Origin: a bacterium | Lineage (GTDB): Archaea > Thermoplasmatota > Thermoplasmata > Lutacidiplasmatales > UBA184 | DNA length: 49,725 nucleotides | Direction: 5' to 3' | Assembly: GCA_027309555.1 (NCBI GenBank) | Contig: DAIDCO010000005.1 | Span: 1-49,725, forward strand | Shown: positions 1 through 49,725 of the stretch, piece after piece | Position numbering within the stretch: the first letter of the stretch is position 1 | Layout: each line of letters opens with the position of its first letter | Made by a program: the position numbers and the translations under genes | The notes under the pieces: model-generated | Seen by the model: the letters and a program-made list of their open reading frames with translations, nothing else | What the model was told of the DNA's origin: nothing | Databases searched by the model: none

Positions 1-2
1 CC

Positions 3-470
3 CCGGGGCCGGGCGCCTACCCCGTCCAGTTCCTCCCGCACGGCCTTCCGGCGAACGTTACCTGGTCGGTGGCGATCAGCAGTGGGACCGACAACTCCTC
101 CCACGGGGACCAGCCGGTCGGCTTCGTCCTTCGCAACGGAACCTACTCCTATTCGCTCTCGGCCGTAGCCGGGTACGCGGCGGAAGTCCCGAGCGGCACC
201 ATCGTGGTCTCAGGCGGCGGCTGGCTCCTCAACGTCACGTTCGCCCCTGCGACGACCCCGCCGTCCCCAGGGCTACCGTCCGCTTCGAGCCCACCCGCCT
301 CGCCGCTCGGCCTGCTCGGCCACTCCTGGCTACTGATCGCTCTCCTCGGGATCGTCGCCGGGAGCGCGGTGTACAGCGTTGAGCGGGGCCTCCGCGCGGT
401 GCACGGCCGCCGACGGTACTCCGCGGCGTCGACCGACGGAGCGCGGGCCACCTCGGCACGCCGTCGGTAG
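3..470 (+). CDS. C-terminal end of a repeat-type surface protein (5' truncated by window)
   Basis: The reading frame is open from the first base of the window, so the gene begins upstream; an internal GTG at 69 is not a credible start because the repeat motif runs through it. The visible part holds one complete beta-type repeat beginning VQFLPHGLPANVTWSVAIS and ending in SGTIVV...LNVTF, the same unit found in the large surface proteins at 7972 and 24755. A Pro/Ser/Ala-rich linker follows, then a single membrane helix (about HSWLLIALLGIVAGSAVYSV) and a short Arg-rich cytoplasmic tail, a typical C-terminal membrane anchor. It is probably a cell-surface adhesin or S-layer-associated protein. The next gene converges on it. 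Confidence 0.75.
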   Translation, partial: PGPGAYPVQFLPHGLPANVTWSVAISSGTDNSSHGDQPVGFVLRNGTYSYSLSAVAGYAAEVPSGTIVVSGGGWLLNVTFAPATTPPSPGLPSASSPPASPLGLLGHSWLLIALLGIVAGSAVYSVERGLRAVHGRRRYSAASTDGARATSARRR

Positions 471-697
471 CCGGATCCGGGGATCCTCCACCGGCCCGTC
501 CTCGTGAATCGATCGGGGGATCCTCTCCGCCGGTGGGTCGACAGTAGGGAAAGCGGCGCGAGCACGGCAGCGACTCCGGCTTCGAGTCTCGCACCCCGTA
601 GGAACGTGCCCACGGACGGGAGCCGGGGACCCGGAGACGCTCGCAGCGCGGGGACTTTGGAAGGGCGTGGCGAGGTCCGGACCGTACCCAGCCGCTG

Positions 698-2164
698 TCA
701 GGCCGGGTCGCACCAGAGGTCGCCCGAACCCGCCTCCTCGCTCAGCGCGGCGACCAGGTCGTGGACCAGCGTCGCCCCCATCGAGAGCAGGGCCTCCGCG
801 CGGTCCGCCGAGAGGCCCTCGGCGGAGACCTGGCAGACCGGCGCGCCCTCGTGCGGGAGCAGCAAGAGCCAGCCATCCGGGAAGAACGCCTTCACACCAT
901 CGATCGTGACCGTTCGCGTGGCCTCTCGAGCGAGCCGCGAAGCCGCCCGTTCCATCACCGGCGCGCGAACCCCATCCGGAAGCGGGACGTCCTTCCGCTG
1001 AACGGTGCGGGAAGGGAGCTCTTGTACGATCGTCGATAAGGGGCGACCCTCCCGCACGAGGAGCTCGATCAGTCGCGCCGAGCTCATCGGACCGTCGGGC
1101 GAGTTCTGGTGCTCGGGCCAGACGAACCGCCCGTCCTCCTCCCCGCCGAAGGCCGCATGATGTTCCGCGATGGCGAAGGCGATCGCGGCGGGGCCCGAAC
1201 GGGTGACGACCAACCGGCCCCCCGCCTTTCCCACCACCTCCTCGACCGCCGAGGAGGACCCGATGCTCGTGACGATCGTCGCGCCGGGCTGCCGGCGGAG
1301 CGTCTCCCGCGCGAACAGTGCGAGCGCGATCGCGCCGTCCACCGACGCGCCGGTTTCGTCCACGAACGTCACTTGGTCGGAATCCGCGTCGTGCGCGAAT
1401 CCGACGGCGGCCCCGGCTCCGGTCACGGCCCGCGCGAGTTCGTGGAGGTCCATCTCCCGGGGTTCGGACCGGGGCCCCGAGACACGTTCCGGGGGATCGG
1501 TACGGAGCGTGGTGACCCGGCAGCCGAGGCGGGTGCCCAGTAGCGACGGGCCTACGATCGCGCTCGAACCGTGATCGCAGTCGAGCACCACGCGCAGTGC
1601 GGCCTTTCGGATGGCCGCGCGGTCCACTTGGTCGACGATCGAGTCCAGATACCGTTCGGCCGCGGCAGGCCCGCCGGGGAACGCCGCGACCCTGGGCGAC
1701 GGCATCCCCCCCCCGAGCGCGGGAATCGGCGGCCGCAGGCCGACGGCGTGAAGTGAGTCCGGGGAGATCTCCGTCCCATCGGGTCCGAAGATGCGGACCT
1801 CGGCGCGATGGGCCGGGCGCGGCGCGGAGCTCACCCATACGCCCGCGCGAGCGCGGAGGCGGCGAATGGTGAACGTCAGACCGGGCACCGGCATCTCGCC
1901 GAGGGCGTAGACTTCCACTCCCTCCCGCCCGAGGATCTCCGCGTAGCGGCGCGCGGCCGCTGCGCTCGCACTTCCGAGATCGTGAGCGACCGCGACCGGA
2001 CCGGTCCGATCGATCCCGCTCGCAACGGACCGCATGAGCTCGACCGGGTCACGGAGAGCGACCGCGGTTCCCGACCCGGGACGCAACGTCCCGGGTTCGG
2101 ATTCGGAGGAAACTTCGGCGCGCACGGGGGCCGGAACGCCGGTGGGCTCGAGGGGGGCCGCCAT
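698..2164 (-). CDS. Degenerate phosphohexomutase-family protein (phosphomannomutase/GlmM-like)
   Basis: 488 aa with the overall layout of the alpha-D-phosphohexomutase family, which moves phosphate between C1 and C6 of hexoses for sugar-nucleotide synthesis. The family's metal loop survives as D259-A-D261-S-D263, and the sugar loop as GGEEDG (340-345). The catalytic loop, normally TASHNP with the phosphoserine, reads SSAPRP (112-117), so Ala114 aligns with the catalytic Ser. The C-terminal phosphate loop, normally RPSGTEP, reads LPHEGAP. I infer either a pseudoenzyme or an enzyme with altered chemistry; Ser112/Ser113 could conceivably substitute. It lies 42 bases downstream of the GT2 gene on the same strand and is probably cotranscribed with it. 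The ATG start at 2164 is followed by a variable region before the fold begins near residue 38. Confidence 0.75.
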   Translation of the reverse strand: MAAPLEPTGVPAPVRAEVSSESEPGTLRPGSGTAVALRDPVELMRSVASGIDRTGPVAVAHDLGSASAAAARRYAEILGREGVEVYALGEMPVPGLTFTIRRLRARAGVWVSSAPRPAHRAEVRIFGPDGTEISPDSLHAVGLRPPIPALGGGMPSPRVAAFPGGPAAAERYLDSIVDQVDRAAIRKAALRVVLDCDHGSSAIVGPSLLGTRLGCRVTTLRTDPPERVSGPRSEPREMDLHELARAVTGAGAAVGFAHDADSDQVTFVDETGASVDGAIALALFARETLRRQPGATIVTSIGSSSAVEEVVGKAGGRLVVTRSGPAAIAFAIAEHHAAFGGEEDGRFVWPEHQNSPDGPMSSARLIELLVREGRPLSTIVQELPSRTVQRKDVPLPDGVRAPVMERAASRLAREATRTVTIDGVKAFFPDGWLLLLPHEGAPVCQVSAEGLSADRAEALLSMGATLVHDLVAALSEEAGSGDLWCDPA

Positions 2165-2206
2165 GGGTCCGGGGATGCTCCTCCGCGACCGGGCGAACGA
2201 ACGACT

Positions 2207-3604
2207 CTATTTCGGCTTCGCGGAGAGTCCGAGGTCTCGGAGGGAGGGGGCGGGTTCGACTGTTCGACCGACCCGCAGGACGCTCAGCGGGAGTCCCATC
2301 TGGTTCGCGCCGAGGAACTTCACGGTGCCCTGTACCGAAGGGTCGAGCGCGGCGCGGAGCGATGCGAAGGCGCCCACCGGATGGTCGGCCGGGCGCTGGG
2401 AAAGGATCGAGAACCCTTCGGTCGTGGCCCCCGAACGGTCCATCGCCAGCATCCGGTGGTTCCTGCCGGCCCCGACCCCGGCGAGGTCAAGTCCGACCCC
2501 GATCACTCGCTGGGTGTTCGGCAAGAGGACCATGCTCGCCCTCGGAGGCGCGCTCGGGTGGCGGGACTCCGTGAGCGCGACCACGGGGATCTGATGCTCG
2601 TGCGAGCGCGATACCATCGAGTCGACGACGCTCCGGGGCGTGCTCGAGATCCCGGGCCCGGGGACGACCTCGACCTCGGCGTGAATACCGCCGGCCTCGA
2701 GCTGCTGGGAAATGCGGCGCGCGTCGGGAAGTCGACCCGCCTCGGTGAGCACGAGCAAGCGGCCGCTTCCCTGAATGAAGCAGACCGCGAGGATCGAACG
2801 GATCAGGCTCGACTCCGGTCCCTTGTTCGGGGAGAGGAATCCGCGGCGGAAGCGCATGGCGCTGAGGATCGAGAGGAGGATCCGGGCCCCGTCGTTGACC
2901 GTCCGCAGCTTGGTCCCCGTGGCGCGGGCACGGTAGGGGATGGGGATCTGGGCGACGGAGTAGCCCGAGAGGAGGCTCTTCAGGAACAGCTCGGACTCGA
3001 TCTCGAAGCCGGTGGCTCGTAGCCCCGAATCCGACCACGTCGAGAGGTCGACTCCCCAGAATCCGCTGCACAGGTCGAGGATGAGCTCGCGTCCGAGCGC
3101 GCTCGCGACGTACGTGAGCATCGCGTTCCCAAAGCGGTGAACGTACTCGCGGACGCCGTGCGGTTTGCGGTGGTTCTGCCGGACGCCGACCACGAGGTCG
3201 CAGCCCGAATCGAGGAGCGAAAGCAGCGAGAGCGTCGCCTCGCCGGGGTAGGTGCAGTCCGCGTCCATGACGACCGCGAACCGAACGTCTTCGCGTTGAA
3301 GGTGCGTGAGGGCTTCCCGGATCGCGCCGCCCTTCCCGCGACTCTTCTGATGCAGGACGGGGAGGCCAAGCCCGCGGGCCTGTTCCACCGTCCCGTCCGT
3401 GGAGCCACCGTCAATGACGATCGGTCGAACGTCCCAGCCCCGAGCCGAGAGCTCCGCGAAGGGGATCGAGGCGAGCGTCCGAGGGAGATTCCCGAACTCG
3501 TTCAGCGTGGGAAGGATCACCGAAACCCGCGGTCGTTCGACTCGCGGCACAGCAACGCTCCATGCGGACGCGCCGATCATGGGCGCCGACCCGGACGACG
3601 ACAC
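2207..3604 (-). CDS. GT2 glycosyltransferase, dolichol-phosphate-sugar synthase-like, with extra C-terminal domain
   Basis: 465 aa. The N-terminal ~240 residues form a GT-A glycosyltransferase of family 2: VSVILPTLNEFGN opening strand, VIDGGSTDGT, the metal-binding MDADCTYPGE and TGFEIESELF, as in polyprenyl-phosphate mannose/glucose synthases. These put a sugar on a lipid carrier at the cytoplasmic face for later flipping. No C-terminal membrane helices are evident; instead about 200 further residues form a soluble domain I do not recognise, with repeated VVAL/VGVGLDLAG stretches. A TATA-like box lies 26-27 bases upstream of the ATG, so the mRNA is probably leaderless. The phosphohexomutase-like gene follows 42 bases downstream. 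The family assignment is firm; the sugar and lipid are unknown. Confidence 0.85.
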   Translation of the reverse strand: MSSSGSAPMIGASAWSVAVPRVERPRVSVILPTLNEFGNLPRTLASIPFAELSARGWDVRPIVIDGGSTDGTVEQARGLGLPVLHQKSRGKGGAIREALTHLQREDVRFAVVMDADCTYPGEATLSLLSLLDSGCDLVVGVRQNHRKPHGVREYVHRFGNAMLTYVASALGRELILDLCSGFWGVDLSTWSDSGLRATGFEIESELFLKSLLSGYSVAQIPIPYRARATGTKLRTVNDGARILLSILSAMRFRRGFLSPNKGPESSLIRSILAVCFIQGSGRLLVLTEAGRLPDARRISQQLEAGGIHAEVEVVPGPGISSTPRSVVDSMVSRSHEHQIPVVALTESRHPSAPPRASMVLLPNTQRVIGVGLDLAGVGAGRNHRMLAMDRSGATTEGFSILSQRPADHPVGAFASLRAALDPSVQGTVKFLGANQMGLPLSVLRVGRTVEPAPSLRDLGLSAKPK

Positions 3605-3626
3605 CGGCCGCGGTTATACGACAGAC

Positions 3627-3634
3627 GATATAAG
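3627..3634 (-). promoter_or_regulatory. TATA-like box for the GT2 gene
   Basis: Minus-strand CTTATATC, centred 26-27 bases before the ATG at 3604, the spacing expected for a leaderless archaeal transcript. It sits at the edge of an unusually AT-rich intergenic stretch. Confidence 0.6.
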
Positions 3635-3666
3635 CTGCCGGGGAGCGAAAATAAATGCTCAGGAGC

Positions 3667-3696
3667 GTTACAGACGATCCTTGGTATCGCTGTAAC
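3667..3696. other. Stem-loop in AT-rich intergenic region
   Basis: GTTACAG (3667-3673) pairs with CTGTAAC (3690-3696), and after a single bulged A the stem continues as CGAT/ATCG around a 7-base loop, giving 11 base pairs. It lies between the end of the phosphodiesterase gene and the promoter of the GT2 gene, both on the minus strand. It could be a terminator, a regulator site or a small structured RNA. Confidence 0.5.
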
Positions 3697-3714
3697 AGAT
3701 ACACAACGTGTTTC

Positions 3715-3767
3715 CGAAGGAGGGCGGCGGAGGGTGAACGAGCGGTCGATCATGCGACCCTCCTTCG
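3715..3767. repeat. 10-bp perfect inverted repeat
   Basis: CGAAGGAGGG (3715-3724) and CCCTCCTTCG (3758-3767) are exact reverse complements separated by 33 bases. The repeat lies immediately 3' of the phosphodiesterase gene that stops at 3776 and next to the stem-loop at 3667. Confidence 0.5.
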
Positions 3768-3775
3768 TGCGAATC

Positions 3776-5173
3776 TCATACATCCAGTAGCTCGCGGATC
3801 GGCTTTCCTTGGACGTGGGGGGGGATCGGCACTCCCATTCGCTGCATGAGCGTGGGAGCGACGTCGAGGATCGACTGTTCGGCGAGCCGCCCGGCCGGCG
3901 CGCCGTCGTGCGGCGCGTAGAGGAGGAAGAATCCGTCCATCGAGTGTACCGAATCGTCCGGTCCGGTATCGTTCTCGGAGAGAAAAAGCCCATCGTATCC
4001 GATCGTGCCCGCCGAGCGCCAGTGCAGTCCGCGGAAATACGCCATCAGGTCCGGCGGGTCCCCGCGGGCCTCCCGGTACACGCGATGGGGGTCGAGCAGG
4101 ACCACGCCGAGCGGTCGACCGTCCGGCCCCAGGACCGCGGAGAGCCGTTGTTCCAGCTCGCGAACGAGGGTCGGGATCGCTTCGGGAGCCACGATGCCCT
4201 CCGGCTCCCGGCCGCGCACGTTGAGGAACAACCGTGCGTAGTACCCACCGGCCCCCCAGACGCGGGTGCGACTCCAATCGATCGGGACGGAGTCGAGAGG
4301 GGTTCCCGGCGGGGGCCGCGGGCCCTTCAACGCGAGATAGCCGTTCCGAAGCAGCCACTCGTTGATGCAGAAACAGCCTTCCATCGCCTGGCTGCCGTGG
4401 TCGGAGGCTATCCACACCGCCACGTCGTCGGGAACGAGCTCGAGGAAGCGAGCGATCTCTTCGTCCAGCAGCCGATAGTAGCGGTCGGCGGTAGAGTTGA
4501 ACGGGGAGCCGGTCGCGTACTTCGGGTGCGACGGGTCGAAGAACTTCCAGAACGCATGATGGATGCGGTCGGGCCCGATCTCGTGGAGGGCGAACAGGTC
4601 CCAGCGTTCCTTCGCCCAGAGCCGGCGCGCGACCTCGAATCGGCGACGGGTCATCTCGAAGACCTCGCGCTCCACCCGGTCGCGGTCCTCGGCCCGGAAC
4701 GTCACGTCGAACATGTATTCGCCCTTGGCCGCGGCCTCGATCTCGGCGCGATACGAGGGGGGGTACACGAAGTCGGTGGCGTGGTCCGGCGTCAGGAAGT
4801 CCGAGACGTAGACCCCGTTCACGTGAGGAGGGGGGTACCCCGGCGGCATCCCCACGACCGCGACCCGGCGACCCTGCCGCGAGAGCAGGTCCCAGAGGAG
4901 CGGATAGGGGATCATGGACGACGAGGGGGTGTACATCTCGGAGTACGAACCCAGCTTCCGATGGCGGAACCCATAGATGCCGAGAGTTCCCGGGTCGACG
5001 CCCGAAAACATGACGGCCCACGCGGGTACGGTGATCGGAGGATCCGTGCTGCGAAGGGTCCCGTAGCGGGAGGAGGCGAGGAGCCGGCGGATCGTCGGCA
5101 TCGACGGGAGGAACCGGTCGAACATGAACCCTTGCGGGACCGAATCGAGGCCAAGCACGAGAGTCCGTTGCAT
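3776..5173 (-). CDS. Alkaline-phosphatase-superfamily phosphodiesterase (COG3379 type)
   Basis: 465 aa. The start VLGLDSVP supplies the first metal-binding Asp (D10). The nucleophile region DPPITVPAWAVMFSG has Thr48 where type I phosphodiesterases carry Thr, and WIASDHGSQAMEGCFCINEW is the C-terminal metal site followed by the NEWLLRNGYLALKG stretch typical of this family. These enzymes hydrolyse phosphodiester or phosphomonoester bonds; the substrate cannot be read from sequence. There is no signal peptide or membrane helix, so it should be cytoplasmic. It is a close paralogue of the protein at 10524, sharing GMPPGYPPPH, WGAGGYYAR and ENDTGPDD, but that copy has Ser at the nucleophile position. 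A TATA-like box 27 bases before the ATG suggests a leaderless mRNA. The context of glycosyltransferases suggests a role in surface glycan or lipid-carrier metabolism. Confidence 0.85.
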   Translation of the reverse strand: MQRTLVLGLDSVPQGFMFDRFLPSMPTIRRLLASSRYGTLRSTDPPITVPAWAVMFSGVDPGTLGIYGFRHRKLGSYSEMYTPSSSMIPYPLLWDLLSRQGRRVAVVGMPPGYPPPHVNGVYVSDFLTPDHATDFVYPPSYRAEIEAAAKGEYMFDVTFRAEDRDRVEREVFEMTRRRFEVARRLWAKERWDLFALHEIGPDRIHHAFWKFFDPSHPKYATGSPFNSTADRYYRLLDEEIARFLELVPDDVAVWIASDHGSQAMEGCFCINEWLLRNGYLALKGPRPPPGTPLDSVPIDWSRTRVWGAGGYYARLFLNVRGREPEGIVAPEAIPTLVRELEQRLSAVLGPDGRPLGVVLLDPHRVYREARGDPPDLMAYFRGLHWRSAGTIGYDGLFLSENDTGPDDSVHSMDGFFLLYAPHDGAPAGRLAEQSILDVAPTLMQRMGVPIPPHVQGKPIRELLDV

Positions 5174-5195
5174 GATTCGAACGGGCGTGAAGCCG

Positions 5196-5205
5196 CTATT
5201 TAATT
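5196..5205 (-). promoter_or_regulatory. TATA-like box for the phosphodiesterase gene
   Basis: Minus-strand AATTAAATAG, centred about 27 bases before the ATG at 5173. It is the only AT-rich patch in the 237-base divergent region 5174-5410. The rest of that region is GC-rich and holds no gene I can support. Confidence 0.6.
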
Positions 5206-5410
5206 CCGGCGGCGCGTGCGCGGTTCCCGTGGCGGAACGTCGCCCGGCTGAAGCAATAGGGAGGAGGGAGCGGACCGGAGGGGACGAGCGGCTCCGGAGG
5301 CAAGATGGGGAGGGCGCGGGAGGAGCGGATAGATTGATGAAGGGGAGGTCACTCGCCGCCCCCGCAACCGGACCCGTAGGAGAAAGGGAGGGGGAACCGG
5401 GACATCATTC

Positions 5411-7873
5411 ATGACCGCATCCGGCGAGACGCCGGGCACTGGGTCGCCGCCCCACGGCGCCTCGACGACCGCACCGGGGCCCCGTGCGGCTTCGAAGAAC
5501 CCGATCCCCCTGGCGCGGGAGGCGCGCCCGCCCGGGAAGTACGCGGGAACGCTGCTGACCCCAGGGCCCGAATGGGCCGGATGGCTCACTGCCCTCGGGA
5601 TCGCGCTCGTCTTTGCCGCGATCGTAGAGTGGTTCTCCCTCCTGGCGCCGGTGCCGATGGGCGGCGACACGGGCACGTGGACCGCACTCTCCTACCCGTT
5701 CATCGGTTACTCCTACCCCTCCGAGATCGTCCCGTTCGGCTACCCCCCGCTCCTGTTCCCCCTCCTCGGCTTCTTCGTTCAGATCGGCGGAGGACCGCTG
5801 GTCGGCGCGCGGATCTACCTCGGCTTCATCATCGTCGTGCTGGGGCTGTCGACGTACGTCCTCGGCCGGTCGCTCTTCCGGTACCGAGTGAGCGCGCTGC
5901 TCGTGGAGGGATTGCTCTTCACGACGCTCCCGTTCGATCGGCTCTTCTTCTTCGGGGGGTACCCTACGCTCCTCGGGCTCGTCTTCCTCAACCTCGCGCT
6001 CGCGTTCGGGGTCCGGTACATCCGGGCGAGGCGGCCCTCCCATGCGGTCTTCTTCTGGGTCGCGACCGCCGCGACGCTCCTCTCGCACGAGTTCGTGGGG
6101 CTAGCGCTCGTAGTGACGCTGGCGAGCGTGGGTCTGTTCCTGCTGATCAAGCGACAGTTTCCCTGGCCGGTCCTCACGAGCCGGGCCGGCGCTGCGGGCG
6201 CGGTGTTCGCCGCACTGAGCGTGAGCGCCTTCTACCTCGGCGTGCGCTTTGCGCACATTCCCCAGAACAACTACCTCGCCACCAATGCCCTCGCCCACGC
6301 GCGGTTCCCGATCTCGGCGGTACTCTACCCGCTCCGCATCCAGGCGTTCGGCGGCATCATCGGGTTCCATCTGATCAAGACGCCGTTGGGCTCGTTCGTT
6401 ATCGCCACCGTGACCGCGCTAGTCCTCTTCATCATCATGCTCGCGGTCGCGATCGCCCGACCTCGTTACCTTACTCCCTCGGTGATCGTCGTGGGTTCGT
6501 CGATCCTCGCGGTCCTCGTGATGGCGATCGGAGGCTGGATCCTGCACATTTACACCGACTACCGTCGGTTCGCCTACGCGCTCTACCTTCCCTACCTCCT
6601 CGCGGGCATGCTCGCTTTCGACACGGTCTTCCACTGGTGCACGCCCCCGTCCCATTCGCCCCCTCCGACCGCCGCGGCCCCACCGGGAAGGGGCACACCG
6701 GCGGGTTCGCGGCTCCGGCGGTCCTCGACCGCCCGCCAGCGGGCTCCGACCCTCGTCTCGATCGTCGCCGTCTGCGGCGCGGTGATCGTCGTCGTCGCGG
6801 GCGGCGTGTTCACGTACCCCGGGCTCACCGAGTTCCAGCAGCAATACACGGGACCGCTCCATAGCTGGGCGTACGTGCATGCCATGGAGGCGATCTCGAA
6901 TTCGGGGCTCCCGGGGAGCGTGCTCTCGCTCTCGGGCGGAGCCACGCTCCACTGGACGTTCGCCATGACCGATCGGAACGTCTACTCCCCGACGATCGTC
7001 AGCGGTTTCGTCTTCAAACAGTCCCGGGTGATCGACGATCAGCTGGCCTACTTCCCGTTCCACTCCTGGACCGCAGTGTCGAACGGGGTCGAGTACGTCT
7101 CGGTCCCGGGCAATACCTCAGAGTTCTTCTACGGCGCGCCGGTGCTCGGCGCACTGCGGTTCGGCACCCCGACCCCGATCCTCGAATTCCCGCCGGATGG
7201 GTTCGTCGTTACCCTGGCGAACGGCTCGGCCGTGCCGGCGTACTCGCCCGGCGGCCCGATCCCTTCGATCACCGTGGTGAACGGCAGCGTCCCCTCGATC
7301 GTCATTCGCTACGTGACATCCGACTTCGTTCTAACGGTCACGTCCACGACCTCAACGGGCGGAGTCACGTACGTGAACTCGACGGCCACTGCCACCGGAT
7401 CGGCCGGACTCAAGTCGCTCGCGAGCCAGATCCGACAGGTGCAAGGAGTCACGATCCGCCCCAAACTCGCCGCGCCCAACGCATCGAGCTTCGTCTGGAA
7501 CGTCGGCCTCACCCCCTACCGCTCGGTGATCGCATCCGGCGCGGTCGCTCCTCCGGGAACGGTCGCGCTCCGAAACGCGTTCTCGCTCGACCTCGCCCGG
7601 ACGAGCACGAACATCTTCAACGGGAGCCCGGCGCTCTCGCTGTCGGTCTCATTCCAGGTCCCGGGCGCGAACTCCCTCGGGAGCACCTTACCGGCGTTGC
7701 TGGATTCGGCCGCGATCCTCCAGAACTGGAACGTTCGATTTGTGCTCCTGAACAACATCACTCGCGCCACCGAGCGGGCGACCGAAGTCTTCCTGGAACA
7801 GGAGTTCGGCGCGACCCCCTATTTCGGAGAGGGGCAGTGGGAGGTCCTGCTCCTCCCCGAGAACCTACCGTGA
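5411..7873 (+). CDS. Large polytopic membrane protein with extracytoplasmic domain, GT-C-like
   Basis: 820 aa. A Pro/Ala-rich cytoplasmic N-terminus (~50 residues) is followed by about nine or ten membrane helices to residue ~405. A charged, Pro-rich linker and one more helix (~448-468) lead to a ~350-residue extracytoplasmic beta-rich domain. The first external loop has GGDTGTW (84-90), reminiscent of the acidic catalytic loop of GT-C glycosyltransferases and of the membrane family annotated as 6-pyruvoyl-tetrahydropterin-synthase-related. LLSHEF (223-228) and YTDYRRF (381-387) are other polar spots in the membrane region. I infer transfer of a sugar or other group from a polyprenyl carrier outside the membrane, by topology and neighbours only. 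A GGAGGGGG stretch upstream of the ATG is the only ribosome-binding candidate. It is divergent from the phosphodiesterase gene. Confidence 0.7.
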   Translation: MTASGETPGTGSPPHGASTTAPGPRAASKNPIPLAREARPPGKYAGTLLTPGPEWAGWLTALGIALVFAAIVEWFSLLAPVPMGGDTGTWTALSYPFIGYSYPSEIVPFGYPPLLFPLLGFFVQIGGGPLVGARIYLGFIIVVLGLSTYVLGRSLFRYRVSALLVEGLLFTTLPFDRLFFFGGYPTLLGLVFLNLALAFGVRYIRARRPSHAVFFWVATAATLLSHEFVGLALVVTLASVGLFLLIKRQFPWPVLTSRAGAAGAVFAALSVSAFYLGVRFAHIPQNNYLATNALAHARFPISAVLYPLRIQAFGGIIGFHLIKTPLGSFVIATVTALVLFIIMLAVAIARPRYLTPSVIVVGSSILAVLVMAIGGWILHIYTDYRRFAYALYLPYLLAGMLAFDTVFHWCTPPSHSPPPTAAAPPGRGTPAGSRLRRSSTARQRAPTLVSIVAVCGAVIVVVAGGVFTYPGLTEFQQQYTGPLHSWAYVHAMEAISNSGLPGSVLSLSGGATLHWTFAMTDRNVYSPTIVSGFVFKQSRVIDDQLAYFPFHSWTAVSNGVEYVSVPGNTSEFFYGAPVLGALRFGTPTPILEFPPDGFVVTLANGSAVPAYSPGGPIPSITVVNGSVPSIVIRYVTSDFVLTVTSTTSTGGVTYVNSTATATGSAGLKSLASQIRQVQGVTIRPKLAAPNASSFVWNVGLTPYRSVIASGAVAPPGTVALRNAFSLDLARTSTNIFNGSPALSLSVSFQVPGANSLGSTLPALLDSAAILQNWNVRFVLLNNITRATERATEVFLEQEFGATPYFGEGQWEVLLLPENLP

Positions 7874-7971
7874 CGGCTCCTACCCGCGTCCGCCCCGCGG
7901 AGGGCTGCCTCGGGGACAGGTTCCCCACCCCCGGCAAAGGATTAGTAGAGATATACGGCCGTACGGGAAGC

Positions 7972-10422
7972 ATGCGAGGGCGGTTCCATCGCGCCGGGGT
8001 CGTCGCGGTCCTCGCCTTGGTGCTCGCGGCGTCGATCGTCCCGACGGTCGCCCGCGGCCCTTCCGGCGCGGTGGCCCCCGAGCTCCGGGCGACCGCCGGT
8101 GGACCGGGCTGCGGCAACGGGACCGACCCGTGCCAGGTGACGTTCACCGAAACCGGCCTGCCCGGCAGTCCGAATTGGAACGTGACGGTGATCGGGGCCG
8201 GCAATAACGCCTCCGGGGGCTCGACCCAGATCGTCTTTCTGCTCATTAACGGGACTTGGAACTTCAAGGTGGGCGGCTACGATGGGTACGCCCCTTCGCC
8301 TCCTACGGGCACGATCGTAGTGAACGGGAACGATGTGCCTCAATCGATCAGTTGGTCCCTCCCGAAGTACACCTTCACGTTCAGCGAGACCAACTTCGTT
8401 TTCGGAGGGGGAGCGACGTGGTCGGTCGACCTCAACGGAACAGTCCATTCGAGCCCCTCGTCGAGCACGCTCACCTTCTCCGTCACCAACGGCACGTATC
8501 CGTTCACGGTCTCGAGCTCGACGCCCGACTTCCAGCCGAATCCCAGTGTCGGGACCGTGACCGCCTCCAGCGGAGGGTCGCAGCCGATCGCCTTCATCGT
8601 GCACACCTACACGGTCTACTTCAACGAAACCGGGCTCCCCGCGGGGAACTCTTGGTCGGTCTCGATCGATGGGGGCCCGGCGAAGCCTTCTTCCAACCCC
8701 TCGATCACCTTCTCCGAGTTCAACGGGACGTACACCTTCGTCGTCAAGAGCTTGAACCCCAGCTATCGGCCGTCCCCCGCGAGCGGGTCGTTCAACGTGT
8801 TCGGTCTGTACTTCGTGATCGCGATCTCGTTCGGCGTGGTCAACTATTACGTCAATTTCACCGAGAGCGGTCTCACGTCGGGCCAGTTGCCCTGGTCGGT
8901 GACACTGGGGGGAACGCTGACCTCGAGCCCCACCCCGAAGATCTCCTTCGTGGACCCGAACGGCAGTTACAGCTGGACGATCACCCCGATCGCCGGCTGG
9001 CACGCGAGCGTCTACTCCGGCACCGCCGTGGTCCTTGGAAAGAACCTCCAGATCAACGTGACCTGGGTCCAGGTACGCTACAGCGTCTGGTTCAACGAGT
9101 CGGGCCTTCCGGCCGGAACGAACTGGACGGTCACCGCGAACAGCGTGTTCCAGAAGGGGAACACGAGCTCGATCGAGTACCAGCTCCCCAACGGCACGTA
9201 CTCCTTCACGATCGGGAAGGTCGCCGGCTATCACTCCGACATCACCTCAGGGACCATCGCGGTCCTCAACGGCTCGGCGAACCAGTCCATCGTTTTCGCG
9301 GCGGTCACCTACGCGCTCTCGTTCCTCGAGAGCGGCCTCCCCGCGGGAACGAACTGGAACATCACGATCGGTGGCCAGACCGCCTCCTCGTCCGGAACTC
9401 CGCTCGTGAGCTTCAACCTGGCCAATGGCACCTACAACTTCACGGTCGGACGACCGGTCGGGTACGTCCCCTTCCCGCCGGGAGGCTCGGTCGTCATCAA
9501 CGGCAAGGCACGGAACGTCTCGGTCAACTTCGGAGCGTTCGCCTACAACGTGACGTTCCTCGAGACAGGACTCCCGAGCGGAGTCCGCTGGGCCGTCACG
9601 GTCGACGGGATCCGGTCCACGTCGAACGCGTCGGCTCTGGTCCTCCCCGAAGCGAACGGAAGTTACACGTACACCGTCGGACGGGTGGTCGGCTACGTCG
9701 ACAGCCCCACCAGCGGCTCGTTCCAGGTCCTCGGAGCCTCGATCCAGATCAACATCTCGTACCTTGCGGTCCTGTACCCGGTGGAGTTCTTCCTCAATAC
9801 GAGCCTGCCGGCGAGCGTGAACTGGTCGGTGACCCTCGGCGGCACGACCGAGGTCGCCAACGGCAACCAGGTGATCCTCTTCGACCAGCCGAACGGGACG
9901 TACTTCTTCGCCGTGAACAAGCTCCTGTCGTACACTCCGGTCGCGGGAACGTTCCATTCGTGCGGATCCAATGCCACACTGCCGGTCGGCAACCTCACGG
10001 TCTGCGGTCGGGAGCTCTTGATCCCGGTCGGGTTCGTCCACGTCCCGGGTTGGGCGGTCACCTTCACCGAGACCGGGCTCGATAGCGGCCTCGCCTGGAG
10101 CGTCTCGAGCGCCGGTCAGGTGGTCTTCAGTTCGCTTCCGACCCTCTCGCTCCAGAATGTCTCGAACGGCACGTACACCTACTACATCGGATACGTCGCG
10201 GGCTACTCCGTGACGACCACGTCGGGAATCCTGCACATGTCGGGCGCTCCGATCACGGTGAATGTCACCTTCGTGAAGATCGGGGGCCCCTACATCGGCC
10301 CGCCCCGCGGATTCTCCTTGTTCGACTGGGAGCTCGTCGGCGCGGGCGCGCTGGCCGCGGCGCTCATCGCGCTCGGGCTCGTCCTCCGCCGACGTCGCCG
10401 CGCCGCGGAAGCAACGTCGTAG
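7972..10422 (+). CDS. Giant repeat-type surface protein with nine ETGLP-class repeats
   Basis: 816 aa from the ATG at 7972. The frame stays open upstream to overlap the previous gene, but only this start gives a proper signal peptide (basic MRGRFHR, hydrophobic core VVAVLALVLAASIV) and has TATA-like sequence (TTAGTAGA, GATATAC) just upstream. The exported part is nine tandem repeats of about 75-90 residues, each opening with a variant of YxVTFTETGLPxGTxWSVT, then NGTYxFTVGxxxGY, then SGTxxVxG. Repeat 8 is the most divergent and carries two Cys. Many N-x-S/T sites suggest heavy N-glycosylation. A single C-terminal helix (VGAGALAAALIALGLVL) with an RRRRR tail anchors it. Such proteins are likely adhesins or S-layer components; the exact role is unknown. 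Confidence 0.85.
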   Translation: MRGRFHRAGVVAVLALVLAASIVPTVARGPSGAVAPELRATAGGPGCGNGTDPCQVTFTETGLPGSPNWNVTVIGAGNNASGGSTQIVFLLINGTWNFKVGGYDGYAPSPPTGTIVVNGNDVPQSISWSLPKYTFTFSETNFVFGGGATWSVDLNGTVHSSPSSSTLTFSVTNGTYPFTVSSSTPDFQPNPSVGTVTASSGGSQPIAFIVHTYTVYFNETGLPAGNSWSVSIDGGPAKPSSNPSITFSEFNGTYTFVVKSLNPSYRPSPASGSFNVFGLYFVIAISFGVVNYYVNFTESGLTSGQLPWSVTLGGTLTSSPTPKISFVDPNGSYSWTITPIAGWHASVYSGTAVVLGKNLQINVTWVQVRYSVWFNESGLPAGTNWTVTANSVFQKGNTSSIEYQLPNGTYSFTIGKVAGYHSDITSGTIAVLNGSANQSIVFAAVTYALSFLESGLPAGTNWNITIGGQTASSSGTPLVSFNLANGTYNFTVGRPVGYVPFPPGGSVVINGKARNVSVNFGAFAYNVTFLETGLPSGVRWAVTVDGIRSTSNASALVLPEANGSYTYTVGRVVGYVDSPTSGSFQVLGASIQINISYLAVLYPVEFFLNTSLPASVNWSVTLGGTTEVANGNQVILFDQPNGTYFFAVNKLLSYTPVAGTFHSCGSNATLPVGNLTVCGRELLIPVGFVHVPGWAVTFTETGLDSGLAWSVSSAGQVVFSSLPTLSLQNVSNGTYTYYIGYVAGYSVTTTSGILHMSGAPITVNVTFVKIGGPYIGPPRGFSLFDWELVGAGALAAALIALGLVLRRRRRAAEATS

Positions 10423-10492
10423 ACCTCCCGGCGGCGCCCTCCGTCGGGGACACCCGCCCCGGACGCGTTCGCGCTGCGCCCTCCGAACCACC

Positions 10493-10500
10493 GTTATAAG
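10493..10500 (+). promoter_or_regulatory. TATA-like box for the second phosphodiesterase gene
   Basis: GTTATAAG, centred 27-28 bases before the ATG at 10524, the position expected for a leaderless transcript. Confidence 0.6.
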
Positions 10501-10523
10501 GCACACGCCCGTCACCCGAGGCC

Positions 10524-11951
10524 ATGCGCGGCACCGACGGCTCGTCCCGCCGCCGTCGTAAACTGCTCGTGATCGGGCTCGACGGAGTACCCCCGGAGAC
10601 GCTCGTCGAGCTCCACCGCGCGCACATGCCGACCGTGGCGGCGATGCTCGACGCCGGAGTGCATGGCGCGATGCGCACCACCGACCCACCGATCAGCCTC
10701 CCGGCCTGGGCGGTGATGTTCACGGGCTACGACCCGGGCTCGCTCGGCTTCTACGGCTTCCGCCACCGGCTGAACCATTCCTACACGCAGAACTACATGC
10801 CCCGGACCACCCTCCTCGAGGTCCCGACCCTCTACCAGCTCCTCTCCGACCGGGGCCGTCGTGTCGGCGTCATCGGCATGCCGCCCGGGTACCCGCCTCC
10901 GCATCTGAACGGGTTCTACATTTCCGACTTCCTGACTCCCCCCGAGAGCACCGACGTGACCTACCCGCCCGAGCTCCGGGCGGAGCTCGAGGCCCGATTC
11001 GGCCGGTATCGGTTCGACGTCCCGTTCCGAGCCGAGGAACGGGGCGAGCTGTTCCGCCAGATCCTCGAGATGACGCGCCAGCGCTGGCAGGTCGCCGAGG
11101 CGCTCTACACGCGCGAGAGCTGGGACCTCTTCGCCGTCCACGAGATCGGCACCGACCGGCTCCATCACGCGTTCTGGAAGTACATCGACCCCGCGCATCC
11201 GAAGTACGCGGCCGGCAACCCGTTCGAGCACGTCGCCGTGGAGTACTTCCGGCAGCTCGACCAGTGGATCGGGCGGCTCGTGTCGCATATCGATCCGGAC
11301 ACCCTCGTGGCGATCGTCTCCGACCACGGGATGATGCCCATGCTCGGCTGCTTCTGCATCAACCAGTGGCTGGTCGAGAAGGGGTACCTCGTTCTGAAGC
11401 AGCCCGTGGCGCGCGCGGGGACGCCGCTCGAGAAGGCCGAGGTGGACTGGGGACGGACGCGGGCGTGGGGGGCCGGCGGCTACTACGCCCGGATCTTCTT
11501 CAACGTACGCGGACGGGAGAGCGAGGGTGCGATCGCGCCCGAGGAGCTTCCCGCGGTCCGGGCGGCGCTCGAACGCGATCTGAAAGCGATACCGGGACCC
11601 TCGGGCGCCCCGTTCCCGATCGATATCCTCGACCCCCAGACCACCTACCGGGAGGCCCGGGGGGACCCGCCGGACCTGATGGTCTACTTCGACCACCTTC
11701 GCTGGCGTTCCGCCGGAACGCTCGGACACCCCACGAACTACCTCGAGGAGAACGACACCGGGCCGGACGACGCGGTCCACGGGGTCGACGGCGCCTTCCT
11801 GCTGTACGACCCCGAGGTCCAGGACGGTCGGGGCGGCGTGAGGGTCGACGCCGTGGATGTGATGCCCACCTTGCTCCGCGCGATGGGTGAAGAGATCCCC
11901 GCGGGACTCCAGGGCCGCCCCGTCCTGGCGGCGATCCCCGGAACCCGCTGA
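10524..11951 (+). CDS. Alkaline-phosphatase-superfamily phosphodiesterase (COG3379 type), paralogue 2
   Basis: 475 aa, closely similar over its length to the protein encoded at 3776. It has an N-terminal metal Asp in LVIGLDGVP (D20), the nucleophile region DPPISLPAWAVMFTG, and the distal metal site IVSDHGMMPMLGCFCINQW. Ser58 occupies the nucleophile position that is Thr48 in the paralogue, a change compatible with catalysis but possibly with altered substrate or rate. There is no signal peptide, so cytoplasmic. It is transcribed on its own; the gene downstream converges on it. The ATG is chosen because a TATA-like box lies 27-28 bases upstream. The role is probably hydrolysis of a phosphorylated glycan or lipid intermediate, inferred from neighbours. 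Confidence 0.85.
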   Translation: MRGTDGSSRRRRKLLVIGLDGVPPETLVELHRAHMPTVAAMLDAGVHGAMRTTDPPISLPAWAVMFTGYDPGSLGFYGFRHRLNHSYTQNYMPRTTLLEVPTLYQLLSDRGRRVGVIGMPPGYPPPHLNGFYISDFLTPPESTDVTYPPELRAELEARFGRYRFDVPFRAEERGELFRQILEMTRQRWQVAEALYTRESWDLFAVHEIGTDRLHHAFWKYIDPAHPKYAAGNPFEHVAVEYFRQLDQWIGRLVSHIDPDTLVAIVSDHGMMPMLGCFCINQWLVEKGYLVLKQPVARAGTPLEKAEVDWGRTRAWGAGGYYARIFFNVRGRESEGAIAPEELPAVRAALERDLKAIPGPSGAPFPIDILDPQTTYREARGDPPDLMVYFDHLRWRSAGTLGHPTNYLEENDTGPDDAVHGVDGAFLLYDPEVQDGRGGVRVDAVDVMPTLLRAMGEEIPAGLQGRPVLAAIPGTR

Positions 11952-12004
11952 CCGACGACCGGGGGGTCGCCCCCCCTTCGCCCACGACGAGGAGGCGCGC
12001 GGGA

Positions 12005-13198
12005 TCAGGCGTTCTCGGGATCGAGGGAGAGGTACTCCGCCAGATGCCGCGCCGCGAGGACGGCGCGCGCGACCTTCGAGTCGGCGGACTCCGCGGAGCG
12101 CGGCAGCTCGCCCGCGAGGCCGCGGAGGATCGCGTCGTACAGCAGGCCGGCATCCCCCGGACGGACAAACGTCGTTCGCGCATCGAGGATCGCGTCGTAC
12201 TCGCGCAGCTCGGGCACGTCGTAGGCCACGATCGCGCAGTTGTGGAACGCCGCGAGCCCCATCACGCCCGACGGCCCCGCGATCGCGTGGTACGGAAGGA
12301 TCACGAGGTCGCTTCCGCCGAACAGCTCGGGCGTCGCCTCGTCCGGGGGATTCTCAAGGAACCTCCAGGCACCGGTCGGTAGGTGAGCGAGGGATGCCTC
12401 GAAGCGGGCCCGGTACTCCGGAAAGAACCGATTGAACGACCCCGCAAAGACCGTCTCGAAGCGGCGACCCTCGGCGTACAGCCGTTCGAGCACCGGCAGC
12501 ACCGAGCCGAGGTCCTTCGCCGGTCCCCAGACCCCGAAGAGCAGGATGCGATACGGCGACCGAGGCCCGCCGGGAGGTCGGGGGGCTCCCTCGGAGCGTC
12601 GTAGCTCTTGCGCCAGGTGGCCGAAGATCGCCTCGGTGAAGGGGAGCGGGCGCGCCACCACCGAGCCGCCGAACAGCGCGGCGACCGACCGCCGCTGGCT
12701 CTCGAGCGGAACGATGACGCGCGCGCTGCGGGCCAGGAGCCGCTCGAACGTAGCCAGTCCGAGCCGTTCGCTGCGGCTCGGCCGGTACCCGAGACGACCG
12801 ACGTCCTGGGTCTCGATGAAGTTGTGCGCGTACACGAACGGCGCGCGTCGCGTGGAGGCCCGCACGAGCGCCGGCAGGACCATCCCGCCGGCGTTCGCCG
12901 CCCGATTCTCCCCGAAGCAGGTCGGGAACCAGTTGAAGAGCACCGGACCCCCTCGACCGGTCCGACGGGAGAGCGCGCGGGCGGCGTGGAGGAGCGACCC
13001 GGCGTCGCCGTGCTTCCAGGAGGGGTGGAGTTCGACGCGCCCGAGGGGGAAAGGGGCCGGCCAAGTGGAGCCGAGCGGGGCCGCAAGATCGATCGTGAGC
13101 TCGGGCTCGGCTCGCTGGAGGAGGAGGGCGAGGCTCGTCGAGTGAGTGCCCAGCCGATCTTTTTCCGGGTAGAAGTTCTCGAACAGCCCGAGGCGCAT
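12005..13198 (-). CDS. GT-B fold glycosyltransferase (GT4-like)
   Basis: About 397 aa from the ATG at 13198 (MRLGLFENFYPEKDRLGTHS). A GTG 15 bases further upstream is possible, but the bases GGAGGGG lie between the two and could serve the ATG as ribosome-binding site. The sequence has the two-lobed layout of retaining GT-B enzymes: an N-terminal domain starting with a Gly-rich opening, a second lobe beginning YRILLFGVWGPAKDLGSVL, and an acceptor/donor region SGVMGLAAFHNCAIVAYDVPE. It should act in the cytoplasm, adding a sugar from a nucleotide donor to a growing glycan. It is divergent from the APS kinase gene and convergent with the phosphodiesterase gene. The substrate is not predictable. 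Confidence 0.75.
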   Translation of the reverse strand: MRLGLFENFYPEKDRLGTHSTSLALLLQRAEPELTIDLAAPLGSTWPAPFPLGRVELHPSWKHGDAGSLLHAARALSRRTGRGGPVLFNWFPTCFGENRAANAGGMVLPALVRASTRRAPFVYAHNFIETQDVGRLGYRPSRSERLGLATFERLLARSARVIVPLESQRRSVAALFGGSVVARPLPFTEAIFGHLAQELRRSEGAPRPPGGPRSPYRILLFGVWGPAKDLGSVLPVLERLYAEGRRFETVFAGSFNRFFPEYRARFEASLAHLPTGAWRFLENPPDEATPELFGGSDLVILPYHAIAGPSGVMGLAAFHNCAIVAYDVPELREYDAILDARTTFVRPGDAGLLYDAILRGLAGELPRSAESADSKVARAVLAARHLAEYLSLDPENA

Positions 13199-13358
13199 CG
13201 TCCCCTCCGACACGACGTGCGACCGCGTCGCGGGAGACCGGTCGGACGAGAGATGAGCCGGCGCGACGGCTATTGAACCCTTCGGTCGGCCGCGCCGCGG
13301 CGCCGTCGCCGACCCCTAGCCCCGCGCACGCGTGACCCCCTGCGAGGCGTGGGAAAAC

Positions 13359-13367
13359 CTCTTATGG
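13359..13367 (+). promoter_or_regulatory. TATA-like box for the APS kinase gene
   Basis: The AAAACCTCTTATGG stretch ends in a TATA-like element centred about 28 bases before the ATG at 13392. This decides that start over an upstream in-frame ATG at 13332 that would lie before the transcription start. Confidence 0.55.
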
Positions 13368-13391
13368 ACTCGGTGGCAGCGCGCCCCTCGC

Positions 13392-13955
13392 ATGCCACCG
13401 CATCGGACCGGCGGGTTTTGCATCTGGCTGACCGGACTCCCCAGCGCCGGGAAGACCACGATCTCGAAGGAGCTCGCCCCCGCCCTCAAAGCGCGCGGCC
13501 ACCCGGTCGAGCTTCTGGACGGCGACGAAGTGCGCCGGGGCCTTTCGGCGGACCTCGGGTTCGACCGCCGTTCGAGGGAGACCCACGCCGAGCGGGTCAC
13601 GTTCGTCGCGAAGCTCCTCGTGCGGAACGGGGCGATCCCGATCGTGGCGCTCATCTCCCCGTACTTGAGCTCCCGCGAGCGCGCCCGCCGGGAGATCGGG
13701 CACTTCGTCGAGGTCTACGTGAGCACTCCGATCGACGTCTGCCAGCAGCGGGATGTGAAGGGGCTCTACCGAAGGGCCCTCGCGGGCGAGATCCACGAGA
13801 TGACCGGGGTCGACGATCCGTACGAGCCCCCCGTGCAGCCCGAGGTCGTCGTGGACGCGGTCCATCTTTCGCCGGGGGAGAGCGCCCAGTTCATTCTCCA
13901 CGAGCTCGAGCGCACGGGCTGGCTCTCGTCGCCCGAAGCGGCTCACCGGAGCTAA
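13392..13955 (+). CDS. cysC: Adenylylsulfate (APS) kinase
   Basis: 187 aa, full length for a stand-alone APS kinase, which phosphorylates APS with ATP to give PAPS, the universal sulfuryl donor. Visible motifs: P-loop GLPSAGKTT (residues 15-23), LDGDEVRRGL after the second strand, the DLGFDRRSRETHAERV region, the ISPY loop, EVYVSTPIDVCQQRDVKGLY and the DDPYEPP lid segment. The enzyme is soluble. No sulfotransferase is visible nearby, but a UDP-sulfoquinovose synthase lies 1 kb away. The sulfur island 30 kb downstream encodes APS-forming AprBA, so PAPS made here is more likely used for sulfation or assimilation than for energy. The ATG is set by the TATA-like box 28 bases upstream. Confidence 0.92.
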   Translation: MPPHRTGGFCIWLTGLPSAGKTTISKELAPALKARGHPVELLDGDEVRRGLSADLGFDRRSRETHAERVTFVAKLLVRNGAIPIVALISPYLSSRERARREIGHFVEVYVSTPIDVCQQRDVKGLYRRALAGEIHEMTGVDDPYEPPVQPEVVVDAVHLSPGESAQFILHELERTGWLSSPEAAHRS

Positions 13956-13959
13956 CGAA

Positions 13960-13975
13960 CTAGCTAACTAACTAA
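13960..13975. repeat. (CTAA)n microrepeat between converging genes
   Basis: CTAG-CTAA-CTAA-CTAA in tandem between the stop codons of the converging APS kinase and nucleotidyltransferase genes. It provides stop codons in all three plus-strand frames and supplies the TAG stop of the minus-strand gene. Confidence 0.6.
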
Positions 13976-14910
13976 TTCGCTCGCGAGGCCGATCGGCGAG
14001 CTCGGCCCACGGTCTTCGCGGCGGCGGCTTCGGCCGCCCGCGCTCGCACGATCCGCTGGGTCCGCAGGAGGGCGCGGGCGAACCCCTCGGGCGACCCCAC
14101 GCTCCGCCACTCCGCGAAGCGGGGATTGACGACCAGCGCGGCGACCCGTCCGCCGTACTTGAGGAGATGGACGATCCCGGCCGTGAGCTCGAGCTCGGCC
14201 GGGGAGGAGTCCGCGCGGACCCGCTTCAGGGCCGAGAAGATGGCCGGCGTGAAGCAGTAGACGGCGGTCGCGGCCCAGTTCGACCGGGGGCGCTCGGGCT
14301 TCTCCTCCATCGCACGGACCCGAAGGCGCCGATAGGTGCCTTCCCGGCCGTCCACGGTGCCTTCGACCACTCCGTAGTTCCGGGGGTTCGCGACGCGCCG
14401 TACGAGGAGGACGGCGTCGAGGTCCTCTCGCTCGCGCAATCGGGCCATGAGCGAGGGGAGCTCCCCCCGGTGGCGCTCGAGCAACACCGCGTCCGCGGCG
14501 TGCAACAGGAACGGCTCCGCGCCCACGAACGGCGCGGCCCGGAGCACCGCATCGCCGAACCCCTGCGGGGTCGGCTGGTGGGCGAAGCGGATCCGGACCT
14601 GGGAGAGCCCTTCGTAGAACCGGGTCGTTTCGCTGATCCGAGCCGCCCGGTGGCGGTTCCGGTCGAGGAACTCCCGGTCGATCGTGAAGTAGTTCTGGGC
14701 CGTGACCCCCCCGTCCGGCCCTCCGACGACGAGCACGAAGTCCTGGACCCCGGCTCCGACGAGCGTCTCGAACGCGAGGTTCGCGACCGGTTTCAGGACC
14801 GGCTGGTCCTGGGCGCCCCGGTCGAACAGGGGGAGGAACTCCTTGCGCAGCCCCCGGCTCCAGGGGAGCATCCGGCTCCCCTCGCCCGCGAGGGTGAGAA
14901 CGCCCTGCAT
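13972..14910 (-). CDS. Sugar-1-phosphate nucleotidyltransferase (UTP-glucose-1-phosphate uridylyltransferase-like)
   Basis: 312 aa from the ATG at 14910, where the sequence begins GVLTLAGEGSRMLPWSRGLRKEFLPLF, the pyrophosphorylase signature with the activating Arg and the Lys of KEFLPLF. Later elements are VLVVGGPDGG, TPQGFGDAVLRA (the GxG/Ala-rich uracil-binding region) and HAADAVLLE in place of the usual GDD metal strand. The enzyme should form UDP-glucose (or a related NDP-sugar) from sugar-1-phosphate. It starts 8 bases after the stop of the UDP-sulfoquinovose synthase gene on the same strand, so the two are surely one operon and this enzyme plausibly supplies that synthase's UDP-glucose. 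A longer in-frame start upstream would overlap the synthase gene and adds only low-complexity residues. Confidence 0.85.
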   Translation of the reverse strand: MQGVLTLAGEGSRMLPWSRGLRKEFLPLFDRGAQDQPVLKPVANLAFETLVGAGVQDFVLVVGGPDGGVTAQNYFTIDREFLDRNRHRAARISETTRFYEGLSQVRIRFAHQPTPQGFGDAVLRAAPFVGAEPFLLHAADAVLLERHRGELPSLMARLREREDLDAVLLVRRVANPRNYGVVEGTVDGREGTYRRLRVRAMEEKPERPRSNWAATAVYCFTPAIFSALKRVRADSSPAELELTAGIVHLLKYGGRVAALVVNPRFAEWRSVGSPEGFARALLRTQRIVRARAAEAAAAKTVGRARRSASRAN

Positions 14911-14918
14911 CGGGGTGA

Positions 14919-16181
14919 TCAGGGTCCGTGCGCCAGCGATCCTTCGGGCAGGGCGGTGGGGGTCGGTGGGGCGGTCGAGAGCGCCGGCATGGGCGTCGGA
15001 GCCAGTTCCGCCGGTCGACTGGTGCCCTTTCTCCAATCGGTCGCCGGAAGGACGACCGATCGTTTCTGTTCCAGTCGGCGGCGGTACTTTCGCAGGTCCC
15101 GGAAGAGCTCCCGCACGACCTCGGTGAGTTCGCGCGTGCGACGGTAGCCCATCGCCGGCAGCTTCTCGTGGAGCGGGTGGTAGTAGTGGTCCTCGGACTC
15201 GACGCGGGGATTCGGAACGTGCTCGATCCGGGCCTCGATCGAGAACTCCCGAGCGACGTCGCGGGTGATCTCAGCGAGCTGATTCACGGAGTACGCCGCG
15301 TCGAACTGGTTGACGACCCGGTACTCGCCGCGTCCGACGGGGTTTTCCACCGACAGGCGCAGGCTCTGCATCGAGTCCTCGAGGGCGATGTAGCCGCGGG
15401 TCTGACCGCCCTTCCCGTACGGCGTGATCGGGAGCCCGAGGAGCGCCTCGACGACGAAGCGATTCAGCGCGGTCCCCCACACTTCGTCAAAGTCGAACCG
15501 GGTCAGGAGGCGGTCGTCGACCATCTCGGGCGTCCGGATCCCGTACACGACCCCTTGCATCACGTCGGTCGCGCGGAGGCCCCAGACCCGGGTCGCGAAG
15601 AGGACGTTGCCGGAGTCGTGGACCTTGCTCCAGTGGTACCAGCTCCCGGCCTGGCGGGGGAACGGCAGATGCGCGTCCGTGCGCCCGCGCCACTCGACAT
15701 CGAAGAATCCCTCGGCGATGTCGATGTTCGGGGTGCCGTACTCGCCCATCGTGCCCATCTTGACGAGATGGCTCTCGGGGACGAGGTCCCGCATCGCATA
15801 GAGCAGATTGATCGTCCCCGAGATGTTCTCGGTCTGGGTCCGCACGGCGTGATGGACATCGATCATCGAGTACGGGGCGGACCGCTGCTCGCCCAGGTGG
15901 ACGACCGCGTCGGGCCGCTCGAGCTCGAGGACGCGATGGACGAACGCGTAGTTCGTCACGTCCCCGCGGTGGAAGGCGATCGATTTCCCGAGCAGCTCCT
16001 CAACCGCGGACTGGCGCCGGGGGAAGGTGCCGATAGGCGTCGCGGACCAGCTACCGACCTCTTTGACGCGCCGGCGGGTGACGAAATTGTCGATTCCGAC
16101 GACCTCGTGACCGCGCCCGAGCAGGTGAAGGGCGAGCGGCCAGCCGGTATAACCGTCGATCCCGGTGATGAGCACTTTCAT
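14919..16181 (-). CDS. agl3: UDP-sulfoquinovose synthase
   Basis: 420 aa. It converts UDP-glucose and sulfite to UDP-sulfoquinovose using bound NAD, giving the sulfonated sugar of archaeal N-glycans (Agl3) or of plant and cyanobacterial sulfolipid (SQD1). The short-chain-dehydrogenase fold starts MKVLITGIDGYTGW with the Gly-rich NAD loop. The family signatures VKMGTMGEYGTPNIDIAEGF, QAGSWYHWSKVHDS and YGKGGQTRGYI are all present. Thr144, Tyr182, His183 and Lys186 fall at the positions of the SQD1 catalytic residues. The last ~45 residues are a Pro/Thr-rich extension not expected in the family. The ATG at 16181 has GGGGG just upstream; the frame is open further 5' but only into low-complexity sequence. 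The nucleotidyltransferase gene follows directly. A sulfite supply could come from the sHdr pathway. Confidence 0.93.
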   Translation of the reverse strand: MKVLITGIDGYTGWPLALHLLGRGHEVVGIDNFVTRRRVKEVGSWSATPIGTFPRRQSAVEELLGKSIAFHRGDVTNYAFVHRVLELERPDAVVHLGEQRSAPYSMIDVHHAVRTQTENISGTINLLYAMRDLVPESHLVKMGTMGEYGTPNIDIAEGFFDVEWRGRTDAHLPFPRQAGSWYHWSKVHDSGNVLFATRVWGLRATDVMQGVVYGIRTPEMVDDRLLTRFDFDEVWGTALNRFVVEALLGLPITPYGKGGQTRGYIALEDSMQSLRLSVENPVGRGEYRVVNQFDAAYSVNQLAEITRDVAREFSIEARIEHVPNPRVESEDHYYHPLHEKLPAMGYRRTRELTEVVRELFRDLRKYRRRLEQKRSVVLPATDWRKGTSRPAELAPTPMPALSTAPPTPTALPEGSLAHGP

Positions 16182-16258
16182 GACTTTTCCCCCTGGGTGC
16201 CCTTTGCATTGGTCCGAAGGGGTATTTGAGAGTGATTGCCCCGACGGGCGGGGGTACC

Positions 16259-16276
16259 GCGGCCCCCCGGGGCCGC
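16259..16276. repeat. 8-bp perfect inverted repeat (GC hairpin)
   Basis: GCGGCCCC (16259-16266) and GGGGCCGC (16269-16276) form a perfect stem with a 2-base spacer. It lies in the 163-base gap between the membrane GT2 gene and the sulfoquinovose synthase gene, both on the minus strand. Confidence 0.5.
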
Positions 16277-16344
16277 CCGTGGGCCGCCCGAGGGCGTTCC
16301 GGCCGAGGCAGCAGGCAGCACGACCGCTCGGAGGGGGCGGCGTC

Positions 16345-18531
16345 TCACGCGTACTCTTCCGCGGCCCCGGGGAACATCGTCCCCCAGGCCTTGATGGCGA
16401 ACTGCTGTTTGATGACCGAGAAGACGGGGTAGGCGAGGATCCAGCCGAGCCAGCGCCCGCGGCGGTACTTGAGGAAGTAGTAGGCGAGGACGATCCCCCG
16501 GGGGATGAGCAGCAGGAGCAGGATGAACGCGAGGTGGATGATGGTCGGAACGAACAGGGCCGCCAGTACGACGTAGAGGTAGAGCCCGCTCCGCAGCCCC
16601 GAGCGGATGAACAGGGCGAGCCAGTAGAACATGGCGAGCCCACCGTACGCCCACGCTTCCGTGAACGAGGGATACAGGTGGCGATAGCGGGCGTAGATAC
16701 CGCCCCGATTCCAACGCAACCGCTGGCGCTCGAGCTTCGAATAGTCCGCGGGAACGTCCTCGAAGGCCGCCGCCTCGGGCTCGTAGCGCATCCGCAGGCC
16801 CTGCCGCTGGAGCCTTAGGGTGATCTCGGTGTCCTCCCCGTTCCACTCGACCCACCCGCCCGCCTGGAGGAGGTCGGCTCGACGGAACGCGGAGAAGGCG
16901 CCGTCGATCACCTGGGCCGCCCGGAATCCCATCGTCGCCCGGCGAAGGAACATGTGATTCCACGCGATCTCCATGAACCGCAGCCGTCGGGTCCAACCGG
17001 TGTCTTGGAGCGGAAGGATGAGCCCCTGGACGCCGCCGATGTCCGGCTCGGAGAAGTGGGGCACGGCTTTCGCGAACCCGAGGCTCGTGGAGAGCCGGGT
17101 GTCGGCGTCGATCCGTACGATGATCTCGCCGCTCGCCACGCGGAGCATCGCGTTCAGGACGTTCGCCTTCCCGCCGTGGGGAAGGTCCACCACCCCGCCC
17201 GTGGCATGGCGGAGGTCGAGGACCGCGCGGATCGCGATCGGGAGCGTCCGGTCGGTGGACCCGTCGTTCCCGACCAGGATCTCGGTCGTCCCGGGGTACA
17301 GGCGCGCGGCGGCGTCGACGGACTGGATCGTCGCGGCGATCCCTTCCGCCTCGTTGTAGGCTGGGATGATGACCGTGACCGGGGGATGGTACACTGAGAG
17401 CGGCGCGGGGGGGCGACGGGCCAGATGGTGGGAGTACAACGCCCGGCCGATGAGCGCCCAGATCGTCAGGACGACGATCGGGAGCAAGAGCAGGATACCG
17501 ATCGGCAGGAACGCGTGGCCTACTCCGATGTAGCGGAACACGAGGTAGAGGATCGCGAGGCCGAGCACGGTTGCAGTCGCCACTGCGAGGAAGAAGACCA
17601 GTACGACGCCGGGCTCGGTGTCGACGACGGGGCGAACGCTCACCATCTGGGGCAGTCGAACGGTCGATAGGACGAGGGCGGCCACGAACACGCCTCCGAG
17701 GAGACCCCGGGCGAGGAGGACCGCCGAATGGGAGAACGGCTCCCCGACGGTGAAGAAGACCGCGTCGGCGAGGAGCGAGAGGACGGGGTAGAGCGCCGCG
17801 AGGGCGACCGCCCGCCGGAAGTGGGAACGCTCGAACCGATCGGTGGTGACGACCCCCGAAGCGAGCAGGTAGGCGAGCATGAAGCAGAAGTAGACCACGA
17901 AGATGTAGTCGGGAAGGACCTGGGACGGCGAGAGGCTCGAGAGGATCGTCGAGTACGGGCGCGGCCAGAATACCGCCGTCCCGATCCAGTGTACGACGTA
18001 GTCGTAGACGTAGAAGAACGGGTGCCGGTAGAGCATGATCGTCACGACGAGGAGGGAGAACGCGACGAGCAGATTCCGGACGAACGGAGTGGGTGGGGGA
18101 GGCACGAGCGATGGCGCTTTCGGAACGTACGGTTCGGCGATGGTCGAGACGCGGTCCTTCCTCCAGATGCGAACGGCGTCTTGCGGTCGGAGCGTTGCCC
18201 GAGCCACGTGCTCCTGTTCCTCGGGGCGCAGCGCCACTTCGTGATAGGGCGCGAGCGGGACCAGCTCGGGGGCTTGTTCCGCCCGTTGGTGGGCTGACCG
18301 CAGGAAGAAGACGATGCCCAGAACGAGCGTCAGGAGCACGGGGATCGCCCCGAGCGGGAGGTCGAGCGACACGAGGTCCGAAAGGAGCTGGCCGGGAAGG
18401 GACGCGAAGACCGACGGGATCGCCACCCCGAAGGCCGCGGCGGCCCCGAGACCGATCACGCCGGAAATCCTCTTCGGGCTCCACGAGGCCGGAGAGGGGC
18501 CGTCGGAACTCCGAGGTCTGCGAACCCGCAT
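16345..18531 (-). CDS. Membrane-bound processive-type GT2 glycosyltransferase
   Basis: About 728 aa from the ATG at 18531. The N-terminal half has around eight or nine membrane helices. A cytoplasmic GT-A domain follows (VTVIIPAYNEAEG, VGNDGSTDRT, IDADTR, WNGEDTEITLRL) with the QRLRW box of the cellulose/hyaluronan synthase-like group, then three or four C-terminal helices. The D, DxD, D and QxxRW set is complete, so it should be active, polymerising or adding sugars while extruding them across the membrane. A GTG at 18579 is in frame, but the TATA-like TATTCAATAG at 18591-18600 would place transcription start downstream of it, so the ATG is preferred. It precedes the sulfoquinovose synthase gene on the same strand. 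The product is unknown. Confidence 0.85.
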   Translation of the reverse strand: MRVRRPRSSDGPSPASWSPKRISGVIGLGAAAAFGVAIPSVFASLPGQLLSDLVSLDLPLGAIPVLLTLVLGIVFFLRSAHQRAEQAPELVPLAPYHEVALRPEEQEHVARATLRPQDAVRIWRKDRVSTIAEPYVPKAPSLVPPPPTPFVRNLLVAFSLLVVTIMLYRHPFFYVYDYVVHWIGTAVFWPRPYSTILSSLSPSQVLPDYIFVVYFCFMLAYLLASGVVTTDRFERSHFRRAVALAALYPVLSLLADAVFFTVGEPFSHSAVLLARGLLGGVFVAALVLSTVRLPQMVSVRPVVDTEPGVVLVFFLAVATATVLGLAILYLVFRYIGVGHAFLPIGILLLLPIVVLTIWALIGRALYSHHLARRPPAPLSVYHPPVTVIIPAYNEAEGIAATIQSVDAAARLYPGTTEILVGNDGSTDRTLPIAIRAVLDLRHATGGVVDLPHGGKANVLNAMLRVASGEIIVRIDADTRLSTSLGFAKAVPHFSEPDIGGVQGLILPLQDTGWTRRLRFMEIAWNHMFLRRATMGFRAAQVIDGAFSAFRRADLLQAGGWVEWNGEDTEITLRLQRQGLRMRYEPEAAAFEDVPADYSKLERQRLRWNRGGIYARYRHLYPSFTEAWAYGGLAMFYWLALFIRSGLRSGLYLYVVLAALFVPTIIHLAFILLLLLIPRGIVLAYYFLKYRRGRWLGWILAYPVFSVIKQQFAIKAWGTMFPGAAEEYA

Positions 18532-18715
18532 GGTACGGCCGGGCCCTCCCGAAGGGCCGCCCGGCTCCCCCACGGTCAACCGGGCCCACTATTGAATACT
18601 ACCCCACACCGGTGCGACGCACGCCGCCCGGGGCCGCGCGAAACGAATGCCCGGCGACGCCTCGTCCCCGAGTCGGGTCGGGCCGAACCGAGGGATCCCG
18701 CCGCGCGGGTAAACC

Positions 18716-18723
18716 GATATATC
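18716..18723 (+). promoter_or_regulatory. TATA box for the phosphoesterase gene at 18745
   Basis: GATATATC within the palindrome ACCGATATATCGGT, centred 25-26 bases before the GTG at 18745. It decides that start and implies a leaderless mRNA with a GTG initiator. Confidence 0.65.
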
Positions 18724-18744
18724 GGTGCCCCGACGTCTTCAATC

Positions 18745-19974
18745 GTGGCCGCTCCCTCCTCGGGCGTTCCGGGCGTCGGTCGTTCGGGCAGACGCGCCCC
18801 GAACCTGCGACGCCCGACCGTCGGAAACCTCCACTACCGGGTCGCCGTGATCCTGGTGGTGGTCCTCGTCGCGGGCGCCGGCTTCATCTACGTCCTCGAG
18901 TCGACCCACCGGTCGCTGATCCCGGCCCCGAGTCCCGGCACTTCGTCGATCGCTTTTCCGACACCGGTCCAGCACGAGATCGTGATCTTCATGGAGAACC
19001 ACGCCCAGTCCGACGTGCTCGCGAGCGGGCCATTCGAGCGTCACCTGGCCCAGGAGTACGCCTTCGCCGCCGGATTCCGCGGAGTGACGTACGATTCGCT
19101 CCAGGACTACGCCTACGCCAACAGCGGGTCGTACTACTTCGGGGGCAGTTCCGTCCCGGAGCTGGTCGACCATGCGGGGGAATCCTGGGCCGCGTACATG
19201 CAAGGGATGCCGACGCCCTGCGACCGACTTCCCTCGGCGGACGGCCTGTACAACCCGAACCACGACCCGTTCGTCTTCTACAACTACGTGACGAGCTCCC
19301 CGGCCTACTGCGCGAGCCACGTCCTTCCGCTCACGGCATGGAACCAATCGATCGCGGCCGGGACGCTGCCGAACTACGTGTTCATCACCCCGGACATGAC
19401 GAACGACAGCGACAACGTGAGCGCCGCGATCGGGGACGCGTGGCTGCACGGTTTCCTGACCCCGTTCCTCAACTCGAGCTTGTTCGCGAGCAGCGCCGTA
19501 ATGCTCACCTACGACTCGAACGCCATTGAAAACCCGCCGCCCGGTACGCTCGGGAACGGACTCGTCTACTTCTCCCTCATCAGCCCGTACGCGCACCGGA
19601 ACTACACCTCGGCCAACCTCTACAGCGACCCGAACCTCCTGACGACGACCGAATGGCTGCTCGGTCTCGGCCGGACGAATCACAACGACAACTGGGCCGT
19701 GACTCCCCCGATGGTCGACCTGTTCGATTTCGGTCCCACCTATAGTGTGAGCGGTTCCGTCACGTACCAGGGGTCGCCCGTCGCGGGCGCGCAGGTCTCG
19801 GGCAGCGGTTACCTCGCGACCGCGGATGCCGCTGGCGCCTACTCCTTTTCCGTGCCGAACGGGACGTACGTCCTGCAAGCGAGCTCCCCCACGGGGACCT
19901 GTTTGACCTCCTCCTCGACGGTGACGGTCTCGGGAGGCAACGTCTCCCTGCGCTTCGACCTGCCGTGCACGTGA
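18745..19974 (+). CDS. Membrane-anchored phosphoesterase (AcpA/phospholipase C-like)
   Basis: 409 aa from a GTG start fixed by the TATA box 25 bases upstream. An N-terminal membrane anchor (VAVILVVVLVAGAGFIYVL, ~35-53) is followed by an extracellular phosphoesterase domain starting FPTPVQHEIVIFMENHAQS, the MEN metal-ligand motif of this alkaline-phosphatase-related family, and ending in TTTEWLLGLG. The region that carries the nucleophile in relatives (KHGSNPNYFAATSG in the paralogue at 27122) reads YANSGSYYFGGSS here, so the active site looks altered. A C-terminal carboxypeptidase-regulatory-like beta domain (VSGSVTYQGSPVAGAQVSG) of about 75 residues completes the protein. The probable role is hydrolysis of extracellular phosphate esters or cell-surface modification. 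Confidence 0.75.
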   Translation: MAAPSSGVPGVGRSGRRAPNLRRPTVGNLHYRVAVILVVVLVAGAGFIYVLESTHRSLIPAPSPGTSSIAFPTPVQHEIVIFMENHAQSDVLASGPFERHLAQEYAFAAGFRGVTYDSLQDYAYANSGSYYFGGSSVPELVDHAGESWAAYMQGMPTPCDRLPSADGLYNPNHDPFVFYNYVTSSPAYCASHVLPLTAWNQSIAAGTLPNYVFITPDMTNDSDNVSAAIGDAWLHGFLTPFLNSSLFASSAVMLTYDSNAIENPPPGTLGNGLVYFSLISPYAHRNYTSANLYSDPNLLTTTEWLLGLGRTNHNDNWAVTPPMVDLFDFGPTYSVSGSVTYQGSPVAGAQVSGSGYLATADAAGAYSFSVPNGTYVLQASSPTGTCLTSSSTVTVSGGNVSLRFDLPCT

Positions 19975-20134
19975 CGGTCGGCTTCGGCCCGCTGACCCTT
20001 CGGCACTATGGTGGGGTAGCCGAACCGGACCGGATCGGCGGTCGTGCGAGTACATCCCTCGGTCGATGGAGCGCGGATTGCGGGGGCCACCGCCCCGCGA
20101 GGCTCCCCGGCACGGCCGGACCCCCGAAGGGGTC

Positions 20135-21541
20135 TCAGGCAACCCATTCGAGGAGGCTGTCGGGCGGCAGGCTCCATTCGGCCGTCGAAGCAGGGTTCCA
20201 CGAGTGCGACACAGGGAAAGCGGTGGAGTTCGACCAGGTGAGGACGGATCCCGATAACCCCGGCGGCACCACGCTCGAGAGATTCACGTCGATCGTGTAG
20301 GTCACGTTCGCGTTCACCAGGACCACGAGGGAAGGATGGAGGGCGTCCGGCCCGAACTGGATCGCATAAACCCCGCTCGCCGCGGTCCCCACAGTGATCG
20401 CGTGGGCCACGGTCGGGAACGTGCTCGGCAACGTCTCAAAGAGCCCGTAGGTGAGCTGCGGGGAGCCGGAACCCGAGAGCCAGCTGCCCGGATACGAACC
20501 TTGGGAGGTCCAGAACAGCATGCCCGTCACTCCGGATTCCACCCCCTGCGCGATCTCGACCGCCTCGAACGGGACCCAGGGGAAGGAGACCGGGGCCCCC
20601 GTCGCCGACGATTCGACACCGACCTCATCGGCCAGAATCGCGATCCGACAGCTGGAGCAGGCGAGGCGAATGGCGTTCTCGTCCGCCGCCACCCGTGCGA
20701 GGAGACTGTCCGAGTCCGCGAGGCTCGTGAAGAGGTCCGCCGCCGACGCGGATACGGAATAGGTTCCCGCGGGGTAGACGTGAATGGCCAGCGCGGAGAG
20801 ATTCGGACCATTGACGGCCACCGTGGCCTCGATCCAGGAGGTCTCGCCGATGCCTCCGGTGCCCGTGCCCGGGAGGCCCAGGATCGGCGTGAGCGGGTCG
20901 ACCGTGCGGATCGCCGAGATGTAGGCCGCCAGCTCCTGCGCGTACTGCAGGGGCGAGGGGGTCGAGTTCTGGCCGGGCTGCCAATCGGTCCATGGGTAGC
21001 CCCAGTGGGGCCAGAGAGCGGGTTCGTTCCCGACCTCCCAGTACGCGGGCCGGAACCCCAAGGTCGATTCGAAGTAGCTGACCTCCCGCTGGGCATAGCT
21101 CGGCTGGTCGACTTCCCCGGGGATCGTGACAATGGCGCGGCAACCGGCCGACTCGCACCACCGGACGAAATCCGCTGCGGTCGTCGGAGCGGGCGAGGGG
21201 CTCCCGCCCGTTCCGTAAATCAGCCCCGTACCGTTGAGGGCGAGCGGGTCGAAGCGGTCCGCGAGCGCGCCGCCCGGCCACCGGACGAGCCGCGCGGGCG
21301 TGGCGGTCACCGCCGACCCTTGCGCGCCCATCGGGAAGTCGGCCCGCAGGTTCACGCCCAGGAATCCGGTGCCGACGGAGTAGGTGGTCGCGTTATTGAC
21401 CGTCAGATTCGCGGCGAGGGAGGGGTACGTCACGGGAGCGGTCGCGGGACTCAGGTAGTAGGCGATTCCGATGACCGCGGAGGAGACCACGATGGCCGCG
21501 ACCAGCACGGCGATCGCCCGGCCGAATCGACTGCGTGCCAT
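20135..21541 (-). CDS. Membrane-anchored glycoside hydrolase-like protein (clan GH-A type)
   Basis: 468 aa from the ATG at 21541; an upstream in-frame ATG at 21580 would precede the predicted transcription start. One N-terminal helix (AIAVLVAAIVVSSAVIGIAYYL) exports and anchors it. The TIM-barrel part shows RWPGGALADRFDP (~87-99), YWEVGNEPALWP (acid/base candidate Glu173), AIHVYP and ILADEVGVES (nucleophile candidate Glu306), as in GH39/GH51/GH79-like enzymes. A C-terminal beta domain (VYAIQFGPDALHPSLVVLVNA) follows. It probably trims or degrades glycans outside the cell. It converges with the phosphoesterase gene at 18745; the 160-base gap between their stops shows nothing I recognise. Confidence 0.75.
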   Translation of the reverse strand: MARSRFGRAIAVLVAAIVVSSAVIGIAYYLSPATAPVTYPSLAANLTVNNATTYSVGTGFLGVNLRADFPMGAQGSAVTATPARLVRWPGGALADRFDPLALNGTGLIYGTGGSPSPAPTTAADFVRWCESAGCRAIVTIPGEVDQPSYAQREVSYFESTLGFRPAYWEVGNEPALWPHWGYPWTDWQPGQNSTPSPLQYAQELAAYISAIRTVDPLTPILGLPGTGTGGIGETSWIEATVAVNGPNLSALAIHVYPAGTYSVSASAADLFTSLADSDSLLARVAADENAIRLACSSCRIAILADEVGVESSATGAPVSFPWVPFEAVEIAQGVESGVTGMLFWTSQGSYPGSWLSGSGSPQLTYGLFETLPSTFPTVAHAITVGTAASGVYAIQFGPDALHPSLVVLVNANVTYTIDVNLSSVVPPGLSGSVLTWSNSTAFPVSHSWNPASTAEWSLPPDSLLEWVA

Positions 21542-21565
21542 CCCCTGTACGAAGCGAGCGGTCGG

Positions 21566-21574
21566 CTTAAAGAT
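21566..21574 (-). promoter_or_regulatory. TATA-like box for the glycoside hydrolase gene
   Basis: Minus-strand ATCTTTAAG, centred 28-29 bases before the ATG at 21541; it rules out the longer start at 21580. Confidence 0.55.
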
Positions 21575-21606
21575 GGGCAATCCCCGGTCGGTCCCGGCCG
21601 CGACGG

Positions 21607-23010
21607 CTAGTCGTAGCCCCAGCTCTTCAAGCGGCGGTCGACCTCCGGGTCGCGCCGACCGGTCGGGGCGACAACTCCGCTCGCAGTGCGTCCCACCGCC
21701 CGTTCGGCGGTCTCGACGAGGCGATCGGGAGCCCGGGCGATAGCGCCCTCGTAGTGGACCACCCCGTCGGCCCCCATCGCGACCGTCCCCTCCTCGGAGA
21801 ACACCCGGACCGTACGGTGGTAACTCGAAGGGGGGGCCGACAGCAAGAATCCTCGCGGAGGGTGGGGAGAGGGGCCTTCCCAGAACGCCGTCGCGGGGCC
21901 CCGGCGTCCGACGGACCGCTCGAGGACGGCGGTCGGAGCGACGTCCTCCTCGTTCACCGCCCGGGCGACGACGAGGTCGAACAAGTGGCGCAGGTCGACC
22001 CAGGCATCGAGCCGCGCCGCCGGCAGGCTCGGTTCGCCCCGGCGGTACTCGAGGTAGACCGCCGGGATCCGGACCAGTTCGTCATGCAGGTAGAACGCGT
22101 GCCCGAAGAAACCGGCGTGCTCGCCGAGGCCCTGACCGTGGTCGCTCGCCACCAGGACCGCGGCATCGTCGAGGATGCCCGACGTCCGGAGGCGGTCGAA
22201 CACCGACCGGAGGGCCGAGTCGAGCCGCAGCGCGGCTTCACGGTACGGTCGCATCATGTCGAGTTCGAGCCCCCAGTGCGCGAGCGCCTGGGTATGGCGC
22301 GCCAGATTGACGGAAGGGAGGTACGTCAGGTCGAGCCCTAACGAACGGTGGCCGGCCGGTGGCTCGTACGGCTCGTGCATCTCCATCAGGTTCACGAGAA
22401 GGTGAAGGGGTTCGCGCCCGGAGCGGAGCTTGAGGTATCGCCCGAGCGCCCGGGCGACGCCGTCACCGGCGTAGAGGGGACGAACGGCCCGGTGGGCCGC
22501 CGTCCCTCCGAACTGGAGCAGGCCGTCCAGCCGTCCGCCCGAACGGGCCCCGGAGTCTCGCGCTCGACGGAGGATCCGAGAGTAGACCAGCTGCTCATAG
22601 CCCGCGACCTGGAGCCCTCGCAGCACGAGGCTCGAGAGCCAGGTAGGGAGTCCGGGGTTGAACTCGTCGTAGCCGCGGGCCGTCCCGACCTCGGGAGCCA
22701 CGAGCCAGTTCGCCGAAAGTCCCACGCTCCGGCCCCCTCGTTGGCGCCAAAGGTCGGCCAGGAACGGATTCGAAGGAACTACGGTCGTCCCCGAGGCGAT
22801 GTGGAAGTGCGTGGCCCAGGGGTCGCTGCCCGAGAGCAGGCTCACATGCGATGGTGGGGTCCAGCAGGAGCTCGCGACGGCATGGGAGAAGCTCGTGCCC
22901 TGCCGAACCAGGCCGGAAAAGAACGGCATGGCGCTGCCCTCCTCGAGGCCGGGAAAGAACTGTGGATGGCGGAGCGTATCGAGAACGATGACGACGAGGT
23001 TCTTCGGCAT
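21607..23010 (-). CDS. Sulfatase-family hydrolase, paralogue 1
   Basis: 467 aa. An N-terminal metal Asp lies in LVVIVLDTLRH. The active-site stretch CWTPPSHVSLLSGS corresponds to the CxPSR box of sulfatases, but the residue at the formylglycine position is Thr, not Cys or Ser, as in phosphoglycerol transferases and related phosphohydrolases. VASDHGQGLGEHAGFFGHA supplies the distal metal ligands. No signal peptide or membrane helix is seen. I therefore call it an alkaline-phosphatase-superfamily hydrolase whose sulfatase activity is doubtful. A TATA-like GGATATC lies about 45 bases upstream. Downstream of a second homologue (23111) on the same strand, 100 bases apart; both proteins end in WGY followed by D or E. 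Likely acts on phosphorylated or sulfated glycan. Confidence 0.8.
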   Translation of the reverse strand: MPKNLVVIVLDTLRHPQFFPGLEEGSAMPFFSGLVRQGTSFSHAVASSCWTPPSHVSLLSGSDPWATHFHIASGTTVVPSNPFLADLWRQRGGRSVGLSANWLVAPEVGTARGYDEFNPGLPTWLSSLVLRGLQVAGYEQLVYSRILRRARDSGARSGGRLDGLLQFGGTAAHRAVRPLYAGDGVARALGRYLKLRSGREPLHLLVNLMEMHEPYEPPAGHRSLGLDLTYLPSVNLARHTQALAHWGLELDMMRPYREAALRLDSALRSVFDRLRTSGILDDAAVLVASDHGQGLGEHAGFFGHAFYLHDELVRIPAVYLEYRRGEPSLPAARLDAWVDLRHLFDLVVARAVNEEDVAPTAVLERSVGRRGPATAFWEGPSPHPPRGFLLSAPPSSYHRTVRVFSEEGTVAMGADGVVHYEGAIARAPDRLVETAERAVGRTASGVVAPTGRRDPEVDRRLKSWGYD

Positions 23011-23110
23011 CGGGGTCCACGGTCTCGCGGAAACCGGCTGCGGACGGGTAGATATCCTTTGTGCTGGGCGGCCCGGGCCCGGGGGGATGGACCGGCACCG
23101 ATCCGGGGCA

Positions 23111-24679
23111 CTACTCGTAGCCCCACGAACGCATCTGCTCGTCGAGCTCGGCCTCCACTACGGGCGCCGACCCACGCGCCGCACGGCGCTCGCTCTCCCA
23201 ATGCTCGTAGGGCCCGAAGACCTCCTGGCGCGCCGTGACGGCCTCGGCGGGGGTCAAGCGGGTCGGGGCGCTCGAATCGGGATCCCCCGGGAACTCCCAG
23301 CGGTCGATCGTGCCCGTCGCGAGGTCGAGCAGGAGCTTCTCCTCGTTTCGGTACGCGGCGATCAGGCGGTGGTTCCAGGCGAGGTCGAGGCGCACCCCCC
23401 GGAGGGACCGGTTCTGGTCCGAAGCCGGGCCTCCTTCGAAATAGACGACTCCGGCTTCACGGCTCTGCGGCACGAACGGGAAGGGGGCGCGCCCGGTGGC
23501 GTCGAACGGCGCCTTCCCTCCGGCCGCGGCCCGGAACCAGCCCGAGAGCTCCGTGAGGCTGACCCAGGGCTCGACCCGCCGCGGGAGGTCGATTCCCTCC
23601 GGTGGGCGGACGAGGCAGGGGACCCGGGAGATCGATTCGGTCGCCCCGCATCCATGATAGACGTTCCCCTGCTCTCCGAAGGATTGCCCGTGGTCCGAGG
23701 TCACGACGACCAGCGTATGGTCGAGCTCCCCGCTCTCTTCGAGCGGCTCCAGGAGCTGGCCGACCTTCGCGTCGGCCTGCCGGATCGCCTCTCGGTAGGC
23801 GCGCTCGAGGAGTGCCCACGGCACGTGCTGCTGGAGCTCAGGGATCGCGAGGAGGTAGTACCGGGCTGTCCGGGAGAACCATCGGGGGAAGAATCCGGCG
23901 CCATCCCGGCCGTCGAGCTCGGGATAGGGCTCGTGACAGTTCACGAGGTTGACGAAGGCAAAGAACGGGCGATGGCGGTCCCGCCCCGTGACCCACTCGC
24001 GGAACGCGCGCGGAACGAACTCGGTCGTTCTCTCGCGCTTGAACGCCACCTCCGATCGGTAGTTGAGCGCGTTCACGGGAAGCACGACCGGGGGGATCGC
24101 ACGGATCGTCTCCCTCAGCGACCGGGCGTAGAGGAGCTTCCGCCGGCCGAAGAGCCGGTGGAGCGAGGAGCGGTCGTCGTTCGACTGCATGATCCGCGTC
24201 GCCTGGCGGACTTCGAACCCCTCTTCGAGGCCGTACCCCGAGACGAGGTGGAGCTGCTCGGTGAAGAGCCCCGTGGCGTACCCCCGGCGATTGAGCCAGG
24301 AGGCGAGCGTCTCGAACGGGGGAGGCCCTTTGACGAACGTCCGCAGGCCGTGCGCGCTCGGATAGGTCCCCGTGAAGAACGACATGTGGGCCGGGATGGT
24401 CCAGTTCGCCGGGGCGACCATCCGGTCGAACACGGTCGCACCGTCGCTCACCAGCCGGTCGAGCACCGGGGTCTCGGCCGCGGGCTCCCCGCCGCTCCAG
24501 CGCACGCTCTGGGACCGGACGGCGTCGAGAATGACGAAGAGGAGGTTCGGCCCCCGCCGCGACTGATCGGGTTCGTTCGACGTCCGGATCCCTCCGTTCC
24601 TTGGTGCTAGGGTACGCGTTGGCCCCCCTATCAGGGCCCCCCTACGCCCCCCCCGAGGCCGGGAGGGGGGAGAGGGCAT
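23111..24679 (-). CDS. Sulfatase-family hydrolase, paralogue 2
   Basis: 522 aa from the ATG at 24679, chosen because the palindromic TATA box at 24699-24708 lies 24-25 bases upstream; the frame is open for 600 more bases, but that is the complement of the divergent repeat gene. After a basic, Gly-rich N-terminus of ~45 residues the fold starts NLLFVILDAVRSQSVRW. The active-site stretch is ANWTIPAHMSFFTGTYPSAHGL with Thr at the nucleophile position, and VVTSDHGQSFGEQGNVYHG is the distal metal site. Cytoplasmic by sequence. It resembles sulfatases in overall layout (C-terminal LRGVRLDLAWNHRLIA), but its Thr nucleophile argues for phosphate-ester chemistry. It sits upstream of paralogue 1 on the same strand. 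Confidence 0.8.
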   Translation of the reverse strand: MPSPPSRPRGGRRGALIGGPTRTLAPRNGGIRTSNEPDQSRRGPNLLFVILDAVRSQSVRWSGGEPAAETPVLDRLVSDGATVFDRMVAPANWTIPAHMSFFTGTYPSAHGLRTFVKGPPPFETLASWLNRRGYATGLFTEQLHLVSGYGLEEGFEVRQATRIMQSNDDRSSLHRLFGRRKLLYARSLRETIRAIPPVVLPVNALNYRSEVAFKRERTTEFVPRAFREWVTGRDRHRPFFAFVNLVNCHEPYPELDGRDGAGFFPRWFSRTARYYLLAIPELQQHVPWALLERAYREAIRQADAKVGQLLEPLEESGELDHTLVVVTSDHGQSFGEQGNVYHGCGATESISRVPCLVRPPEGIDLPRRVEPWVSLTELSGWFRAAAGGKAPFDATGRAPFPFVPQSREAGVVYFEGGPASDQNRSLRGVRLDLAWNHRLIAAYRNEEKLLLDLATGTIDRWEFPGDPDSSAPTRLTPAEAVTARQEVFGPYEHWESERRAARGSAPVVEAELDEQMRSWGYE

Positions 24680-24698
24680 TGCGAGTACGCAAGGATGC

Positions 24699-24708
24699 GT
24701 ATATATAC
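24699..24708. promoter_or_regulatory. Shared palindromic TATA box of two divergent genes
   Basis: GTATATATAC is a perfect 10-base palindrome. On the minus strand its centre is 24-25 bases from the ATG of the sulfatase-like gene; on the plus strand it would start a transcript about 25 bases before the ATG of the repeat protein at 24755. Confidence 0.65.
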
Positions 24709-24754
24709 GGTCGTGTTTCGGGGGAATCACCGCGCAGGAAGCGGGAAACCGAAC

Positions 24755-26989
24755 ATGAGGACAAACGAGCTGGGGCTGCGTGCTGGCGAACGGTCGGGGA
24801 AGAACTCGTTGGGCCCGGTCTCCCGTCGCGTCGGTCGAACGCGGCTCGCCGCGATCCTCGTGACCGCGATCCTGCTCAGTTCGACATTCGGGCTGCTGGC
24901 GGCGACCTCGGGGTCCGGGCGATCCGCCTCGGTGCATCTCCTGCCCGCCGGGGGCTTCCCCAAGTACCCGGTCATCTTCACCGAGTCCGGCCTGCCGTCC
25001 GGTACGAACTGGACCGCCGATCTCGAGGGTACGTACCTCACTAATTCGACCAGTTCGATCACCTTCCTGCACTCGAACGGTACCTACAACTGGTCCGTGC
25101 TCTCCATCCCCGCGCCCAAAGCCTCCGGAGCGGCCGGCTGGGCCGCCAATTTGAGCTCCGGCACGATCCACGTGTTCGGCGCTACCGTCTACGTCAACAT
25201 CACTTTCCTGACCGCCTACAATGTCACCTTCCGCGAGACCGGGCTGCCGACGGGACTGAACTGGACGGTTTCGGTGAACGGTACCGTCCACAAAGTGGTG
25301 GGAAACTACTACACGTTCCTCCTCCCGAACGCCACGAACTACGTCTTTGCGATAGAGAACCCGGTCCCCGGGCTCTCGAGCGGCAGCCGGTACATCCCCC
25401 TCAACCTCGGCTACACACTTACGGTGAGCGGGAAGAACCTCTCCCGCACCGACCCGTTCACGGCTCAGTTCGTCGTCGTGACTCTCGCCTCGCCGGCGGC
25501 CGGCGGGACGGTCGGACCGGCCTCGGGCTGGTACAACAATCAGACGGTCCTTACCTTCAGCGAAACCCCCGCGTCGGGGTATCGCTTCCTCGGCTGGACG
25601 GGGAACGGTACGGGTAGCTACTCCGGACCCGCCCTCCTACCGACGATCAAGATCGCCGCGCCGATCACGGAGGTTGCGGATCTCGCGGCACTTTACACCG
25701 TGACCTTCACGGAGTCCGGCCTGAAGCTCGGGATGAGCTGGTCCGTGACGTTCAACGGATCGACGACCGTGTCGAACGGGACCACGATCTCCTTCCTCAC
25801 CATCAACGGGAGCTACCCCTACACGGTCGGCGCGATCGCCGGCTGGGTGGCGTCCCCCTCTTCGGGATCGCAAAGCGTCGCCGGCTCCTCGGTGAACGTA
25901 CCGGTGTCCTGGACCCAGTTCGGGTTTGCCGTGTCGTTTACCGAGACGGGACTCCCGACGGGGACCAACTGGTCCGTCACCCTCGGAGGTACCCAACTGA
26001 GGGGAACCACCGCGACGCTCACCTTTACCGAACCGAACAACACCTACTCGTTCGCCGTCGGCGGCCTCGCCGGCTTCCGGGCATCGCCGGCGAGCGGCTC
26101 CGTCACGGTTGCGGGCGCCCCGGTGACGGTGGCGGTCACTTGGACGGTGTCGACCTATGCCGTCACGTTCGATGAGACGGGACTCCCCGCATCCTCCCCT
26201 TGGTCCGTGTCGCTCAACGGGACGGTCCGATCGGGCTCTACGGGGTCGATCGCCTTCGATGCGGCCAACGGAAGCTACAACTTCTCGATCCCCGCGATCA
26301 CGGGCTACCTCGCCGTGCCCGCGTCGGGCACCATCCTCGTCCAGGGCTCGGCCGTTTCGCAGACGATCACGTTCGAGTTCCTCTACACGGTCGAGGTGTT
26401 CGAGAGCGGACTCCCGTCGGCGACCGGCTGGTCGGTCACCTTGAACGGAGTACCCGGAAGCGCGAACACGAGCACCGCCACCCAGATCACCTTCGAGGAA
26501 CCGAACGGCACCTACGCACTGGTCGCCTCGGGGATCCGTGGCTACAGCCTCGCGCCCTACTCCCCCACGGTGACCGTTCTCGGAGCGCCGGTCCAGGTCA
26601 CGCTGACCTGGTCCCTGATCACCTACCGCGTCGTCTTCACGGAGACCGGACTACCGAACGGGACCACCTGGGCGGTGACCATGGGCGGTTCGCTCGTTTC
26701 CTCCACGTCGGCGACGATCACCTTCTCGGTCGTGAACGGGTCGTATACCTTTACGGTCACAAACGTGACGAACTACGCCGTGACCCCCTCGTCGGGCCCG
26801 CTGCGCGTCGCCGGCGCGGCCGTATCGGAATCGGTCCAGTTCACGAGCACTTCGACGAACGCCAACACCATCCTCGGCCTCACCCCGCTCGACCTCGCGT
26901 TGATCGTGGTCCTGGTCCTGTTGGCCGCCGCGCTGATCGCGGCCCTCCTCTTCCGGCGGCGCCGCGCGTCCCAAGAGAAGAAGGAGTGA
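24755..26989 (+). CDS. Repeat-type surface protein with seven ETGLP-class repeats and an InlB-like repeat
   Basis: 744 aa from the ATG at 24755; an in-frame ATG at 24695 is excluded because it overlaps the TATA box. The signal peptide has core LAAILVTAILLSSTFGLLA. The exported portion has seven repeats opening with variants of YxVTFTETGLPxGTxWSVT. Between repeats two and three lies one different module (SPAAGGTVGPASGWYNNQ ... GYRFLGWTGNGTGSYSG) like the bacterial InlB B-repeat. Numerous N-x-S/T sites suggest N-glycosylation. A C-terminal helix (LALIVVLVLLAAALIAALLF) with an RRRR tail anchors it. It is the same design as the protein at 7972 and is probably a surface adhesin or coat protein. 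Confidence 0.85.
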   Translation: MRTNELGLRAGERSGKNSLGPVSRRVGRTRLAAILVTAILLSSTFGLLAATSGSGRSASVHLLPAGGFPKYPVIFTESGLPSGTNWTADLEGTYLTNSTSSITFLHSNGTYNWSVLSIPAPKASGAAGWAANLSSGTIHVFGATVYVNITFLTAYNVTFRETGLPTGLNWTVSVNGTVHKVVGNYYTFLLPNATNYVFAIENPVPGLSSGSRYIPLNLGYTLTVSGKNLSRTDPFTAQFVVVTLASPAAGGTVGPASGWYNNQTVLTFSETPASGYRFLGWTGNGTGSYSGPALLPTIKIAAPITEVADLAALYTVTFTESGLKLGMSWSVTFNGSTTVSNGTTISFLTINGSYPYTVGAIAGWVASPSSGSQSVAGSSVNVPVSWTQFGFAVSFTETGLPTGTNWSVTLGGTQLRGTTATLTFTEPNNTYSFAVGGLAGFRASPASGSVTVAGAPVTVAVTWTVSTYAVTFDETGLPASSPWSVSLNGTVRSGSTGSIAFDAANGSYNFSIPAITGYLAVPASGTILVQGSAVSQTITFEFLYTVEVFESGLPSATGWSVTLNGVPGSANTSTATQITFEEPNGTYALVASGIRGYSLAPYSPTVTVLGAPVQVTLTWSLITYRVVFTETGLPNGTTWAVTMGGSLVSSTSATITFSVVNGSYTFTVTNVTNYAVTPSSGPLRVAGAAVSESVQFTSTSTNANTILGLTPLDLALIVVLVLLAAALIAALLFRRRRASQEKKE

Positions 26990-27121
26990 GCTCGTTCGCG
27001 TCCGAGTGGCCGGGGGGTCAGCCCCCCGGCATCCCATAAATCGGCGCTCCACCGACGAGCTTAAGCGGAATCCTGGGTAGTCGACTGCAGGTCGGCCCGG
27101 GTTGCGCTCGTGGGAAGAGGG

Positions 27122-29326
27122 ATGCGGACTCGGCCGCATCGGAGGCGGCTCTTTCCGCTCCGTTTTCAGGGGGTGCTCGTCGTGGCGAGCTTGACGCTTC
27201 TGATACTTTCCCTCGGTTCGTCCGTCATCGGGACCAGCGGCGCGCACTCGACCTCCGCCCCCTCAGCCACGACCGCAGTGTTTCCCACCCCGGTTCGACA
27301 CGTCGTGGTCATCTTCATGGAGAACGCGAACGCCTCCTGGGTCCTCGCGGACGGCAGCTATCAGCGCTACCTCGCCCAGCAGGACGCGTACGCCTCCCAG
27401 TTCTACGCCATCAAGCACGGCTCGAACCCGAACTACTTCGCCGCGACGTCCGGCAATACGTGGACGACCCTCAAGGAGTACTCGACCGTCAATCTGGCGG
27501 ACCTGACGGCCGCCGTCGGGCAGACCTGGGCGAACTTCGAGCAATCGATGCCGAAGCCGTGCGACGCGATCCCCCCGTCCAAGACCGCCGCCTACAACTC
27601 CGGTCACAACCCGTTCGTATGGTACTCGGATGTGTACAGTCCCGCATCGTACTGCGACAGCCACGACGTCGGATTCGGGCCCCTTGTCTCGGACCTGCAG
27701 AACGGCACGATGCCGAACTACGCGCTCGTAGTGGCCAACCAGACGAACGACGCCCACAACCTCTGCGCGGGTCCCGTCGGCACGACGACCGTGAGTTGCG
27801 GGGACGCCTGGCTACGGAGCTTCCTCTCCCCCATCCTCAACAGCAGCGCATCGTGGGTGCGATCGACAGCGTTCCTCATCACGTACGACGAGGCGAACCT
27901 GAGCGACACGCGCGGCATCAACGGGTCCACCGGCGGTGGGATCGTCTATACGGCGGCGGTCGGCGACTGCGCGACCCCGCACCTCACGGTGAGCACTCCC
28001 TACACGACGTTCTCTCTCCTCACCACGACCGAGTGGCTCCTCGGCCTCGGACACACGGGCCACCACGACTCGTGGTCGACCTATCCACCGATCATGTCGC
28101 TCTTCAACAACCCCCTCTGCGGTGCCGCCGCGACGAGCTACTCGCTGACCACCTCGGCGAGCCCCGCCGCGGGGGGCACGGTCGCGCCCCCCTCCGGAAT
28201 GTATGTCGATGGAAGTTCGGTGACGCTCTCGGAGTCCCCGGCCGTCGGATACGCCTTCGGCGGATGGACGGGGACGGGAACGGGTAGTTACACGGGGAAC
28301 GCCGCGAATCCCACGGTCACGATCTCTTCCAACATCACGGAGCTGGCCCGGTTCGTTCCGAGCTACGCCGTCTCCTTCGATGAGAGCGGCCTTCCGACCG
28401 GCACGAGCTGGTCCGCCACGCTCGGAGGCAGCACGCTTTCTTCGACCACCTCCACCATCCACTTCAGCGAGTCGAACGGAACCTACGCGTACTCCATCGG
28501 GCTCGTGTCGGGCTACACGGCTTCTCCGAGCTCGGGCACGATCACCGTGCTCGGCGGTCCCGAGACGCTCACGGTCACGTTCACTCCCGGCCCCCCCTCG
28601 ATCACTTCGTTTGCCGCCGTGCCTTCCTCGGTCACTCTCGGCGGGGGAACGGTCTTCGAGGTCGTAGCGGTCGGGGGCGAAGGCACGCTCAGCTACTCGT
28701 ACTCGAGCCTCCCTCCCGGCTGCGCGACCCTCGACACGGCATCGCTCGGGTGCACGCCGACCTCCTCGGGAACCTTCCGGGTCGAGGTCGCCGTCTCCGA
28801 CAGCCTCGGCCGTTCGGCGTTCGCGAACGCGAGCCTCACCGTCAATCCGAGCGGAGGCGGCCCCCTGACCGTCGCCGCCCCGGTGATCTCCCCCAACCCT
28901 TCGAACGTGAAAGCTCTGACGAGTTTCTCCGTGGTCGCGAGCGGGGGATCGCCTCCGTACAAGTACGCCTGGCACGAGTACGTGAAAGGGATACCGAACC
29001 CGGGGAACGTCGCCTCCTTCACGGGCACCCCGACCAGCCAAGGCACGTGGTCCATCACCTGCACGGTGACCGATTCGGTGGGAGCTTCCGCAACTTCGCC
29101 CGCCACCTCGTTCAAGGTGCTCGCAGCGGGCGCTGCGGTAGCCGCAAAATCAGCTGCGGGGGCCCCGAGACCAGCCACCGGTAGCAATCTCGACCTCTCC
29201 GGCAGCCTCCACGCGTCGCGAAGCACCGTGCCGGCCCCCGAGGCCCCTGCTTCCGTCGATGGCGTGGCCAGCTGGACCGGAGCCCCCGTCGCGCCTCTCC
29301 CCCCCGTGCGTTCCGGGACTCCCTGA
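27122..29326 (+). CDS. Secreted multidomain phosphoesterase with InlB-like, ETGLP and Ig-like domains
   Basis: 734 aa from the ATG at 27122; a GTG at 27110 is an alternative. The basic n-region MRTRPHRRR and the core VLVVASLTLLILSL form a signal sequence. Domain order: AcpA/phospholipase-C-like phosphoesterase (~35-335; FPTPVRHVVVIFMENANAS, KHGSNPNYFAATSGN, TTTEWLLGLGHTGHHD), an InlB-like repeat (SPAAGGTVAPPSGMYVDG), one ETGLP-class repeat (YAVSFDESGLPTGTSW), two Ig/PKD-like beta domains (~490-660), then a low-complexity Ala/Pro tail with no visible anchor helix. The active-site HGSNPNY region is intact, unlike its paralogue at 18745. It probably hydrolyses phosphate esters while attached to the cell coat through its repeats. 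Confidence 0.8.
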   Translation: MRTRPHRRRLFPLRFQGVLVVASLTLLILSLGSSVIGTSGAHSTSAPSATTAVFPTPVRHVVVIFMENANASWVLADGSYQRYLAQQDAYASQFYAIKHGSNPNYFAATSGNTWTTLKEYSTVNLADLTAAVGQTWANFEQSMPKPCDAIPPSKTAAYNSGHNPFVWYSDVYSPASYCDSHDVGFGPLVSDLQNGTMPNYALVVANQTNDAHNLCAGPVGTTTVSCGDAWLRSFLSPILNSSASWVRSTAFLITYDEANLSDTRGINGSTGGGIVYTAAVGDCATPHLTVSTPYTTFSLLTTTEWLLGLGHTGHHDSWSTYPPIMSLFNNPLCGAAATSYSLTTSASPAAGGTVAPPSGMYVDGSSVTLSESPAVGYAFGGWTGTGTGSYTGNAANPTVTISSNITELARFVPSYAVSFDESGLPTGTSWSATLGGSTLSSTTSTIHFSESNGTYAYSIGLVSGYTASPSSGTITVLGGPETLTVTFTPGPPSITSFAAVPSSVTLGGGTVFEVVAVGGEGTLSYSYSSLPPGCATLDTASLGCTPTSSGTFRVEVAVSDSLGRSAFANASLTVNPSGGGPLTVAAPVISPNPSNVKALTSFSVVASGGSPPYKYAWHEYVKGIPNPGNVASFTGTPTSQGTWSITCTVTDSVGASATSPATSFKVLAAGAAVAAKSAAGAPRPATGSNLDLSGSLHASRSTVPAPEAPASVDGVASWTGAPVAPLPPVRSGTP

Positions 29327-29498
29327 CCGCGCCCGTTCGCTTCGCTGCCCTTCCCGAGAGGAGTACCGACCTCGCAGGGGGATCTGTATCCGATCGGCCG
29401 GAGGTCGGCCACCGGCGAACCCCGGTGGAGCGGGCCCGATCCCGTGCACGACGCACCGCCTGGCCTCTGGGATGAATGCCGTCCGGCGGGACCACTGT

Positions 29499-29506
29499 GT
29501 TTATGG
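29499..29506 (+). promoter_or_regulatory. TATA-like box for the zinc-ribbon gene
   Basis: GTTTATGG, centred about 31 bases before the ATG at 29534. The 207-base region 29327-29533 otherwise shows no gene I can support. Confidence 0.5.
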
Positions 29507-29533
29507 CCCCGGCTGCCTCTTTCCGCGCCGCTC

Positions 29534-29851
29534 ATGGTGCCCGAGGAAGGGTCGCCGGCACCGATCGACCCGAAGGAGTTCGACCGACAGATGAACGCCA
29601 AGGTCCTCCAGTACGGGTCGAGGGGCGACGAGATCTGCCCGAAATGCGGAGCGCAAGGTTACCGCCGGGTCGCGGATTCCGAGATGATCGCCCTCTTCGC
29701 CTGTCGGGCGTGCGGCCACCAGGAGGAGGTCCTTCACGACGCCCAGACCGAAGTCGCGCCGCCGTTCCGAGAGTATCGGGAAGGCCGAGGGCTACGGGCG
29801 GAGCTCGAGGACACCGGAGAGACGACACCCCGAGAGGAGGAGTCCCGCTGA
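29534..29851 (+). CDS. Small zinc-ribbon protein
   Basis: 105 aa from the ATG at 29534. A central zinc ribbon is formed by C35-P-K-C38 and C57-R-A-C60, as in transcription-factor-S-like or rubredoxin-like ribbons, flanked by an acidic N-terminus and a Glu-rich C-terminus. No DNA-binding helix is evident, so it may mediate protein-protein or nucleic-acid contacts. The frame is open further upstream, but a TATA-like box at 29499 supports this start. An Lrp-type regulator follows with no gap to speak of, so the pair is probably cotranscribed; both lie just before the sHdr operon. The function is not recognised. Confidence 0.7.
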   Translation: MVPEEGSPAPIDPKEFDRQMNAKVLQYGSRGDEICPKCGAQGYRRVADSEMIALFACRACGHQEEVLHDAQTEVAPPFREYREGRGLRAELEDTGETTPREEESR

Positions 29852-29895
29852 CGATCTCCCTGCGGGCCGGCCGGCTGCCCCCCGGCGGCCCGACG

Positions 29896-30462
29896 GTGGC
29901 ACGACGCCGTCCGATCGTTCGGCGCGGCCGGCATCGGCAATCGACCGGTCCGATCGACCCGCTCGACGTGGCGATCCTCGCGGCGCTGCGCGACGACGGT
30001 CGTGCATCGCTCCGGCGGGTCGCTCGAATCGTGGGCGCGAGCGTTACCACGGTCAGCAGCCGGGTCCGCGGACTCGAGCGGCTCGGTGTCCTCGAAGGGT
30101 TCGTTCCCCTCGTGAGCGCGCAGCGGCTCGCCGCCGTCGGACGCTCGCCGCACTGCGTCGTGCTCCACGTCGTCCCTCGCGTCCAGAGCCGCCGCGGGAT
30201 CGAGACGCTCGCCCGCGCGATCGCCAAGGAACCGAACGTCTGTTACCTGTTCGAACTGGCCGGCTCCTCGGAGCTGATGGCGCTCGCCTCGACCGTGGAC
30301 CCACGGACCACGGAGGAGCTCATCGCCGGGATCTCCGGGATCCCGGGGGTCGTGAGGGTCCGCTCGATTCCGATCCTTGAGGTCAACAAGGAACGACCGG
30401 GACACCCGGTGGGGCCCCCATCGCGCTCACCCGAGCGAACCGTTTCGCCCCTCGGGCGATAG
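29896..30462 (+). CDS. Lrp/AsnC-family transcriptional regulator
   Basis: 188 aa from a GTG at 29896. The reading frame is open back past the end of the zinc-ribbon gene and the true start could be 15 codons earlier, where GAGGAGGAG would be a ribosome-binding site but no standard start codon exists. Residues ~17-75 form the winged helix-turn-helix (IDPLDVAILAALRDDGRAS, ARIVGASVTTVSSRVRGLER). Residues ~88-165 form the RAM-type ligand/oligomer domain (HCVVLHVV, VCYLFELAGSSELMALAS, GVVRVRSIPILE). Lrp proteins bind short palindromes as dimers or octamers. The gene ends 91 bases before hdrC1, so it is a natural candidate regulator of the sulfur operons. Confidence 0.85.
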   Translation: MARRRPIVRRGRHRQSTGPIDPLDVAILAALRDDGRASLRRVARIVGASVTTVSSRVRGLERLGVLEGFVPLVSAQRLAAVGRSPHCVVLHVVPRVQSRRGIETLARAIAKEPNVCYLFELAGSSELMALASTVDPRTTEELIAGISGIPGVVRVRSIPILEVNKERPGHPVGPPSRSPERTVSPLGR

Positions 30463-30509
30463 CCCCCCGGTGCCCCACACCGCCCTCCGCGACTCTCCCC
30501 GTGCAAAGG

Positions 30510-30517
30510 CTTATCAC
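30510..30517 (+). promoter_or_regulatory. Candidate TATA box for the sHdr operon
   Basis: CTTATCAC lies 37-44 bases before the ATG of hdrC1; a second candidate, CTATTGAA at 30525-30532, would place the transcription start exactly at the ATG. I cannot choose between them from sequence. Confidence 0.4.
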
Positions 30518-30531
30518 GGTCGGCCTATTGA

Positions 30532-30542
30532 ACGATTGTCCA
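30532..30542. promoter_or_regulatory. Candidate operator in front of hdrC1
   Basis: ACGATTGTCCA is identical to the 11 bases at 43022-43032 upstream of tusA, and its core TGGACAA (minus strand) recurs in the palindrome ATTTGGACAAAT before aprB. Here it lies 12 bases before the start codon and downstream of the TATA candidates, a position typical of repressor sites. Confidence 0.4.
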
Positions 30543-30553
30543 GTTGGTGGTTC

Positions 30554-31390
30554 ATGAGTATCGTCGCCCACCTCCCCCGACGCGTGCTCTCGCTCACGGA
30601 GGAGGAAGCAGCGAACCCACCGGCGATGGAGCTCACCGGTCGGCGCAAGGCGACCGGTCCGGAACACGAACTGGCCGAGACGATCTTTGCGGAGTTCCGC
30701 CAAGACCCGCGCCATCACGAGTTCGTGCTCGGCTGCCTCAACTGCGGCGAGTGCACGACGGGATGCCCCGCGGCGCGATTCTACGATTTTTCCCCCCGGG
30801 AGATGCTCCAGATCGCCGCGACGGGCGATGCCACGACCCTCTGGGACGCGATGCAGGAGAAGATCTGGGCCTGCTGCCAGTGCTACACGTGCAACATGCG
30901 CTGCCGGTTCGGTAACGACATCGCCGGGATCATCAGCGTCATGCGCGAGCTCTCGGTCGTTCACGGGCTCGAGTCGACCCGGAAGACGCTCGCCCCGTTC
31001 GGGCGCTCGCTCACGCTCCTCATGACCGTCGGGACGCAGGTCTCCTCGGACATGATCCAGCCCGACTTCTTTCGCGACTGGGGGCCGTTCGCGACCGGCT
31101 CGGACAAGGTGTGGGACGTGAGCTCCGACGTGATGCGAAAGGCGATCCCATCGGATGTGCTCCAGACGACCCGCTCTTCCTGGGAGGTCTCGGTCCAGAC
31201 GTCCCTCGAGCTGTTCCGGATCTACGAAGAGACCGGCGTCCTCGACATGCTCCGCGGCCTCGACCCCGACCTCACGGAGATGCTGATCGACATCATCGAG
31301 GAGCGGCGGGAGGAGTTCCAGGACGCCCGCGGGCGGTTCGCGAAAGAGATCGCGGCGATGCGAGGCCCGGTTGCCTCGTTCACGGGGTGA
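30554..31390 (+). CDS. shdrC1: sHdrC1, iron-sulfur subunit of the sulfur-oxidising heterodisulfide-reductase-like complex
   Basis: 278 aa. HdrC-type protein with two 4Fe-4S motifs: C61-x2-C64-x2-C67-x3-C71 and C107-x2-C110-x2-C113-x3-C117. A C-terminal extension of ~160 residues rich in charged helix follows. In the sHdr pathway the C1 subunit passes electrons between HdrA and HdrB1 in the cytoplasmic complex thought to oxidise protein-bound sulfane sulfur to sulfite. It is the first gene of the plus-strand operon; gene order C1-B1-A-H-C2-B2-lbpA matches the known type I sHdr clusters. The ATG at 30554 is preferred over in-frame upstream starts because those overlap the regulator gene and lack homology-like sequence. 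A shared 11-base element lies 12 bases upstream. Confidence 0.9.
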   Translation: MSIVAHLPRRVLSLTEEEAANPPAMELTGRRKATGPEHELAETIFAEFRQDPRHHEFVLGCLNCGECTTGCPAARFYDFSPREMLQIAATGDATTLWDAMQEKIWACCQCYTCNMRCRFGNDIAGIISVMRELSVVHGLESTRKTLAPFGRSLTLLMTVGTQVSSDMIQPDFFRDWGPFATGSDKVWDVSSDVMRKAIPSDVLQTTRSSWEVSVQTSLELFRIYEETGVLDMLRGLDPDLTEMLIDIIEERREEFQDARGRFAKEIAAMRGPVASFTG

Positions 31391-31398
31391 CCTCGTCG

Positions 31399-32706
31399 AT
31401 GCTGAGCGCGAACGAGATCCGCAAAGTGGTCGCCGAGCGGACCGAGCACCAGAAAGGGACCGGCAAGAAGGTCGTCGACGTCCGGGAAGAGCTCGACCGT
31501 CTCGAGGACCGGGGGGAGGTCATCGTCCACCGGATCCGCCCGGCGAACCGGCCCGTCCCGCTCACGACGCTCTTCGGATGGACCAAGCAGATCCCCACCG
31601 ACCGTCTCTGGCACCACAAGTCGTGCGGGCAGTGCGGGAACATTCCCGGCTACCCGTCGTCCCTCCTCTGGCTCATGAACGAGACCGGTCGGACGTACCT
31701 CAACGAACCGCATCAGACGTCCTGCACGGCCTGGAACTACCACGGGACGGCAACCTCGAACCCGGTCGCTCTCGCGGCGGTCGCGGCGCGGAACTTCCAC
31801 CGGGCCTACGAGACCGACCACTTTCCGCTGATCCACTGCGGCACGAGCTTCGGGGACTACAAGGAGATGCGAAAGCTCTTGGTCGAGAACGCGACCGTCC
31901 GCACGAAAGTGCGGGACGTGCTGCGGAAGATGGGACGCGACCTCGTGCTACCCGAGGAGATCGTCCATTACTCCGAGTGGGTCCACGCGATGGCGCCCGA
32001 GATCGTGGCCCGAAAGAAGCATTCCCTCACAGGGGTCGTGGCGACGGTGCACGAGCCGTGCCACTACTACAAGATGGTCCCCGAGGACGCCGTCTACGAC
32101 GACCGCGTCTATGCCGGGCAACGCCCGGCCGTTCCCTCCGGCATCCTCATGGAGCTCGGGGCGACCGTCGCCGACTACTCGACGTGGTACGACTGTTGCG
32201 GATTCGGCTTCCGACACATCCTGAGCGAGCGCGAGTTCAGCCGGTCGTTCGCCAATCTGCGAAAGATCCGTCCGATGGTCGAGGAAGCGCATGCCGACGT
32301 CGCGATCACGAGCGACACCGGATGCGTGACGACGCTCGACAAGAGCCAATGGATCGGGAAGACCCACGGGCTCCCGTACATGCTCCCGGTCCTGTCGGAC
32401 GTGCAGTTCGCCGCGCTCGCCCTCGGGGCGCACCCGTACAAGATCGCGCAGGTTCACTGGCACTCCGCGTCCGCGGAGGCGCTCCTGACGAAGATGGGGA
32501 TCGACTGGACGAGCGCGAAGGCCGAGTTCCGCGAGTATCTCCGGTCGCTCAAGAACGGGGCTGCTCCCGAGCTTCTCCACCCCGCGCACGGGGAGATCGA
32601 GAACTACTTCGCGATCAACAAGGGTCAGGTCCTTCCCGAAGAGGTCCCGGCAGCCTCCCGGGTTCCGGGGGCGACGGCCCCGATCGTGGGAGGGCGTTCG
32701 GAGTGA
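31399..32706 (+). CDS. shdrB1: sHdrB1, CCG-domain subunit
   Basis: 435 aa, the HdrB-like subunit that in methanogen HdrB carries noncubane 4Fe-4S clusters ligated by two CCG domains. Only part of each domain is present. Near the N-terminal lobe I see C76, C79, C109 and C147 but no CCG. The C-terminal lobe has C221, C266-C267-G and C309, where the usual CxxC ends as CVTT. At most one noncubane cluster can therefore be normal. An alternative GTG start at 31387 overlaps the hdrC1 stop. Its own stop overlaps the GTG of hdrA by four bases (GTGA), indicating translational coupling. Confidence 0.88.
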   Translation: MLSANEIRKVVAERTEHQKGTGKKVVDVREELDRLEDRGEVIVHRIRPANRPVPLTTLFGWTKQIPTDRLWHHKSCGQCGNIPGYPSSLLWLMNETGRTYLNEPHQTSCTAWNYHGTATSNPVALAAVAARNFHRAYETDHFPLIHCGTSFGDYKEMRKLLVENATVRTKVRDVLRKMGRDLVLPEEIVHYSEWVHAMAPEIVARKKHSLTGVVATVHEPCHYYKMVPEDAVYDDRVYAGQRPAVPSGILMELGATVADYSTWYDCCGFGFRHILSEREFSRSFANLRKIRPMVEEAHADVAITSDTGCVTTLDKSQWIGKTHGLPYMLPVLSDVQFAALALGAHPYKIAQVHWHSASAEALLTKMGIDWTSAKAEFREYLRSLKNGAAPELLHPAHGEIENYFAINKGQVLPEEVPAASRVPGATAPIVGGRSE

Positions 32707-33740
32707 ACCCGATCCTCGTCCTCGGCGGGGGACCGGCCGGCCTCAGCGCCGCGAGTGAGCTCGCCGCCCTCGGGGCTCCTACGCTCCTCGTGGAGCGGGA
32801 GAGCTACCTCGGAGGGAACCCCGTCCGCTGGCACTACTCCCTCCTCGCCCCCGACCTCCGGCCGGCCGAGGAGGTCATCGGGGCGCTCCTAGAGCGGGTC
32901 GAGGGAGATGCCCGCATCGAGCGGCGCCTCTCGACGACCCTCACCAAGGCCGAGTTGGGGAGCCACGGCTACCGGGTCACCCTCGCCACCGCGGACGCGA
33001 GCGAGACGCGCGACGTGGCGGCGGTCGTCCTCGCGACCGGCTTCGACCACTTCGATTCCCGTCGGAAGTTCGAGTACGGCTACGGTCGCTTCCCGGATGT
33101 GGTCGACTTCAAAGAGCTCGAAGGGATGCTCCACGACAACAAGCTCGTCCGTCCTTCCGACGGGCAGCGACCGCACCGCATCGCCTGGGTCCTGTGCGTG
33201 GGCTCCCGGGACCTCCAGGTCGGGAACCCCTGGTGCTGCCGCTTGGGATGCGTCGTGAGCATCAAGCAGGCCGTCGAGGTCCGCCAAAAGCACCCGGAGG
33301 TTGACGCCTACATCTACTACATGGACATCCGGACCTACGGCCTCTGGGAAGACCTCTACTGGAAGTCGATGCAGGAGTACGGGATCAAGTTCATTCGCGG
33401 CCGGATCGGCGCGGTCACGCTCGCCGAAGGGGGGTCGCGCCTCCTCGCGACCGGAGAGGACACGATCTTGAGCCGCCCGACCGAGGTGCCGTTCGACATG
33501 ATCGTCCTCGCGAGCGGCATGGAAGCGAGCGCCGGAACCAAACAGGTCGCCGAACTCTTCGGGGTACCGGTCGGTCCGGAAGGGTTCCTCACCCCGCGGC
33601 TCACCGACCTCAACCCCGTGGACTCGGGCCTCCCGGGCGTCTTCCTCGCCGGCGCCGCGACCGGACCGAAGGCGATACCCGACGCCGTGACGGAGGGGAT
33701 GGGGGCCGCGCTCCGGGCATATCAGTATGCTCGGGATTGA
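32703..33740 (+). CDS. shdrA: sHdrA, flavin subunit
   Basis: 345 aa with a GTG start overlapping the hdrB1 stop. The FAD-binding loop is VLGGGPAGLSAASEL (residues 6-20), with the second dinucleotide signature VVLATGFDHFD and a C-terminal PGVFLAGAATGP. The iron-sulfur insert contributes C165, C178, C179 and C183. It is the short HdrA seen in sulfur oxidisers, without the extra ferredoxin domains of methanogen HdrA, and should be the flavin hub of the cytoplasmic complex. The next gene begins 14 bases before its stop. Assignment rests on length, Cys pattern and operon order. Confidence 0.9.
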   Translation: MNPILVLGGGPAGLSAASELAALGAPTLLVERESYLGGNPVRWHYSLLAPDLRPAEEVIGALLERVEGDARIERRLSTTLTKAELGSHGYRVTLATADASETRDVAAVVLATGFDHFDSRRKFEYGYGRFPDVVDFKELEGMLHDNKLVRPSDGQRPHRIAWVLCVGSRDLQVGNPWCCRLGCVVSIKQAVEVRQKHPEVDAYIYYMDIRTYGLWEDLYWKSMQEYGIKFIRGRIGAVTLAEGGSRLLATGEDTILSRPTEVPFDMIVLASGMEASAGTKQVAELFGVPVGPEGFLTPRLTDLNPVDSGLPGVFLAGAATGPKAIPDAVTEGMGAALRAYQYARD

Positions 33741-34464
33741 CCGACCGATGACCGGGCCGGCGCTCGGCGTCGAGACGCGCCGGGTCGCCCAGGCCTTCCA
33801 CGACCGCGTGCTGGTCTGCGGGATCGCTCCGGTGAACCGGCTCGAAGCGGCGCTCGAGGAAAAGCTCGCGGCGGTGCGCGCTCTCGAAATCACCCCGGAG
33901 CCCGACTTCGGCCGGGCGTTCGCCGACGCCCTCGCGGGCGTGGTCGCCGCCCGGCCGCACCGCGCGAAGATCCCCGAGGATCTGCCCGCCGCGACCGTGC
34001 GCGCGGTCCTTCGGGAGGCGCGCACGGGCCGGCTCGGTCCGGCCGACGTGCCGGCGGTCGCCGACCGTCTCGCGGGCGCCCCACGGGAGATCCGGATCGA
34101 CCTCGCCGCCGAGCTCCTCCACGCGGCGGCGCCGGACCGGCTCGCGCTCCTCGCTCGCTGGGTCTGGAACCCCGCTCGCCGGACCGGGATCCTCGCCGAA
34201 TTCGGGGGCGATCCGCCCGAGACGTACGCCGGCACGCAGGCCCGGCTCGCCGAGATCCGGCTCGAGCTCGGGGCGATCGGCTTTCCGAGCGCATCGTTCG
34301 CCGCCGTCGATGTCCTGCTCGCCCTCACCTACGCCGGCCGCCTCCAGGAGGCGGTCGACCGCAGCTTCCAGGGCGGGGGGATCGAACGCCTCTTGCCCGG
34401 CACCTATCCGCTCGCCGCCATCGTCCTCGGCGTTCGGAGGCGCCTCACCGATGCCGATCGTTGA
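33727..34464 (+). CDS. Conserved sHdr-operon protein (hyp/sHdrH position)
   Basis: 245 aa, Ala/Arg/Leu-rich and mostly helical by composition, with a single Cys near residue 31 and no cofactor motif. It occupies exactly the place of the uncharacterised 'hyp' gene found between hdrA and hdrC2 in sulfur-oxidiser hdr clusters. It overlaps hdrA by 14 bases and hdrC2 by 14 bases, so it is translated with them. A second ATG at 33748 is an alternative start. The role is unknown; an assembly or structural factor of the complex is my inference from the invariant position. Confidence 0.7.
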   Translation: MLGIDRPMTGPALGVETRRVAQAFHDRVLVCGIAPVNRLEAALEEKLAAVRALEITPEPDFGRAFADALAGVVAARPHRAKIPEDLPAATVRAVLREARTGRLGPADVPAVADRLAGAPREIRIDLAAELLHAAAPDRLALLARWVWNPARRTGILAEFGGDPPETYAGTQARLAEIRLELGAIGFPSASFAAVDVLLALTYAGRLQEAVDRSFQGGGIERLLPGTYPLAAIVLGVRRRLTDADR

Positions 34465-35182
34465 GAAGTCGCTCGTCTCGGTCGACCGGGTCGAGCATCT
34501 CGAGGTCGAGGGGATCGACGTCTCGGGCGACTGGAACACGTTCCTGCGCTCGCGCGTGGTGACCGACCTCGACGTGAAGATCGCCGATTGGGTGAAGGGC
34601 CAGCCGCAGGGCGAGACGATCTCGCGCTGCTGGCAGTGCGGGACGTGCACGGCCGGCTGTTGCCTCCACACCGACTACGGGCTCGAGGAGTTCAATCCGC
34701 GCTACTTCATCTACCTCGCCCAGATCGGCTACGAGGAAGAGCTCCGACGATATGCGAGCACGATCTGGCGCTGCGTTTCCTGCAACAAGTGCGTCGAGCG
34801 CTGCCCGAAGGGCGTGAAGGTCGAGGAGGTCATCCACACGATCGGCACGTACCTCGAACTGTCGGGCGGAGCGGCGGAGAGTCCCGCCGACCGCTTCGAC
34901 CGCGCCTACACCGAGAACCTGCTCGGGCGCGGCATCCTCGACGAGGCGGCGCTGTTCCGGACCTACGAACGGCTCGAGGGTCGCCGCACTCCGGCCCGAG
35001 AGCTCCTGCGCCTGGGCCTCACTCTCCTCAAGAGCGGGCGACTCCACACCGGGCCGTTCGCGCACCGTACGCGGGGGTGGAACCGGATGCGCAAGGTCCT
35101 CGAGGCGAAACTGACCGAGGACCGCGCGCGCCGACGCGCGAGCGTTCCCGCTCCCCCGGTACCCTCCGGGAGGAAACCATGA
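34451..35182 (+). CDS. shdrC2: sHdrC2, iron-sulfur subunit
   Basis: 243 aa with two canonical 4Fe-4S sites: C60-x2-C63-x2-C66-x3-C70 and C108-x2-C111-x2-C114-x3-C118, followed by CPKGVKVEEVIHTIG as in HdrC proteins. It should link HdrA with HdrB2. The ATG lies within the end of the preceding gene, and its stop overlaps the hdrB2 start as ATGA. The C-terminal ~40 residues are basic and Pro-rich and probably flexible. Confidence 0.9.
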   Translation: MPIVEKSLVSVDRVEHLEVEGIDVSGDWNTFLRSRVVTDLDVKIADWVKGQPQGETISRCWQCGTCTAGCCLHTDYGLEEFNPRYFIYLAQIGYEEELRRYASTIWRCVSCNKCVERCPKGVKVEEVIHTIGTYLELSGGAAESPADRFDRAYTENLLGRGILDEAALFRTYERLEGRRTPARELLRLGLTLLKSGRLHTGPFAHRTRGWNRMRKVLEAKLTEDRARRRASVPAPPVPSGRKP

Positions 35183-36114
35183 ACGCGGCTCCCGCTCGGG
35201 GCCCCGTCGATGCGGTCCCCGCGTACTACCCGGGATGCTCGCTCGACGGCCTCGGCAAGGCCTACGAGGTGACCTGCCAGCAGGTCCTCGACCGGCTCGA
35301 CCTCTCGCTCGACCGGATCGTCGACTACAACTGCTGCGGAGCGACCGAGGTGAAGAACCTGAGCCAGGACGTCTCGATCGCCTTGCCAGCCCGGAATCTC
35401 GCGCTCGCTCGGTCGATGGACCGGCACCAGGTCGTCGCCGCCTGCAACGGCTGCGTCTACTCGCTCGCCCGGGCCAACGATGCGGTCCACGAAGAGGCGA
35501 CACGCACCCGCATCAACGCGACGCTCCAAGCGGGCGGGTCCCCCGCGTACGACGGGAGCGCATCGGTCCAGCACGTCCTCGAGTTCATCTACCAGCGGGC
35601 CGGCCTCGAGCGCGTGCGCGCCGCGGTCCGCCGGCCGCTCACCGGGCTCACCGTCGCGCCGTACTACGGGTGCCTCTACACCCGTCCGAAGCGCTACACG
35701 GGGGTCGGCACGACTCCCGGCACCGACGACCCGGAGCACCCGCACTTCCTCGACGAGCTCCTTCGGGCCTGTGGGGCCAAGGTCGTCGAGGAGTACTCGG
35801 CGAAGACGATCTGCTGCGGAGGGGGTCACGCGCTCAGCGACCTCGACGTGTCGGTCGCCTTCGGCGCATCGATCCTGAACGAGGCCAAGCGGGCGGGCGC
35901 CGACCTGGTCGCCACGATCTGCCCGCTCGGGCAGATCAACATCGAGAACCATCTCGACCGGATCCGCGCCGAGTTCGGCGAGGAGATCGTTCGGCCCGTC
36001 GCCTACTTCACGCAGCTGATGAGCCTCGCCTTCGGCTCGAGCCTCAAGCAGGCTCGTCTCGGCGACAACTTTTCCCGGCCCGACCTCTTTTTGCGCGCGA
36101 GAGGTTTTGTCTAG
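35179..36114 (+). CDS. shdrB2: sHdrB2, CCG-domain subunit
   Basis: 311 aa. Two CCG domains are recognisable. The N-terminal one is complete: C20, C52-C53-G and C89-x2-C92. The C-terminal one has C165, C212-C213-G and C248, where CPLG replaces the usual CxxC. The start YYPGCSLDG is typical of HdrB. It is the likely catalytic subunit, with a noncubane cluster acting on sulfane sulfur delivered by carrier proteins. The ATG has GGGAGGA eight bases upstream and overlaps the hdrC2 stop. It is followed by the lipoyl-protein gene, as in known sHdr operons. Confidence 0.9.
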   Translation: MNAAPARGPVDAVPAYYPGCSLDGLGKAYEVTCQQVLDRLDLSLDRIVDYNCCGATEVKNLSQDVSIALPARNLALARSMDRHQVVAACNGCVYSLARANDAVHEEATRTRINATLQAGGSPAYDGSASVQHVLEFIYQRAGLERVRAAVRRPLTGLTVAPYYGCLYTRPKRYTGVGTTPGTDDPEHPHFLDELLRACGAKVVEEYSAKTICCGGGHALSDLDVSVAFGASILNEAKRAGADLVATICPLGQINIENHLDRIRAEFGEEIVRPVAYFTQLMSLAFGSSLKQARLGDNFSRPDLFLRARGFV

Positions 36115-36137
36115 TACCGGAGGGAGGAAGCGAGATC

Positions 36138-36587
36138 ATGGCGATCCTGAACGGCTGCGAGTTCCCCGACGATCGGTCCTACTACATCGAGCGCACCCAG
36201 ATGACCTGGGTCCGGGTCGAGGGAGACCGGGTGACCGTGGGCCTGACCGACCCCGCGCAGACCCGGGCGGGGAAGATCCTCCACGTTCGCCTGAAGGCGC
36301 CCGGGACCGCCCGCGAGCGGGGGAAACCGGTCGCGACGGTCGAGAGCGGCAAATGGGCCGGACCGGTGATGGCCCCCATCTCGGGAACGGTCGTCGAGGC
36401 GAACTCCGAGGTCGAAGCGGACCCGTCGCTCCTCAACACGGACCCGTACGGCCGCGGCTGGATCGTGCGGATGACTCCGAGCGCGCCGGCCGAGCTCGCG
36501 ACGCTCCTCACGGGCGACGCCGCGCTCTCGCGCTTCCAGGAGATCCTTGCGAAGGACAATATCCGATGCGTGCGTTGCCAGGCGTGA
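36138..36587 (+). CDS. lbpA: Lipoate-binding protein of the sHdr pathway
   Basis: 149 aa GcvH-like lipoyl protein. The lipoyl-lysine motif VESGKWAGPVMAPISG puts the modified Lys at position 72. In sulfur oxidisers LbpA is not part of glycine cleavage but the specific lipoylated partner of sHdr, carrying sulfur or electrons. The C-terminus ends NIRCVRCQA, a CxxC pair at the very end. A strong purine-rich ribosome-binding region (GGAGGGAGGAAG) precedes the ATG. No glycine-cleavage genes are nearby, while a lipoate ligase gene follows two genes later. A second lipoyl protein is encoded at 39220. Confidence 0.92.
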   Translation: MAILNGCEFPDDRSYYIERTQMTWVRVEGDRVTVGLTDPAQTRAGKILHVRLKAPGTARERGKPVATVESGKWAGPVMAPISGTVVEANSEVEADPSLLNTDPYGRGWIVRMTPSAPAELATLLTGDAALSRFQEILAKDNIRCVRCQA

Positions 36588-36600
36588 GAAGGAAGGACCC

Positions 36601-37005
36601 GTGAGCGAAGCGACCCCCACGAGCCCGACCCCCGACCCGGCGGGAAAGAAGATCCTGATGATCATGACCACCGGGCCGGAAGACCCGGACAAGACCTACG
36701 CCCCGTTCTACACCGCCGCGCTCATGGCGGCGATGGAGATCGACACCACGATGTACTTCCTCATGCACGCGCCCGAGCTCCTGCGCAAGGGCGCGGCGGA
36801 GAAGGTGCCGCTCAAGAAGGGCGGGAACCTCAAGATGTTCGTCGACATGGCCCAGGAGAACGGTGTGAAGTTCGTTGCCTGCGCCGAGAGCTGCCGCGAC
36901 CTCTGCGAGATCGCCCCCGGGGAGCTCATCGACGGGGTGAAGCTGGTCGGCTCCGCGACGATGGCCGACCTCGCGCTCGAGGCCGACTCGGTGCTCTCGT
37001 TCTAG
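36601..37005 (+). CDS. DsrE-family sulfur-carrier protein
   Basis: 134 aa from a GTG start with AGAAGGAAGG upstream. DsrE fold: KKILMIMTTGPEDPDKTYAP opening, hydrophobic alternating strands, and a distal segment FVACAESCRDLCEI with three Cys (94, 98, 102) where most relatives have one functional Cys. It ends in MADLALEADSVLSF, typical of the family. It sits between lbpA and the lipoate ligase in the sHdr operon, so a job in passing sulfane sulfur to or from sHdr is likely. The three-Cys arrangement is unusual, and could bind a metal or form a disulfide. Confidence 0.85.
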   Translation: MSEATPTSPTPDPAGKKILMIMTTGPEDPDKTYAPFYTAALMAAMEIDTTMYFLMHAPELLRKGAAEKVPLKKGGNLKMFVDMAQENGVKFVACAESCRDLCEIAPGELIDGVKLVGSATMADLALEADSVLSF

Positions 37006-37032
37006 TGCCCCACCCGTGGGAGTCGGACCTCC

Positions 37033-38157
37033 ATGCACGTCTGGCGTTGGCTCGACCTCGGCGGGGTCGACGGCGCCACGATGGTCAACGTCTTCGTCGC
37101 GCTGGCGGGGCCGGTGGGGGCGGGGCGTTCCCCGCCGACCGTCCTCGCGCTCCACCCCTCCAGCCCGTTCGCGAACGTCGGTTTCCACCAGGAGGCCGAA
37201 CGCGAGATCGACCTCGACTACTGCCGCGACCACCACATCCCGGTCGTGCGACGGGTCGTGGGCGGCGGGGCGATCCTCGACGGCCCGTGGGAGCAGGACT
37301 ACATGGTGATCGTGCCGGCGGGTGCCCCTGGGACGGACGGGGGCGTCGCCGGCTTCTACGAGCGCTACCTTGCGCCGGTGCGCGCGACCCTGGCCCGGCT
37401 CGGGGTCGCCGCCGAGCGTTCGGGGGTCAACGACCTCGCCAGCGGCGGCCGCAAGGTGAGCGCGAACGGGGCGATGATGCTCGACGGGAGCTGGGTGCTG
37501 GTCGGCGACCTCCTCCTCGACGTCGACGTAGCCGCGATGAGCCGCGTGCTCCGGGTCCCGGACGAGAAGTTCCGCGGCAAGCTCGCGAGCGGCATGGCGG
37601 AGTGGCTCACCTCGGTCCGGGCCGTGACCGGCCGCGCGCCCGAACGCCCGCAGGTCGTCGCGCTGCTTCGGGAGGAGTTCGCCCGCGCGTTCGCGGTCGA
37701 GCTCTCCGACGGGAGCCTGACCGAGGAGGAGTCCCGGTCTCTCAGGGAGCTCCGGGGCTCCCGGACGACGGCGGAGTGGACGTTCCAGAAGGACCGGGCC
37801 CACCCCGGGCTCGCCGCCGCCCCCGAGGAAGGACGCGCGATCAAGATCTCGAGCGAGGCGACCCTCGCCCGCGCCGACCGCAAGGCGGGCAAGCTCGTCC
37901 GCGTGACGCTCCTCTACCGTCGCGGACGGATCGACGAGGTACAGTTCTCGGGGGACTTCTTCACCCAGCCGTTCGATGGCCACATCGCCGAGCTCGAAAA
38001 GGCGCTCGCGGGCGTCCCGCTCGCCGAGCCCGAGATCACCCGGGTGGTCGCCGAATGGTTGCGCTCGCGGTCGGTCCAGTTGATCGGGGCGGGCCCGACC
38101 GACCTCGCGAAGACGATCCTCGCGGCGGCGGCGCTCCCCCCGGCCTCGCCGTCGTAG
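37033..38157 (+). CDS. Lipoate-protein ligase for the sHdr lipoyl protein
   Basis: 374 aa of the LplA family. Motifs: RRVVGGGAILDGPWEQDY (the RRxxGGG lipoyl-AMP loop) and SGVNDLASGGRKVSANGAM, with the catalytic Lys after GR. Residues ~255-350 resemble the C-terminal accessory domain of full-length ligases (GDFFTQPFDGHIAELEKAL). It should activate lipoate or octanoate with ATP and attach it to LbpA Lys72. It is the last gene of the plus-strand operon, 27 bases after the dsrE-type gene, and ends 22 bases from the stop of the converging second ligase gene. No lipoyl synthase is visible in the window. Confidence 0.87.
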   Translation: MHVWRWLDLGGVDGATMVNVFVALAGPVGAGRSPPTVLALHPSSPFANVGFHQEAEREIDLDYCRDHHIPVVRRVVGGGAILDGPWEQDYMVIVPAGAPGTDGGVAGFYERYLAPVRATLARLGVAAERSGVNDLASGGRKVSANGAMMLDGSWVLVGDLLLDVDVAAMSRVLRVPDEKFRGKLASGMAEWLTSVRAVTGRAPERPQVVALLREEFARAFAVELSDGSLTEEESRSLRELRGSRTTAEWTFQKDRAHPGLAAAPEEGRAIKISSEATLARADRKAGKLVRVTLLYRRGRIDEVQFSGDFFTQPFDGHIAELEKALAGVPLAEPEITRVVAEWLRSRSVQLIGAGPTDLAKTILAAAALPPASPS

Positions 38158-38179
38158 GGCGCCCGCTTTCGACCCCCGG

Positions 38180-39223
38180 TCAGTCGAAACCGGACGTGCG
38201 CTCGACGGCGCGACGCAGCGTCGCGAGCGCCGGCGCGTCTGGGGGAAGGGGGACCGCGGGCTCCCCACCGTGGTCGGAGAGCAGAAACCCCTCGCGGAGC
38301 TCGCTCCCGTCGACGATCGCGATCTCGAGCCCCTCGCCTTCCGCGTGGTCGAAGACCAGGATCCCACGCGGGCCGGCGATCCGCAACTTTCGGATCGGCC
38401 CGCCGGGAGCGCGGGGGATCGGCGGGAGCTCTCGCCAGGCCGGGTCCTGGTGGCGGGGCCACGTCTCGGTTTCGAACCGCCGTTCCTCGGCGGGGAGCGG
38501 TGGGCCGCGGCGGGCGTCGAACAGCCGCTCGGCGCGGAACGCCTCTACCAGCGCGCGCGTGAGCACCTCCCAACGCGGCGGCGCGCCGGTCTCGCGCTCC
38601 CAGGAGGTCATCCACCGGTCGACCTCGCGCCGAACGATCGGCCGGAGGCCGGGAGCAGGAAGGCGTACGAGGTCGGTCATGGTCCGGGTATCGGCGCGGC
38701 CGAGGAACCCCCCGACCAGGAGGTGCGCCCCGTCCCAGTCGCCGCCCGCGTTTCCCGAGATCTTCCGTTCGCCGACCACGAGGTCGCTCGGAACGCGGAG
38801 CTCGGCGGCGAGGCCGAGCGACCGGGCGGCCCGCACCGGCCCCGCTAGGAACCGCGCGAGGTCGGCGGGTCCGCCCGGCCCGCCGGCCTCGTCGCGGTAG
38901 ACCAGCTGATAGAACCCCTGGTCCGGGTCGAGGTAGGTCGTGCCGCCCCCTTCGACCCGCCGCAGCACCGGTAGCGGGCGGCGCTCGAGGAACCCCGGAT
39001 CGAGCTCCTCGACGAACGACTGGTGAAAGCCGAGGGAGATGTAGGGCGCGTCGGGCTGCGCGACGAGCAGGGTGTTCGGCGCTTCGTTCGCGGCGACCGA
39101 GGCGGCGACGGCTTCCACGAACGCCTGGGCGCGTTCGGGGGCGCATCGCCCGAGGTCGAGGAGCCGCCAGACGGGGAGCTCGTCCGCGCGGGGCGAGGCC
39201 GTTCCGCGGTCGGAGGCGTTCAC
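38180..39223 (-). CDS. Second lipoate-protein ligase-like protein
   Basis: 347 aa from a GTG that overlaps the stop of the lipoyl-protein gene (GTGA). It shares the ligase core with the enzyme at 37033: YISLGFHQSF, LRRVEGGGTTYLDPDQGFY, and DLVVGERKISGNAGG with the catalytic Lys. The C-terminal ~90 residues differ (KLRIAGPRGILVFDHAEGEG) and do not look like the usual accessory domain. Being coupled to its own lipoyl protein, it is probably dedicated to it. It is the last gene of the long minus-strand run. Confidence 0.82.
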   Translation of the reverse strand: MNASDRGTASPRADELPVWRLLDLGRCAPERAQAFVEAVAASVAANEAPNTLLVAQPDAPYISLGFHQSFVEELDPGFLERRPLPVLRRVEGGGTTYLDPDQGFYQLVYRDEAGGPGGPADLARFLAGPVRAARSLGLAAELRVPSDLVVGERKISGNAGGDWDGAHLLVGGFLGRADTRTMTDLVRLPAPGLRPIVRREVDRWMTSWERETGAPPRWEVLTRALVEAFRAERLFDARRGPPLPAEERRFETETWPRHQDPAWRELPPIPRAPGGPIRKLRIAGPRGILVFDHAEGEGLEIAIVDGSELREGFLLSDHGGEPAVPLPPDAPALATLRRAVERTSGFD

Positions 39224-39621
39224 CGCTCTTCCCCGTCGGTCCGTCGTCCCGCGCGGGCTTCGAGGGCTCCCGGGTCGCGCGGTCGCATCCGGTAGAGCCA
39301 GCCGGCGCCGTACGGATCCCGAAGGATGAGGGACGGGTCGGCTTCGGCGCTCGCGTTCCCTTCGAGGACCGTGCCGTCGACGGGGAGCCCGAGATGCCCG
39401 ACCCACTTCTCCGACTCGAGCGAGAGGGCCGACTCTCCGGCGGTGTAGGTGCGGCCGACCGTGGGGCCCCGGAATCGGGCGATCCGCCCGGCCCGCTGGA
39501 CGCCCCCCTCGGTCAGCCCGACGACGTACGAGCCGTCCGGCGCGCGACGGAACCAGAGGTCCGGGCCGATCGGGCAGGCGGTCGCGCGCGGAGACGGCGG
39601 GCCCGGCGCGGCGAAAGGCAT
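39220..39621 (-). CDS. Second GcvH-like lipoyl protein
   Basis: 133 aa. The lipoyl site is LSLESEKWVGHLGLPVDGTV with Lys72, the same position as in LbpA, followed by EGNASAEADPSLILRDPYGAGWLYRM, which parallels the DPSLLNTDPYGRGWIVRM end of LbpA. The C-terminal CxxC of LbpA is absent. It lies 6 bases after DUF1641 and overlaps the second ligase gene by four bases. Given its coupling to the SQR-like gene pair, it may be a lipoyl carrier for sulfide-quinone oxidoreduction or a variant sHdr partner. This is inference from position. Confidence 0.82.
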   Translation of the reverse strand: MPFAAPGPPSPRATACPIGPDLWFRRAPDGSYVVGLTEGGVQRAGRIARFRGPTVGRTYTAGESALSLESEKWVGHLGLPVDGTVLEGNASAEADPSLILRDPYGAGWLYRMRPRDPGALEARAGRRTDGEER

Positions 39622-39627
39622 CGCCTC

Positions 39628-40335
39628 CTACCGCGATGGACCCGGGGGTGCCGACGTCCGACCGAGCCCCTTCAGGAGCAGCAGCAGCACCTTGAGGCCC
39701 CGCTGGGTCTCGGGATCGCGCAGCGCCCGACCGATCGCAAAGACCCCCGAGACGTCCGGGATCTCGGCGATCGCCTTCTCGCGGGCGGCCGGGTTCGCGA
39801 GCACGCCCGAGGAGTCGGAGAGCATCGAGAGCGTCGGTCCGGCTCGCACGGCCGCGTGGACGAGCGGCTCGATCTCCTCCTTCGAGGGCAGCGACTCGAT
39901 GAAGTGGACCCAGCCGATCGCGGAGGCCCCGGCATGCGCGACCATCCCATCGGTCGTCGCCTGGGCCACCCCGACCAGCCCTTCCGCTAGCGTCACGAGG
40001 GTCTCGAGCGCGCCGGTCTCCTTCCACTCGGCGAGCCGGTCGATGAGGAAGAGCACCGCGTCGCGGCGGCGCTCGTCCTCGGCGACCCAGTCCAGCAGCG
40101 AGAGGGCGCCGACGAGGGTCGAGCCGGCCGAGACGAGCATCCGGTCGGTTACCGCGTCGCTCACTCCCACCACCCCTTCGGCGATGGAGAAGAGCCGGTC
40201 GAGGGTGCCGTCCGACTGCCAGCGCGCGAGGCGATCGCCGAGCAGTTGGATCGCCGCGGCGGGGTCCGGTACGGCCGGGCCGGGGGCGCCGGAGGCGCTC
40301 GCGGCCGGGGCGGCGGGTGCGGGAGGGGACGTCAT
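39628..40335 (-). CDS. DUF1641-family protein
   Basis: 235 aa. An Ala/Pro-rich N-terminus of ~25 residues is followed by two internally similar helical segments (LDRLFSIAEGVVGVSDAVTD and LETLVTLAEGLVGVAQATTD), the pattern of the DUF1641 family, which is frequently encoded beside SQR-like flavoproteins in archaea and bacteria. There are no cofactor motifs and no Cys. It starts 10 bases after the SQR-like gene stops, so they are cotranscribed. The likely role is an accessory or docking subunit of the SQR-like enzyme. Confidence 0.8.
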   Translation of the reverse strand: MTSPPAPAAPAASASGAPGPAVPDPAAAIQLLGDRLARWQSDGTLDRLFSIAEGVVGVSDAVTDRMLVSAGSTLVGALSLLDWVAEDERRRDAVLFLIDRLAEWKETGALETLVTLAEGLVGVAQATTDGMVAHAGASAIGWVHFIESLPSKEEIEPLVHAAVRAGPTLSMLSDSSGVLANPAAREKAIAEIPDVSGVFAIGRALRDPETQRGLKVLLLLLKGLGRTSAPPGPSR

Positions 40336-40345
40336 CGTTGCCCCC

Positions 40346-41494
40346 CTAGAACAGCGCGCGCGCCGTCAGGTCCCAGTACGTCCGGTTGTAGATCACCTTG
40401 TTCCAGTAGTGCGCGAACGAGGGGGTCGGAGGGTGCGGCGGGTGCAGGTAGTCGAACTTGATGTACGTCGCTTGGGAGAGCCCGGTCATGATCCAGCAGT
40501 AGACGCGACCCTCGTAGCGGGCGGTCGCGGCCTCGCCCCGGACGACCGACGCGACGTTCTGCGTGACGACCTCGGCCTCGTAGTCCGCCGTCGATCCGGC
40601 TTTCGAGATCGGGATGTTGGTCGCGTCCCCGAGGACGAAGATACTGTCCTTGCCCTCGGCCATCAGGCTGTACTTGTCGGTCGGGATCCAGTTGCCCTTG
40701 TCGCCGAGCCCGGACGCGCCCACGTAATCGGCGCCGCGGTGCGGGGGGATCGCGATCAGGAGGTCGTAGGGGATCGACTCTCCCTCGACCCCCTTCAGCG
40801 TCTTCCCCGCGGCGTCGATCTTCTCGACGTTGAAGGGGACGTGCACCGTCACGCCGCGTTCGCCCATCAAACGCTGCATCGGTTGCGCCACGGTGTCAAT
40901 GCCGAAGACCTTGGGGATCGGGTAGGTGTAGTGGATCTCGCACTTGTCGCGGATCCCCCGGCCGCGGAGGAAGTCGTCCAGCATTAGGGTCACCTCGAGC
41001 GGTGCGACCGGACACTTGTACGGCATGCCCGCAACCGAGATCACGATCTTTCCGCCCTGGAACGCATGCAGCGCCGCCCGGAGCTTCTGGGCATTGGCGA
41101 GGTCGTAGAAGCTGTGAGCGCCCTCGACGAACCCCGGAGTGAGCTCGGGATGGATCACCGAGCCGCTCGCGATCACGAGGACGTCGTACGGAACCTCCTT
41201 CCCACCCTTCAGGAGAACCTTGTGACCGGCCGCGTCGACCTTGTCGACCTCGGCCTTGACGAGCTGGACCGAGCGATGGAGGAGGCCGCTCTCCTCGCGC
41301 CGGGTCTCTTCCGGCCGCATCTTGTCGAAGACGACCATGAGGTAGCCGGGCTGGTAGGCATGGATGCCCTCCCGGTCGATGAGATGGATCTGGACCTGAC
41401 CACTCGCGACCTCCGTTTCGAGCGCCTTGCGAATCCGATTCGCCGCCGTCGTTCCGCCGATGCCGCCTCCCAGTACCACCACTCGCTTCGTCAC
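40346..41494 (-). CDS. Sulfide:quinone oxidoreductase-like flavoprotein
   Basis: 382 aa from a GTG with GGAGG eight bases upstream. FAD-binding loop VVVLGGGIGGTTAANRIRKA, second signature YDVLVIASGS, and a C-terminal IFVLGDATNIP. Redox-active Cys candidates are C161 in the MPYKCPVAPLE segment and C333 in RVYCWIMTG, as in SQR; C185 is extra and the third Cys seen in some SQRs is absent. SQR oxidises sulfide to sulfane sulfur at the membrane and reduces quinone. The C-terminus is aromatic (HYWNKVIYNRTYWDLTARALF), suiting a monotopic membrane contact. It is preceded by tusA and followed by DUF1641. Confidence 0.85.
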   Translation of the reverse strand: MTKRVVVLGGGIGGTTAANRIRKALETEVASGQVQIHLIDREGIHAYQPGYLMVVFDKMRPEETRREESGLLHRSVQLVKAEVDKVDAAGHKVLLKGGKEVPYDVLVIASGSVIHPELTPGFVEGAHSFYDLANAQKLRAALHAFQGGKIVISVAGMPYKCPVAPLEVTLMLDDFLRGRGIRDKCEIHYTYPIPKVFGIDTVAQPMQRLMGERGVTVHVPFNVEKIDAAGKTLKGVEGESIPYDLLIAIPPHRGADYVGASGLGDKGNWIPTDKYSLMAEGKDSIFVLGDATNIPISKAGSTADYEAEVVTQNVASVVRGEAATARYEGRVYCWIMTGLSQATYIKFDYLHPPHPPTPSFAHYWNKVIYNRTYWDLTARALF

Positions 41495-41519
41495 TTTCTT
41501 TCCTCCGTTCGGTGCATTC

Positions 41520-41792
41520 CTAATGGGTCTTCCGTATCACGTATCGATCGAACCCGGACTCGGCGCGCACCTCGATCAACTGGTGCTTCGCCTTCTCGAG
41601 CCAGAGCGGGACGTCGCGTCGCGAGCCCTCGTCGCTCGAAAGGAGCTCGAACTCCGTTCCGACCGGCTCTTCCTGGATGACGCGGACGAGCTCCATGAGC
41701 GGTCCGGGGCACCAGCTTCCGCGCGCGTCGACGACCATTCGCCGGGCCTCGTCGGGGGGGACCGACGCCGTCGCGTTCTCCGTCTCGCTCAT
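41520..41792 (-). CDS. tusA: TusA-family sulfurtransferase, copy 1
   Basis: 90 aa. The active-site box is VDARGSWCPGPLMELVR with C28 and the CPxP motif, and LLSSDEGSRRDVPLWLEKAKH follows as in TusA. It carries persulfide between enzymes. The ATG overlaps the stop of the upstream dsrE-like gene (ATGA), and the SQR-like gene starts 25 bases downstream, so this copy probably accepts sulfur made by SQR or hands it to the DsrE-type partner. Confidence 0.9.
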   Translation of the reverse strand: MSETENATASVPPDEARRMVVDARGSWCPGPLMELVRVIQEEPVGTEFELLSSDEGSRRDVPLWLEKAKHQLIEVRAESGFDRYVIRKTH

Positions 41793-42226
41793 ATGAAGTA
41801 GGTCACGTTCGCCGCCCGGGTCCGGTCGACGAACGTCGCGACCCCCGTGACCCCCTCCACGATGGGGTCGAGGTCGGAGGGGGACAGCCCCAGGATATCC
41901 ATCGACTGAGAGCAGGCGTAGATGTGGAGCTCCCCGAGCGAGCGGGCCATCTCGAGGATCGTCTTCCAGTTCGGCGCGTTCTTCTCCCGGAGCCGCGTTT
42001 CGAGACGAGCACCGGCTTCCCCGTGTCCCGGACTCACGGTCGGCGGAGCGCTCGCGCTCGGAGCTCGGAACGCCTCGAGGCCCCAGTAACTCGCAAAGAC
42101 ATCCACGCGCAAGCCCATCGCGATCGCCCCGCTCACCAGGGTGGCGAAAGGGAGCAGCTTGTCGGCCGAGTTCTCGGTGAGCACGACGGCCATCTGTTCG
42201 ATGGGGGGGGCCGCGTCCTCCGCCAC
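41789..42226 (-). CDS. DsrE2/E3-type sulfur-carrier protein
   Basis: 145 aa from a GTG with GGAGGGGGG about eight bases upstream; an internal ATG at 42193 lacks such a site. The DsrE-like sequence has AVVLTENSADKLLPFATLVS, VDVFASYWGLEAF, and the active-site segment IYACSQSMDILGL with the single Cys C105. This is the type that works with TusA in archaeal and bacterial sulfur oxidisers, moving thiosulfate or persulfide groups. The adjacent overlapping tusA supports this. Confidence 0.87.
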   Translation of the reverse strand: MAEDAAPPIEQMAVVLTENSADKLLPFATLVSGAIAMGLRVDVFASYWGLEAFRAPSASAPPTVSPGHGEAGARLETRLREKNAPNWKTILEMARSLGELHIYACSQSMDILGLSPSDLDPIVEGVTGVATFVDRTRAANVTYFI

Positions 42227-42255
42227 GCGCGGTCCCCCCTCCTGACCCCGCCCTT

Positions 42256-42741
42256 CTAGATGAAGAGGGTCAGCGCGTCCGGCCGGGACGCGAGCTCGAG
42301 GTACGTGCTCGCGCCGATGATGTCGTCCACCTCGTTCACGAGGCTCGCCTTCGTCATTCCGAACATGTCCATCGTCGGCGAGCAGGCGTGAATGTGCACG
42401 CCGGCCTGCTTCGCCTGCTGCATGAACTGCTCGACCGTGGGAAACTTCGCCGCGATCGCTTGCTGCATCGGTGGGGGGAACACGTCCATCGACTTCTTCC
42501 GCCCCTCGGGAGTGAGGAGCTGCATTCCCCAGAACGTGAAGTACATGTGCGCCTCCATCCCGAGCGCCCGCGCGGTCGTCGCGAGGATGAGGGACGGGTA
42601 CGCCATGTCCGCTCCTCCTTTTGAGACCACGAGGATCAGCGACTTCTTGCCCTCTCGCTTCGCCTGTTCGACCGAATCTGACCCTTTCGTCGCAACTGCT
42701 CCCGCGGTCATGGTTCCTTCGTTTTCCTCCGTATCCTTCAC
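42256..42741 (-). CDS. DsrE2/E3-type sulfur-carrier protein, paralogue
   Basis: 161 aa if the GTG overlapping the tusA stop is used; an ATG at 42711 preceded by GAAGGA is an equally good start and gives 151 aa. The DsrE-like fold shows LILVVSKGGADMAYPSLILA, AHMYFTFWGMQLLTPEG, and the active-site segment HIHACSPTMDMFGM with C120. It is clearly related to the neighbour at 41789 by its fold and Cys segment. It is paired with the tusA copy at 42738, mirroring the other tusA/dsrE-type pair. Confidence 0.87.
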   Translation of the reverse strand: MKDTEENEGTMTAGAVATKGSDSVEQAKREGKKSLILVVSKGGADMAYPSLILATTARALGMEAHMYFTFWGMQLLTPEGRKKSMDVFPPPMQQAIAAKFPTVEQFMQQAKQAGVHIHACSPTMDMFGMTKASLVNEVDDIIGASTYLELASRPDALTLFI

Positions 42742-42974
42742 TTGTGCTCGAGCACGAACCGGTACGTTCCCGCGCTCTCGGTGTTCTCGCGGAGCGGGTG
42801 TCCGGTCCGCTTCGCGAACGCTGCGAAGTCCGAGGGGGCCGCCGGGTCGTCGGCCAGGACCTCGAGCTGCTCCCCGGGCTTCAACGTCTCCATCAGAGAG
42901 CTCGCTTTAAGGATCGGCATCGGGCAGAAAAGTCCCCGCGCGTCGAGGTGGGCCATTCCCTGGACTGCCGACAT
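42738..42974 (-). CDS. tusA: TusA-family sulfurtransferase, copy 2
   Basis: 78 aa from the ATG at 42974; an ATG at 42998 would lie upstream of the transcription start predicted from the TATA-like element at 43010-43017. Active-site box HLDARGLFCPMPILKASSLM with C17 and CPMP. Conserved DDPAAPSDFAAFAKRTGH follows, as in TusA. The stop overlaps the start of the dsrE-type gene. A shared promoter element precedes it, so this may begin a separate transcript within the minus-strand run. Confidence 0.9.
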   Translation of the reverse strand: MSAVQGMAHLDARGLFCPMPILKASSLMETLKPGEQLEVLADDPAAPSDFAAFAKRTGHPLRENTESAGTYRFVLEHK

Positions 42975-43009
42975 GGTGAGAAACCTTCGCACGGCCATGC
43001 GGGAGTGGC

Positions 43010-43032
43010 TATTTTGACTTTACGATTGTCCA
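43010..43032 (-). promoter_or_regulatory. Promoter and candidate operator for tusA-dsrE genes
   Basis: Read on the minus strand: TTGGACAATCGTAAAG then a TATA-like CAAAATAG. The first part (43022-43032) is identical over 11 bases to the element before hdrC1, and the arrangement TTGGACAA ... AAAGT ... ATAG matches that before aprB. It overlaps the last codons of the upstream unknown gene. Confidence 0.45.
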
Positions 43033-43439
43033 AGGAGGTCGGAGCCATCTCGAGGCCCCTCGACCGGGCGGGGCTCGGGGCTCACGACCACGTCCCGACG
43101 CTCCAGCACGGCCGCCTTCGGCACGGTGAGGATGTTGCGGTAGGCGGGAAACAGGTCGACTCCGTACCGCTCGACAAAGGGAGGGTTCTCGAGAGCGAAA
43201 GCGACCTCGCCGAGCGCGAGGAACTCATCGTCCTCCCGCAGGAGGACCCCGGCCGCGTGGAAGACCGGCCCGGCGAGCCGCTCCGGCCGATCGGGGAACT
43301 CGAGCGGGTTCGGGTCGCGGTAGCGCAAGTAGACGACGCGCACCGTGGGAGGGGGGCTACTCGTGAGGCCCCCGCGGGAACCCGAGGCCTCCTCGTGCAT
43401 GGGAAGGGGGACGAACGGTGGCGGGGATTCGTCGTTCAC
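43020..43439 (-). CDS. Unknown protein in the dsrEFH run
   Basis: 139 aa from a GTG overlapping the dsrH-like stop (GTGA). I do not recognise it. The first ~30 residues are Pro/Ser-rich and probably disordered. The core has VRVVYLRYRDPNPLEFPDRP, a PVFHAAGVLLREDDEFLALGEVAF segment and VERYGVDLFPAYRNILTVPK. It has no Cys, signal peptide or membrane helix. Translational coupling to the DsrEFH-like genes suggests it works with them; the compact layout resembles a small ligand-binding or regulatory domain. Confidence 0.65.
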   Translation of the reverse strand: MNDESPPPFVPLPMHEEASGSRGGLTSSPPPTVRVVYLRYRDPNPLEFPDRPERLAGPVFHAAGVLLREDDEFLALGEVAFALENPPFVERYGVDLFPAYRNILTVPKAAVLERRDVVVSPEPRPVEGPRDGSDLLGQS

Positions 43440-43768
43440 GGGAGCTGGATCACCCGTTCCGCGGCCATGAGCCCTTCGACCAGTTCTGCGGCCGTGACCA
43501 CCCGCACCGTTCCCTCGGGAGGCAACCGGAGTCCCCGACCCCGGGCGTCATCGTCGACGACCCAGCAGGCGGGCGTCGCCCCCCGTGCCGATAGGAGCGA
43601 CACGTCCTCCGCATCGTAGCTCGCGCTCCCAAGCAGGACGAGGACGACCTCCTGGCCCGCCGCGGCGAGCCGGCGCGCGACCGCGGCTGTCACGCTGCGC
43701 TCCTCCGGACCGAGCGGGCCGGTCTGGATCAGGATCGCTCGGGGTGCGGAGCCCGCGGTGGCGTTCAC
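43436..43768 (-). CDS. DsrH/TusB-like protein
   Basis: 110 aa from a GTG overlapping the dsrF-like stop. The central DDDARGRGL and the end VTAAELVEGLMAAERVIQL parallel DsrH/TusB, the smallest subunit of the DsrEFH (TusBCD) heterohexamer. The only Cys is C68; the conserved N-terminal Cys of bacterial DsrH is absent. Assignment rests on weak motif similarity plus position immediately after DsrE- and DsrF-like genes. A longer GTG/ATG start upstream would overlap DsrF more. Confidence 0.6.
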   Translation of the reverse strand: MNATAGSAPRAILIQTGPLGPEERSVTAAVARRLAAAGQEVVLVLLGSASYDAEDVSLLSARGATPACWVVDDDARGRGLRLPPEGTVRVVTAAELVEGLMAAERVIQLP

Positions 43769-44133
43769 AGCGGCACCACCCGGGAGGCCCGGATCACCCA
43801 TTCCGCGGCCCCTTCGTCGTCGACCTCTTCCACGGCCAGCCCCTCGACGACCGCGGAGCGGTCGAGACCCCTATGCCCGAGCGACGGGCCGTGCACCAGT
43901 GCGGGCCGTTCGCGGGTCACGATCCCCTGGAGCGTCTTCGTGATCGGCGGGGCGTAGCGATACGGTTCTTGTCCCCGCACGATCGCGCGTACCCCGTCGC
44001 CCACGAACAGCCAGCGCACCGGCAGGTCCAAGGCCGTCGACATCGCCGCCAGCCGGATCGCCTCCGAAAAATGCACCGTGGAATGCGGGAGGTGGCGGAC
44101 CCACAACAGGACCGGCCGCTCGGGTCCGTTCAC
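43765..44133 (-). CDS. DsrF/TusC-like protein
   Basis: 122 aa from a GTG overlapping the dsrE stop by four bases. The start VLLWVRHLPHSTVHFSEAIR and the segment WLFVGDGVRAIVRGQEPYRY match DsrF/TusC (xxFxxDGVxxLxxGQxP). It contains no Cys, as expected of a structural subunit. It would form the middle ring of a DsrEFH hexamer that transfers sulfur with TusA. Placement between DsrE-like and DsrH-like genes in E-F-H order supports this. Confidence 0.72.
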   Translation of the reverse strand: MNGPERPVLLWVRHLPHSTVHFSEAIRLAAMSTALDLPVRWLFVGDGVRAIVRGQEPYRYAPPITKTLQGIVTRERPALVHGPSLGHRGLDRSAVVEGLAVEEVDDEGAAEWVIRASRVVPL

Positions 44134-44489
44134 GTCTCCCCCGTGAACGCGAGAAAGCGGTCGGCGGAGCGGAGGAGCTCGGTGAGGTCCTCGAGCGTGC
44201 CGTTGCGCGCGTTCGGGATCAGGGCCCCGTCGTCGAGGCCGCGGAAGCGCGCACACGTCCCGCAGTTCACGAGCTCGGCGGCCGATGGGAGCCGCGCGAT
44301 CCGGTGGAGCACGCTCTCCTCCGGGGCTCCGAGGAGGGCCCGGCTCGAGCAATAGACGGCGTCGGCGAGGAGAAAGAGCGTCACCCGATGTCCCTGGGCC
44401 GTCGCGGCCTCGGCGAGTGAGACCGCCGTCTCGACCGACCGGTGCTGGACGGGCGACGTAAACAGGAGGATCCCGAGATGACCGTTCAC
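44130..44489 (-). CDS. DsrE/TusD-like sulfurtransferase subunit
   Basis: 119 aa from a GTG overlapping the previous stop. DsrE fold: LGILLFTSPVQHRSVETAVS, LFLLADAVYCSSR, and the active-site segment LVNCGTCARFRGLDD with C76 and C79, next to the RG motif that follows the sulfur-carrying Cys (near residue 78) of bacterial DsrE/TusD. It ends LTELLRSADRFLAF, as in the family. As catalytic subunit of a DsrEFH-like complex it would accept persulfide from TusA or sHdr. This E type differs from the DsrE2/E3 proteins at 41789 and 42256. Confidence 0.78.
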   Translation of the reverse strand: MNGHLGILLFTSPVQHRSVETAVSLAEAATAQGHRVTLFLLADAVYCSSRALLGAPEESVLHRIARLPSAAELVNCGTCARFRGLDDGALIPNARNGTLEDLTELLRSADRFLAFTGET

Positions 44490-44731
44490 GGTGCCATCGA
44501 CCCCGTGAGCACGCGCCAGCCCGCGCGGGTGCAGATGTACGTTCGACCGTCGATACGCACGAGCCCGCCGAGGTCGACGCTGCTCTCGTAGAAGAGGCGG
44601 TGCAGCACGGCGACGTGCGTGGGTTCCTCGGCCGGGGTGCCGGACTCCATAGACTCCGCTTCGAACGGGTCCCCCACTTGCCGCAGGATGCGGACGGCGG
44701 GGGGTCGGTCGGACGCCGCCGGCTCAACCAT
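44486..44731 (-). CDS. Small unknown protein between mrp and dsrE
   Basis: 81 aa from an ATG that overlaps the end of the mrp gene by 8 bases; its stop overlaps the GTG of dsrE. I do not recognise it. Features: ILRQVGDPFEAESMESGTP, then LHRLFYESSVDLGGLVRIDG and a C-terminal YICTRAGWRVLTG, which has the look of a small winged-helix or SH3-like fold. One Cys. Being locked between an Mrp-type ATPase and DsrE by overlaps, it is expected at similar levels, perhaps as an adaptor. Confidence 0.6.
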   Translation of the reverse strand: MVEPAASDRPPAVRILRQVGDPFEAESMESGTPAEEPTHVAVLHRLFYESSVDLGGLVRIDGRTYICTRAGWRVLTGSMAP

Positions 44732-45683
44732 GGACGTCGGCCCCCGGGGGACGTCCGGACGCCTCCGACGGACTCTGAGCGGCGCGGGCGGAGCGAACGC
44801 GGTCGAGGAGCAGCCGCACTCGACCGGCCACAAGGGCCGTTTCGGGGGAGCGGAACTCCTCGATCCGCCCCGTGTCGGCGAGCGCGGGTAGCCCGGGAGC
44901 GATCGGGAGACTTCCGAGGTACGGGATCCCCATCCGGGACGCGAACTCGGGTCCGCGCGACGGGCCGAACAGATCGATCCGCTCCCCGTGGGGACAGGTG
45001 AGGTAGGCCATGTTCTCGATCAGCCCGAGGATTGGGGCCGAGAAGGTCTTCGCCATCGCGGAGGATTTCGCCACGACCTCCGCCGAGAGCTCGGTCGGAG
45101 CGGTCACGATGACCACGCCGTCCGGGTCGAGCGACTGGAAGACCGTCATCGGCGCGTCGCTCGTGCCCGGCGGCAGATCGACCAGGAGGTAATCGAGCTC
45201 GGGCCAGGCCGTATCCTTGAACAGGCCCCGGATGGCGCTGTTGATCATCGGGCCCCGCCAGATGAGCGGGATCTGCGTGGCGGCGGTCACCGCCGCCATC
45301 GACATGACGTAGACGCCCCCCTTCGATCGGAGCGGCTCGATCCGGCGGCCGTCCGGAGTGAGCTGCGGGACCTCCGTCACCCCGAATACCCGGGCGATCG
45401 AGGGGCCGGTGATATCCGCGTCCAGCACGCCGACGCGCGCGCCTTCACGGCGGAACTCGGACGCGAGCATCGCGGCGACGTAGGTCTTCCCCACGCCGCC
45501 CTTCCCGGAAAGCACGGCGAGAACCGAACGCACTCGGGAGCGGTCGAGCCGGCCGATAGCGAACGTCGCATCCGCGGCCGGCATCTTCCGGGGCGCCGAG
45601 CCGATCATGGGCAGCGGCACGGAGATTTCGTCCTCGGGAGACCGCCCCATCGGGGACGACCAACCGACGCGGCTACCTAACAC
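44724..45683 (-). CDS. Mrp/NBP35-type P-loop ATPase
   Basis: 319 aa if the GTG at 45683 is used, about 30 bases from a TATA-like GATAAGCC; an ATG at 45650 is possible. Deviant Walker A VLSGKGGVGKT (G60-T67), LDADITGPSIARVFG, DLPPGTSDAPMTVFQSL, and VTAPTELSAEVVAKS are classic Mrp/ApbC motifs for Fe-S cluster carriage. The usual CPxC near the C-terminus reads LTCPHGERIDLFG, so the second cluster-binding Cys is missing. It likely serves Fe-S insertion into the many cluster proteins of this island (HdrABC, AprBA, FixX). First gene of the minus-strand run; divergent from DUF1059. Confidence 0.85.
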   Translation of the reverse strand: MLGSRVGWSSPMGRSPEDEISVPLPMIGSAPRKMPAADATFAIGRLDRSRVRSVLAVLSGKGGVGKTYVAAMLASEFRREGARVGVLDADITGPSIARVFGVTEVPQLTPDGRRIEPLRSKGGVYVMSMAAVTAATQIPLIWRGPMINSAIRGLFKDTAWPELDYLLVDLPPGTSDAPMTVFQSLDPDGVVIVTAPTELSAEVVAKSSAMAKTFSAPILGLIENMAYLTCPHGERIDLFGPSRGPEFASRMGIPYLGSLPIAPGLPALADTGRIEEFRSPETALVAGRVRLLLDRVRSARAAQSPSEASGRPPGADVHG

Positions 45684-45742
45684 CTTGGGGAGCGCGGATC
45701 GCGAAAGGGCTTATCTCGGGGCGCGTGCTTGGGACCCGGCGC

Positions 45743-45765
45743 GGCCCGCGCGGAGCGCGCGGGCC
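45743..45765 (+). other. GC-rich stem-loop in the leader of the DUF1059 gene
   Basis: GGCCCGCGC (45743-45751) and GCGCGGGCC (45757-45765) pair perfectly around a 5-base loop, 16 bases before the ATG at 45782. The leader also holds a TATA-like CTTATC at about 45710 shared with the divergent mrp gene. Confidence 0.5.
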
Positions 45766-45781
45766 CGGAGAACGATCGAGG

Positions 45782-45964
45782 ATGTCCAAGGTCGCGTTCG
45801 CGTGTGCATCGCTGGGGTTCTCGTGCGAGTGGGCGCTCCGGGCCGGCTCCTCGGAGGAGCTGCTCGACCGGGTGCGCGAGCACGCTCGCTGTGCTCACAA
45901 GCTCACGGACCTCTCGCCGGAGCTCGTCCAGCGGGTCGAAGCCGGCATCCACCCGGCGTCGTAG
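45782..45964 (+). CDS. DUF1059-family small protein
   Basis: 60 aa: VAFACASLGFSCEWALRAGS, then a helical segment EELLDRVREHARCAHKLTDL and SPELVQRVEAGI. This is the compact Cys/His-containing DUF1059 family, common in archaea and of unknown function, with Cys at 8, 15 and 37 that could bind metal. The ATG at 45782 is the only sensible start. It lies 24 bases before fixX on the same strand and divergent from mrp. Confidence 0.75.
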   Translation: MSKVAFACASLGFSCEWALRAGSSEELLDRVREHARCAHKLTDLSPELVQRVEAGIHPAS

Positions 45965-45987
45965 GCGCGGGAGACCCCGATCGATCC

Positions 45988-46281
45988 ATGGGAGAACGCG
46001 TCTCCCTCGCCGAGCGTCTGGGGGCGGACGCGTTTGACACGGACTCGACCTCTCACCTCACGCTCTCCGACCCGGCGCTCTGCCGGACCTGCGCGCTGAG
46101 GCCCTGCATACGGGTCTGCCCCGCCGAGGTCTACCAATGGGAAGAGGACCGGCTTCGGATCCGCTACGAGAACTGTCTCGAGACCGGGGCCTGCCGCATC
46201 GCGTGCGATACGATGGGAAACCACGCCCTCGTCTGGGCATTCCCGCCCGCGGGCCGCGGCATCCAGTACCGCCTCGGCTGA
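45988..46281 (+). CDS. fixX: FixX-type ferredoxin-like protein
   Basis: 97 aa. Cys pattern C32-x2-C35-x4-C40-x3-C44 and C63-x5-C69-x3-C73, followed by WAFPPAGRGIQYRLG, the FixX signature. FixX normally partners FixC (ETF-quinone oxidoreductase) and takes electrons from electron-transfer flavoprotein. Neither FixC nor FixAB is in the window. Position between the sulfur-transfer run and aprBA suggests it could carry electrons from AprBA or from sHdr/LbpA toward quinone; that is inference. A hairpin follows its stop. Confidence 0.88.
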   Translation: MGERVSLAERLGADAFDTDSTSHLTLSDPALCRTCALRPCIRVCPAEVYQWEEDRLRIRYENCLETGACRIACDTMGNHALVWAFPPAGRGIQYRLG

Positions 46282-46283
46282 AC

Positions 46284-46312
46284 CGGACGGTCGGCCCGGG
46301 GGGCCGGGTCCG
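46284..46312 (+). terminator. Stem-loop after fixX, possible terminator
   Basis: CGGAC/GTCCG and CGGCCC/GGGCCG form a stacked stem of 11 pairs with a small internal bulge and a GGG loop, starting three bases after the fixX stop and followed by TAATTTGG. It separates fixX from the aprB promoter. Archaeal termination depends mainly on U-tracts, so the function is uncertain. Confidence 0.35.
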
Positions 46313-46314
46313 TA

Positions 46315-46342
46315 ATTTGGACAAATGTCGAAAGTATTTTCA
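46315..46342 (+). promoter_or_regulatory. Promoter and palindromic candidate operator for aprBA
   Basis: ATTTGGACAAAT (46315-46326) is a perfect 5-bp palindrome with a 2-base spacer, followed by AAAG and the TATA-like GTATTTTCA (46334-46342). The layout matches the tusA promoter. Predicted leader to the aprB ATG is about 70 bases, with GGAG eight bases before the start. Confidence 0.45.
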
Positions 46343-46436
46343 TAGGAGGGCGTTTGGGACGCCCCGACATGCGGTCGTTGCCTCCGCACGAGACGCGCCC
46401 GGACTCGGGGTCCACCTTCCGCATCGGAGCATAACA

Positions 46437-46883
46437 ATGCCGACCTACGTTCGAACCGACAAGTGCAAAGGCTGCATGGAGTGCGTCACGATCTGTCCGA
46501 GCGACATCATGCACATCGATGCGGCCCAGGGACGGGCGTACAACATCGAGCCGGCCATGTGCTGGGAGTGCTACGCCTGCGTGAAGTCCTGCCCCGAGGC
46601 CGCGATCGAGGTCCGCGGATATGCGGACTTCGCGCCGCTCCATCACTCCGTCCAGCCGACGCGGACCGCCGACAAGATCGAGTGGAAGATCCGCATGCGG
46701 AACGGGGACCTCAAGGAGTTCGTCTTCCCCATTCGGACGACCCCGTGGGATTCGATCCGGCCCCCGCAGGAGTCCGCACCGCCGAACGAGGAAGCCGTCG
46801 CGAGCGAGCTCCTTTCCTTCGAACCGGACTACCTCGCGGTCGAGTCGCTTCCGACCCTTCCCCCGAAGGCGGGAGCGCCGTAA
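46437..46883 (+). CDS. aprB: Adenylylsulfate reductase, beta (iron-sulfur) subunit
   Basis: 148 aa. Two 4Fe-4S clusters are indicated by C10-x2-C13-x2-C16-x3-C20 and C42-x2-C45-x2-C48-x3-C52, with the typical opening MPTYVRTDKCKGCMECV. The middle, HHSVQPTRTADKIEWKIRMR followed by EFVFPIRTTPWDSI, matches AprB, whose tail wraps around AprA. It transfers electrons to or from the FAD of AprA. The ATG has GGAG eight bases upstream; aprA follows after 17 bases. The pathway direction is not encoded, but the sHdr/SQR context argues for oxidation of sulfite to APS. Confidence 0.95.
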   Translation: MPTYVRTDKCKGCMECVTICPSDIMHIDAAQGRAYNIEPAMCWECYACVKSCPEAAIEVRGYADFAPLHHSVQPTRTADKIEWKIRMRNGDLKEFVFPIRTTPWDSIRPPQESAPPNEEAVASELLSFEPDYLAVESLPTLPPKAGAP

Positions 46884-46900
46884 TCCGGGGAGAGGCATCG

Positions 46901-48742
46901 ATGACGGACGTTCCGGCCCACCCGACGACCCACACGGTCGACTGCGACATTCTGATCATCGGCGGGGGCTTCGCCGGTTGCGGAGCCGCCTTCGAAGCGC
47001 GCTACTGGGGACGCGACCTCAAGATCGTCGTCGCCGAGAAGGCGGCGATCGAGCGGAGCGGCGCGGTCGCCCAGGGCCTCAGCGCGATCAACTGCTACAT
47101 GGGCATGCGCTGGAACGAGAACCAGCCCGAGGACTTCGTACGGTACGTCCGCAACGACCTCATGGGGCTCTCCCGCGAGGACCTCGTCTACGACATCGCG
47201 CGGCACGTCGACTCGACCGTCCACCTGTTCGAAGAGTGGGGGCTGCCGATCTTCACCGACCCCAAGACCGGACGCTACGTCCGGGAAGGCCGCTGGCAGA
47301 TCATGATCCACGGCGAGTCGTACAAGCCGCTCATCGCCGAGGCCACGCGCAAGTCGGCCTCCGAGATCCACGAGCGGATCATGGTGACCCACCTCCTGCG
47401 GGACGCGAAGGACCCGAAGCGGATCGCCGGCGCGGTCGGGGTCAATGTGCGCGACGGCTCTTTCTACGTCTTCCGGGCGAGGGCGGTCATCGTTTCCGCC
47501 GCCGGGGCCTCCCACATCTTCCGGCCGCGGTCCGCGGGCGAGGGCGCGGGGAGGACCTGGTATCCCCCGTGGGCCTCCGGCTCGGCGTACGCGCTCCTCA
47601 TCCAGGCGGGGGCCGAGATGACCCAGATGGAGAACCGCCTGGTCGTCACGCGATTCAAGGACGGATACGGTCCGGTGGGAGCTTGGTTCCTCCTCTTGAA
47701 GGCGATCGCGACGAACGCCGCGGGGGAATCCTACGAGACCTCTCGCCTTCCCGAACTGCGGGAGCGAGTGGGGGCGTACGCCGACGCGAAGCCGATGCCG
47801 ACGTGCCTTCGGAACCACCTGATGCTGCAGGAGATCCTTGCGGGCCGCGGGCCGATCCTGCTCCACACCGAGCGCGTCCTCGACACGCCCGAAAAGGAGT
47901 CAATCGGCTGGGAGGATTTCCTCAACATGACGATCGGTCAGGCCGTGACCTGGGCCTCCCAAGGGATCGAACCGAAGAACGTCCCGTCCGAGCTGATCCT
48001 ATCCGAGCCGTACGTGATGGGCTCCCACGCGGTCTGCGCCGGCGCCTGGACGAGCGGACCGGGGGACGTAGCGCCCGAGGAGTACCGCTGGGGCTACAAC
48101 CGCATGACGACGATCGCCGGCCTCTTCGGCGCGGGGGACACCGTCGGCGGCTCCGCGCACAAGTTCTCGAGCGGGTCGTACTCCGAGGGACGGCTTGCGG
48201 CGAAGGCCGCGGTCGCCTTCCTCCGGGACCACCCCGAAGCCCCGACGGTCGCCGAAGCGGACGTCGATGCGCTCCGGGAGAAGGTCTACGCCCCCGCGGT
48301 GCACTGGGCCCGCGACGGTCCCGGGATCACCGCCGGCACGGTCCATCCCGAGGTCCTCTTCCCCGACCAGGGGCTCAACCGCCTCGAGAAGATCATGGAC
48401 GAGTACGGGGGGGGCGTGAGCGCGAACTACTCCACGAGCCGCAACCTCCTGGAACGCGGCCTCGGGCACCTCGCGGCGCTCCGGTCCGACCTCGACTTCC
48501 TGGGGGCCCGCGACCTCCACCAGCTCCAGCGTGCCTGGGAGCTCGACCACCGCCTATGGACGGCAGAATCGGTGCTCCGTCACACCCTCTTCCGCGAGGA
48601 GACCCGCTGGCCCGGCTACTACTACCGGGCCGACTTCCCGCACGTGGACGACGAGCGCTGGAAGTGCTTCGTGAACTCGATCTACGACCCCGCGAGCGGA
48701 GAGTGGAAGCTGTTCACGCGCCCGTACCGCCCCCTGTTCTAG
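46901..48742 (+). CDS. aprA: Adenylylsulfate reductase, alpha (FAD) subunit
   Basis: 613 aa, near the usual length. FAD loop LIIGGGFAGCGAAFEARYWG (19-38), KAAIERSGAVAQGLSAINCY, REGRWQIMIHGESYKP, GEGAGRTWYPPW (Trp220, the substrate-stacking Trp of AprA), NRLVVTRFKDGYGPVGAWF (Arg251), YVMGSHAVCAGAW and HKFSSGSYSEGRLAAKA are all AprA hallmarks, and separate it from fumarate reductases and succinate dehydrogenases. With AprB it interconverts APS and sulfite plus AMP in the cytoplasm. GGGGAGAGG precedes the ATG. No qmoABC, aprM or sat gene follows, so the electron acceptor and the ATP-yielding step must be encoded elsewhere or differ. Confidence 0.96.
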   Translation: MTDVPAHPTTHTVDCDILIIGGGFAGCGAAFEARYWGRDLKIVVAEKAAIERSGAVAQGLSAINCYMGMRWNENQPEDFVRYVRNDLMGLSREDLVYDIARHVDSTVHLFEEWGLPIFTDPKTGRYVREGRWQIMIHGESYKPLIAEATRKSASEIHERIMVTHLLRDAKDPKRIAGAVGVNVRDGSFYVFRARAVIVSAAGASHIFRPRSAGEGAGRTWYPPWASGSAYALLIQAGAEMTQMENRLVVTRFKDGYGPVGAWFLLLKAIATNAAGESYETSRLPELRERVGAYADAKPMPTCLRNHLMLQEILAGRGPILLHTERVLDTPEKESIGWEDFLNMTIGQAVTWASQGIEPKNVPSELILSEPYVMGSHAVCAGAWTSGPGDVAPEEYRWGYNRMTTIAGLFGAGDTVGGSAHKFSSGSYSEGRLAAKAAVAFLRDHPEAPTVAEADVDALREKVYAPAVHWARDGPGITAGTVHPEVLFPDQGLNRLEKIMDEYGGGVSANYSTSRNLLERGLGHLAALRSDLDFLGARDLHQLQRAWELDHRLWTAESVLRHTLFREETRWPGYYYRADFPHVDDERWKCFVNSIYDPASGEWKLFTRPYRPLF

Positions 48743-48781
48743 CCGGGGTGGGGGTTCGTTCCACGGAATCGGGGGAGAGCG

Positions 48782-49725
48782 GTGGAATCGTGGGCGAGTC
48801 GGGTCCGGACTGACCCGCACTCGCTCGCCGGCCGCGGTCCGGGACCGCTCCGCGAGCTCCTCGACGAGGTCGCGGATGCGTTCGACCGACGCCCGTTTCC
48901 CCTCCTGGTGGAGCTCCCCAGCGACCGCCCGCTGACCGTGATCGGGGACAGCCACGGGGATTGGCCCGCGGTCGCCTCGGCGCTCGAGTTCGCGCGCCGC
49001 GCGCCCCACCCCGGCCGTTTCCTGGCGCTCGGTGACTACATTCACCGCGCGACGCGGGCCCAGCCCGATCCCGCCGCTCTGCCGAGCGGGTCGGTGTGGA
49101 ACGCGGCGTTCCTGCTCGCTGAGACCGCCCACGACCCCGACTCGGTCGTACTCCTGCGGGGAAACCACGAAGCGACCCGGCAGATCCCCGTCCCGGCGCC
49201 GACGCTCCTCCGCGAGCTGCGCCGCGCCTACTCCCGGACGGAGGCGCTCGAGCTCTGGGCGCGGCTGGTGGGACTTCTCGAGCGGCTCCCGCTCGCCGCG
49301 CGGACCGCGAACGGGGTCTTCCTCGTGCACGGCGGGATCCCGCCGGAGGACCGCTGGGAGCCGGCCCGCTGGCGGGCCGACGACCTCCCCCTCCTCGAGG
49401 GGCTCCTCTGGAGCGACCCCGAGTTCGAGTACGAGGACAGGGCCGTCGGCCGCCCGTACGGACTTCCCGAGCTCGACCGCTTCCTCGCCCACCTCGGATG
49501 TCGGTTCATGCTCAAAGGCCACGCTCCCCACCATTCGGGGCGGGCGATCTACGGCGGTCGGCTCCTGACCGTCCACACGAGCGACCTGTTCGCGCCGTTC
49601 GGGGAGGGCGGGGTGTTGCTCGCTCAGATCCCGGCCCAGCCTCGTCTCACGGAGGTGCGGGAGATCCTCCTCTACGAGAGGGTCGGGAACGACTGGAAGG
49701 CCCGCCCGATCCGGGTCGTCCCGGC
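48782..49725 (+). CDS. PPP-family phosphoprotein phosphatase (3' truncated by window)
   Basis: At least 314 codons from a GTG with GGGGGAGAG just upstream; no stop before the window end. Metallophosphatase motifs in order: VIGDSHGDW (GDxHG), ALGDYIHRA at the place of GDxVDRG, LLRGNHEAT (GNHE), VHGGIPPED and LKGHAPHHSG with the distal His ligands. The GDYIHRA box has His where the family has the catalytic-site Asp and lacks the final Gly, so substrate handling may differ. It is probably a serine/threonine or diadenosine-type phosphatase. It lies 39 bases after aprA on the same strand and may be read through from it. Confidence 0.8.
   Translation, partial: MESWASRVRTDPHSLAGRGPGPLRELLDEVADAFDRRPFPLLVELPSDRPLTVIGDSHGDWPAVASALEFARRAPHPGRFLALGDYIHRATRAQPDPAALPSGSVWNAAFLLAETAHDPDSVVLLRGNHEATRQIPVPAPTLLRELRRAYSRTEALELWARLVGLLERLPLAARTANGVFLVHGGIPPEDRWEPARWRADDLPLLEGLLWSDPEFEYEDRAVGRPYGLPELDRFLAHLGCRFMLKGHAPHHSGRAIYGGRLLTVHTSDLFAPFGEGGVLLAQIPAQPRLTEVREILLYERVGNDWKARPIRVVP

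Follow-up and report, generated by a model that had tools for sequence, protein, structure and literature searches.

The window analysed here, a 49,725-nucleotide stretch of one contig, comes from the genome of an uncultured Thermoplasmata archaeon of acid-mine origin (G000; 2.04-Mb assembly, 90% complete). On its minus strand, positions 43436-44489 hold exactly three open reading frames, in which a sequence-only reading had recognized three overlapping genes in E-F-H order. This arrangement was confirmed: a DsrE/TusD-like E subunit (44130-44489; 119 aa) with putative sulfur-binding cysteines C76 and C79 is followed by a DsrF/TusC-like F subunit (43765-44133; 122 aa) and a very divergent DsrH/TusB-like H subunit (43436-43768; 110 aa from a GTG start, with an alternative ATG at 43801, upstream of the GTG, that would give 121 aa). 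The TusD-, TusC- and TusB-like motifs quoted in that reading are all present, namely NCGTCARFRG in E (C76 and C79; CxTCARFRG in general form), GDGVRAIVRGQ in F, and DDDARGRGL, with its RGRG, in H. Stop and start codons overlap by 4 nt (GTGA) at the E/F and F/H junctions, and likewise between H and the next gene and between the preceding gene and E, a pattern that fits a single, translationally coupled operon. Chance open reading frames in GC-rich DNA were excluded by subunit-specific homology and conservation, and we identify E, F and H with high confidence as a divergent DsrEFH-like triad.

Profile searches assigned E to DsrE, F to DsrF and, weakly, H to TusB/DsrH. In Pfam, E and F matched the DsrE family above the gathering score (1.1e-12 and 8.1e-6, respectively); H did not reach the cut-off in this search. 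The top NCBIfam match was TusD for E (TIGR03012, 29.8 bits against a curated cut-off of 89.25), TusC for F (TIGR03010, 23 bits against 94.15) and TusB for H (TIGR03011, 12.4 bits against 49.2). Hence, none of the three reaches its own DsrEFH type I/TusBCD equivalog cut-off in NCBIfam, which points to a divergent DsrEFH-like complex. Profiles built from seven orthologues matched two chains of the same crystal structure in the PDB, DsrE for E (2hy5_A, 1.9e-11, with C76 under Cys78) and DsrF for F (2hy5_B, 1e-10). No confident sequence match to the PDB was found for H (TusB, E 0.13), although six of seven H orthologues match TIGR03011 TusB/DsrH (best 3.3e-4), and an H profile aligned with the TusB-like members of other triads (hhalign E 1e-5, probability 82%). 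The AlphaFold2 model of this 110-residue protein (pLDDT 82.6) shows no unrelated fold and instead matches YchN, a Sulfolobus DsrE protein, DsrE of 2HY5 and TusB of 2D1P. Structure prediction and profile comparison together exclude H as an unrelated protein, and it appears to be a DsrE-fold protein with weak but consistent TusB/DsrH similarity. One gene run therefore holds the three DsrE-fold subunits that define a triad of this superfamily, H being assigned by fold and weak profile similarity only. F and E also gave weak hits to transposases, PB2 or thrombospondin, which were set aside as chance matches.

DsrEFH of Allochromatium vinosum (type I; PDB 2HY5; PMC3397948) is likewise made of three DsrE-fold subunits encoded as E-F-H, and its E and F subunits are each about 31% identical to the proteins here within the aligned region. 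E-C76 aligns with A. vinosum DsrE-Cys78; both C76 and C79 were kept in 22/22 distinct E sequences, in which the surrounding motif is invariant too, and the conserved C79 is additional to the A. vinosum arrangement. No alignment column held a cysteine in more than 3 of 20 F sequences or in more than 5 of 21 distinct H sequences, and no equivalent of the conserved DsrH-Cys20 was present among the latter. The sequence-only reading, which had noted a DsrH-like member without the conserved N-terminal cysteine and a cysteine-free DsrF-like member, is thus upheld across the orthologues. Its further suggestion that only DsrE would be redox active agrees with the restriction of conserved cysteines to E, but sulfur on DsrE alone is the normal state, DsrE-Cys78 alone being persulfurated in A. 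vinosum DsrEFH (PMC3397948). In that organism, DsrH-Cys20 is essential in vivo yet dispensable in vitro (PMC3397948), and against this reference a cysteine-less H appears unusual. TusB-like H subunits in two further triads (L051 and L052) score above the TusB cut-off and, judged by eye, also have an N-terminal helix region without cysteine. The great divergence of H and the lack of conserved cysteines in F and H might suggest decayed or scaffold DsrE proteins without sulfur chemistry. We regard this as very improbable, given that none of the 22 distinct E sequences departs from C76, C79 or the motif around them and that gene order and the GTGA overlaps are kept.

The triad lies within a dense block of genes related to sulfur metabolism. 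Immediately upstream, on the same strand and invariably placed between the Mrp and E genes, o80 (44486-44731, ATG at 44731; conserved 21/21) encodes a protein of about 80 aa with no assigned function, zero Pfam matches and one invariant cysteine (position 66, counted from 44728). This cysteine sits in a CTxxGWR motif in one Thermoplasmata family (f1), and the version at locus L109 in a genome of another family is 64 aa long (L109:9345-9539). Next comes an Mrp/NUBPL-type Fe-S carrier ATPase (44724-45683, minus strand, start uncertain; PF10609, 1e-74), which precedes o80-E-F-H wherever the region is in view, L109 included. The genes for APS reductase, AprB (46437-46883; TIGR02060, 2.2e-51) and AprA (46901-48742; TIGR02061, 6.6e-278), both above cut-off, are on the plus strand, divergent from the Mrp-EFH run; a DUF1059 protein (45782-45964) and a small Fer4/ETF-QO-type ferredoxin (45991-46281) are encoded between Mrp and AprB.

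Downstream of H, the minus strand continues with o139 (43020-43439), a conserved orphan in f1 loci that is absent in L109; it is Cys-free and predicted to form a small beta barrel, has no Pfam match, and gave no structural match in the PDB at E ≤1e-3. It is followed by TusA-like sulfur carrier 1 (CPMP; 42738-42998; PF01206, 2.6e-22), a DsrE2-like sulfur carrier (42256-42741; PF13686, 6.4e-29; under the NF047629 cut-off), a second DsrE2-family protein (41789-42226; PF13686, 8.4e-16), TusA-like sulfur carrier 2 (CPGP; 41520-41792; PF01206, 3.7e-16), a type III-like sulfide:quinone oxidoreductase (SQR)-like flavoprotein (40346-41494; NF049943, 1.3e-105, under cut-off; PF07992), a DUF1641 protein (39628-40335; PF07849, 2.8e-10), a second lipoate-binding, GcvH/LbpA-like protein (39220-39621; PF01597, 7.5e-21) and a lipoate-protein-ligase-like protein (38180-39205, start uncertain; PF21948, 1e-22). 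On the plus strand lie the sHdr set (C1 30554-31390, B1 31399-32706, A 32703-33740, hyp 33727-34464, C2 34451-35182, B2 35179-36114), identified by Fer4 and CCG domains, the HdrA family and a gene order kept in relatives, and then LbpA, the GcvH-like lipoate-binding protein of sHdr (36138-36587; PF01597, 1.5e-36), a DsrE3A-like sulfur carrier (36601-37005, start uncertain; PF02635, 5.1e-14), which adjoins LbpA and sHdr in L109 too, and an sLpl-like lipoate-protein ligase (37033-38157; PF21948, 1.5e-30). SQR, relay, sHdr and AprBA together form a complete-looking sulfide-to-sulfate gene set. This single sHdr locus holds two LbpA-like and two lipoate-ligase-like proteins (38180-39621 and 36138-38157). 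Elsewhere in the same genome, a further DsrE protein with distant similarity to E (L031:7186-7950, contig C92, also L002) adjoins another SQR-like gene, and was excluded as part of the triad on that neighbourhood and its 29-31% identity; a second E-like DsrE beside an SQR-like gene also occurs in other congeners (L027:4619 and L028:9690).

To describe the distribution of the triad, we used 78 congeneric genomes and a class-wide sample of 400. In the latter, F turned up in 22 f1 genomes and, as a weak match, in one genome of another family (G138, family f11). The E-F-H order and its neighbours (Mrp, o80, TusA, DsrE2, SQR and LbpA) are kept in these 22 genomes of one family and the one of another, and named relatives that share the locus are MAGs labelled Thermoplasmata archaeon. 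A plasmid search returned only distant, mostly haloarchaeal DsrE proteins. Among the 78 congeners, F and sHdrB1 each occurred in 17, with both in 16, F only in 1, sHdr only in 1 and neither in 60 (Fisher p=1.7e-14, shared ancestry ignored); the genes being neighbours as well, this value overstates the independent evidence, and the co-occurrence partly reflects joint inheritance. For the one congener with F only (G027; 78% complete), the contig stops within the gene adjoining sHdr. In the one with sHdr only (G032), the locus lacks the Mrp-EFH-SQR stretch and tusA stands directly before LbpA2; its sHdr-LbpA-DsrE3A-TusA arrangement without Mrp, EFH and SQR (L102:8013-15324) offers a natural contrast. 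AprA is more widespread than F or sHdr (25/78 congeners). In G138 (L109; 52% GC), tusA-sHdrC1B1AhypC2B2-LbpA-DsrE3A-sLpl-Mrp-o80-E-F-H form one co-directional run on a single strand. EFH both adjoins sHdr-LbpA and co-occurs with it, as would a sulfur-transfer module of sHdr, which would also have to pass sulfur to sHdr or LbpA.

The E motif extends further than this association. CxTCARFRG is common to triads of a Lake Tanganyika archaeon and three bacterial lineages (L051-L054), and hence is not confined to sHdr carriers. At two of these loci, from WOR-3 (L052:9769-11479) and Stahlbacteria (L053:9497-11456), TusA-DsrE-DsrF-DsrH is followed directly by a GcvH/LbpA-like gene, and a search of both genomes with an sHdrB1 query found no homologue; these arrangements may represent a link between EFH and a lipoate-carrier protein apart from sHdr.

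The smallest unit common to family f1 and G138 is Mrp-o80-E-F-H, its genes separated by few-base gaps or overlapping, and for this reason the main rival explanation is that EFH works with Mrp and o80 in Fe-S cluster or cofactor assembly for the Fe-S-rich enzymes sHdr and AprBA, merely travelling with the oxidation pathway. The NUBPL-type Fe-S carrier identity of Mrp and the invariant cysteine of o80 would fit such a role. However, an assembly system would be expected in sHdr-lacking relatives too, and of the 61 sHdr-negative congeners, 60 lack F; moreover, the EFH genes of family f1 run on into TusA, DsrE2 and SQR genes, and the DsrEFH/TusBCD homologues studied to date are sulfur-relay proteins (PMC3397948, PMC13293266). 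We therefore consider a role in Fe-S assembly unlikely, albeit the least unlikely of the alternatives.

The sequence-only reading had remarked that no DsrAB was in view. DsrA and DsrC (PF04358) are in fact absent genome-wide from the window genome; DsrAB is nevertheless not foreign to the clade. DsrA occurs in 4/78 congeners overall and in 3/17 of those bearing F (F against DsrA, Fisher p=0.03, shared ancestry ignored), and DsrC in 2/17 (G033 and G070) as well as in the F-negative G063. Neither was present in six further F-bearing genomes outside the congeners, G138 included, which brings the counts to 3 for DsrA and 2 for DsrC across all 23 F-bearing genomes. An assembly gap can be excluded as a general explanation, with DsrA absent from 14/17 congeneric and 6/6 other carriers. 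On one G033 contig (C12), DsrAB, DsrM/K-like genes and DsrC share the sequence with AprBA, EFH and sHdr, the DsrAB/DsrM/K-like/DsrC region including 4762-7164 and 10591-11061 of L059 and EFH lying near 30.6 kb. A second AprA on this contig (C12:42913-44697) stands beside sHdr, so that both sulfur engines occupy one locus.

Such cases lend some weight to the idea that EFH belongs to the ordinary Dsr pathway and, as its sulfurtransferase, loads DsrC for DsrAB, with the dsr genes mostly lost or unassembled. DsrC is the acceptor in known systems (PMC3397948, PMC13293266), and G070, like G033, has DsrC on its EFH contig. Yet seven of the 14 congeneric carriers without DsrA are at least 90% complete, the six further carriers lack it as well, DsrC is absent from 21/23 carriers, and E, F and H are closely similar, with identical neighbours, in carriers with and without dsr; we judge this explanation improbable. 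The proposal that the triad is associated with sHdr rather than DsrAB is instead supported by the window genome itself, which lacks both DsrA and DsrC, by the co-occurrence across 78 genomes and by the co-directional run in G138. A third alternative starts from Escherichia coli TusBCD (PDB 2D1P), whose D, C and B subunits are homologous one by one to E, F and H and which serves tRNA thiolation via TusE. An equivalent housekeeping role for EFH is hard to credit, since the window genome has no TusE/DsrC homologue, F occurs in just 17/78 congeners, and the gene context differs, the block here being one of sulfur energy metabolism.

Compared with A. vinosum DsrEFH, the triad thus sits in a genome without DsrC and DsrAB and is linked to sHdr, Mrp and SQR. 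The view that DsrEFH is known mainly from bacteria with reverse dissimilatory sulfite reductase, as stated in the sequence-only reading, is out of date: DsrEFH type II, described in May 2026, comprises 985 genomes, some of them archaeal, mostly with reductive DsrAB (PMC13293266). In most genomes (73.9%), type II is accompanied by reductive DsrAB and DsrC. It is encoded as yeeE-tusA-dsrEFH (the YTD cluster) in cable bacteria and sulfate reducers, and in archaeal examples stands beside dsrMK or qmoAB; its DsrE-Cys67 is the sulfur site, and TusA exchanges sulfur with it (PMC13293266). It is the closest published system, sharing with the triad here a divergent DsrEFH, a conserved functional DsrE cysteine, TusA nearby, some archaeal members and a type III SQR in the pathway. 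In the window, tusA lies two genes downstream of EFH, and no yeeE, dsrMK or qmo gene was recognized in the conserved block. Unlike type II, E carries a second invariant cysteine (C79) and the triad is linked to sHdr, mostly without DsrAB/DsrC; a type II-like co-occurrence with reductive dsrAB was not seen, with DsrA absent from the window genome and found in 3/23 F-bearing genomes. Membership of type II is defined by >80 bits with three type II HMMs (PMC13293266); the differences given here concern linkage and cysteine content, and by sequence the triad may still be a type II member. The text of that paper does not mention sHdr gene clusters (PMC13293266).

The sHdr-LbpA system oxidizes sulfur carried on proteins, yielding sulfite, and receives it from sulfur transferases, DsrE3-type proteins among them (PMC11582611, PMC4175335); in Hyphomicrobium, a DsrE3 protein is one of those that deliver sulfur to sHdr (PMC11582611). 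The sulfur-transfer modules of sHdr consist of TusA, DsrE3A/DsrE3C, DsrE2B and Rhd (PMC4175335, PMC11582611), and TusA, DsrE2-like and DsrE3A-like genes are found near sHdr-LbpA here too. What sets this locus apart is the added three-subunit E-F-H, as the published accounts consulted present single DsrE-type proteins and do not mention EFH. No description of an sHdr-linked DsrEFH was found in the literature mentioning both DsrEFH and sHdr, most subscription papers lying outside this search, and the paper describing the order Lutacidiplasmatales, to which the organism of the window may belong, mentions neither Hdr, Apr nor DsrEFH (PMC9287336).

On balance, we think it moderately probable that E, F and H assemble into a divergent sulfurtransferase of the DsrEFH-like kind (probably a hexamer, E2F2H2) and that this complex carries sulfane sulfur within the cytoplasm to sHdr-LbpA. 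The SQR-like enzyme would oxidize sulfide to a persulfide, TusA would pass the sulfur to E-Cys76, with the adjacent Cys79 as a resolving or second site, and the loaded complex would hand it on via TusA, DsrE2 or DsrE3A to sHdr-LbpA, the resulting sulfite leaving via AprBA. F and H may be structural or docking subunits, as they lack conserved cysteines, and EFH as a whole could buffer or gate sulfur passing between SQR/TusA on one side and DsrE3A/sHdr on the other. We infer the hexamer, the persulfide chemistry, the direction of transfer and the acceptor from gene patterns and precedent; that EFH feeds sHdr, as the sequence-only reading suggested, is nonetheless well supported by genomics, because EFH tracks sHdr and not DsrAB/DsrC, including in the G138 run. 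Counting against it, DsrAB and DsrM/K-like genes occur together in some relatives. G032, moreover, keeps sHdr, TusA and LbpA without EFH, indicating that sHdr may work without it, and published sHdr systems use DsrE3-type proteins, of which a DsrE3A-like representative is encoded here too, so that EFH may be accessory. A more far-reaching reading, to which we give slightly less than an even chance, is that Thermoplasmata possess a third, sHdr-dedicated DsrEFH class, with Cys-less F and H, CxTC in E and coupling to Mrp and o80, that passes sulfur to sHdr-LbpA instead of DsrC-DsrAB.

The presence of DsrEFH is used to flag DsrAB-based sulfur oxidation. In these archaea, mostly without DsrAB and DsrC, it marks sHdr-based oxidation. 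That the link between DsrEFH and reverse Dsr is loose was already known from type II, and the linkage to sHdr is what appears to be new here. DsrEFH recruitment has been traced to the ancestor of the oxidative DsrAB of bacteria (PMC12948486, 2026), a placement that a DsrAB-independent archaeal EFH lineage would complicate. For the organisms themselves, the locus points to a complete-looking sulfide-to-sulfate gene set in uncultured Thermoplasmata of mine-drainage-like sites. Across relatives, the triad goes with sHdr instead of its known partner DsrAB, which suggests that the relay can also be coupled to a different pathway, and it offers a simple test of whether the acceptor of this relay is interchangeable. 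If a third class does exist, DsrEFH would be an exchangeable front end for different sulfur-oxidizing engines.
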